Source of the DNA: Oscillospiraceae bacterium
GTDB taxonomy: Bacteria > Bacillota > Clostridia > Oscillospirales > Oscillospiraceae
NCBI GenBank assembly: GCA_017439425.1
Contig: JAFSJE010000024.1
Location: forward strand, 1-36,669
DNA length: 36,669 nt
Direction: 5' to 3'
The translations under genes and the position numbers were made by a program. The notes below the pieces were generated by a model. It did not search any database, was not told the DNA's origin, and saw only the letters and a list, made by a program, of their open reading frames with translations. Shown in pieces: positions 1 to 36,669 of the stretch (positions within the stretch are counted from its first letter, which is position 1; every line of letters begins with the position of its first letter).

Positions 1-89
1 TATCCCAACTCGCGAATGACAGCGGATGCGCGCTTTCCGTATTTCTCATAGAGTTGAATCGCGCGAATTCGATCTTCATATGAATACAT
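1..89 (-). CDS. Insertion sequence transposase, N-terminal end (partial)
   Basis: The reverse strand from the ATG at 89 reads MYSYEDRIRAIQLYEKYGKR and continues to the window edge. This is typical of the helix-turn-helix N terminus of an IS3-type OrfA transposase subunit, which binds the insertion sequence ends. Only about 29 codons are visible, so whether the element is complete to the left cannot be judged. The upstream sequence up to 167 is the element end and recurs near 35875-35968. The family is called from sequence flavour only. Confidence 0.65.
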   Translation of the reverse strand, partial: MYSYEDRIRAIQLYEKYGKRASAVIRELG

Positions 90-167
90 CTTGATACCAT
101 CCTTTTAGTATTTTGGTCCAAGAATTCGTCCGCGTCCCCTAATGGCTATTTTCGCCCGTCGCTAACA
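74..167. repeat. Insertion sequence end, left copy of a 94-bp direct repeat
   Basis: The 94 bases from 74 to 167 recur at 35875-35968 in the same orientation with two visible differences. The repeat covers the first five codons of the transposase and the untranslated sequence before it, and stops at the motif gctaaca in both copies. The flanking sequences differ completely, so this is most likely the outer end of an insertion sequence. Confidence 0.8.
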
Positions 168-263
168 TTCATGTATTCGCGGATGAGATATGACAGCATT
201 TCAGTCATTATTTGTCCGCAGATACAGCGAGCATCGGATTTTGCACCCCAAAAGCCCAACAAA

Positions 264-312
264 ACGAGAAAAAACCGGCGCGACCGTTTGATGATCACGG
301 GCGCGCCGGTTT
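264..312 (-). terminator. Intrinsic terminator of the HD-GYP operon
   Basis: An 11-bp perfect stem (AAACCGGCGCG at 272-282, CGCGCCGGTTT at 302-312) is followed on the minus strand by a T-rich tract. It sits about 45 bp beyond the stop codon of the HD-GYP gene. Confidence 0.85.
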
Positions 313-356
313 CATGTTCTTTTGTCCATGAGCGCAGGTTGTTTCCTATTATCCAA

Positions 357-1619
357 TCACTTTTTTAGCTCAAGACTGTGAAAATAACGCTGACCCGCAG
401 CGCGCGACTCCATCTCCCGCGCATTATCGATCTCGTCGTAGTTCTCTTCAAGCAGCGCAACGATTTTGCCGCATATGGAGCCGTTTTCAACATTGCCCCA
501 AAGCACCTTCAGCGCTTCCTCGCGGCTCATTCCCGCTCTGTAAGGTCTTACCTCTGTGATAGCCGAAAAAATGTCCGCAACAGCCATGATGCGAGAGCCG
601 AGGTCAAGGTATTCCTCTCCGAAGTGGAACGGATACCCGCGACCGTTCAGCTTTTCGTGGTGAAAGCCCGCCCAGTCGGCTATCTTTTCAAAACCGGGTA
701 CGTCCATCAGTATGAGGCGCGTGTAATATGGGTGCTCCTTGACTATATTGAACTCCTCCTCGGTGAGCTTTCCCGGCTTCTCAAGAATCTCGTTCGGTAC
801 GCGAAGCTTTCCGACGTCGTGGAGATATCCGGCAATCGTCATCATCTTGACCTCGTCCTCGCTCATTCCCGCCTTAATCGCCAGCTCCCGCGCCGACGCC
901 GCAACTCCGGCAGAGTGCATTGCGGTAAACGAGCTGCGGTAGTCGATTATTCTCGACATAAGGCGCGTAAGCTCGGCACACTCGTCAAGGCTGACGGTGC
1001 GTATTTCACCGGTAAATAACATTATGAAGCTCGGATTCAGCGCTACGTCAAGCCACATAAACTCCCGCTCCGAGCATCGGAGAAATGCGTCTAGCACCTC
1101 CGGCATAAACTCAGTTCCGCGCCCCGTCTCAACGGATGCGCAGATGCGTTTTGCCTGATTCAGCACCGGTACGTCATATTCAAAGAGGCTCGTTGCAACA
1201 TCTGCAAGGTGTATCGACTGCGATATGCGAAGTCTGCGGTCAATCTCCGGGCAGTCCTTAAGAAACTCGAGATTCTCAAGATAGCTGTTCTGATTGATTT
1301 CAATGATATCCGCAATCTCTGCAAAGTGATCGAGGTCTCGGATCATCTCAGCGCCGATAGCGGCGACAGCCTTTGCATCGGATTCAATCTCCTTCACGCT
1401 CCGAGGCTTTGGAGCAATAACAGAGCCGATATCGTGCAGAAGAGCGGCGTACACCGTGAGGTTAAGGTCGTCATCCCTCAGTCCAAGCTCATAGGCGATC
1501 TGAAACGCCAGATACGCCGTCTGCTCGTGGTGGTGCTCCATTTTCGGGTTTATTAGGTTGAGCGATATTGCCAGCGCTTTAAGAAGCGAGCGAATATCCG
1601 TAAATTTTTCAATAGCCAT
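357..1619 (-). CDS. Two-domain HD / HD-GYP signalling protein
   Basis: The 420-residue protein has two HD-type domains. The N-terminal one has a HHHE cluster at residues 29-32 and LLHDIG at 60-65. The C-terminal one is a full HD-GYP domain with H235, H267-D268 and the HHEKLNGRGYP signature at about 320-330. HD-GYP proteins are metal-dependent phosphodiesterases, best known for hydrolysing cyclic di-GMP. There is no membrane segment or receiver domain, so it should be cytosolic. The start has GGAGG nine bases upstream. It follows the PP2C phosphatase gene by 27 bp and very likely shares its transcript. The substrate cannot be read from the sequence; some HD-GYP proteins use other cyclic dinucleotides. 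Confidence 0.9.
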   Translation of the reverse strand: MAIEKFTDIRSLLKALAISLNLINPKMEHHHEQTAYLAFQIAYELGLRDDDLNLTVYAALLHDIGSVIAPKPRSVKEIESDAKAVAAIGAEMIRDLDHFAEIADIIEINQNSYLENLEFLKDCPEIDRRLRISQSIHLADVATSLFEYDVPVLNQAKRICASVETGRGTEFMPEVLDAFLRCSEREFMWLDVALNPSFIMLFTGEIRTVSLDECAELTRLMSRIIDYRSSFTAMHSAGVAASARELAIKAGMSEDEVKMMTIAGYLHDVGKLRVPNEILEKPGKLTEEEFNIVKEHPYYTRLILMDVPGFEKIADWAGFHHEKLNGRGYPFHFGEEYLDLGSRIMAVADIFSAITEVRPYRAGMSREEALKVLWGNVENGSICGKIVALLEENYDEIDNAREMESRAAGQRYFHSLELKK

Positions 1620-1646
1620 TTTCCCCTCCGGCGGGTTTTTCAGATT

Positions 1647-3140
1647 TCAGGCTTCTTCCTTCTTCGTCGCTTTTTCTTTTGCGCCCTTGTATTCAAGGCA
1701 GAGCATCGTAAGATCGTCAAACTGCTCGGCGTCCTTTACAAAATCGTCAACAGCTGCACGGACAACTCCGAGTGTCTTCTTGGGATCTGCTCCGGCTCCG
1801 GCGTCGGAATTCAGCGCATAGAGCATACGCTCAACGCCGAAAAGCTCCTTTTCGGCGCTCGTTGCCTCCGGCACGCCGTCAGTATACAAAAAGAGTTTGG
1901 AGCCGGGTTCAAGCGTCAGTTCATACTGCTTGTATCTCGCGCCGGGCATTCCGCCTATGACAAACCCATGCTTATCCTTGATTATCTCATAGTTTCCGTC
2001 CGGACTTTTAAGAACGGGATACTCGTGCCCCGCGTTCGCCGCAGTGAGCTTTCCGGTCGATATCTCGAGAATTCCGAGCCAGACTGTTACGAACATTTCC
2101 TCCCGGTTTCCGGCGCAGATCGTTTCGTTCGTGTCCATAAGTATCTCGGCAGGAGACTTTCCGAGCATGGCGTTGTTTGCGAGAAGTATCTTCGACGCCA
2201 TCATAAACAGAGCCGCCGGCACGCCCTTGCCGGAAACATCGGCCATGACAAGTCCGAGATGGTCGTCGTCCACGAGGAAAAAGTCGTAAAAGTCGCCTCC
2301 GACCTCCTTCGCCGGATCCATTGAAGCGTATACGTCGAACTCGTCTCTGTCCGGAAACGCCGGAAATATATTCGGAAGCATATCCGCCTGAATCGCAGAC
2401 GCCATCGTAAGCTCAGACTCGATCCGCATGCTCTCAAGCTTCTGCTTCTCATACTCCTTGTTCTGGTGCTGCAGAATGACGCCGAACATATATACAGCCG
2501 ACCCTACCGTCGCAAATATAATGAACTGTATCCCGTACAGCAGGCTTTGGATCACTATAGCCACGATCGGCGCGATCATAAATATCCAGAACGCGATTCT
2601 TATACGTTTATCTACATTTTTACCGTGGCGGATAAGCATGAAGACGTCTATTCCGAGCATGATAAACGGGCTGAGATTTGAGAGAATGTACAGTCCGCCG
2701 CGATGATAGACGTTAGACTCGTCAAAGTAGTACATCCGGCCTCCGAATAATCCCGCTACGAGGATAATGGCATGAGCCGCAAGCAGCAAATTAAGCGCGA
2801 GCTCAAGCTTTTTCGTATTGTTATCCCGATTTGTCACGTTTACGACAAGCATGCTCATCATGTGAGTCATTAAGCCTGCAGTCAAGACCTCGATAAAGGT
2901 GACTATCTGCAGCGCAATAAAAACCCCGCCTCCGGGAATGCCGTCCATAAGCTCTCTCGCCATGTGTGTGACCATATAAACGGTTATCAGAATAAAGAAT
3001 ATCTGGAAATACTTTCTGACGATATCGCGCAGATGCCTCGACGCCGTTATCTGCATGAAGCATAGATTGCAAATGCCTATGCCCGCTGCTATAAAAAACA
3101 AATTTATGATATCAATGATGGTAAAATTGAACATCATCAC
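1647..3140 (-). CDS. Membrane-anchored RsbU/SpoIIE-type PP2C serine phosphatase
   Basis: The first ~230 residues hold about six or seven hydrophobic segments. A short charged linker (NKEYEKQKLESMRIESEL) leads into a PP2C-type phosphatase domain. Family motifs are visible in order: EVGGDFYDF, ADVSGKGVPAALFM, AGHEYPVL, LYTDGVPEA and QFDDLTM, which supply the metal-binding aspartates. Such enzymes dephosphorylate anti-sigma factor antagonists, with the membrane part as likely sensor. Start: a GTG at 3140 is 10 bases from AAGGGG and fits better than the ATG codons that follow it. It is first in an operon with the HD-GYP gene. No anti-sigma or antagonist genes lie nearby, so the target is unknown. 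Confidence 0.9.
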   Translation of the reverse strand: MMMFNFTIIDIINLFFIAAGIGICNLCFMQITASRHLRDIVRKYFQIFFILITVYMVTHMARELMDGIPGGGVFIALQIVTFIEVLTAGLMTHMMSMLVVNVTNRDNNTKKLELALNLLLAAHAIILVAGLFGGRMYYFDESNVYHRGGLYILSNLSPFIMLGIDVFMLIRHGKNVDKRIRIAFWIFMIAPIVAIVIQSLLYGIQFIIFATVGSAVYMFGVILQHQNKEYEKQKLESMRIESELTMASAIQADMLPNIFPAFPDRDEFDVYASMDPAKEVGGDFYDFFLVDDDHLGLVMADVSGKGVPAALFMMASKILLANNAMLGKSPAEILMDTNETICAGNREEMFVTVWLGILEISTGKLTAANAGHEYPVLKSPDGNYEIIKDKHGFVIGGMPGARYKQYELTLEPGSKLFLYTDGVPEATSAEKELFGVERMLYALNSDAGAGADPKKTLGVVRAAVDDFVKDAEQFDDLTMLCLEYKGAKEKATKKEEA

Positions 3141-3180
3141 ACTTCACATCCCCTTTTTCGATGTTTTTGTTAACTGATAT

Positions 3181-3209
3181 ATTATATTACTGTCTCAAGC
3201 TGATAGCAA
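3181..3209 (-). promoter_or_regulatory. Sigma-A-like promoter of the phosphatase/HD-GYP operon
   Basis: On the minus strand TTGCTA (3204-3209) is followed after exactly 17 bp by TATAAT (3181-3186). It lies about 40 bp upstream of the GTG start. Confidence 0.75.
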
Positions 3210-3242
3210 GAAAAATAATTCCGACCTCCGGTCTTCCTGCTT

Positions 3243-3403
3243 ATACTAACCCCTGATTAAAAGCTTTAACCGAGCGCGCAGACTTTTTTGCGTCATACAA
3301 GGCGTCCGGTGCAGATAATACTTTGTGTATTATCAAGCCGGATAACGAAGTATGACGCGAAAAGGGCAAGCGCGAATTGAAGATTTTGATTAGGGGTTAG
3401 TAT
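3243..3403. repeat. 161-bp imperfect fold-back element
   Basis: The ends ATACTAACCCCTGATTAAAA (3243-3262) and TTTTGATTAGGGGTTAGTAT (3384-3403) pair at 18 of 20 positions. Inner arms also pair: GCGTCATAC (3290-3298) with GTATGACGC (3350-3358), TCCGG with CCGGA, and GATAATAC (3314-3321) with GTATTATC (3327-3334) around a five-base loop. The whole piece can fold as one long hairpin. There is no ORF. It lies between the phosphatase promoter and the tRNA terminator, so it fits a MITE-like element or a structured RNA. Confidence 0.7.
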
Positions 3404-3418
3404 TAATAATGACGATAT

Positions 3419-3452
3419 ACAAAAACAGCCATCCCGATTGGGATGACTGTTC
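3419..3452 (-). terminator. Terminator of the tRNA array
   Basis: On the minus strand AACAGTCATCCC, a four-base loop and GGGATGGCTGTT form a stem followed by five T. It begins a few bases after the CCA end of tRNA-Lys. Confidence 0.85.
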
Positions 3453-3453
3453 T

Positions 3454-3529
3454 TGGTGCTCCAGCTGGGACTCGAACCCAGGACACCCGCCTTAAAAGGG
3501 CGGTGCTCTACCTGCTGAGCTACTGGGGC
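3454..3529 (-). tRNA. tRNA-Lys (anticodon TTT)
   Basis: The cloverleaf reads out fully with an encoded CCA. Anticodon stem CCGCC/GGCGG encloses the loop CTTTTAA, giving anticodon TTT. The T arm is CTGGG-TTCGAGT-CCCAG. The acceptor pairs GCCCCAG with CTGGAGC and has one mismatch, C3 against A70. It is the last gene of the five-tRNA array. Confidence 0.95.
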
Positions 3530-3532
3530 ATC

Positions 3533-3607
3533 TGGCAGGGATGGCGGGATTCGAACCCACGGATGCAGGAGTCAAAGTCCTGTGCCTTACCGCTTGGCGA
3601 CATCCCT
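3533..3607 (-). tRNA. tRNA-Gln (anticodon TTG)
   Basis: Anticodon stem CAGGA/TCCTG encloses CTTTGAC, giving anticodon TTG. The acceptor AGGGATG pairs with CATCCCT, the discriminator is G and CCA is encoded. It is three bases upstream of tRNA-Lys. Confidence 0.95.
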
Positions 3608-3626
3608 ATTCCCTAATATGTTTATT

Positions 3627-3653
3627 GTGCCGACGCCGAAAAGGCGTCGGCAC
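3627..3653. other. Perfect hairpin between tRNA-His and tRNA-Gln
   Basis: GTGCCGACGCC (3627-3637) and GGCGTCGGCAC (3643-3653) form an 11-bp perfect stem with a five-base loop. No T-run follows in the direction of transcription, so it is not a canonical terminator. It may be a processing structure or a partial attenuator inside the tRNA transcript. Confidence 0.6.
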
Positions 3654-3654
3654 A

Positions 3655-3732
<78 letters not shown>

Positions 3733-3768
3733 ATATTTCCCGCCGAAGCGGTTTTCCCGCCTCGGCGT

Positions 3769-3845
<77 letters not shown>

Positions 3846-3962
3846 ACGTCACAGGAAACTCGCTGCGCTCCGTTTCCGGCTACGCCGAAAAGCTTCGCAT
3901 TCGCTACTTTCCTGTTGCTCTTCAAAGCAAACGCAAGCGTTTGTTTTGGCAAAGGGCTCTTT

Positions 3963-4037
3963 TGGAGCGGGTGATGGGAATCGAACCCACGTCCCCAGCT
4001 TGGAAGGCTGGTGCACTAGCCGTTGTGCTACACCCGC
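3963..4037 (-). tRNA. tRNA-Gly (anticodon TCC)
   Basis: Anticodon stem CCAGC/GCTGG encloses CTTCCAA, giving anticodon TCC. The acceptor GCGGGTG pairs perfectly with CACCCGC, the discriminator is T and CCA is encoded. It is the first gene of the array. The 117-bp spacer to tRNA-Arg contains only short inverted repeats, such as CAAACGC/GCGTTTG at 3928-3943. Confidence 0.95.
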
Positions 4038-4061
4038 AAAGCTGAATTCATCAGCCAAAGT

Positions 4062-4090
4062 ATAATATCACAAGAAGAACGCCTTGTCAA
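4062..4090 (-). promoter_or_regulatory. Consensus promoter of the tRNA array
   Basis: A perfect -35 TTGACA (4085-4090, minus strand) is 17 bp from TATTAT (4062-4067). Transcription would begin about 15 bp before tRNA-Gly. The promoter lies just behind the stop codon of the AAA ATPase gene, so the tRNAs can be expressed independently of that operon. Confidence 0.85.
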
Positions 4091-4099
4091 TGTATTTTT

Positions 4100-5194
4100 T
4101 TACATTTCTACGGCTTTTTCAACGTCCTCTTTGAGAACGGTCATCAGATCATCTGTCGTCGGGTTCTCTATGAGCGCCACTCTGTCGGATTGGACGGAGA
4201 CGACGTTCTCAAAGATATTGCGGACAGTTCTGCCGTTGCCGAAGTTATCGTCGCGCGTTTCGTAAAGCGCCTTGAAGTGCTCGCGGAGGAATTGTTCTGC
4301 GTCCTCGTTGAGCGTATACTTATTCTTCCTGCAGCGCATTTCAAAAATCTCATACAGTTCGTCGCCGTTATAGTCCTCAAAAACGAAGTAGCGGTTGAAG
4401 CGGCTCTCAAGGCCGGGGTTGGAGTTAATAAACTTCTCCATGAGATTTTCATAGCCTGCGACTATAACCACGAGATCGTCACGGTGATCCTCCATCGCCT
4501 TCAGCACGGTCTCGATCGCCTCGTGGCCGAAGTCGTTGGCGCCCTCCTGGCTTGTCAGAGAGTACGCCTCATCGATAAAGAGCACGCCGCCCATCGCCTT
4601 TTTGATCGCCTCGTCGGTCTTGATTGCGGTCTGACCGACGTAGCCCGCAACGAGCTGACTGCGGTCGACCTCGACAAGCTGACCCTTTGACAGCACGCCG
4701 ATGGCATAGTAAAGCTGAGCGATAAGGCGCGCGACGGTAGTCTTTCCGGTACCGGGGTTGCCCATAAATACGAGGTGCAGGCTCATGGCAGGGGTCGGAA
4801 GCCCCTGCTCCTCCCTGAGCTTGCGAACCTTTGCAAGGTTAATGAGGCTGCGGACGTTCTGCTTGATCTTTTCAAGGCCCACGAGATCGTCAAGCTCGCG
4901 CAGAAGCTCGTCAAGATTCGGGCGCTCCGGCTCCTCCTCCGCCTTCGTCTTTGGCGAATCAGGGCTTAGCGCATCCTGCTTGTTCATCTCCTCGAGGAGC
5001 TTTTTTGCCGCCTCGTCCGCCTCGTTCATATCCTTCTGAAGATCGGTGACGCGGCTTTTTGAGCTCTCTGATGAGATGGAGTCAAGCATATCGTTGAGGT
5101 GCTTGAGCTGATCGATATAGCTTCCGGCAGGTCTGAGGCCGTAGGAATTGAAGTCCACATTCATGCCGTAATCTTTCTTTTTCTTGTCCGCCAT
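4100..5194 (-). CDS. CbxX/CfqX (SpoVK-type) AAA ATPase
   Basis: The 364-residue protein has a charged, probably helical N-terminal third and then a CbxX/CfqX-family AAA domain. Walker A is GNPGTGKTT at 145-153, Walker B is GVLFIDEA with D208-E209, and a sensor/arginine-finger region (NPGLESRFNRYF) follows. Relatives include the sporulation protein SpoVK and rubisco activase CbbX, all hexameric remodelling ATPases. The substrate here is unknown. GGAGG lies nine bases before the ATG at 5194; a nearby ATG at 5199 is out of frame. It is last in an operon behind asnS (24-bp gap). Confidence 0.88.
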   Translation of the reverse strand: MADKKKKDYGMNVDFNSYGLRPAGSYIDQLKHLNDMLDSISSESSKSRVTDLQKDMNEADEAAKKLLEEMNKQDALSPDSPKTKAEEEPERPNLDELLRELDDLVGLEKIKQNVRSLINLAKVRKLREEQGLPTPAMSLHLVFMGNPGTGKTTVARLIAQLYYAIGVLSKGQLVEVDRSQLVAGYVGQTAIKTDEAIKKAMGGVLFIDEAYSLTSQEGANDFGHEAIETVLKAMEDHRDDLVVIVAGYENLMEKFINSNPGLESRFNRYFVFEDYNGDELYEIFEMRCRKNKYTLNEDAEQFLREHFKALYETRDDNFGNGRTVRNIFENVVSVQSDRVALIENPTTDDLMTVLKEDVEKAVEM

Positions 5195-5218
5195 GCCATT
5201 AAGCCTCCGGCTGATAAA

Positions 5219-6613
5219 TTAAAACTCTGCGTTGCCGACAGTACGAGGATGCAGCTCCACGTCGCGGATGTTGGAAACGCCTGTGAGGTACATAATAAGG
5301 CGCTCGAAGCCGAGTCCGAAGCCAGCGTGACGGCAGGAGCCGTAACGGCGGAGGTCGAGATACCACCAGTAATCGTCCTTATTGAGTCCGAGCTCATCCA
5401 TGCGCTTCTCAAGCATATCGAGGCGCTCCTCACGCTGGCTGCCGCCGATGATTTCTCCGATGCCCGGAACAAGGCAGTCGGACGCGGCGACGGTCTTTCC
5501 GTCGTCGTTGAGGCGCATATAGAACGCCTTTATTTCCTTCGGGTAGTCCGTTACGAACACCGGGCGCTTAAATACTGTCTCCGCGAGATAGCGCTCGTGC
5601 TCTGTCTGAATATCGCTGCCCCACTCAACGGGGTAGTCAAACTTATCGTTGTTCTTCTTGAGAAGCTCGATTGCATCGGTGTAGGTTATTCTGCCGAAGT
5701 CATTGGATACGACGTTCATAAGGCGGTCCTTGAGTCCCTTATCGACGAAGGAGTTGAAGAAATCCATCTCCTGAGGGCACTTCTCGAGGACGTAGTTGAT
5801 GACGAATTTCAGCATAGACTCCATGCACTCGAGATCGTCGTCGAGATCGGCAAACGCCATCTCAGGCTCGATCATCCAGAACTCCGCGGCGTGACGCTGG
5901 GTGTTGGAGTTCTCTGCGCGGAAGGTGGGACCGAAGGTGTAGACATCGCCGAACGCGAGCGCGAAGTTCTCGGCGTTGAGCTGACCGGAAACCGTGAGGT
6001 TTGTAGCCTTGCCGAAGAAATCCTTGGACCAGTCGATGCTGCCGTCCTCCTTGCGCGGCGGGTTTTCGGGATCAATGGTAGTAACGCGGAACATCTCGCC
6101 CGCTCCCTCGGCGTCGGAGCCGGTGATGAGCGGAGTGTGGATATAGACAAATCCGCGGCTCTTGAAGAACTCGTGGATTCCCTGCGCGGCGACGCTTCTC
6201 ACCCGGAAGGTGGCGGAGAAAAGATTCGTTCTCGCGCGAAGGTGCTGGATGGTTCGCAGGAACTCGACGGAGTGGCGCTTCGGCTGGAGCGGATAATCGG
6301 GGCTCGACTTGCCCTCGACGACGATCTCAGCCGCCTTCAGCTCAAAGGGCTGCTTTGCGCCCGGTGTCAGAACGAGCCTGCCGGAAACGATAAGCGCGGC
6401 GCCGACGTTCTGATGGGCTATCTCTTCGTAATTATCAAGGCTCTCGCGCTCGAAAACGACCTGCAGGGGTTTGAAGCAGCTGCCGTCGTTGAGCTCGATA
6501 AAGCCGAAGGATTTCTGATCTCTGAGATTTCTCGCCCAGCCGCAGACAGTGATGGATGCGCCGTCGAAGCTTTCGGGGCTCTCATAGAGCTTGACAATTT
6601 TAGTTCTTTGCAT
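5219..6613 (-). CDS. asnS: Asparagine--tRNA ligase
   Basis: This 464-residue class II aminoacyl-tRNA synthetase charges tRNA-Asn in the cytosol. An N-terminal OB-fold (about residues 1-110, with [19 protein letters not shown]) binds the anticodon. The catalytic core shows motif 2 ([15 protein letters not shown]) and motif 3 ([15 protein letters not shown]), and the protein ends in the family's PRTxGNAEF tail. The length is normal for AsnS. The AsnS-specific sequence and full insertion pattern argue against AspS. It begins 10 bp after the binding-protein gene, in the same operon. Confidence 0.96.
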
Positions 6614-6623
6614 AACGTAATTC

Positions 6624-7379
6624 CTACTTTCTTACGATTATTTCCTGTTTTGAGCTTATATAGCTTGATGTATAGAGCACGGCGGCGTCCCCCCTCGGTA
6701 TTCTTCCGATGGAGAACGAGACCTTGCCGCTCTCTGCCATGTACAGTATCAGATCCGCCCTGACAACCTTGAAATCCGGATTCACGCCAAGCTCGGAGCA
6801 GACTCTCCTCGCGACGTCTATCTCGAGGCCGACAAGCTCGCCGTTTTCATCGCGGTAGCTGTATGGCCAGAAATCGTCCGAAACGGCGATCGAGACAGAA
6901 TCGCGGTATTTCTTATCGTCAATATAGGGTGTTGCCCTGCCGGACACCCAATCGTCTCCTATCCTTCTGAGCACGCCGGCTCTTGTGAGATTCACAACGG
7001 CGTTCTCAACGGCGTCGTAGAGCACATTGTTATCCTCGGAAACCGCGATGCAGTACTCGGTATCGACAAAAGGACTTGAAAGAGAGGTCAGCCCCGAGGA
7101 GTGCAGAAGCCTCGCGGCAGTCTCCTCATCGACAAGAGCCGCGTCCACACCGCCGTTTTTCAGCTCGGCGGCAAGAGCGTTTGCAGAGGTGTAGAGTTTA
7201 ATATTTACGCTCCCCTCCATGCCCCGGAGGTAGCTCTCGCTTGCAGTTCCTTCAAGAACGCCGACGCTCTTTCCGACAAGGTCAGCTTTGGAGTGAACCG
7301 TATTCGGATGCTCGGCACGGCATGAAGCAAGACTGAGCGCAATAATGAGCGCCAGAACGGCGCATAGCATTTTTTTCAT
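6624..7379 (-). CDS. Type-3 solute-binding lipoprotein with swapped halves
   Basis: The 251-residue protein has a lipoprotein signal (LASC, Cys20), so it should be anchored outside the membrane. It resembles the SBP_bac_3 family of amino-acid or polar-solute binding proteins, but its parts are in swapped order. Residues 33-145 ([19 protein letters not shown] to IGDDW) look like the part that normally ends the family. Residues 161-251 ([20 protein letters not shown] to KQEIIVRK) look like the part that normally begins it. Total length still equals one full domain. No permease or ATPase genes are nearby. The Shine-Dalgarno site is weak. Alternatives are a circular permutation or a remnant of a fused tandem pair. 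The ligand is unknown. Confidence 0.8.
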
Positions 7380-7424
7380 GTCTGATTCCCGGTTATTTCT
7401 TTAATCATACGTTGGCATTTTGCT

Positions 7425-7453
7425 ATTTTACAAGATTTCGAGCCGATAATCAA
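7425..7453 (-). promoter_or_regulatory. Promoter of the binding protein-asnS-ATPase operon
   Basis: On the minus strand TTGATT (7448-7453) is 17 bp from TAAAAT (7425-7430), about 45 bp before the first start codon. Confidence 0.65.
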
Positions 7454-7493
7454 CTGTTTTATGAAATTTTCTTTTCACATTTAAAAATAATTA

Positions 7494-7522
7494 TTGTGAA
7501 GTTGCACCTTTTTTGGTATAAT
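7494..7522 (+). promoter_or_regulatory. Promoter of the gdpP-ftsH cluster
   Basis: TTGTGA (7494-7499) is 17 bp from TATAAT (7517-7522), with the gdpP start 35 bp further on. It is divergent from the asnS operon promoter. Confidence 0.75.
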
Positions 7523-7557
7523 GATTAAAATGTGTTATTATTGCCGGAGGTGATACT

Positions 7558-9591
7558 GTGAACCGAAAGATAAAGCAGTTTCTCGAGCCGAGCATGAAAA
7601 TGTACTTTGTAGTGCTCGTGCTTTTCGCTATTGCGACGTTCTTTTTCGGTAAAAATGAATTTCAGCTCGCAGTCGTCGAGCTTGCAGTTATTATTCTTCT
7701 CTTCGTCTATTCGCGGCTGACAAGCCGCAAGCGCGGTCAGGAGATGGTGCAGTACATCGAATCCGTCACCTCAAACATCGACTCCGCGACGAAGAATACG
7801 CTCACAAACTTCCCGCTCCCCATGGCAATATTCTCTCTGACAGAAAACGAGCTCATTTATGCGAACGAGGCCTTTCTCGAGGTCACCGGTGAGCGCGAGC
7901 ACAGCTTCTCCGTCAACATTTCCGACGTGCTTCCCGGCTTCAACACCCGCTGGCTCATGGAGGGCAAAAATGAGTATCAGGAGCTTGTCACCATCGGCGG
8001 CAGGCGTTTCCGCGTGTTCGGCTCGCTCGTCCGCGGCGACGGTGCGGTAGGAGTCAAGAGCTACGTTGCGACTACCTATTGGGTCGACGAGACGGAGTAC
8101 GCGCGCCTCAGCGATGAGTTTGAGAATACTCGCCTCATCTTCTCTACCATCATGCTCGACAACTACGATGAATTTACAAATGCCCTCTCCGAAAAGGACA
8201 AGAGCCAGCTGCTCGGTCAGATCGACGATCTCATCGTCAACTGGACAAGCAAATATAACGGCTATATGACCAGGGCAGAGCGCGACAGATACATCTTTAT
8301 CTTTGAGTCGCGCTTCCTCGCGCAGATAGTTGAAGAAAAATTCTCCATTCTCGATTCCGTACGCGAGCTCATCAGCCCGAAGGGCATGCACCCGACGCTT
8401 TCCATCGGCATCGGAAAGGACGGAAAGGATATCGGCGAGAGCTGCCACTTCTCCGCCCTCGCGCTTGAGATGGCACTCTCCCGCGGCGGCGACCAGGCTG
8501 TTACGAAGAACAAGTTCACCTTTGAATTCTACGGTGGCAAAACGAGCCAGACTGAGAAGCGCACGAAGGTCAAGAGCCGCGTAATGGCGTCCTCCCTCTC
8601 TGAGCTCATGCGCGACGCCTCCACGATTTTTGTTATGGGTCACAAGAACTCCGACCTCGACGCTATCGGCTCCGCCATCGGTATATGCTGCGCTGCCAGG
8701 GCTATGCAGAAGACCGCGAAGATCGTAGTCGATATGAACACCACTCTCTCAAAGCCCCTCATTGACCGCATCATTCAGCTTCCCGAGTACAGGAACACCT
8801 TTATAGACCCGCAGGAGGCTATACTTGAGGCGGACGGCAGCTCACTCCTTATCGTAGTCGATACTAACAGACCAGAGCAGGTCGAATCGGAATCGCTGCT
8901 TATGAGCGTAAACCGCGTTGCCGTCATCGACCACCACAGGCGCGCCGCATCATACATCCAGAACGCCGCTCTCTCACTCCACGAGCCCTACGCCTCCTCC
9001 GCCTGCGAGCTCGTGACCGAGCTATTGCAGTATATGGTCGAGCAGAGCGACATTCTCCGCGCCGAGGCTGAGGCGCTCCTGAGCGGTATAATGCTCGACA
9101 CCAAGAACTTCACCCTCCGCACCGGCGGAAGAACCTTCGACGCCGCCGCATTTCTGAGGAGAGCCGGCGCCGATACGAGCGACGTGAAGCAGCTTCTTCA
9201 GACCGATATCAATACGGCAAAGCAGCGCTATGCAATCGTTCAGAAGGCGAAAATCTATAAATCCGGCATCGCGATAGCCGCGCCGGAGAGCACCGAAAAC
9301 CGCATAATCGCGGCGCAGGCGGCGGATGAGCTTCTGAACATCTCCGGAATCCAGGCTTCGTTCGTAATATTCCCGGACAACGAAAAAATCAATATTTCCG
9401 CTCGAAGCATGAGCGATATAAACGTTCAGGTCATACTCGAAAAGCTCGGCGGAGGCGGAAATAAGAACCAGGCCGGCGCACAGATAGCAGATAAAACGCA
9501 GAAGGAGGTCGTTCGCGACCTCTGCCAGGCGATCGACAATTATTTGGATGATAACTCCGTCACACCAGAGAGAAAGGAAGAAACAACATGA
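7558..9591 (+). CDS. gdpP: Cyclic-di-AMP phosphodiesterase GdpP
   Basis: The 677-residue membrane protein hydrolyses cyclic di-AMP. Order of parts: two membrane helices (about residues 15-55), a PAS-like sensor (about 80-150), a degenerate GGDEF domain (about 180-300) and a DHH/DHHA1 catalytic region. DHH-family motifs are [14 protein letters not shown] (from H362), DTNRPE, the IDHHR signature (D458-H459-H460) and [10 protein letters not shown] near 631-640. Length and order match Bacillus GdpP. The GTG start at 7558 is supported by GGAGGTGA seven bases upstream. Its stop overlaps the rplI start (ATGA), implying translational coupling. Confidence 0.95.
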
Positions 9592-10034
9592 AAGTAATAC
9601 TTCAGAAGGACGTCAGAGATCAGGGCAAGGCAGGTCAGATGGTGGAGGTATCCGACGGATACGCCCGCAATTTTCTTCTTCCCCGAGGTCTTGCCGTAGA
9701 GGCGACCGCAGACGCGCTCAACAAGATGAAGCTTCAGGAAAAAGCAAAGGCGCATCAGGTCGAGCTTGAGAAGGCCGAGGCTCAGAGAATAAAGGGCGAA
9801 CTTGAGAAGCTCATCGTCAAAATCAGCGCCTCCGCCGGCAAAAACGGCAAGCTTTTCGGCTCCATCACCTCCAAGGAGATCGCCGATGAGCTCAAAAAGC
9901 AGCATAAGATCGATATCGATTCCAAGCGCTTTGTGCTCGCGGATCCAATAAAGACCTACGGCACCTATGAGGTCAAGGTAAAGCTCGGTCACGAGATTTC
10001 CGGCACCGTAAACGTGCTTATTGCTGAGAAATAA
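9588..10034 (+). CDS. rplI: 50S ribosomal protein bL9
   Basis: The 148-residue protein begins with the bL9 signature ([32 protein letters not shown]), continues with a long charged helix and has the C-terminal 23S rRNA-binding domain ([14 protein letters not shown]). Length is normal. Its ATG overlaps the gdpP stop by four bases, and AAGGAAG sits upstream inside gdpP. The gdpP-rplI-dnaB order is conserved in Firmicutes. Confidence 0.97.
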
Positions 10035-10055
10035 TCATTTCGGAGTGAACGCCAA

Positions 10056-11402
10056 ATGGACGAATTATTAGTCCGCCAGATGCCCCATTCAGTGGAGGCC
10101 GAGCAGGCGGTCATCGGCTCGATGCTCATTGAGCCGCGCTGCATCGCCGACGTTATCTCCGCCATCAAGAGCGACGATTTTTACGTCGAGCAGAATAAAA
10201 ACATATTTGAGATCATCTTCTCCATGTTCAATAACGCGGCGAAGATCGACCCGGTAACAGTGCTGAACGAGCTGCGCGCCGCCGGTCTGGCTACCGATCA
10301 GAGCCGCGAGTATCTATTAAAGCTAATGGAGATTACGCCGACTCCGCAGAACGTGATGGAGTACGCCGGGATTGTGCGCGACAAGGCTGTGCTGCGCCGT
10401 ATTGCCGACACCGGCAGTGAGATAAGCAACATGGCGATGGACCCCTCCGCGGGTGAGTCCGGGCCGGTGCTGGATTTTGCCGAGCAGCGCATTTACGGTA
10501 TCCGTCAGGGGCGCACCGTCGGCGGTCTTGAGCCGGTGAGCCTCGTGCTTGTGGATTTCTACGCTCAGCTCAGTGAAAAGGCGAAGAACGGCGGCAATAT
10601 CCCCGGCTATGCCTCGGGTCTTACAGATCTTGATAACGCCATCATGGGCCTAAACAAGTCAGACCTTATTATAATAGCTTCACGACCCGGCATGGGAAAA
10701 ACCTCGATCGCGCTCAACATGGCTCTGCACGTTGCTAAGAGCACGAAAAAGTCAGTTGCCATGTTCTCGCTCGAGATGAGCCGCGAGCAGCTCTGTATGA
10801 GGCTTCTTGCCTCCGAGGCTTTTGTCAGCCTCAAGCAGCTCCAGACCGGCAATCTAACCGACGAGGAGTGGCGCAAGATTGCCGCCGCGTCCTCGACCAT
10901 CGGCGCGACCGATCTGAGGCTCGACGATAACCCCTCGCTCACGGTTGCGGATATGAACGCGGCGTGCAGGCGCCTTCCAAATCTCGGACTCGTCGTCATC
11001 GACTACCTCCAGCTCATGACCAGCGCCGGCAAAACTGTGAACGCCTCGAACGAAAACCGCACGCAGATAGTTTCCGACATCTCTCGTATGCTTAAGATCA
11101 TGGCAAAGGAGCTGAACGTGCCGGTAGTCTGCCTTGCGCAGCTAAGCCGTGCCAACGAGAGCCGCACCAACAAGCGCCCGATGCTCTCCGACCTGCGTGA
11201 GTCAGGAGCTATCGAGCAGGACGCGGATATCGTTTTAGGTCTGTATCGCGACGATTACTACAACCAGGAGTCCGAGATACCCAACGTAGCGGAGTGCATA
11301 ATCCTCAAAAACCGCCGCGGTGAGACCGGAACCGTCGAGCTTCGCTGGCTGCCCGAGTACACCACCTACGCTTCCGTCGAGCGGAGGCACGAGGATGAGT
11401 AA
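10056..11402 (+). CDS. dnaB: Replicative DNA helicase DnaB
   Basis: The 448-residue hexameric helicase unwinds DNA at the replication fork. It has the DnaB N-terminal domain (PHSVEAEQAVIGSML at about residues 10-25) and a RecA-like C-terminal domain with Walker A ASRPGMGKTS, the Walker B region LVVIDYLQLM and the DLRESGAIEQDADIV motif. There is no intein. GGAGTGA lies seven bases before the ATG. Its last codons overlap the start of tilS. Confidence 0.97.
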   Translation: MDELLVRQMPHSVEAEQAVIGSMLIEPRCIADVISAIKSDDFYVEQNKNIFEIIFSMFNNAAKIDPVTVLNELRAAGLATDQSREYLLKLMEITPTPQNVMEYAGIVRDKAVLRRIADTGSEISNMAMDPSAGESGPVLDFAEQRIYGIRQGRTVGGLEPVSLVLVDFYAQLSEKAKNGGNIPGYASGLTDLDNAIMGLNKSDLIIIASRPGMGKTSIALNMALHVAKSTKKSVAMFSLEMSREQLCMRLLASEAFVSLKQLQTGNLTDEEWRKIAAASSTIGATDLRLDDNPSLTVADMNAACRRLPNLGLVVIDYLQLMTSAGKTVNASNENRTQIVSDISRMLKIMAKELNVPVVCLAQLSRANESRTNKRPMLSDLRESGAIEQDADIVLGLYRDDYYNQESEIPNVAECIILKNRRGETGTVELRWLPEYTTYASVERRHEDE

Positions 11403-12687
11403 AATTCCGGAGGCGATCCTCCGCTTTTACGACGAAAACAGCCTTGACCGCGGGAGAAAAGTACTCGTTTGTGTTTCCGGAGGCGCCGATTCTGTCTGCC
11501 TTATGCACGCTATGCGCGCGCTTTTCGGTGAGAAGGTCTCGGTCTGCCATTTTAATCACAACCTGCGCGCCGGCGAGTCCGACGGCGACGAGCGCTTTGT
11601 GCGTGAATACTGCGAAAAAAACGGAATTGAGTTCTTCTCCGGCTCCGGCGACGTCGCGGCTTACGCTTCCTCGCATTCCATCGGCACTGAGGACGCGGCA
11701 AGGCGGCTCAGATATGAGTTTTTCGGCTCCGTCTGCGGCAGCGGCTACATCGCCACCGCGCACTCAGCCGACGATCAGCTTGAAACCATACTTCTGCGAA
11801 TAGCGCGAGGCACGGGACTAAAGGGTCTTTGCGGCATCCCTCCGGTGCGCGGAAACATAATCCGCCCGCTCCTCGGCGTGACAAGAGCCGATATCGAAGA
11901 GTATATTTCAGAAAACAGCCTGACTTACCGCACCGACAGCACTAACCTGACGGACGATTACGCGCGCAATCTTGTGCGCCACCGCGTAGTTCCGGCGCTC
12001 AGGGAGCTCAATCCCCGCTGCGCCGAACACTCCGAGAATATGGCGAAGGCGCTCAGAGAGGACGAAAAATACCTTGAAGAGGCGTCAAACGGGGAACTGA
12101 GCTTCTCTGAGCTCAGCGCTCTCCCCTATTCTCTGGCGGCGCGGCGGCTCATGGCTGCGCTGCCTGGGTTAGAGCACAAGCATATAAAGCCCATCCTCAT
12201 GATGAAGCCCGGCGACCTTCTCTCCGTTCCCGGCGCCGTACTGCGAAGAGAGTGGGATGAGCTTGTCATCGACCCGGAGAAAAAAACCTTTGCCCCCGTC
12301 ATTCTCTCGGGTAATGAATGCGAAATCCCGGAATTGGGGTTAAAAATCACAAAAGAGGATATTATTTCAGACGTTGTTCACAAATCTTTTACTTCATTTC
12401 TATTTAAAAAGCAAAAAGTTTGTGGTAATATAACCGTCAGACCTCGCAAAGAGGGCGACGCGATCCGCCTCAGCGAAAAATCCGGTACAAAATCGCTCAA
12501 AAAGCTCTTTATTGAGTGCAAAATACCGGCTCACGAGCGTTCCGCAGTTCCCGTAATATGCGACGAGCGCGGCGTTATCGCTGTTCTCGGCATAGGCTCT
12601 GACGCAAGAACTCATGTAAAACCGGGCGACGAGTCCGTAAAAATTACTTTTATAAAGGAGAACACTCATGATAGAGAAAGACATTGA
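11395..12687 (+). CDS. tilS: tRNA(Ile)-lysidine synthase
   Basis: TilS attaches lysine to C34 of the minor tRNA-Ile (CAU), which changes both codon reading and charging. The 430-residue protein has the PP-loop ATP pyrophosphatase motif SGGADS at 28-33, then [15 protein letters not shown] and the [10 protein letters not shown] segment, followed by the substrate-binding and TilS C-terminal domains. The start at 11395 is preferred over an in-frame codon at 11320 because GGAGG lies seven bases before it and homology begins there. It overlaps dnaB by eight bases and hpt by 20 bases. Confidence 0.95.
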
Positions 12688-13207
12688 GCGCATTTATTTC
12701 TCCAAGGAAGAGATTCAGAAACGCGTGCAGGAGCTTGGCGCTGAGATCAGCCGCGACTATGCCGATAAGGACCCCATTCTCGTCGGAGTTCTTAAGGGCT
12801 GCTTTGTTTTCATGGCGGACCTCACCCGCTGCATCGACGCTTACGCCGAGATCGATTTCATGGCGGTTTCCACCTACGGCAACGGAACCACTACAACGGG
12901 CGCTGTCAACATCCGCAAGGATCTTTCCTACGATATCGAGAACAGGCACGTTATTATCATTGAGGATATTCTCGACTCCGGCGTTACCCTCAGCTATCTT
13001 CGCAACTACCTTATGAACCGCAAGCCCGCATCGATCAAGATCTGCACCCTTCTCGACAAGCCCGCGAGAAGAAAGGCGGATATCAGCGCCGATTACGTCG
13101 GCTTTGAGTGCCCCAACGAGTTTATCGTCGGCTACGGCCTCGATTACGCCGAGAAGTACCGCAATCTCGATTATATCGGCGTCCTCAAGCCCGAAATCTA
13201 CCAGTAA
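12668..13207 (+). CDS. hpt: Hypoxanthine phosphoribosyltransferase
   Basis: This purine-salvage enzyme converts hypoxanthine or guanine plus PRPP to IMP or GMP. The 179-residue protein has the PRPP-binding motif [14 protein letters not shown] at 95-108 with E99-D100 and D103, and the flexible-loop region [11 protein letters not shown] near 68-78. AAGGAG sits seven bases before the ATG. tilS-hpt-ftsH is a conserved Firmicutes order. Confidence 0.96.
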
Positions 13208-13228
13208 TACCCGGAAAGAAGTGATATA

Positions 13229-15262
13229 TTGAACAATAAAAATAAACTTCGCAGACCCGATATAGGCTTCTATATCTTTGTCGCAGTCATTCTTATAGCA
13301 GTTATCTATCTCTTGAGCGGCAACAGCACTCCGCAGCCGCAGGAGATCCAATTCTCCGAGATGGTGCGCCAGTTCAAGCAGGAAAACGTCGAGTACTTCG
13401 ACGTTGAGGGCGAGACTGTGATAATGCAGCTTCGCGAGCCCTACGGCGAGGAGAAGTCCGAAACCGTCGTCCACAAGCTCCTGAGCGTTAACCTCTTCTA
13501 TTCCGAGCTCGGCGAGCTCGTCGATCATCAGCTCGACGCCGGAATACTGAAGGATTACGACTACAAGCAGCCGTGGAACCCGTGGTGGCTTAGCTTTGTG
13601 CCGTATCTCGCAGTGCTCGTCATTATGGCGATCTTCTGGTTCGTTATGTTCCGCTCCGCAACCGGTGGCGGACGTGACGGCGGCGGGCTCGGAGTAGGCC
13701 GCTTCGGAAAGGCTCAGGCGCACAACGCTGAGGACAACTCCAAGAAAAAGACCTTTGCAGACGTTGCCGGTGCAGACGAGGAAAAGGCTGAGCTTGAAGA
13801 AATCGTAGACTTCCTGCGCGACCCGAAGAAATACGCTGCTATCGGCGCGAGAATACCGAAGGGCGTTCTGCTTGTCGGTCCTCCGGGCACAGGTAAAACC
13901 CTGCTTGCAAAGGCAGTCGCCGGCGAGGCGAACGTGCAGTTTCTCTCGATCTCCGGCTCCGATTTCGTAGAACTCTACGTCGGCGTCGGCGCGAGCCGCG
14001 TCCGCGACCTCTTCGATCAGGCAAAGAAGCTCTCCCCCGCCATCATCTTCATTGACGAGATCGACGCTGTCGGCCGTCAGAGAGGAAGTGGTCTCGGAGG
14101 CGGTCACGATGAGCGCGAGCAGACCCTCAACCAGCTTCTCGTCGAAATGGACGGCTTCAATGACAACGAGGGCGTTATCGTAATGGCGGCGACCAACCGC
14201 GCCGATATCCTCGATTCCGCTCTTCTCCGTCCGGGCCGCTTTGACCGTCAGATCTACGTCGGTATGCCCGACGTCAAGGGCCGTGAGGAGATTCTCAAAA
14301 TCCACTCCCGCGGCAAGTCCCTCGGTGACGATATCGACCTCAAAAGTATCGCAATGGGCACAGCGGGCTTCACCGGCGCCGACCTTGAAAACCTCATGAA
14401 CGAGTCGGCTCTCCTTGCCGCCCGCCGCAACAAGCCCTTTATCACAATGGCTGAAATCGACGACGCGATTCTCAAGGTCGAGATGGGTCCCGAGAAAAAG
14501 AGCCATGTCGTTTCCGAGAAGGAGCGCCGTCTTACAGCGTACCACGAGGCGGGTCATGCCATTGCCGGCAAGTTCCTTGAGAACGTCGACCCCGTTCATT
14601 ATATCACGATCATTCCGCGCCGCGGTGCCGGCGGATTCACGCTCTACCGCCCCGACGAGGATACAAACTTCTACTCCAAGAGCTATCTTTTTGAGCGCAT
14701 TGTAGTCGCTCTCGGCGGCAGAACCGCCGAAAAGCTGTTTATCAACGATATTTCCACCGGAGCCTCCGGCGATATCCAGTCCGCGACTCAGATAGCACGT
14801 CAGATGGTCACCGTCTACGGCATGAGTGAAAAGCTCGGTCCCATCTCCTTCGATGAGTCGAGCCACAGCGTTTTCATCGGCCGCGATTTCGGTCAGACTA
14901 AGAGCTATTCCGAGGAGACCGCTGCCATAATCGACGAGGAGGTCAAGCGAATCTTCGACGAGGCGAGCGACAGATGCGAGCAGCTTCTCAAGGAGCACAG
15001 CGATCTGCTGATTGCCACCGCCGAGTACCTTCTCAAGTACGAGAGCATGACCGGTGAGGTATTCAATTATCTTTGTGAGCACGGTGAGCTGCCTCCCGAC
15101 CACGAGACAAACAAGATCATGGACGAGATAAAGGCCGAGGCAGTCGAGCGTGCCAAGGAAGAGGAGCGTACCGAGCTTATGGGCGAGTACTCCGAAGATG
15201 AGATCAAGGCCGCAGCTGAAGCTTCGCCCGCTTCCGCGGTCAAGGACGACAGTCAGGAATAA
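13229..15262 (+). CDS. ftsH: ATP-dependent zinc metalloprotease FtsH
   Basis: The 677-residue membrane protease degrades misfolded membrane proteins and regulators. Order: first membrane helix (about 13-30), an extracytoplasmic domain, a second helix (about 121-142), an AAA domain with Walker A GPPGTGKT (217-224), Walker [12 protein letters not shown] and the SRH, then the protease domain with zinc motif HEAGH (439-443). The likely start is TTG at 13229, preceded by a GGAAAGAAGTGA region; no better ATG exists before the first helix. It is the last gene of the gdpP cluster. Confidence 0.96.
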
Positions 15263-15276
15263 CGATAAACTCAACT

Positions 15277-15311
15277 AAAGGCAGGCGCCGAAAAAGCGTC
15301 TGCCTTTTAAT
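15277..15311 (+). terminator. Terminator after ftsH
   Basis: AAAGGCAGGCGC (15277-15288) pairs with GCGTCTGCCTTTT (15296-15308), ending in a T-run. It closes the six-gene cluster. Confidence 0.85.
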
Positions 15312-15312
15312 A

Positions 15313-15341
15313 TGGACATTTATATGGAATTGTGGTATAGT
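15313..15341 (+). promoter_or_regulatory. Promoter of the nucleosidase lipoprotein gene
   Basis: TGGACA (15313-15318) is 17 bp from TATAGT (15336-15341), about 30 bp before the start codon. Confidence 0.6.
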
Positions 15342-15372
15342 GCCATTTGATTATTCTTATTGAGGTGTTCGA

Positions 15373-16155
15373 ATGAAAAAACACAGCATTATCGCAATTA
15401 TCTGCATACTTGCAATCGCATTAAGTCTTGCACTCTCCGGCTGTTCAGCCTCGCCGAGGGACAGAATCGGCATAATCGGCGCAATGGACGTTGAGGTCGA
15501 GTCACTTAAGGAAGCAGCCAACATCACAAAAACCACATCCATCGCCGATATGGAGTTTTGTGAAGGCACGCTTGAGGGTAAAAGCGTGGTAATCGTAAAG
15601 TGCGGCATGGGCAAGGTCAACGCCGGAATCTGCGCAAATACGCTCATAAACGATTTCGGCTGCACTAAAATCATCAACACCGGAGTCGCAGGCTCGCTCG
15701 ACAACGAGATAGATATCGGCGATATCGTGGTTTCCGTTGACGCCGTTCAGCACGATTTTGACGTCGTGCATCTCGGTTTTGCAAAGGGTGAGATACCCTA
15801 CACCGGTCTTTTCGCTTTCCCTGCCGACGGCGATCTCCGGAGAGCCGCTGTCACAGCTGTTAAGGAGTCCGCTCCAGATGTCAGCGTCTTCGAGGGCAGG
15901 ATTTGCTCAGGAGACCAGTTCATCTCCACAAAGGAGCAGCGCGAGAAGATAATCTCCAGTTTCGGCGGAATGGCTTGTGAGATGGAGGGTGGCGCGATCG
16001 CTCAGACCTGCTATCTGAACCACACTCCGTTTGTCATAATCCGTGCCATCTCTGATAAGACCGACGAGACCGAGTATGTCGATTACGTCGTATTTGAGGC
16101 GCAGGCAGCCGCAAGATGCGCCGGCATCGTCCGCTATATGGTCAATAATCTTTGA
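15373..16155 (+). CDS. MTA/SAH nucleosidase with lipoprotein signal
   Basis: The protein matches the 5'-methylthioadenosine/S-adenosylhomocysteine nucleosidase family, which cleaves adenine from MTA, SAH or 5'-deoxyadenosine. The expected active-site residues are present: E41 in GIIGAMDVEVE, E205 in CEMEGGAIA and D228 in RAISD, equivalent to Glu12, Glu174 and Asp197 of the E. coli enzyme. Unlike the usual cytosolic enzyme, it starts with a hydrophobic signal and a lipobox (LSGC, Cys24), so it is predicted to be tethered outside the membrane. GAGGTG precedes the ATG. It is monocistronic between two terminators. The signal is clear; external location is inference. Confidence 0.9.
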   Translation: MKKHSIIAIICILAIALSLALSGCSASPRDRIGIIGAMDVEVESLKEAANITKTTSIADMEFCEGTLEGKSVVIVKCGMGKVNAGICANTLINDFGCTKIINTGVAGSLDNEIDIGDIVVSVDAVQHDFDVVHLGFAKGEIPYTGLFAFPADGDLRRAAVTAVKESAPDVSVFEGRICSGDQFISTKEQREKIISSFGGMACEMEGGAIAQTCYLNHTPFVIIRAISDKTDETEYVDYVVFEAQAAARCAGIVRYMVNNL

Positions 16156-16200
16156 CAACAAGCCGCTGTCCGGGATTTTTTTGAAACGGTTGAAATATTA

Positions 16201-16258
16201 GAACAGCACCTGATTTGTTAGGCAAACTTGCAGCTAACAATTGCGGTGCTGTTTTTTT
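16201..16258 (+). terminator. Terminator of the nucleosidase gene
   Basis: ACAGCACC and GGTGCTGT form the outer stem, TTGTTAG and CTAACAA an inner stem, and seven T follow. Confidence 0.85.
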
Positions 16259-16419
16259 GATTGATCGTATCTATTCAGCACCCATAAAAATTGTAGGAGT
16301 GCATAATAGAAATTATTAGGTTCTCAACCAAAGGTTTGCAAATCGTTTTGCTCTCATTTTGCAAGTGCTGTTCGCTCCACAACCGCGAAAAGTGAAGTAA
16401 AAAAGCAGCAATCGGCACA

Positions 16420-16775
16420 ATGACGAACCTCAAAAGCAGGCGGTATTTACAACACAATGCCACGATTGCAAAACTTCTCGAGCATAAGAACAAGAATTCC
16501 AACAACAGCTCAAAACCGCCCTCCTCTGACGGGCACAAAGGAAACGGGAGCCTTTGCAAAGTCTTGTAGTTGTGCTGAATACTATAGGCGCAGTCAGTAT
16601 CAACAGAGTGCATCAGATAATAGGGAACGTATTTGGGATTCCGCTTTCAACAGGAACCGTAAGAAACATTGTCAGCCGTTTTGCGGAAGCTATAAAGGCG
16701 AAGTATGCGCGTATAGGGGATAGTGTAGCTACACGTGCTTTTTTATGCGGACGAGGAAAACACACGGCTTGACCT
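16420..16775 (+). pseudogene. IS66-family transposase remnant
   Basis: Two frames carry pieces of an IS66 TnpC transposase. The first, from the ATG at 16420 to a stop at 16569, contains the hallmark NSNNSSKPPSSDG. The second, about 16554-16740, continues with the conserved LVVVLNTIGAVSINRVHQII segment and GIPLSTGTVRNIV. The frame break and the missing catalytic DDE part show the gene is dead. No clear insertion sequence ends were found. Confidence 0.8.
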
Positions 16776-17023
16776 TGGAAAGCTCACAGACGAAATCTGA
16801 GGGCGAGCAGGAGCGGGAGAAATTGTTGCGGAGCGGGCGCTGTTCACGGCGACTATCCGCTGAGGGGTGGCAAGTTAGAAACTTTGATTGCCTATTGTAC
16901 CCGTTTAATGGAGCGGGAGAAAAGAAGGTCACAGAATAAAAAAACAGCCTCTTTTTTGCAAATTGTTTACCTTTTCTGTTTACCTCAACTTTTTTGCAAT
17001 TCGTTAAGTGCCTCAAAAAGTGC
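16740..17023. other. Unassigned debris between IS66 relic and tRNA fragment
   Basis: About 280 bp with only short reading frames. Plus-strand pieces such as ADEENTRLDLGKLTDE and GGKLETLIAYCTRL look once-coding but are interrupted and not recognised. The rest is AT-rich. Confidence 0.4.
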
Positions 17024-17059
17024 AAAAAAAGAGCTGAAACCCTAAGATTTCAACTCTTT
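17024..17059 (-). terminator. Terminator behind the left tRNA-Pro 3' half
   Basis: On the minus strand AAAGAGTTGAAA and TTTCAGCTCTTT pair (one G-T wobble) and run into seven T, just after the CCA of the tRNA fragment. This is probably the original tRNA terminator. Confidence 0.75.
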
Positions 17060-17063
17060 ACTA

Positions 17064-17109
17064 TGGTCCGAGTGACTGGGATTCGAACCAGCGTCCTCTT
17101 GAACCCCAT
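17064..17109 (-). pseudogene. tRNA-Pro(GGG) 3' half, left attachment-site remnant
   Basis: The minus strand starts in the anticodon loop (ATGGGGT), continues with the stem half TCAAG, a T arm and acceptor half CACTCGG, and ends in ACCA. Compared with the right copy, an extra C in the T arm and a C-to-A change before it break base pairing, so it has drifted. No matching 5' half is nearby. A tRNA cut at the anticodon loop is a classic integrase attachment product. Confidence 0.75.
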
Positions 17110-17303
17110 CGGCCCATCCGAAACATTTTAAGGCCAAAAGTGGTCAATAATACAGTAATTAATGTAAAAGTTATAACTTTTAAGACGTTAATTTGCGTTC
17201 AGTACATTGTTTTTCGCGCTCATTCCAGTCAAAATTCCAGTCGGATTGGAAAAATCTTACAAAGTATACAAGAGGCCAAATTGAAGGCATTGGGAGGTAA
17301 ATA

Positions 17304-17657
17304 ATGGACGCTGCGAAAATCAAGTATCATCAAGCCGGAGACTATCTTTTGCCGAATCTTAAGGCACCGGATAATCCTAATATAGGCATATGGGGAATGC
17401 GCAGAAAGGAGCACCTGCTACAATATAAAGATCCAGTCTATACAGGACTGTTTCTCAGCGGAAAACTCAATTCACACCTTGAGGATACCGACAGAGCGGC
17501 TAAGGAAATGTTCGACAGGCTGATAAAAGAGTATGCCGCCCGCGAGGGCGTAACCGAAGAACTGAAGTCGAGAAATCAGTTGGAGTGGATTGCAAAAATC
17601 AACGCAATCCGTGAGCGCGTCGAAGAAGTAATATATGACGAACTAATTTATGCATAA
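17304..17657 (+). CDS. tnpV: TnpV family transposon protein, copy 1
   Basis: The 117-residue protein matches the pattern of TnpV, a small accessory protein of Clostridia transposons: YLLPNL near the start, then WGMRRKEHL, TGLFLSGKLNSHL, LIKEYA, EGVTEELKSRNQLEW and a C-terminal ELIY. GGGAGG lies six bases before the ATG. TnpV function is not established. It lies at the left edge of the island and has a close relative at 26266. Confidence 0.8.
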   Translation: MDAAKIKYHQAGDYLLPNLKAPDNPNIGIWGMRRKEHLLQYKDPVYTGLFLSGKLNSHLEDTDRAAKEMFDRLIKEYAAREGVTEELKSRNQLEWIAKINAIRERVEEVIYDELIYA

Positions 17658-17659
17658 TG

Positions 17660-17707
17660 AAATCGAGCCTCTCTCCCAAATCCGGAAGAGAGGCTTGATT
17701 TGTTTTT
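17660..17707. terminator. Bidirectional terminator between tnpV copy 1 and the SLH gene
   Basis: GAGCCTCTCT and AGAGAGGCTT form a stem within a longer AAATC/GATTT pairing; a T-run follows on the plus strand. It separates two convergent genes. Confidence 0.75.
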
Positions 17708-17710
17708 AGC

Positions 17711-19489
17711 TTACTTTACGAAATATCTGTAGAGCATGGTCACGATCTGAGCGCGGAGGCAGTCAGTTTCGCCGCCGAACTTATTATCGCCGATGCCCTC
17801 GGATACTCCGTTCTCCTTCGCCCACGCGGCTGCGTCGGCATAGAAGGCTCCCTCGGGTACGTCTGTGAAGCTCTCGGCAGTCTCTGCCTTGCCCTTCATC
17901 GCACGCTCCATAAAGGTCACCATCTGTGCACGGTTGACGGTGTCATCAACGCCGAAACGTCCATCGTCATATCCGAGCGTTACGCCGTTCTCTGCCGCCC
18001 AAAGGACTGCCTTGAAGTAGAAGGCATCAGGGTCGGTTACGTCAGTAAACTCAGACTTGGTTGCCGTAGGCTCTGGACAGCCAAGCGCTCTCCAGAGGAA
18101 GGTCACTGCCTGCGCTCTTGTGCAGGTGGCGTCGGGTGCGAAGTGGTTCTCATCAACGCCGTTGGTGATGCCCTTCTCTACCGCCCAGTCAACTGCCTTT
18201 GCATAGTAGCTGTTTTCGGGAACGTCGACGAACTTGACCTTCTCAAACTTCGCTTCGACTGTTACCTTTCCGTTCGGCTGAGTGAAGGAGTAGGTACCGT
18301 CAGTGTTCTTTGTAAGAGTTACTTCCTTGCCGCTTGCATCCTTCACCGTAAGCTTTGAAAGCTTATAGCCTGCGTCCGGGGTTGCCGTTACCTTTACGGG
18401 CTTATTTGCCTCAGCCTTCTCCGGATCGAGCTTGATAGTGCCGTGCTCTGTTTTAGAAATGGTATTATCGAAAGTTGTAGAAACAATGTAAGTATTACTT
18501 GAACTCCACTGTGCATAGAGCGTGGTGTCGGCGGTGAGCGTCACACTCTGACCATCCGTATAGGTCGTGCCGCCGCCGTTTGGGTCGGTACTCCAGCCGG
18601 AGAAAGTGTAGCCCTCGCGAGTGAAGGTATTGGCGTTGAGCGTTGCCGACTGACCTGAGATGAACGCCTGCGTAATCGTTGCGCCGACGCCGCCGTTGGC
18701 AAAATAGGTCACGGTGTGCACACCTTCCGTCAGCCCCGCCAAATCGTCATTGATGCCCTGCTCGAAGCCTTCCAGATTCGCGATCATCGTGACGCCGCTC
18801 TGCAAGCCGGACAGCTTCACGTCCTTCACGTCACCGTAGGTCGTCTCGTCGCCGATGGTCACATACGCGCGGACGTGATAGACGGTATCGGCGCTCACCG
18901 GCGTTATCTTGAGCGTATAGCAATTATTTCCGTCAAGTGCGCTCTTTGGAATCTGCGCGATATCATCGGTGAGCTTTACAGCCGCAACATTCGTTACGTC
19001 TGTGCCGTCGATTTTGAGGTTATTGCCAGTAGTTTCGGTGCTGTATACAAAACCTGCGGTATCGCCGCTTGCGATCCCATTGAGCGCGATGCTGTTTCCG
19101 TCAGCCGAGCGAGTGATCGAAGTGAAACCGGCAACCGGCTTCTCCTGCGACGCGTTGTTTGCATAGACGGCAAAGAGCGTGGTGTTCGCGTTTACTGTGA
19201 GCTTCAGCGGATTCGCGTAGCTGATTACAGAGCCGTCAGCCTCCCAATACGCGAAGCGCTTGTTTGCGACATCAGGCGCGGTGAGGCTTACGCTCTCGCC
19301 GTATCCGTAGGTATCGGAGAGAGCTCCAGACCATTCACCGTCCACATAGACCATAAGCTGGGTCTCCGTGGAAAAGATAAGGCTCATATCAACGGGGGCG
19401 GAATCATCCGCGTAGGCTGTGACGGCCAGCGCCGCAAGCAGGGCAACCAACACCGTCAGCAGCGTAAAATGCTTCAAAAACCGTTTCAT
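17711..19489 (-). CDS. SLH-domain surface anchor protein with InlB-type repeat
   Basis: The 592-residue protein has a signal peptide (about 1-27, ending AYADD). A central InlB_B/Listeria-Bacteroides repeat contains the family's GYTFSGWSTDPNGGGTTY and LYAQW. A beta-rich repeat (GYKLSKLTVKD) follows, then three SLH domains (about 418-592; FVDVPENSYYAKAVDWAVEKG begins the first). SLH domains bind secondary cell-wall polymers, so the protein should sit in the cell wall. It starts 11 bp after the large secreted protein's stop; its GAGGAGGTG site overlaps that stop, so the two genes form an operon. Adhesin or scaffold is plausible, but no ligand is visible. Confidence 0.88.
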   Translation of the reverse strand: MKRFLKHFTLLTVLVALLAALAVTAYADDSAPVDMSLIFSTETQLMVYVDGEWSGALSDTYGYGESVSLTAPDVANKRFAYWEADGSVISYANPLKLTVNANTTLFAVYANNASQEKPVAGFTSITRSADGNSIALNGIASGDTAGFVYSTETTGNNLKIDGTDVTNVAAVKLTDDIAQIPKSALDGNNCYTLKITPVSADTVYHVRAYVTIGDETTYGDVKDVKLSGLQSGVTMIANLEGFEQGINDDLAGLTEGVHTVTYFANGGVGATITQAFISGQSATLNANTFTREGYTFSGWSTDPNGGGTTYTDGQSVTLTADTTLYAQWSSSNTYIVSTTFDNTISKTEHGTIKLDPEKAEANKPVKVTATPDAGYKLSKLTVKDASGKEVTLTKNTDGTYSFTQPNGKVTVEAKFEKVKFVDVPENSYYAKAVDWAVEKGITNGVDENHFAPDATCTRAQAVTFLWRALGCPEPTATKSEFTDVTDPDAFYFKAVLWAAENGVTLGYDDGRFGVDDTVNRAQMVTFMERAMKGKAETAESFTDVPEGAFYADAAAWAKENGVSEGIGDNKFGGETDCLRAQIVTMLYRYFVK

Positions 19490-19500
19490 GGTACACCTCC

Positions 19501-22500
19501 TCAGTGTGTCATACCATTCGGGGTCGCTTTGACGGTGTAATTGGGGATAGAATCCCTTGTCACGGGGAGCGCCTCGGTGTAGATCGTGTGCTCGCCGGTG
19601 CTGTCCTTGTAGGTCAGATACGCCATACCGTAGATGTAGTGCTTGCCGTTGTTCTTCTGAATGAAGCTCAGGGGCGTCAGGGTGTTGACGGAGCCGGTCT
19701 GACTCTTGGTCTGCGCCTTGGTTTCCCAGTAGATCGGAGGATATTTCTCCACATTGACCGGCTTGCTTTCGTACATATACTCGCTCAGTGTAGCCGCAGT
19801 ATATTCATCCAATACGTTGTTCTCGCGGCTTTCGTAATAGTATTGGGGACCGTCGTCACCCGAGATGAGGTTCATGGTCTGATTCGTGAGGAAGCCGGAG
19901 AGGCCGCCGCCGACAAAGGGGATACAATTCACCGCAAGGTCAGCACCTATCACTGCCGCCTTCTGTCCGGTCGACTGCTTGTACTCCTTCATCTCGTAAT
20001 AAGAGATCCCGCCGTTGTCGCCCATTCTGATGCCCGCGTCCACGAAAGTATAGCCGTCCGGGATCTTGTAGTTCATCTGGAAGAGCACGCTTTTCCAATT
20101 ATAGCCCTGCGCCTGGGTGATGTAGTTTCTTGCGCTGAGGCTTATCTGAGGCTCAGTGATCGTGCTGACGTAGAGCGCTCTCACCTGCACGCTGCACGGG
20201 ATAATGAAGCCAACCATTGTTGCCGCGGCGAGATCCTCCCAAGTCTGTCCGTTGTCGGTGCTGTACTGCCACTTGGAGAACGCGTAACTGCCGATCTGGT
20301 CGAAAGCGTCAACGGTGACCTCTTCGTTTATCTTAACCGTTCTGGAGTCTTCCGTCATCCATGCGGAGGCTGCGCCGTCCTTCCAGTATGACACCTCAAG
20401 CTTTGCCTCGGTTGCGTTTGGCTTGGTATAGCCGCAGCCGGTGCAGAGGCCGCTCTCATTGAAGGTATGCGCGACGATATGTACGTCGAGGCAGCTACAG
20501 AACTCTATATGGAGATACGGACGATACTTGTAATATTTCTCAAGTGCGTCGCCGAATGCAGAGTAATCGACCGGCACGCAGGTATAGGAGTGGACATGCT
20601 TCCAATTGGCGTTCAGCTCAAGGTCTTCTGTAATTCCGGTATTGAAGTCGAAGGTCGAGCCCTTGGAGAAGAATTTGCCACTCTCGGTCACGCTCTTGCC
20701 GACTGTCCAGTTCTCAAGGATGTAGCCCGCCTTTTCGGCAGCCTGCGGCATTATGGGATCACCGTAGGTCGCGTCAATGCTTATGATTTCGCCGCCGTTG
20801 TTCGGATTGAACTTGACGTTCGGGGTAACGGGCGCCCAGACCGCGCTCAGCGTGGTGTTCCTGTATACGGGAACGACAGCGCCTGCCGCGTATATCTCCT
20901 CCGATGCTTTTCCGCTTTCGTCGTACTTAAAGCCTCTCCAGCCCTTGAAGGTGTAGCCGGTCTTAGCAGGAGCCGCGGGAGCCGTGACCGTACCGGCGGT
21001 GGTCACGTTGCCCTGTTCGTCTGTGGGGCAGACCGCGATCTCAAACTTTGAGTACTCGTCCCCGTCAACAAACGCCGTGGCGACGGCCTTGGCGTTTCCG
21101 CCGATGACCATGTACTGGTCGCCGGAAATGGCCTTCCAATCCGTATTTGTCTGCGCGCTGCAGGCGGTCAGACTCGCGCCGTCAAGCGCCGACTGCAGCG
21201 TGTCTGTATCAGCGTCCTTGCTCCCCTTGATAAACGCGATCTGATTGGGGTCAAAGGCGCTTTTCAGGCTCACGGACCAGACGGTCACGCCGTTCATATT
21301 CAGGCCCTTTGTCATTTCCGCCGCGTAAGTCTGGTTCTCGCTGTTTGTAAACTTGCACCATACCGTTTCCGTGTCTTGCACGGCTGTGGTGGGCTGATAC
21401 AGAACGGTAAACGATTTTACCTCGCCGAAGGTGACCGCAATGTTCAGATCGCCCTCGGCCAGGACGGGCATCGTGACCCGGTAAAGGTCGGTCTGGGCTG
21501 GGATGGCGAGGCCGTTGTCTTCGAGGTATTTCGCATAAGTCGTATAATCCTCGTCGCTGAACACGGTCAGGGCGGCGTTGGCACCATCCATGCTGTCGTT
21601 GAACTTGATGGTATAGTCGTAATCCTCGTCGGTGCTGACGCGAAGAACAAAGGTCTCTCCCGCCCGGCTGGTGAAGCTCTCGCCCGCCGGCGCAAAGTCC
21701 TCCGTCAGAAGCTCCGCCGCGCAGGCCGTATCGTCGGCGTCCGCGTTGAGCTTGACGGTAACGTCGCGCAGGGCGAAGGTCGCGGTGACGGTCACATTTT
21801 CGGCGGGCATTGTGAACTTATACGCGCCGTCGGTATCCGGCGTGATCGCGGTATCGTTGAATTTAAGCTCGCCGAGCTCATAGCCGACGTCGGGATTGAC
21901 GGTTACCGTTACCGTATCGTCCATCTGCGCCGTTGCCGCAACGGTAACGCTGCCGTGCGCTGTGGTGCTGTCAACACCGTTTGTGATCGTGTAGTTGATC
22001 TTCTTGAAGGTCGCGCTGATTGTGACGTCATCGGCGGGCATAACGAACGCATTGTTTGTTACGGTCACGCTGCCGTTTTTGCTGTCCTTGACTGTGAGCG
22101 TTTCAAGCTCGTAGCCGGTCGCGGGATTGACGGTTACCGTAACCGTGTCGCCCATCTTGGCGGTCTGAGCCACGGTAACGCCGCCGTTTGTCATATCGCT
22201 CTTGTTGATACTGTAATCGTGGAGCTGGAAGGTCGCGGTGACGGTAACGTTTTCCGCCGGCATGGTGAAGGTGCCGTTGTTGCCGTCCTTATCCGCGGCG
22301 ACCGTGGTTTTGTCGCCGTCCTTTGTCACTTTGATGTCTTTCAGCTCATATCCGGTAGCAGGTACCGTCGTGATGGTGACAGTGGCGTTCGCGGCAGCGA
22401 CCGCGGGAACGTCGAAATCACCGTTTGCTTCGGCGGCGTTAAAGCTCTCGTCCTTCTTGATTGCGTTGACGCCGTAAGTCACAGTCGCTGTGTAGGTCGT

Positions 22501-24231
22501 CGGCGTTTCAGCGCCGTCAGAAACTGTAATGCGAGCCATATAGAAGCCGTTACCGCTCGGAGCCTCTGTGCTCCATGTTGATCCGCCATTGCTGGAATAC
22601 TCGATATTCTCTGCAGTCACGCCAAAGTCGTCGAAACCCGTAAGGGTCGCCGAACCGCCGCCCGCCGTGGGCGCGCAGATGGTCAGCGTGGCAACGTATT
22701 CGCTATCCTTGAGCGGACAAGCTGCTTCTCTGTCCACCGCCATGCAGGTCGTCGTAATGGTCGCGCCATTGACAGTGTAGCCGGTAAAAGCGTGTGCGTG
22801 AGTCGGCTTCATGTCAAAAGTACGAGATTCAGAGTTGAAAGTGACCTTCGACAGGTCAAGCTGCAAAGCGGGGCGTATATAATCTTCATAAGTCACACTG
22901 GAACCTCTGTCGTAGACAACGCCTTGTGAGTTCACACACGCCGCCTTCGTAGAATCGTCGCCGGGCGAGCGGAGCCACCACCATTCGCCAATGGCTCTGA
23001 CAGCTTCCGGAAGGGCTTGTGCCTCAGATGTGCTTAAAAGGTAGAGCTTTACACTCTCATACTCAACAGACGATTCGCCATCATAACTGCTGGTTGTTAA
23101 AGTAACTGTCTTTATGGCATCCGCCACACTTGCAAAGCTATTACCATCATAGGTGAAAGTTTCTATGTATTCTGCTATATTGGAAATGTCGTAGTCATTT
23201 CCGCGATCTGTTTCCTCATTGAATTTCATCTGCCCCATTGAACCCGTTGCAAGCAGGGTAACGGTTCCGGCATTTGCTGCCGTGGAGTTGTCCTCGATGA
23301 TGTACCAGTCCATGTTGTTGAACCCGACCACCTTGTACTGCAGGGTGTCGTAGGTATCGCTGCTTTTGACCGTATAAGCGTTATATGCCGAGGGTGTATT
23401 CACTGTCACGGCGCAGGTTGCGCTCTTGGTGTTGTCTGCGTTGCTCGTAACGGTGACGGTGGCGTCGCCCACAGACATTCCCTTTGCATAGACGGTCAGC
23501 GCAGAGGTGGCGTCCATACCTACCTCGGAATTACAGCTCGAATCAAAATAGAGTTTGACGTTGCTGTTATTGACGCCCCATTTCACGGTCCTGTCATCGG
23601 CGCCATTGGGGCCGTCGGGCTTGACGGAGGCAGTAATGGCGACGATATCTCCCGCGCTGATCGCCTCCGCGGAAGAATCAAAGGTCACGCTCGACACGCT
23701 GACACTTTCCTTCTCATAGATTTCGATCTTCGTAATCTGAGCGTTATGATTACTGTTGATCTTCAGCTTATAAACATTTCCCGCAGTCTGATAGGCGGAA
23801 GCGATTTCAAAGGTGTTCGTGCCGGTTGATCCTGTCACCTCTGTGCTTACCGCATTGTCCCCGACGAATATGTTGGTTTTTACAGACGTAGAAGCTCCGC
23901 TATGCCCTGTGACAACTATTTTGGCAACGGCAAAATCAAAGGCGGGCAGCTTAAGATAGGAATTCTCCTTGCCCAGTATCAGGAACCCAGAATTTTGTTT
24001 GTAACCATTACTACCGGTACCATACAGCTCGATAGAATATGTTCCGTTAGTGTAGCTGCACAAAGCGGTTGTGTTACTGTTAGGTATGCCCCAGCCGTAA
24101 TCCGTAAAATCCAGAGTAACCTTCGGGGATGCCGCTGCCTGCGCCGGTAGGCTCATCCCCGGCAGCAGCCCCAGCATCAGCGCGAGGCTGAGCAGCCAGC
24201 TCAGGGCTTTTGTTCTTGCTTTGTGTTCCAT
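19501..24231 (-). CDS. Large secreted multi-repeat surface protein (1576 aa)
   Basis: The start at 24231 is chosen because AAGGAG lies eight bases upstream and a signal peptide (ending LPAQAAA) follows at once; a more distal in-frame ATG at 24348 has neither. After the signal come beta-rich and Ig-like segments, then a DUF6273-like domain (about 285-460, with EWWWLRSPG and YIRPALQL). Three repeats end in TFTMPAENVTVTATF-type sequence (near 655, 733 and 813), and two InlB_B-like repeats (about 1085-1210) follow. The C-terminal third is unrecognised, with a GLCTGCGYTKP cysteine motif. There is no LPxTG, C-terminal helix or SLH, so retention probably depends on its SLH partner. Confidence 0.85.
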   Translation of the reverse strand: MEHKARTKALSWLLSLALMLGLLPGMSLPAQAAASPKVTLDFTDYGWGIPNSNTTALCSYTNGTYSIELYGTGSNGYKQNSGFLILGKENSYLKLPAFDFAVAKIVVTGHSGASTSVKTNIFVGDNAVSTEVTGSTGTNTFEIASAYQTAGNVYKLKINSNHNAQITKIEIYEKESVSVSSVTFDSSAEAISAGDIVAITASVKPDGPNGADDRTVKWGVNNSNVKLYFDSSCNSEVGMDATSALTVYAKGMSVGDATVTVTSNADNTKSATCAVTVNTPSAYNAYTVKSSDTYDTLQYKVVGFNNMDWYIIEDNSTAANAGTVTLLATGSMGQMKFNEETDRGNDYDISNIAEYIETFTYDGNSFASVADAIKTVTLTTSSYDGESSVEYESVKLYLLSTSEAQALPEAVRAIGEWWWLRSPGDDSTKAACVNSQGVVYDRGSSVTYEDYIRPALQLDLSKVTFNSESRTFDMKPTHAHAFTGYTVNGATITTTCMAVDREAACPLKDSEYVATLTICAPTAGGGSATLTGFDDFGVTAENIEYSSNGGSTWSTEAPSGNGFYMARITVSDGAETPTTYTATVTYGVNAIKKDESFNAAEANGDFDVPAVAAANATVTITTVPATGYELKDIKVTKDGDKTTVAADKDGNNGTFTMPAENVTVTATFQLHDYSINKSDMTNGGVTVAQTAKMGDTVTVTVNPATGYELETLTVKDSKNGSVTVTNNAFVMPADDVTISATFKKINYTITNGVDSTTAHGSVTVAATAQMDDTVTVTVNPDVGYELGELKFNDTAITPDTDGAYKFTMPAENVTVTATFALRDVTVKLNADADDTACAAELLTEDFAPAGESFTSRAGETFVLRVSTDEDYDYTIKFNDSMDGANAALTVFSDEDYTTYAKYLEDNGLAIPAQTDLYRVTMPVLAEGDLNIAVTFGEVKSFTVLYQPTTAVQDTETVWCKFTNSENQTYAAEMTKGLNMNGVTVWSVSLKSAFDPNQIAFIKGSKDADTDTLQSALDGASLTACSAQTNTDWKAISGDQYMVIGGNAKAVATAFVDGDEYSKFEIAVCPTDEQGNVTTAGTVTAPAAPAKTGYTFKGWRGFKYDESGKASEEIYAAGAVVPVYRNTTLSAVWAPVTPNVKFNPNNGGEIISIDATYGDPIMPQAAEKAGYILENWTVGKSVTESGKFFSKGSTFDFNTGITEDLELNANWKHVHSYTCVPVDYSAFGDALEKYYKYRPYLHIEFCSCLDVHIVAHTFNESGLCTGCGYTKPNATEAKLEVSYWKDGAASAWMTEDSRTVKINEEVTVDAFDQIGSYAFSKWQYSTDNGQTWEDLAAATMVGFIIPCSVQVRALYVSTITEPQISLSARNYITQAQGYNWKSVLFQMNYKIPDGYTFVDAGIRMGDNGGISYYEMKEYKQSTGQKAAVIGADLAVNCIPFVGGGLSGFLTNQTMNLISGDDGPQYYYESRENNVLDEYTAATLSEYMYESKPVNVEKYPPIYWETKAQTKSQTGSVNTLTPLSFIQKNNGKHYIYGMAYLTYKDSTGEHTIYTEALPVTRDSIPNYTVKATPNGMTH

Positions 24232-24249
24232 AAAATTGTCTCCTTTCGC

Positions 24250-24366
24250 GCCGCCGTACGGCGGCCATTTCATAGGTTGGAACAAGAACGGCATCGTCTT
24301 GTGAAAACACAAGACGGTTTTGCGTACGCAAAACCGTTTCCAATGCATACCAAATCCCTGTTTGGT
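24250..24366 (-). promoter_or_regulatory. Palindrome-rich 5' leader of the surface operon
   Basis: Between the promoter and start codon lie four dyads: GCCGCCGTACGGCGGC (24250-24265, next to the ribosome binding site), GTCTTGTG/CACAAGAC (24296-24315), a 24-bp perfect palindrome at 24314-24337 centred on GCGTACGC, and TACCAAA/TTTGGTA (24348-24367). The second and third share bases and could be mutually exclusive RNA structures. No known riboswitch was recognised. Confidence 0.65.
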
Positions 24367-24395
24367 ACTTTATCATGCTGCATCGTCAAAGTCAA
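24367..24395 (-). promoter_or_regulatory. Promoter of the surface-protein operon
   Basis: On the minus strand TTGACT (24390-24395) is 17 bp from TAAAGT (24367-24372), giving a leader of about 130 bases. Confidence 0.65.
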
Positions 24396-24477
24396 TATGG
24401 TGCAATTATTTTGTTAGAAATTATTAAGAACGCGGGGCTGTAAAACAGTACCAACGCAACGTGAGAAGTCGTGAAAT

Positions 24478-24538
24478 GATATGCCCCCTCTATGATGACA
24501 GTTTTATCTTTCACTGTCTCTCATAGAGGGAGCATATC
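24478..24538. repeat. 25-bp inverted repeat at the recombinase-like gene start
   Basis: Left arm 24478-24502 (GATATGCCCCCTCTATGA then TGACAGT) and right arm 24513-24538 (ACTGTCTCTCATAGAGGG then AGCATATC) pair almost fully around a 10-base loop. The ATG at 24492 lies inside the left arm. No T-run follows. Confidence 0.8.
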
Positions 24539-25829
24539 ACAGAGCATAGATATTCAAGCTTATAAAAATACGATAACACCGGCATATTCTGCTTTGCGCT
24601 ATTCGGAGGCGTATGTTCTCTACAAGCACGCAAAATCGTACAATAAAGCCACCGTTCCGATGCCAAAGGATAGGGAGAAGCTTACTCCGTATCAGAAGCG
24701 GTTAGCTGACAGCATTATAAAACTCAGTGCCGGTCTTCCAATTAAACCTATGGCAGAGATTTCCGGTCGTGAGGTTGCCGAGTTTATAAAAAGCAATAAT
24801 CTAACAGACGATAATGTTAGGGAGCTTCGGAATTTTTGGATGTACTGCCGCGACAGGGGTGTTTACTCAGGAGGTAATCCGTTTCCCGAAACTAAAAGCA
24901 GCAAAAGAACAAGACAGGGAGCTATGCGAGGAGCATTCGTGGCAAATGAGCTTTCTGATGATCAGATTGATGAAAGCTTTGAACTTATAATGCAGCACCC
25001 TGGAGGAGAGAACTGTGCTGTTGGACTTCAGCTTTGGGCTGGCCTTGATGTTAAAACTGTCGTTGCTCTGAGATGGAAAGATGTAGTGTTCCATGATAAT
25101 GCGGACTTTACAACAATTATACTGCTTCAGAACGACAATGCCGGCGCTACACATATATACACAAGGCCTATCCTTCCTCAGGCGTCGAGAATGCTTCATA
25201 TGATGCATGATATAGCGACCGAATGCGAAGATAATGAAGAAGTTAATGAATCCTTTGTTGTCTGCAAAGATAATGGTAAGCCTTTTACGGCAGATGAGAT
25301 AGTAAAGTCAACAAAGAGGTTCATCAAGAACTTAGACAAAGATAACAGGTTCAGCACAATGAAGGGTACTGCTGTTGCTATGTCTACCCGGATAATGAAC
25401 AATACTTATCGTGGAATCCTTATAAGAAAGTGCGGGCTGACCGACGATACATATACATTCAAGTTTCTATGTGGTGAATCTCTTTCTACCGACGTCAGCA
25501 GCGACCATTATATAAGCTTTACAGATAAAGATGCGCAAGCAAGACTGTTTGCGCTGCTGAAAGTTGCGGGGCCTGTCCAATCATTCCAAAACAGAATGGA
25601 AGAGATAGACGAGGGCGAGTATGTTCGCTACAGGATATATCCGCCGACTACCGCTCACACGGCAGTGTTGAACGCAAAGCTTGTATTTGAAAATGCAGAG
25701 TCTTTTACGATTGAGTCTGAGCACGGAGTGACCGGAGATTTGACAGTGCGAAGAATTGATGAAAACGGCAAGAAAAAGCGAAAGCCACGTAAAAAGAAAA
25801 TAACTGACGGTCAAAATGACAATAAGTAA
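24492..25829 (+). CDS. Tyrosine recombinase-like protein with degenerate catalytic site
   Basis: The 445-residue protein has an integrase-like core-binding region (about 90-135, ISGREVAEFIKSNNLT to GGNPF) and a catalytic-domain-like region. By eye, GLDVKTVVALRWKDV matches the box I helix with its arginine replaced by Asp. MNNTYRGILIRKCGL matches the box II helix without the HxxR pair, and FLCGESLSTDVSSDHYI matches the final box with Tyr kept but Glu in place of His/Trp. A lysine-rich tail follows. The ATG at 24492 has no Shine-Dalgarno and lies in a large inverted repeat; an in-frame stop at 24477 bars an earlier start. It may be inactive, or a DNA-binding derivative. Confidence 0.65.
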   Translation: MMTVLSFTVSHRGSISQSIDIQAYKNTITPAYSALRYSEAYVLYKHAKSYNKATVPMPKDREKLTPYQKRLADSIIKLSAGLPIKPMAEISGREVAEFIKSNNLTDDNVRELRNFWMYCRDRGVYSGGNPFPETKSSKRTRQGAMRGAFVANELSDDQIDESFELIMQHPGGENCAVGLQLWAGLDVKTVVALRWKDVVFHDNADFTTIILLQNDNAGATHIYTRPILPQASRMLHMMHDIATECEDNEEVNESFVVCKDNGKPFTADEIVKSTKRFIKNLDKDNRFSTMKGTAVAMSTRIMNNTYRGILIRKCGLTDDTYTFKFLCGESLSTDVSSDHYISFTDKDAQARLFALLKVAGPVQSFQNRMEEIDEGEYVRYRIYPPTTAHTAVLNAKLVFENAESFTIESEHGVTGDLTVRRIDENGKKKRKPRKKKITDGQNDNK

Positions 25830-25870
25830 AACGTCTGAAAATTTTGTAAAAAAATTTTTTCTGAAGAGCG

Positions 25871-25920
25871 AAAAAAGCCCTGAAATCCGGTACGTTATAT
25901 TGGACAGAAGGGCTTTTATT
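25871..25920 (+). terminator. Terminator after the recombinase-like gene
   Basis: AAAAAGCCCT and AGGGCTTTTA pair around a loop of about 29 bases, with T residues after the stem. Confidence 0.6.
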
Positions 25921-25951
25921 CCACACGAATTCCACACGAAATTCCACACGA
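25918..25951. repeat. Three tandem 11-bp repeats, possible recombinase arm sites
   Basis: ATTCCACACGA occurs at 25918-25928, 25929-25939 and 25941-25951. The position, between the recombinase-like gene and the tRNA-derived end, is where arm-type integrase sites are usual. The ATTCCA core is shared with the ATTCCAGTC repeats at the opposite element end. Confidence 0.65.
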
Positions 25952-25990
25952 AATATTTTAGGTTTTCTTAAGTACCCTAAAAAGTTACAA

Positions 25991-26026
25991 AAAACCGCTG
26001 TTTTCACAAGAAAACAGCGGTTTTTA
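25991..26026 (-). terminator. Terminator behind the right tRNA-Pro 3' half
   Basis: A 15-bp near-perfect stem (AAAACCGCTGTTTTC/GAAAACAGCGGTTTT) with a T-run on the minus strand lies directly after the CCA end of the tRNA fragment. Its sequence differs from the left terminator, as expected if each element brought its own. Confidence 0.85.
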
Positions 26027-26027
26027 T

Positions 26028-26071
26028 GGTCCGAGTGACTGGATTCGAACCAGCGGCCTCTTGAACCCCAT
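26028..26071 (-). pseudogene. tRNA-Pro(GGG) 3' half, right attachment site
   Basis: The minus strand shows the anticodon loop ATGGGGT (anticodon GGG), half-stem TCAAG, a T arm with five pairs (GCTGG-TTCGAAT-CCAGT), acceptor half CACTCGG, A and CCA. All visible parts are intact, unlike the left copy. The 5' half is absent: the next bases match the element end of the left copy. Confidence 0.8.
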
Positions 26072-26265
26072 CGGCCCATCTGAAACATTTTAAGGCCAAA
26101 AGTGGTTATAAATACAGTAATTAATGTAAAAGTTATAACTTTTAAGACGTTAATTTGCGTTCAGTACATTGTTTTTCGAGCTCATTCCAGTCAAAATTCC
26201 AGTCGGATTGGAAAATTCTTACAAAGAATACAAGAGGCCAAATTGAAGGCATTGGGAGGTAAATA

Positions 26266-26619
26266 ATGGACGCTGCGAATATCAAGTATCATCAAGCGGG
26301 TGACTATCTTTTGCCGAATCTTAAGGCACCGGATAATCCTAACATAGGCATATGGGGAATGCGCAGAAAGGAGCACCTGCAAAAATTTAAAGATCCAGTC
26401 TTCACAGGTCTCTTTCTCAGCGGAAAGCTCAATTCCCACCTCGAGGAAACCGACATAGCCGCAAACGAGCTGTTCGAGAGGCTGATAAAAGAGTATGCCG
26501 AAGCTGACGGAATTACCGAGGAGCTGAAGGCTCAAAATCAGATGGAATGGATCAGACGAATGAACGGCATACGTGCAAGAGTTGAAGAGACGATCTATTC
26601 CGAATACATCTACAAATAA
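26266..26619 (+). CDS. tnpV: TnpV family transposon protein, copy 2
   Basis: The 117-residue paralogue of the tnpV product at 17304 is nearly identical over the first 38 residues and diverged afterwards (EEDTD-type changes, ADGITEELKAQNQMEW, C-terminal SEYIY). The ribosome binding site and upstream sequence are the same. The divergence shows the duplication is not an assembly artefact of one copy. Confidence 0.8.
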   Translation: MDAANIKYHQAGDYLLPNLKAPDNPNIGIWGMRRKEHLQKFKDPVFTGLFLSGKLNSHLEETDIAANELFERLIKEYAEADGITEELKAQNQMEWIRRMNGIRARVEETIYSEYIYK

Positions 26620-26631
26620 ATAATGCACTGT

Positions 26632-26668
26632 GCCTGCGGTGAGATACTTCCCTCGCCGCAGGTCTTTT
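26632..26668 (+). terminator. Terminator after tnpV copy 2
   Basis: CCTGCGG (about 26633-26639) pairs with CCGCAGG (26656-26662), followed by TCTTTTT. Confidence 0.8.
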
Positions 26669-26761
26669 TGCAATGGCATAATTTTCTCTTGACAAAGCTA
26701 TACTATTGTACAGGCGGGGGAACCAAACCGATCACCCGGCTGATTCCCCCGTTATATGTGA

Positions 26762-27076
26762 CTAAATGATTTCTTTCCAGTTGCGGCGTCCGTATAAGAT
26801 TCTGCGGACTTCCATCACGTTGTCGATTACAACGTAGAAAATGGTAAAGCTTTTGACCTGTATGCGATAGTATGGATACTTGCGCTCTTTTTTACTCTGA
26901 TACTGATCAAAGGCTTCTGCGTTTGGCAGACGCTCATAGATTGCCTTTTCGACTGCGTCAACAAGATTTTCCGCCGCAATCGGGTTTTTCAAGCGAAACA
27001 CGATATAGTCAACTATCTCGCTTAAGTCTGACTCAAACAGCGGCAGTATGCGCAGCTCATAGTGCTTTTCGCTCAC
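26762..27076 (-). CDS. ParE/RelE-family toxin
   Basis: The 104-residue protein has the ParE/RelE fold pattern: YELRILPLFESDLSEIVDYI at the start, the helix region NPIAAENLVDAVEKAI, KYPYYRIQVKSFTIFYVV and VRRILYGRRNW at the end. Such toxins cleave ribosome-bound mRNA (RelE) or poison gyrase (ParE); which applies here cannot be told. The start is GTG at 27076, with AGGAGG seven bases upstream, rather than an ATG at 27127 that lies deep in the antitoxin gene. It overlaps the antitoxin end by 20 bases. Confidence 0.85.
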   Translation of the reverse strand: MSEKHYELRILPLFESDLSEIVDYIVFRLKNPIAAENLVDAVEKAIYERLPNAEAFDQYQSKKERKYPYYRIQVKSFTIFYVVIDNVMEVRRILYGRRNWKEII

Positions 27077-27329
27077 GGATACGCCTCCTGACTCTGCCGA
27101 ACACTTCGTCGGCGGCAAAACGCTCATCGCTTAGTTCCGCCGCAAAGTCGGCCTCGTCGAGCTTCAACTCAATGTCATCCGTAAGCTCGGAATATTTCTC
27201 CAGACTCATCACTACCATTGAGCCGTATCCGTTCTTGGTCAGAAAAACGGGCTCTCCGTTTTTCAGTACAGCTTCTTCAATTTCGGGATACTTATTCCGA
27301 AGGTCTGATACTGGTCTGATGTTCAGCAT
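27057..27329 (-). CDS. Phd/YefM-family antitoxin
   Basis: The protein of about 90 residues has the Phd/YefM N-terminal DNA-binding pattern (IRPVSDLRNKYPEIEE, PVFLTKNGYGSMVVMSLEKY) and an acidic, probably disordered C-terminal part that would wrap the toxin. ATG at 27329 is preferred, 10 bases from GGAG; a GTG at 27338 sits too close to that site. It is first in the toxin-antitoxin operon. Confidence 0.88.
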   Translation of the reverse strand: MLNIRPVSDLRNKYPEIEEAVLKNGEPVFLTKNGYGSMVVMSLEKYSELTDDIELKLDEADFAAELSDERFAADEVFGRVRRRIRERKAL

Positions 27330-27346
27330 AACGCTCACGCTCCTTT

Positions 27347-27381
27347 ATCATAATATTATCATAATATTATCCTCACGTCAA
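27347..27381 (-). promoter_or_regulatory. Toxin-antitoxin promoter with tandem repeat operator
   Basis: TTGACG (27376-27381, minus strand) is 17 bp from TAATAT (27353-27358). The motif ATCATAATATT occurs twice in tandem (27347-27357, 27358-27368), covering the -10. This is a good candidate for autoregulation by the antitoxin complex. Confidence 0.6.
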
Positions 27382-27423
27382 CGGTTAATAACCGATTGTT
27401 CTATAAGTTGGAGGTATGCCGAT

Positions 27424-27789
27424 ATGATAAGACGTTTTCACTGTAAACGCAGTCATTTTGTGTATGTATATTTAGGGGCTTCAATGCTTGGATCCTTTAT
27501 ATACTTTATAATTCATAGGGCGGATTCTCTTGATATTGAATACATAGCAACTCATTTATTCCTGCTCTTCACGCTTTACGGATTATTTCTGTTTCCAATG
27601 CTGACGTTATATAGACCGAGAACCTTATGGATATTCCTCAACAATGGGACCTCTCTTCCGTTTTTATCCAAGGAGCAGGCTGCCTTTGATGCACCCGCCC
27701 CTATGATGACCACATGCGGATCTTGTAATCGCTTATTCTTCACGTGCGGAAACCTATATGATTTTCTTGACATAAACATTTCACCTTAA
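27424..27789 (+). CDS. Small two-helix membrane protein, C-terminal half replaced
   Basis: The 121-residue ORF starts at ATG 27424 with GGAGG nine bases upstream. It has two membrane helices (about residues 13-30 and 43-63) after a basic N terminus. From about residue 75 the frame runs antisense through a SIR2-like gene start on the opposite strand, so the C-terminal ~45 residues are probably accidental. I do not recognise the family. It looks like a gene truncated at about 27640 by a deletion or insertion junction. Confidence 0.45.
   Translation: MIRRFHCKRSHFVYVYLGASMLGSFIYFIIHRADSLDIEYIATHLFLLFTLYGLFLFPMLTLYRPRTLWIFLNNGTSLPFLSKEQAAFDAPAPMMTTCGSCNRLFFTCGNLYDFLDINISP
27636..27773 (-). pseudogene. 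SIR2-like defence gene, 5' remnant
   Basis: From ATG 27773 (AAGGTG eight bases upstream) the minus strand encodes about 46 residues with HVVIIGAGASKAAC and DKNGREVPLL. This is the NAD-binding start of SIR2-like proteins often found in anti-phage systems. The similarity stops near 27636 and a stop follows at 27576. The rest of the gene is missing. It begins 17 bp after the HsdS-like fragment, suggesting an old operon. Confidence 0.55.
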
Positions 27790-27790
27790 G

Positions 27791-28024
27791 TCAATTCAAG
27801 AAACTTTGAATAATTTTGCTTCTTTTGTCACTTAATAAATCCAGTTGCATCTGCGCCATCTTGATCGATTCCTCCAGTTCAAAAACCTTTTCCACGGTGT
27901 CGTTTTGAACCGTAATATCCGGTACAGTGAAAGTAATCCCCTGAACTCTATCAATTGATGCACGATATGAGCGAGAGAAGCCGAGCTTTGTCAAGGGGGA
28001 TTTCAAACTTTTTTGAAAGTTCAT
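27791..28024 (-). pseudogene. Type I restriction specificity subunit (HsdS)-like C-terminal remnant
   Basis: The 77-residue ORF has the end pattern of an HsdS target-recognition half: FTVPDITVQNDTVEKVFELEE followed by a helix ending in DLLSDKRSKIIQSFL. The matching N-terminal recognition domains and hsdM/hsdR are absent. No convincing ribosome binding site precedes its ATG, so it is treated as a remnant. Confidence 0.5.
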
Positions 28025-28122
28025 ACTATGCTTCCACGCATACCGCGATATTTACTATTATCGCGCTCGTCGCTTCATACACGTCCATACTGGGCTCATC
28101 ATACTTAGGCCGCATAATGAAC

Positions 28123-28167
28123 TATTTACAATAAGCATTTTACATTCCAATTTTCGAGCCGTATTAT
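28123..28167 (+). promoter_or_regulatory. Hydrolase promoter with shared 24-bp box
   Basis: TTTACA (28139-28144) is 17 bp from TATTAT (28162-28167). The stretch 28123-28146, containing AATAAGCATTTTACATT, recurs with one mismatch at 30614-30637 in front of the lipoprotein/GH3 operon. Confidence 0.7.
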
Positions 28168-28194
28168 AAAATAAAAAACGGAAAAGGGGATTTT

Positions 28195-29169
28195 ATGGAA
28201 CGCTTCAGCTTTAACGAGGGCAAGACCTACGAGGTCTATCCTGAAATCGAAAACAGGCCGGTCTACTACCGCAATCGCTACGGGACTCAGCTCGCGGCGG
28301 ATATTTTTTTTCCGGAGCACTTCGATCCCTCCAAAAATTACCCCGCCGTTATCGTGAGCCACCCTCACGGCGGAGTCAAGGAGCAGTCAGGCGGACTATA
28401 CGCTCAGGAGCTTGCCAAGGCAGGCTTCATCGGCTTTGCCATCGATCTTTCGTCAAACGGCGGCAGCGGCGGCTCTGCCCGACATATCTCTACGCCGGAG
28501 GGACACGTTGAGGACATCCAGGCAGCGGTAGATTACCTCGGGACCCGTCCGTTCGTTCTGCGGGACGGCATAGGGCTTGTTGGAGTCTGCGCCTCCGGCA
28601 GCTTCGCCGTGGCTGCGGCTTCAACCGATATGCGCATAAAGGCAGTAGCTGCTGTGACTATGTACAACATCGGCGAGAACTACCGCACTATGTTCGGACT
28701 GAGGGACGCCGAAGCTCGCAAGGAGATGCTCCGCCATGCTGGAGAGCAGCGTTGGGCGGAATATGAGGGTGCGGACACGGAGTTTATGATGGAATTCCCG
28801 CGTGTGGTCACTGAGGAGATATATTATTCCCTCGATCCCGTTTCCCGGGAGTTTTTTGACTACTACCTCAATAATCGGCGCGGACGGCACCAGTATTCAG
28901 TGGGTAAAATAGCTCTTAACAGCCTTGCGGCGCTCTTCAATTTCGACCCCTACATCAATATGGACCTTTTGGGAGGCCGCCCCATACTTGTGGTCTGCGG
29001 CACCGAGGCCCATAGCCGAGTCTACAGCGAGGAGTGCTACGCGAAGGCCTACGAGCCGAAGGAAATGTATTGGGTAGAGGGCGCGGGGCATTGCGATCTG
29101 TATGACGACAAGACAAAGATACCCTTTACCAAGCTCGCCGACTTCTTCGGCGCTAATTTGAGAAAGTGA
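28195..29169 (+). CDS. Alpha/beta hydrolase (dienelactone hydrolase-like)
   Basis: The 324-residue cytosolic protein has the alpha/beta hydrolase layout: VIVSHPHGGVKEQSGG near the oxyanion hole, DLSSNGGSGGS, the nucleophile elbow GVCASGS with Cys132 in the nucleophile position, and VEGAGHCDLYD with His299. A cysteine there is known in dienelactone hydrolases and relatives. AAGGGG lies before the ATG. A broken aldo/keto reductase gene starts four bases inside its end (GTGA), so they formed an operon. The substrate is unknown; an ester or peptide bond is likely. Confidence 0.82.
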   Translation: MERFSFNEGKTYEVYPEIENRPVYYRNRYGTQLAADIFFPEHFDPSKNYPAVIVSHPHGGVKEQSGGLYAQELAKAGFIGFAIDLSSNGGSGGSARHISTPEGHVEDIQAAVDYLGTRPFVLRDGIGLVGVCASGSFAVAAASTDMRIKAVAAVTMYNIGENYRTMFGLRDAEARKEMLRHAGEQRWAEYEGADTEFMMEFPRVVTEEIYYSLDPVSREFFDYYLNNRRGRHQYSVGKIALNSLAALFNFDPYINMDLLGGRPILVVCGTEAHSRVYSEECYAKAYEPKEMYWVEGAGHCDLYDDKTKIPFTKLADFFGANLRK

Positions 29170-29642
29170 GCAGATATCTGGAAAACGCAAAAATCGCTCT
29201 CGGCGCCTGGGCCTGGGGTAGGGCGAAGGGAGTTGAACACCCTTCGCCCTAACGATGGCACATTCGGGGGCAGTCTCAGCGTAAATGACTTGCGTCCAGT
29301 ATTTGACAGGCTATGGAGCTGGGGCTAACCCTGTGGGACACTGCCTATGTCTATGGGATGGGCGAGTCGGAGATGACGCTTGGAGGCTTTCTCCGAACGG
29401 TTTCGAGGGAAAGTTATCAGATCTCAGCGAAATTTACGCCTCAATGCGCTTCTCCACGCGCCGAAAACGCCGTTATTGAAATGTGCAGGGAGAGCGCCCA
29501 CCTTTTGGGCGCCGAGTATATGGACTACTACTGGATCCATAATCCGGTGTGCGCGCCGAGATGGATAAAGGAGCTCATTCCACTTGCAAAAAGCGGGAAA
29601 ATAGGCAAAATAGGCATAAATGGCCTCGGCCGCCATAACTGA
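29166..29642 (+). pseudogene. Aldo/keto reductase, broken and truncated
   Basis: From the GTG at 29166 the sequence encodes KIALGAWAWG, then after an inserted palindrome DGTFGG and NDLRPVFDR. After a one-base loss near 29311 it continues with MELGLTLWDTAYVYGMGESE, LLGAEYMDYYWIHNP and LAKSGKIGKIG, all aldo/keto reductase landmarks including the Asp-Tyr region. It stops at about half the normal length (~320 residues). Three lesions are seen: the 29-bp insertion, the frameshift and the loss of the C-terminal half. No function remains. Confidence 0.85.
29219..29251. mobile_element. 29-bp perfect palindrome inserted at a TA, with TA duplicated
   Basis: GGGCGAAGGG (29221-29230), nine bases, and CCCTTCGCCC (29240-29249) lie between TA and TA. 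Removing the 29 bases and one TA restores the aldo/keto reductase frame as ...AWG-N-DGTFGG..., exactly as the family expects. Confidence 0.65.
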
Positions 29643-29650
29643 ATACTATT

Positions 29651-29682
29651 ACAGCCGACTCATTAGAGGCGGCTGTTTTTTT
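29651..29682 (+). terminator. Terminator after the aldo/keto reductase relic
   Basis: ACAGCCG (29651-29657) pairs with CGGCTGT (29670-29676), followed by seven T. It lies between convergent transcripts. Confidence 0.85.
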
Positions 29683-30556
29683 ATCCAAATCGCTCTCTTA
29701 TTGCCGCTAAGTATGCCTCGGTGGCGGCTGAAAAGGTCTGATATTTTTTCCATATCAGAGATACGCTCGCCGTGAGCGGCGGCTCGCAGGGGCGGAAGAC
29801 CAAATCGGTGCCCGCTGTGTTAAAAATCCCGTCAAGCATCAACGCACAGCCCAGGCCACCCTCCACCATCTTCTCCGCGTTCAGGAACATAGTATAGGTT
29901 GCGGATATGTTCAAATCATTCAGCTCACGGCCCAGCCAGCTCTGAAGAAAGCCGGTGTCCGTGGCCTGCTTGGAAATGATAAGTGGGACCTCCCACAGGT
30001 CTGAGGGCAAAACGGTATCCTTTGCCGCCAGAGGCCAGTCCTTCGGCATAAGCACGCCCCACCGGTCCGCGGGCTTCAGCTCAAAGCGGCCGTATTTGTT
30101 TTCATCCACAGGGCCAAATACGAAGCCCAGATCCACAAGCCCCTTGTCCAGCCGTTCCTTAACGTCGTCACCATCGCCGCTCATCACTCTGAGACGAATA
30201 CCGGGATGGGCTTTCCTGAGCTCCGCCGCCGTTTCGGAGAGGAACCGGACAACGTCCGTCTCGCCGGAGCCTATATAGATGTCTCCGGAAATACCGCCCA
30301 CGTCGCTCGTAAGCTCCGCCTCCGCCTTATCGGCGAGCTCCACGAGCTCGCGGGCGCGCTTTCGCAGAAGGATCCCGTCCGGTGTAAGGGATATTTTGCG
30401 CTTTCCCCGTATTACGAGCTGCTTGCCGAACTCATCCTCAAGCTCCATTATCATCCTCGACAGCGTTGGCTGGGTAACGTGCAGAAATTCTGCTGCGCGG
30501 GTGATATTCTCCTCCTGCGCCACAGCTAAAAAGTATCTCAGCGTCCGAAGCTCCAT
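29681..30556 (-). CDS. LysR-family transcriptional regulator
   Basis: The 291-residue protein has the LysR N-terminal winged helix (MELRTLRYFLAVAQEENITRAA, HVTQPTLSRMIMELE) and a C-terminal effector-binding domain ending in LIWKKYQTFSAATEAYL. GGAG sits nine bases before the ATG. It is divergent from the lipoprotein/GH3 operon with 152 bp between start codons, the usual arrangement for a LysR regulator and its target. The 3' half resembles the truncated LysR at the right window end. The effector is unknown. Confidence 0.93.
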   Translation of the reverse strand: MELRTLRYFLAVAQEENITRAAEFLHVTQPTLSRMIMELEDEFGKQLVIRGKRKISLTPDGILLRKRARELVELADKAEAELTSDVGGISGDIYIGSGETDVVRFLSETAAELRKAHPGIRLRVMSGDGDDVKERLDKGLVDLGFVFGPVDENKYGRFELKPADRWGVLMPKDWPLAAKDTVLPSDLWEVPLIISKQATDTGFLQSWLGRELNDLNISATYTMFLNAEKMVEGGLGCALMLDGIFNTAGTDLVFRPCEPPLTASVSLIWKKYQTFSAATEAYLAAIRERFG

Positions 30557-30583
30557 TCGTCACTGCTCCTTCTCTTTTTTGTT

Positions 30584-30612
30584 ATTTTATCATACAAAAA
30601 CCGTATTGTAAA
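30584..30612 (-). promoter_or_regulatory. LysR gene promoter
   Basis: On the minus strand TTTACA (30607-30612) is 17 bp from TAAAAT (30584-30589). Its -35 mirrors the -35 of the divergent promoter, forming TGTAAA-N17-TTTACA. Confidence 0.65.
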
Positions 30613-30613
30613 G

Positions 30614-30658
30614 TATTTAGAATAAGCATTTTACATTTTGAAGCTGCCATTTTATAAT
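30614..30658 (+). promoter_or_regulatory. Lipoprotein/GH3 operon promoter with shared box
   Basis: TTTACA (30630-30635) is 17 bp from TATAAT (30653-30658). The upstream box 30614-30637 matches 28123-28146 with one difference. It is probably a target of the neighbouring LysR. Confidence 0.75.
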
Positions 30659-30708
30659 AAAACTGCGCTAAAGAAAGCGCGGAAAAAAACAAAAAGGAGA
30701 AACGAAAA

Positions 30709-31299
30709 ATGAAAAAGAACGTCGCGAAAGTATTGGCACTCATCCTTGCAGTCGTGAGCTGCATCGGCCTTATGTCCTCCTGCTCCGCTCCCAGCGTGGC
30801 GGGCACCTACACCTTCACAGTAGACCCCACCGACGTGGCGGGCAATTCCCAGCACTCCGCATTTCTCGCTGACGCCGTTCCCAGCCAGGTAAACACTCTC
30901 GTGCTTAACGAGGACGGCACCTACTCCCTCACCAAGAAGTTAGATGAGGATAGCATCCACATCAACATCGAGTTTACCGGCACCTACACATTCAAAGACA
31001 GCGACGTGACCCTCGCGGCTCCCACTGACGTCATTTGGGACGTCGACTGGGGTCAGTTCATCGAGATGGGCTTCTTCCCCGGCGTTCTTAAGGGCCAGCT
31101 CTCCAAGGGCGACACCGGCATTATGTGCGGACGCATCATTCAGCCTGACAACAGCATTGGCGGCGGCCACGATCCGAAAAATATGTTCCTCACCCCCTAC
31201 TATCTCGACAGCGAGAAGACCGGCACCCAGGATATCACCGTAAACAAGGACTCCAAGACCTTTACATACGCCGTCGAAGCCAGCTCTGAGGACGATTGA
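30709..31299 (+). CDS. Secreted lipoprotein of unknown function
   Basis: The 196-residue protein has a lipoprotein signal with lipobox SSC (Cys about 25). The mature part is beta-rich: GTYTFTVD, TLVLNEDGTYSLTKKL and FTGTYTFKDSDVTL alternate like a lipocalin-type or similar beta-sheet fold, with an acidic end. I do not recognise the family. AAGGAG lies nine bases before the ATG. It is the first gene of an operon with the GH3 gene (15-bp gap), so it may help bind a ligand for the glycosidase at the cell surface; that is inference. Confidence 0.8.
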   Translation: MKKNVAKVLALILAVVSCIGLMSSCSAPSVAGTYTFTVDPTDVAGNSQHSAFLADAVPSQVNTLVLNEDGTYSLTKKLDEDSIHINIEFTGTYTFKDSDVTLAAPTDVIWDVDWGQFIEMGFFPGVLKGQLSKGDTGIMCGRIIQPDNSIGGGHDPKNMFLTPYYLDSEKTGTQDITVNKDSKTFTYAVEASSEDD

Positions 31300-31314
31300 T
31301 TCGGGAGTACGAAG

Positions 31315-34300
31315 ATGAAGAAGCTAAAGAAGAAATCATATATCGCTATATGGTCGGCGGTCTTGGCTGTCATCCTCGTCGCCGTCATAATAGGTAACTT
31401 CGCTGCTGTCGCCTGGGACGGCGCACTCAGCCGCCTTTTGGGCACCGTAGGCGTGACAGATACCGGCTCCGCTTCCGGTTCCAGCGTTTATTATACCACC
31501 GGCTTTGAATCGCAGGAGGCGCTTGAGGCCGCACAGCGGGCGTTTACTGAGCGCACCACGTCGGAATCCATAGTTCTCTTAAAAAACAACGGTGCGCTTC
31601 CTCTTTCCGGCAGTGAGAGCATCTCACTCTTCGGCCTCTCCTCCAAGGGCCTCGTGACAGTGGGCTCCGGCTCCGGCTCATCGGACCTTGACGAAAACTG
31701 CACCTGGGAGAACTCCTTCAAGGAGGCCGGCTTCAAGGTAAACGAGACGCTCCTCAGCTTCTATCGCAATTCCACCCACAAGCACGGCTCAGGCTCCACC
31801 ACCCGCGATTGGACGATAGACGAAGTGCCTCTGGCTGAGTACACAGCGGAGGTCAAGGCGAGTTACTCCGGATACAATGACGTGGCTATTATGGTCGTGG
31901 GCAGAACCGGCGGTGAAAACGGCGATCTTGCCAGAGATATGTCTGAGTTCGGCGGAACGGCAGACCGCAACTATCTGTCCCTGAGCCGCGAGGAGGATGA
32001 GCTTCTGAAGAGCCTTAAAAGTGAGGGCTTCAAGAAGGTAGTCCTTGTAGTAAACTCCGCCTATCCTATGGAGCTTGGCGCCGTGGACAGCGAAGAATAC
32101 GGCGTTGATGCCTGCGTATGGGTCGGCAACACGGGCGTAAACGGTCTTATGGCTGTCGGCAAGCTTTTCAGGGGCGACTATAATCCCTCCGGCCGCACCG
32201 TAGATACTTACTGGTATGACAATATGTCTGCCCCGGCTATGCAGAATATGGGCGACCTTACCGTACTCGACGAGAGCGGCAACCCCACCACCATAAAATA
32301 CGTGACCTACGCCGAGGGTATTTACGTCGGCTACCGCTACGCCGAGACGCGCTACGCTGATCTCGTTATGGGCGCGGAAAACGTGGGTGACTTCGACTAC
32401 GCTTCAACGGTCAAGTATCCCTTCGGCTACGGCCTGAGTTATACCAATTTCACCTGGTCGGGCTTCAGCTTCACCGAGCCTGACGCAAACGGAAACATCA
32501 CCGCCTCCGTCACGGTAACCAACACCGGCGACAGAGCCGGAAAAGAGGTCGTCGAGGTCTACTATCAGGCGCCCTATACCGACTACGACAGAGAAAACGG
32601 CATTGAAAAGAGCGCCGTAGCGCTCGCCGCCTACGGTAAGACCTCCGAGCTCCAGCCCGGAGCGAGTGAAACCGTTTCCGTCAGCTTCAATATTTACGTT
32701 ATGGCATCCTACGCTGCTAACGTGGACGGCGGAGCCTACGTCCTTGACGCCGGCGACTATTACGTTGCCGCAGGCAGAAACGCTCACGACGCTTTGAACA
32801 ATATCCTCGCCTGTCAGGGCTACTCCGCCGCTGACGGAATGACCGAGGACGGCGACGCGAGCTTTGCCGGTGTCTTCAGCCGCGCCGAGCTCGACAAAAC
32901 GAGCTATGCCACCACCCCCGGCGGCGCCCAGCTCCAGAACCGCTTTGAGGATGCTGACCTTAACTATTACGTCCCCGGCGCAGTAAACTATCTCACCCGT
33001 CAGAACTGGGCTATGATGGATAATAACGGCCTTATGGTAGGCGAAATAGACGCGAGCGGCAATCAGGTGCTCCGCGGAAATAACGCTCTTATTGCCGCCT
33101 TCAACGCTACGGGCTATGAGGCCAGCGGTGCACCCGCCTTTGCCTCCAGAAACGATCCCAGCTATAACTACGGCGAGGAAAACGGTGTCGAGCTCATCGA
33201 CCTTATGGGCAAGGACTACGATGATCCTCTGTGGGACAGCCTCCTTGACGAGACCAAGCTCTCCGAACAGCACACTATATACGGCAAATCCGGCTATGGT
33301 AACGACGAGATAAGCGCCATAAACAAGCCCAAGACCTACGAGTACGACGGCCCGGCATCCATCTCCAACTTCATCACCGGCAGCCACGCCTTCTCCTTCC
33401 CCTCGGAGACCACCTTCGCCTCCACCTGGAATATTGAGCTTCTCTCCGAGTTCGGCTCTCTTGCCGGCTGCGACGCCATAAACTCCAAAACCTCCGGCTG
33501 GTATGCTCCCGGAGCGAACACTCACAGGACGCCCTTCGACGGCAGAAATTTTGAGTATTTCTCCGAGGATCCCGTTCTCTCCGGCACTCTCTGCACAGCT
33601 GAGGTGATTGGCGCCCAGTCCAAGGGTGTTTACGTCTACGTCAAGCACCTTGCCCTGAACGATCAGGAGACGAACCGTATGGACGTCTGCACCTTTGCAA
33701 GCGAGCAGGCTATACGCGAGATCTATCTCAAGAATTTCGAGAGAGCAGTTGTTGACGGCCAGGCGAGAGGCATTATGACCTCCTTTAATCGCATAGGCGT
33801 CAGAAACGCCGAGGGCCACTATAATCTCATTACCGAGGTGCTCAGAAACGAGTGGGGCTTCAAGGGCGTTTCCATCACCGACTACAAGGGCGTTTTGGAT
33901 TCCGGCAAGGTGGACCAGTTCCTCGCCGCCGGAAACGATATGATACTCTCCACCGTTAAAAACGAGCTTTCCGATTCAAAAGCTGCGTGGAGCCGCACAG
34001 AGCTTCGCAGAGCAGCGCATAATATACTTTACGTTCAGGCAAACTCTCTCGCAATGAACGGTATGGAGCACGGAGCGGAATACTCCGCAGGCTTCGCAGT
34101 TTATAAAATACTGCTCATCGCGCTGGACGTTATAGTTGGCCTTTTGATTATCGTCAAGACTATAGACATTGTGAAGAAGGCGAGACTCTCCGAGGCGGAG
34201 TTCGCCGCCCTTCCGGGAATGTCGAAGAAGCAGAAGATAACTATGTGGGCAATAATCGGCGTTCTCTTCGTGGCCTTCACAATTTTCTTCTTCGTAACTC

Positions 34301-34341
34301 TCCTGCCGCTTATTCTCAAGGCTACCGGCGCTGTGGTATAA
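31315..34341 (+). CDS. Membrane-anchored GH3 glycosidase, reversed domain order
   Basis: The 1008-residue protein starts with a basic tail and a membrane helix (about 9-30). A GH3 C-terminal-type sandwich domain (about 75-400; ESIVLLKNNGALPL, YPFGYGLSYTNF) follows, then a fibronectin-III-like domain (about 415-500). The TIM barrel that normally comes first is last (about 630-910). It has the KHLALNDQETNR motif at 777 and the nucleophile region SITDYKG with Asp856. Two helices near 925-945 and 975-1000 close the chain. The reversed order is known from Ruminococcus albus and Butyrivibrio beta-glucosidases. The catalytic part should face outward. Substrate is probably a beta-glucoside; specificity is not readable. 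Confidence 0.9.
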   Translation: MKKLKKKSYIAIWSAVLAVILVAVIIGNFAAVAWDGALSRLLGTVGVTDTGSASGSSVYYTTGFESQEALEAAQRAFTERTTSESIVLLKNNGALPLSGSESISLFGLSSKGLVTVGSGSGSSDLDENCTWENSFKEAGFKVNETLLSFYRNSTHKHGSGSTTRDWTIDEVPLAEYTAEVKASYSGYNDVAIMVVGRTGGENGDLARDMSEFGGTADRNYLSLSREEDELLKSLKSEGFKKVVLVVNSAYPMELGAVDSEEYGVDACVWVGNTGVNGLMAVGKLFRGDYNPSGRTVDTYWYDNMSAPAMQNMGDLTVLDESGNPTTIKYVTYAEGIYVGYRYAETRYADLVMGAENVGDFDYASTVKYPFGYGLSYTNFTWSGFSFTEPDANGNITASVTVTNTGDRAGKEVVEVYYQAPYTDYDRENGIEKSAVALAAYGKTSELQPGASETVSVSFNIYVMASYAANVDGGAYVLDAGDYYVAAGRNAHDALNNILACQGYSAADGMTEDGDASFAGVFSRAELDKTSYATTPGGAQLQNRFEDADLNYYVPGAVNYLTRQNWAMMDNNGLMVGEIDASGNQVLRGNNALIAAFNATGYEASGAPAFASRNDPSYNYGEENGVELIDLMGKDYDDPLWDSLLDETKLSEQHTIYGKSGYGNDEISAINKPKTYEYDGPASISNFITGSHAFSFPSETTFASTWNIELLSEFGSLAGCDAINSKTSGWYAPGANTHRTPFDGRNFEYFSEDPVLSGTLCTAEVIGAQSKGVYVYVKHLALNDQETNRMDVCTFASEQAIREIYLKNFERAVVDGQARGIMTSFNRIGVRNAEGHYNLITEVLRNEWGFKGVSITDYKGVLDSGKVDQFLAAGNDMILSTVKNELSDSKAAWSRTELRRAAHNILYVQANSLAMNGMEHGAEYSAGFAVYKILLIALDVIVGLLIIVKTIDIVKKARLSEAEFAALPGMSKKQKITMWAIIGVLFVAFTIFFFVTLLPLILKATGAVV

Positions 34342-34345
34342 GAAT

Positions 34346-35206
34346 ATGAAAAAACTTACAGCTGGCCTTTTGACATTACTCCTCATTCTTTCTCTTCCCG
34401 GATGCTCGGAGACTGCCCCCTCCGAGCCCTCCGGTGAGGAAAAAACGCCTGAAATACGCACGGAGGAGAAGCTATATTATAACGGTGACGCCAAAATCTA
34501 CGGTGTTCTTTATCTGCCGGAGGAAGTGCGAGATACTTATCCCGTCGTAATTCTCTCACATGGCTTCGGAGTTACCCACGGCGTAGTCGACGAATACGCC
34601 AAATATTTCGCCCAGCGCGGTTTTGCGGCATACGCCTTCGACTATCCCGGAGGCGGCAGCGCCTCCCAGTCGGACGGCGACCTTCTTCATATGAGTGTTC
34701 TGACCGAAGCCGGAGACCTGAATGCTGTAATAGATGGCATACTGGGCGAGAGCTTTACTCAAAAGGAAAATCTGTTCCTTATGGGCGAAAGCCAGGGCGG
34801 TTTTGTCTCCTCCTATGTGGCGGCGCAGCGCCCGGAAGATGTCAGGGCCCTTATGCTTCTGTATCCGGCCTACGTCATCTGCGACGAGGCGCTGGAGCGC
34901 GACCACGATCCGGATACTATGCCGGAGACCGATACTCTTATGGGCACTACGGTTGGCAAGATTTATACTCTCGACGCTGCCAGCTTTGATATCTATGACG
35001 TTATCGGCTCTTATACCGGCGACGTGCTGATACTCCACGGAACAAAGGACCCATTGGTTCCTCTGAGTTATTCTGAAAAGGCTGTCGAAACCTTCCCCTC
35101 CGCAGTTCTTGAGACTGTTGAGGGCGCCGGACACGGCTTTACCGGCAAGAACAGAAATCAGGCGAAAACCCGTATGGCTGACTTCGCCGAAGAACATTTA
35201 TCGTAA
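34346..35206 (+). CDS. Alpha/beta hydrolase lipoprotein
   Basis: The 286-residue protein has a lipobox (LSLPGC, Cys20) and then a serine hydrolase fold: ILSHGFGVTHG, FDYPGGGSASQSDGD, nucleophile elbow GESQGG with Ser149, HGTKDPLVP with Asp235 and GAGHGF with His263, a full catalytic triad. It starts five bases after the GH3 stop with only a weak ribosome site, so translation is probably coupled. It is probably an extracellular esterase acting with the GH3 enzyme, for example on acylated sugars; this is inference from context. Confidence 0.88.
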   Translation: MKKLTAGLLTLLLILSLPGCSETAPSEPSGEEKTPEIRTEEKLYYNGDAKIYGVLYLPEEVRDTYPVVILSHGFGVTHGVVDEYAKYFAQRGFAAYAFDYPGGGSASQSDGDLLHMSVLTEAGDLNAVIDGILGESFTQKENLFLMGESQGGFVSSYVAAQRPEDVRALMLLYPAYVICDEALERDHDPDTMPETDTLMGTTVGKIYTLDAASFDIYDVIGSYTGDVLILHGTKDPLVPLSYSEKAVETFPSAVLETVEGAGHGFTGKNRNQAKTRMADFAEEHLS

Positions 35207-35267
35207 CATAAGGGCTTTCCGCGGTAATTTGCCACTGAGAGCTATTCAAAGAGGAGAGGAGACGGGT

Positions 35268-35498
35268 ATGGAGCCGGAAATCGCTGAAATCAGGCAAACC
35301 CTTATAGACGCAGGCTGCGACGAAGAGCTGTGCAGGCATTATCTTGAAAAGCATCTCCGGGGCGAGAGGCAGGACGAGCTGAGACTTCTCCGCCAACGCC
35401 GCGCAGAGATAATGGAGGAAATACACCGTCACAGCCGCGAGCTCGATTGTCTGGACCATCTCATCTACCGCTTTCACGCCGCAAACTACCGCGCCTAA
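35268..35498 (+). CDS. Small conserved helical protein of unknown function
   Basis: The 76-residue ORF begins at ATG 35268, supported by GAGGAGAGGAG a few bases upstream; a longer frame from 35109 overlaps the hydrolase and has no such site. The protein is predicted helical: IRQTLIDAGCDEELCRHYL, a basic-acidic middle and LDCLDHLIYRFH at the end. I have the impression that similar small proteins occur next to LysR, reductase and hydrolase genes in gut Clostridia, but know of no function. It is last in the operon. Confidence 0.7.
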   Translation: MEPEIAEIRQTLIDAGCDEELCRHYLEKHLRGERQDELRLLRQRRAEIMEEIHRHSRELDCLDHLIYRFHAANYRA

Positions 35499-35507
35499 GT
35501 CAAAGAG

Positions 35508-35543
35508 AACGCCGTCGGAGCATTTTGCTGCTCCGGCGGCGTT
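35508..35543 (+). terminator. GC-rich hairpin closing the GH3 operon
   Basis: AACGCCGTCGGAGCA (35508-35522) pairs with TGCTCCGGCGGCGTT (35529-35543). The stem is strong but no clear T-run follows, so termination may be partial. Confidence 0.65.
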
Positions 35544-35569
35544 ATGCTATTCTCCACGATATTCTTCTT

Positions 35570-35890
35570 TCACCGTTTCGTCACCGCATAATTGATGAAG
35601 CCGTCGAAGGATATCTTCCTCTCAGGACATAGGTAAAAACGGATAGGCATCGTGTCATCAAGGACAGATACGACCTTTGCGCAATCTGCAAAATGTATAT
35701 CCTGCGGTACGCCGTCAATAGCTTTATGGTATATGCCGTTCTGTCGGTTGCACCAGTCGAGCGCAGAAGCATTGAGATCGCTCACATTCCAAAACGATCT
35801 GCCTACAAGGAAATTATCCTTTACAAACCTGACGAGGCGTTCAACCGACCCTTTTTTATGTAAAGATTTACATACTTCATATGAATACAT
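35570..35890 (-). pseudogene. Hybrid transposase relic: IstA C-terminal part joined to an IS N terminus
   Basis: The minus-strand frame starts with MYSYE, the same five residues as the insertion sequence at the left window edge. It then continues as the C-terminal region of an IS21-type IstA transposase: KKGSVERLVRFVKDNFL (with the last catalytic Glu), SALDWCNRQN and KISFDGFINYA. It ends early at 35570. The join at about 35875 shows a deletion or nested insertion between two elements. Confidence 0.7.
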
Positions 35891-35968
35891 CTTGATACCA
35901 TCCTTTTAGTATTTTGGTCCAAGAATTCGTCCGCGTCCCCTAAGGGCTATTTTCGCCCGTTGCTAACA
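35875..35968. repeat. Insertion sequence end, right copy of the 94-bp repeat
   Basis: Matches 74-167 with two visible differences and ends at the same gctaaca. On its right it abuts the truncated LysR gene in frame with its coding sequence. Confidence 0.8.
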
Positions 35969-36483
35969 ACATCACCAGCGGCGACACAGAGCAGGTCGCG
36001 GAGAAACTTGACAAGGGGCTTCTGGATTTTGCCGTGCTCGCCGAAATCCCGGACTCTTCCAAATATGAATCCATCATTTTTCCGGAATCAGACATCTGGG
36101 GAGTTGTGATTCCCGCTGACGATCCACTGGCAAAAAAGAAAGCCATCCGTTTGGATGACCTGATTGGACTTACATTGTTCTGTTCCGGGCAGGGCTGGGA
36201 AAAGGATATTCCTCGTTGGGCAAACGGGAAAATGGATCAGCTGCATCTGGAAGGATCTTTCCGTCTTTCCTACAACGCCTCACTCTTTGCTAAAGAACAT
36301 CTGGGCTATCTGCTGACGTTTGATCGTCTGGTTGATACTTCTCCCGGAAGCGGCCTTGTGTTCCGGCCACTCACGCCACGGCTTGAAACAAAGCTATTCA
36401 TTGTATGGAAGAGATATCAGACCTTCTCGCCGATCGCAGAAAGATTTCTCAGGCAGATACATTCTTCGTTTTCTGCGACCTAA
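35968..36483 (+). pseudogene. LysR-type regulator, C-terminal fragment
   Basis: The open frame begins at the insertion sequence end and encodes about 171 residues of a LysR effector-binding domain: ITSGDTEQVAEKLDKGLLDF, IWGVVIPADDPLA, LVFRPLTPR and VWKRYQTFSPIAERFL. It aligns by eye with the second half of the LysR at 29681-30556. The DNA-binding half is absent. An internal ATG at 36034 could start translation, but there is no ribosome site. Confidence 0.8.
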
Positions 36484-36492
36484 CCATAAAGC

Positions 36493-36531
36493 AAGGCTCC
36501 CAGCCGCCGATGATGGCAGTGTGGGAGTCTT
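36493..36531 (+). terminator. Possible terminator after the LysR fragment
   Basis: AAGGCTCCCA pairs with TGGGAGTCTT (with wobble). No strong T-run follows. Confidence 0.4.
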
Positions 36532-36554
36532 AGTGCGTACATATTGTTTGTGCC

Positions 36555-36668
36555 CTATTCCACTGATAGTTTTACAGTAACATCTCCATGACTGAGCAGC
36601 TCTGGCATCTCAGACGAAGACAATTCTATGTGACCGAGCCTCGTGTATGCCCATGAATTCGAACCATA
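36555..36668 (-). CDS. Cyclophilin-like fold protein, C-terminal end (partial)
   Basis: The minus strand, entering at the right window edge, encodes about 37 residues: GSNSWAYTRLGHIEL, then SHGDVTVKLSVE and a TAG stop. The WAYTRLGHI and GDVTVKL pattern resembles the end of small cyclophilin-like fold proteins that often accompany LysR genes in Clostridia. Only the end is visible, so the family is tentative. It converges with the LysR fragment. Confidence 0.5.
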   Translation of the reverse strand, partial: YGSNSWAYTRLGHIELSSSEMPELLSHGDVTVKLSVE

Positions 36669-36669
36669 A

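Follow-up and report, generated by a model that had tools for sequence, protein, structure and literature searches.

The DNA analysed is a window of 36,669 nt from Oscillospiraceae bacterium GCA_017439425.1 (contig JAFSJE010000024.1, positions 1 to 36,669, forward strand). The host is an uncultured gut bacterium with a 2.3-Mb draft genome in 89 contigs. Two direct repeats, 17062-17538 and 26025-26500, are 93.5% identical over 477 nt, or 86.5% over 623 nt when the alignment is extended. Each starts, at 17.06 and 26.03 kb, with the 3' half of a tRNA-Pro(GGG) on the reverse strand and carries a tnpV gene on the forward strand (17304..17657 and 26266..26619), and both tnpV genes match PF14198, which bears out the original prediction of two repeats that each combine a tRNA half with tnpV. 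Between the repeats lie, on the reverse strand, a 592-residue SLH-domain surface protein (17711..19489; PF00395, E 3e-28) and a 1615-residue repeat surface protein (19501..24348; PF18998 and DUF6273), followed on the forward strand by a recombinase-like gene (24492..25829). Outside the left repeat, a short forward-strand fragment (16468..16566) matches PF20042 (DUF6444) with E 1.9e-5 and 25.6 bits against a cut-off of 27; we take it to be the N-terminus of an IS66-like transposase.

tRNA halves, arm-like repeats and hairpins

Both tRNA halves begin exactly at the anticodon loop ATGGGGT, as expected from the predicted crossover at this loop. The inner (right) half (26027..26071, reverse strand, 45 nt) is identical to the intact tRNA-Pro(GGG), which is found on another contig (G000:C35:25984-26060), and the match to window positions 26021-26071 is 100% over 51 nt. 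It is thus the intact copy beside the recombinase-like gene that had been described. The outer (left) half (17064..17109, reverse strand, 46 nt) was held to have lost its stem pairing, but it differs only by an extra C, which gives an 8-nt T loop, and by one variable-loop change. Its description as the displaced original is not established, as both changes recur in a third copy, on contig C75 and broken inside tnpV, and there is also a fourth scar, truncated, that adjoins an AraC gene on C35.

The tRNA-Pro(GGG) gene is single among the 38 of 39 tRNA matches typed by ARAGORN (C55:3153-3232 was left untyped); Pro(CGG) and Pro(UGG) tRNAs are present as well. An intact gene with no link to the element would have counted against the prediction, and the opposite was found: a tyrosine integrase (PF00589) comes directly after the C35 tRNA, C35 also carries an HTH_17 excisionase-like gene, and the site has the same class of arm-like repeat as both window repeats.

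Putative integrase arm sites, called from position and similarity, occur at regular distances from the tRNA halves and fall into three classes, GTGTGGAAT, GACTGGAAT and GGTAAACA. All those in the window are on the reverse strand. On its host side, the left half has a pair of GGTAAACA (16964..16984; no match in 100 shuffles), and this motif recurs at a similar distance from the tRNA-Pro of genome G395. A pair of GACTGGAAT, the class beside the C35 integrase, is found within each repeat (17222..17242 and 26184..26204), and three copies of GTGTGGAAT lie to the left of the right half (25918..25949). The tandem pairs gave no match when the window was shuffled 100 times. Across the 2.3-Mb genome there are exactly four GACTGGAAT pairs, namely at both ends in the window, on C75 and at the C35 tRNA/integrase site (control, 0). 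Three records in genome_contigs contain the exact motif; tnpV adjoins it in all three, and a tRNA-Pro half follows in all three (the third read on a contig of G026, a same-genus relative with one such element end). GGCCGATGGGGTTCAAGAGG had no match in viral_contigs. The positions are regular, far-side arms lying at -172 to -155 and near-side arms at +81 to +145, apart from a single stray match; at several sites, one side or both lack all three motifs.

Each tRNA half is followed by a terminator-like hairpin on the reverse strand (17020..17063, -16.1 kcal/mol; 25985..26026, -22.9 kcal/mol), in both cases below all 100 mono-shuffles. The same holds for the hairpin after the CCA at 19/19 folded sites, one of them a Pro(CGG) control. 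Hairpins at every tRNA-Pro site, occupied or not, also fit an ordinary tRNA terminator.

Boundaries of the island and of the shared element

From the right tRNA half outwards, the stretch 26022..35586 is 97.9-98.7% identical to contig C58 of G026 (92.8-100% per 500-base bin), and the identity stops at the tRNA half. This stretch contains the right tnpV, whose protein is 93% identical in G026, a reverse-strand pair (26762..27338) of ParE-like toxin and Phd/YefM-like antitoxin (PF05016, E 1e-10; PF02604, E 8.5e-12), and hydrolase, LysR and GH3-like genes. Long alignments with G026 give 78.6, 85.0, 88.0 and 88.9% for host DNA (n = 4) and 97.9 and 98.7% for the element (n = 2), although single 500-base bins overlap, with host bins up to 94.4% (96.6% with tRNAs) and element bins down to 92.8%. 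A host repeat of 170 bases, 95.9% identical, has its match on a different contig of G026. At the tRNA itself, identity rises from 82-84% in AraC to 98-99%. Compared with G026, the block of AraC and tRNA seems to be inverted, and AraC has a truncated scar next to it; the course of events was therefore more complex than plain stacking. The G026 integrase matches that of C35 only from residue 80 on, and mobility there may therefore have ended. The search for an empty tRNA-Pro(GGG) site that had been suggested gave none: AraC was matched in 0/20 same-genus tRNA-Pro loci, and G026 is occupied.

A chimaera of assembly or binning has to be considered for a draft genome in 89 contigs with the tRNA on another contig than the array. 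We regard it as very improbable, since G026 also has the right boundary with the 9.5 kb that follow it, and the arm pattern recurs in other genomes. In two other genomes, stacked halves share a single contig, on which the array is continuous with the tRNA, at 56.1, 26.7 and 7.7 kb in G305 and at 409.7, about 382.1 (a scar) and 355.5 kb in G472.

The likeness of the two window repeats is not uniform. Beyond about 17.45-17.5 kb the left tnpV is more like another tnpV, on contig C84: in blocks of 50 bases the two agree at 28-37 positions before 17.5 kb and at 45-50 between 17.5 and 17.75 kb. Convergent tnpV-SLH pairs occur twice elsewhere in the genome, on C84 and C4. This mosaic, together with those two pairs and the C75 copy broken inside tnpV, would also be expected if the left repeat were only the copied tnpV end of an element, moved with the SLH module by homologous recombination between tnpV genes. 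We consider this unlikely, because the left half has its own hairpin and, at the usual distance, an arm pair of a different class, neither of which would be expected in a copy of the end at 26.03 kb. The left scar is probably genuine, with recombination superimposed on it.

The original prediction combined repeated integration at one tRNA, which stands, with a 9-kb segment that was one related element carrying a wall-protein operon, which is not supported. The arms at the ends of the island are of different class (GTGTGGAAT on the right, GACTGGAAT on the left and GGTAAACA just outside), and part of the mosaic left tnpV goes with a tnpV-SLH module present twice elsewhere. The most that can be said for one intact integrative element from 17.06 to 26.03 kb, with 24492-25829 as its working integrase, is that the gene lies at the tRNA-side end with its C-terminus towards the half, as in the related loci L109, L111 and L112. 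Given the unlike ends and a protein that is truncated at its N-terminus, without its partner gene and without the first catalytic arginine (see below), there is very little room for this explanation. We read the block instead as a fusion of two decayed elements.

The recombinase-like gene and its relatives

The product of 24492..25829 (P0001) belongs to a family that we call B, of degenerate tyrosine-recombinase-like proteins. Its homology to relatives begins at 24531-24570, and an inverted repeat (24476..24540) lies where that homology is lost. By fold, its PDB matches at E<=0.001 number 39, and every one is titled a tyrosine recombinase, which upholds the label recombinase-like; by sequence, the PDB gave one match (E 0.73). 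The nucleophile tyrosine, Y340 in P0001, is kept in 14/14 aligned members. The first catalytic arginine is present in 0/14, and in P0001 the second arginine and the histidine of the GH motif are replaced as well, leaving the R..HxxR..H set incomplete.

Relatives of P0001 were found in 19 of 400 genomes of the family, its own included; a search over 149 genomes returned its own and one weak match, and genome_contigs and viral_contigs gave none. We examined 15 of the 18 non-own matches and set aside the three with the poorest scores (E 8.7e-5 to 4.1e-4), among them L047, an ordinary integrase that was rejected as a relative. In several genera of the family B forms a two-gene operon with a second protein, A, in some species at tRNA-Pro(GGG) or guaA, and a divergent third gene, C, sometimes lies beside it; the window holds a truncated B only. 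Of the A and B proteins scanned, none passed the curated cut-off of a Pfam or NCBIfam model, and the recombinase matches were weak (best, PF00589 for A of L109, E 3.5e-5). In PHROGs, the integrase family phrog_1 matched 2/4 B relatives (5e-10 and 6e-8, with a third at 0.01) and 3/4 A proteins (2e-12 to 2e-6), and P0001 itself had no phrog_1 match. A and B are therefore remote integrase relatives rather than a fold without kin. With the C proteins, the first part of an ISL3 transposase model gives a match, though below its cut-off. PADLOC gave no match for A or B and one weak match (0.006) for one C. Among the literature matches listed, which cover openly available papers, neither the A-B pair nor stacking at tRNA-Pro(GGG) in these bacteria was recognised.

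B keeps the tyrosine, and A keeps Arg/Lys/Arg/His. By analogy with Flp, in which the tyrosine is donated in trans between identical subunits, A and B could be halves of one obligate hetero-recombinase, with A providing the Arg/Lys/Arg/His pocket and B the tyrosine in trans. We hold this to be doubtful; if it were true, the B of the window would be an orphaned remnant of such a system, and the two proposals taken jointly are just as doubtful. Six of the 12 A sequences read (L108, L113, L114, L117, L109 and L105) have a tyrosine 7-13 residues after the GH histidine and the other six have none, and in MrpR (YopR), the SPbeta repressor, a kept tyrosine need not mean catalysis, according to the excerpt of PMC10516654. 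Both points weaken the idea. MrpR as described there is a phage repressor, whereas B genes adjoin a partner and lie, in some species, at element ends.

A probable accretion array and its known counterparts

Stacking at tRNA-Pro(GGG) is well supported, and in our view the most consistent interpretation (probability roughly 0.74) is that an accretion array formed at this gene and that the window contains its outer part, now decayed. Elements of at least three integrase arm-site classes would have used the same anticodon-loop crossover, and each integration would have left behind the 3' half of the tRNA with a terminator-like hairpin after it. The tRNA is on another contig than the window, and we infer their linkage here. 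Outwards from the C35 tRNA, the first layer would be an element of the C35 integrase (Int35) class, recently shared with a sister species, with integrase and excisionase-like gene on C35 and its tnpV end at 26.03 kb. The second would come from an element of class GTGTGGAAT, namely its tRNA-side end with the truncated B. The third would be a join, by deletion or recombination, that brought in the SLH and repeat surface genes. An exchange within tnpV would at the same step have added, at 17.06 kb, the far end of another element of the Int35 class. A stub of a GGTAAACA-class element would lie outside this point.

Far-end arms of the Int35 class are present at 26.03 as well as at 17.06 kb, so that two kinds of excision could be open to the C35 integrase. 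Removal of its own element alone would restore a normal tRNA, and removal of element and island as one cis-mobilised block would leave a tRNA with the 8-nt T loop. The island might thus be movable by its neighbour's integrase, judging from the compatible arm class at 17.06 kb and at the C35 tRNA. Like a CIME, a cis-mobilisable remnant, it is flanked by att sites and has no intact recombination gene. It may work like one, yet we do not file it as one because its ends carry different arm classes.

In these results, integrases of several classes share one tRNA gene as their landing site, and arm-like repeats let the layers of a stack be read as strata. The results suggest a way for surface-protein genes to become enclosed by att sites and perhaps to travel with an adjacent element, and they point to a two-gene recombinase-like system in several genera, in some cases at tRNA-Pro(GGG) or guaA.

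Element stacking of this kind is known, and the recombinase-like B family is only remotely similar to integrases already described. As in the accretion and CIME arrays of a 2004 study, in the excerpt of PMC5053989 that cites it, we find direct-repeat att sites with cores identical or nearly identical to the 3' part of the tRNA, stacked related elements and deletion-derived remnants that keep their att ends. Compared with that account, the site here is the anticodon loop of tRNA-Pro(GGG), there are three arm classes and the remnant has ends of different class. For TnpV of Tn4451 and Tn6104, the excerpt of PMC3158075 gives a role in excision postulated from likeness to lambda Xis. The family is the same by name, but here tnpV lies at the far end and the tyrosine integrase at the tRNA end. 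A tyrosine-recombinase fold without catalytic residues, in a multi-recombinase operon, is likewise described for Tfp of SE and GinC of GInt in the excerpts of PMC10214605 and PMC5385486, a likeness by description; here the operon has two genes, B with the tyrosine and A with Arg/Lys/Arg/His. Against the GInt, SE, RIT and Tn554 modules of two or three recombinase genes plus an accessory gene, the relatives have A-B, sometimes with C, and the window has the truncated B.

Repeats, core and putative arm motifs

The draft genome (2.3 Mb, 89 contigs, 95% complete) carries its intact tRNA-Pro(GGG) on contig C35, not on C10, the contig that forms the window. The two predicted direct repeats of the window, at 17.06 and 26.03 kb, are real, each opening with the 3' half of this tRNA, which starts where the anticodon loop does and ends with the CCA. 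A third copy of the repeat end, interrupted within tnpV, lies on C75, and a fourth adjoins an AraC gene on C35, truncated to the final tRNA bases. We also note a 94 bp direct repeat (97.9%) near each contig end (window 74–167 and 35875–35968), perhaps a dispersed repeat that stopped assembly.

The crossover site is established: the common core opens with ATGGGGTTCAAGAGG in 15 of the 16 tRNA-Pro sites compared, the exception being a degenerate scar in genome G472. All 19 sites folded (18 of the tRNA-Pro(GGG) type and one Pro(CGG) control) are followed by a hairpin stabler than all 100 mononucleotide shuffles. Hairpins are common to C75 and 26.03 kb, to the tRNAs of this genome and its same-genus relative G026 and, nearly, to G305 and G478; the others differ.

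Three putative arm motifs lie at regular distances, from -172 to -155 on the far side of the tRNA half and from +81 to +145 on the near side. GACTGGAAT occupies the near side at the C35 and G026 tRNAs and the far side at 26.03 kb, 17.06 kb, C75 and G026:C58; the pair occurs at only four places in the whole of our own genome. GTGTGGAA/GTGTAGA is found on the near side at 26.03 kb, the G305 and G478 tRNAs and G395 17.8 (site position in kb), and on the far side at G305 26.7 and G395 93.8. GGTAAACA is on the near side at 17.06 kb and the G395 tRNA, and on the far side at G395 17.8. It counts against a regular layout that one match, at +49 of G305 7.7, is off position and that in the 19-site scan all three motifs were absent from the G472 tRNA, G472 355.5, the G472 and C35 scars and G478 97.8, from the near side of C75, G026:C58, G305 26.7 and G395 93.8, and from the far side of G305 7.7. 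The Pro(CGG) control also lacks them. Because its ends belong to two arm classes, the 9 kb surface-protein segment is read, from these motifs, as a fusion; the original prediction of a single element is not supported.

Element boundary and stacked arrays

Comparison with G026 establishes the element boundary. Four long host alignments show 78.6–88.9% identity, whereas window 26022 to 35586 shows 97.9–98.7%; AraC is 82–84% identical, and the DNA that runs from the tRNA into the integrase gene on C35 is 98–99% identical. In 500-base bins the host ranges over 78.4–94.4%, plus one tRNA-bearing bin at 96.6%, and the element over 92.8–100%, overlapping in single bins but not when taken as a whole. 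Given this contrast, the right of the window looks like one end, and the C35 integrase (Int35) like the other end, of a single recently shared element, whose kind of tnpV end occurs once in G026 versus twice in the window. Relative to G026, the AraC–tRNA-Pro–integrase block appears inverted (L009:9908–9981 and 10007–12623; window 15373–17063); one of its junctions bears a truncated tRNA scar and the other IS66-like debris.

The left tnpV is a mosaic, resembling the element end until about 17.45 kb and the tnpV–SLH module of C84 beyond 17.5 kb; convergent tnpV–SLH pairs occur in the window, C84 and C4. Recombination or gene conversion inside tnpV would be the simplest explanation.

The predicted repeated stacking at one tRNA gains support. 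A single G305 contig bears the tRNA and two further halves, its 19 kb outer unit containing a 2985-residue ORF with a signal-like start; in G478 the tRNA and one outer site are 59 kb apart on a single contig; and in G472 a degenerate scar, faced by a gene of the recombinase-like B family, lies between tRNA and outer half. Two more Ruminococcaceae records have the identical order of tnpV, GACTGGAAT arms and tRNA-Pro half. In G305 and G478 each outer half has a second partial tRNA-Pro 3' end within about 150–250 bp after it, making mini double scars (L161 about 1450–2050; L160 about 2350–3050; L166 about 1600–2400). SLH surface-protein genes adjoin tRNA-Pro scars or B genes in four places (L009:2584–9174; L048:5971–10650; L107:4288–7680; L116:115–2553).

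P0001 and the A–B operon

P0001 (24492–25829), the B member of the window, is truncated. It lacks the first 113–138 residues of its three nearest relatives, and its homology begins at 24531–24570, beside an inverted repeat. Its predicted structure is a tyrosine-recombinase fold (AlphaFold2, pLDDT 77.5, pTM 0.54, 14-row alignment), in agreement with profile comparison.

All 15 relatives examined have an A gene, whole or partial, directly upstream of B (12 by alignment A3, L105 and L109 by pairwise comparison and L115 of G377, with two internal stops, by profile), and seven have an Int-like gene within the same stretch. Among 394 genomes sampled across the order, B exceeded 200 bits in five, and in the four other than our own A exceeded 400 bits directly upstream. 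G305, G263 and G377 were already in the set of 15; the sole addition, G515, is from a different family and has a stop within B. In three relatives (two from one genus) B points its C-terminus at an intact tRNA-Pro(GGG) no more than 0.7 kb away; in one the C-terminus faces a tRNA-Pro scar, and in two near-identical loci it faces the guaA end, with guaA complete in one locus and reduced to its last 12 nt in the other. In one further relative tRNA-Pro(GGG) lies 2.8 kb upstream of B, and neither tRNA-Pro nor guaA lies within the stretch read in the remaining eight, including L115, where the contig ends with the gene. The near-identical loci L113 and L114 share the guaA-terminal 12 nt and diverge thereafter, which suggests that the 3' end of guaA serves as an att core. 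Across L103–L117 this operon of recombinase-like genes is conserved, and certain species have it at tRNA-Pro(GGG) or guaA; some loci have a divergent third gene, C, with an ISL3-transposase-like start below cut-off.

Those A and B proteins that were scanned against Pfam and NCBIfam gave no match over cut-off. A retains the Arg/Lys/Arg/GH pocket; B retains the Tyr and lacks Arg I. We give an accessory DNA-binding or repressor role for B a probability of about 0.5; a split-recombinase partner seems unlikely, and the rest falls to another role or decay.

Possible mobility of the island

Int35 may be capable of recombining the site beside the tRNA with the one at 26.03 kb or the one at 17.06 kb. 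With the 17.06 kb half attached, ARAGORN still calls a tRNA, with an 8 nt T loop. Such a tRNA may or may not work and tRNA-Pro(UGG) might cover for it, so that a 'lock' on the island is only a suggestion. Arrays of this kind are already known; in this one the layers can be read unusually clearly, and one protein family is unexplained.
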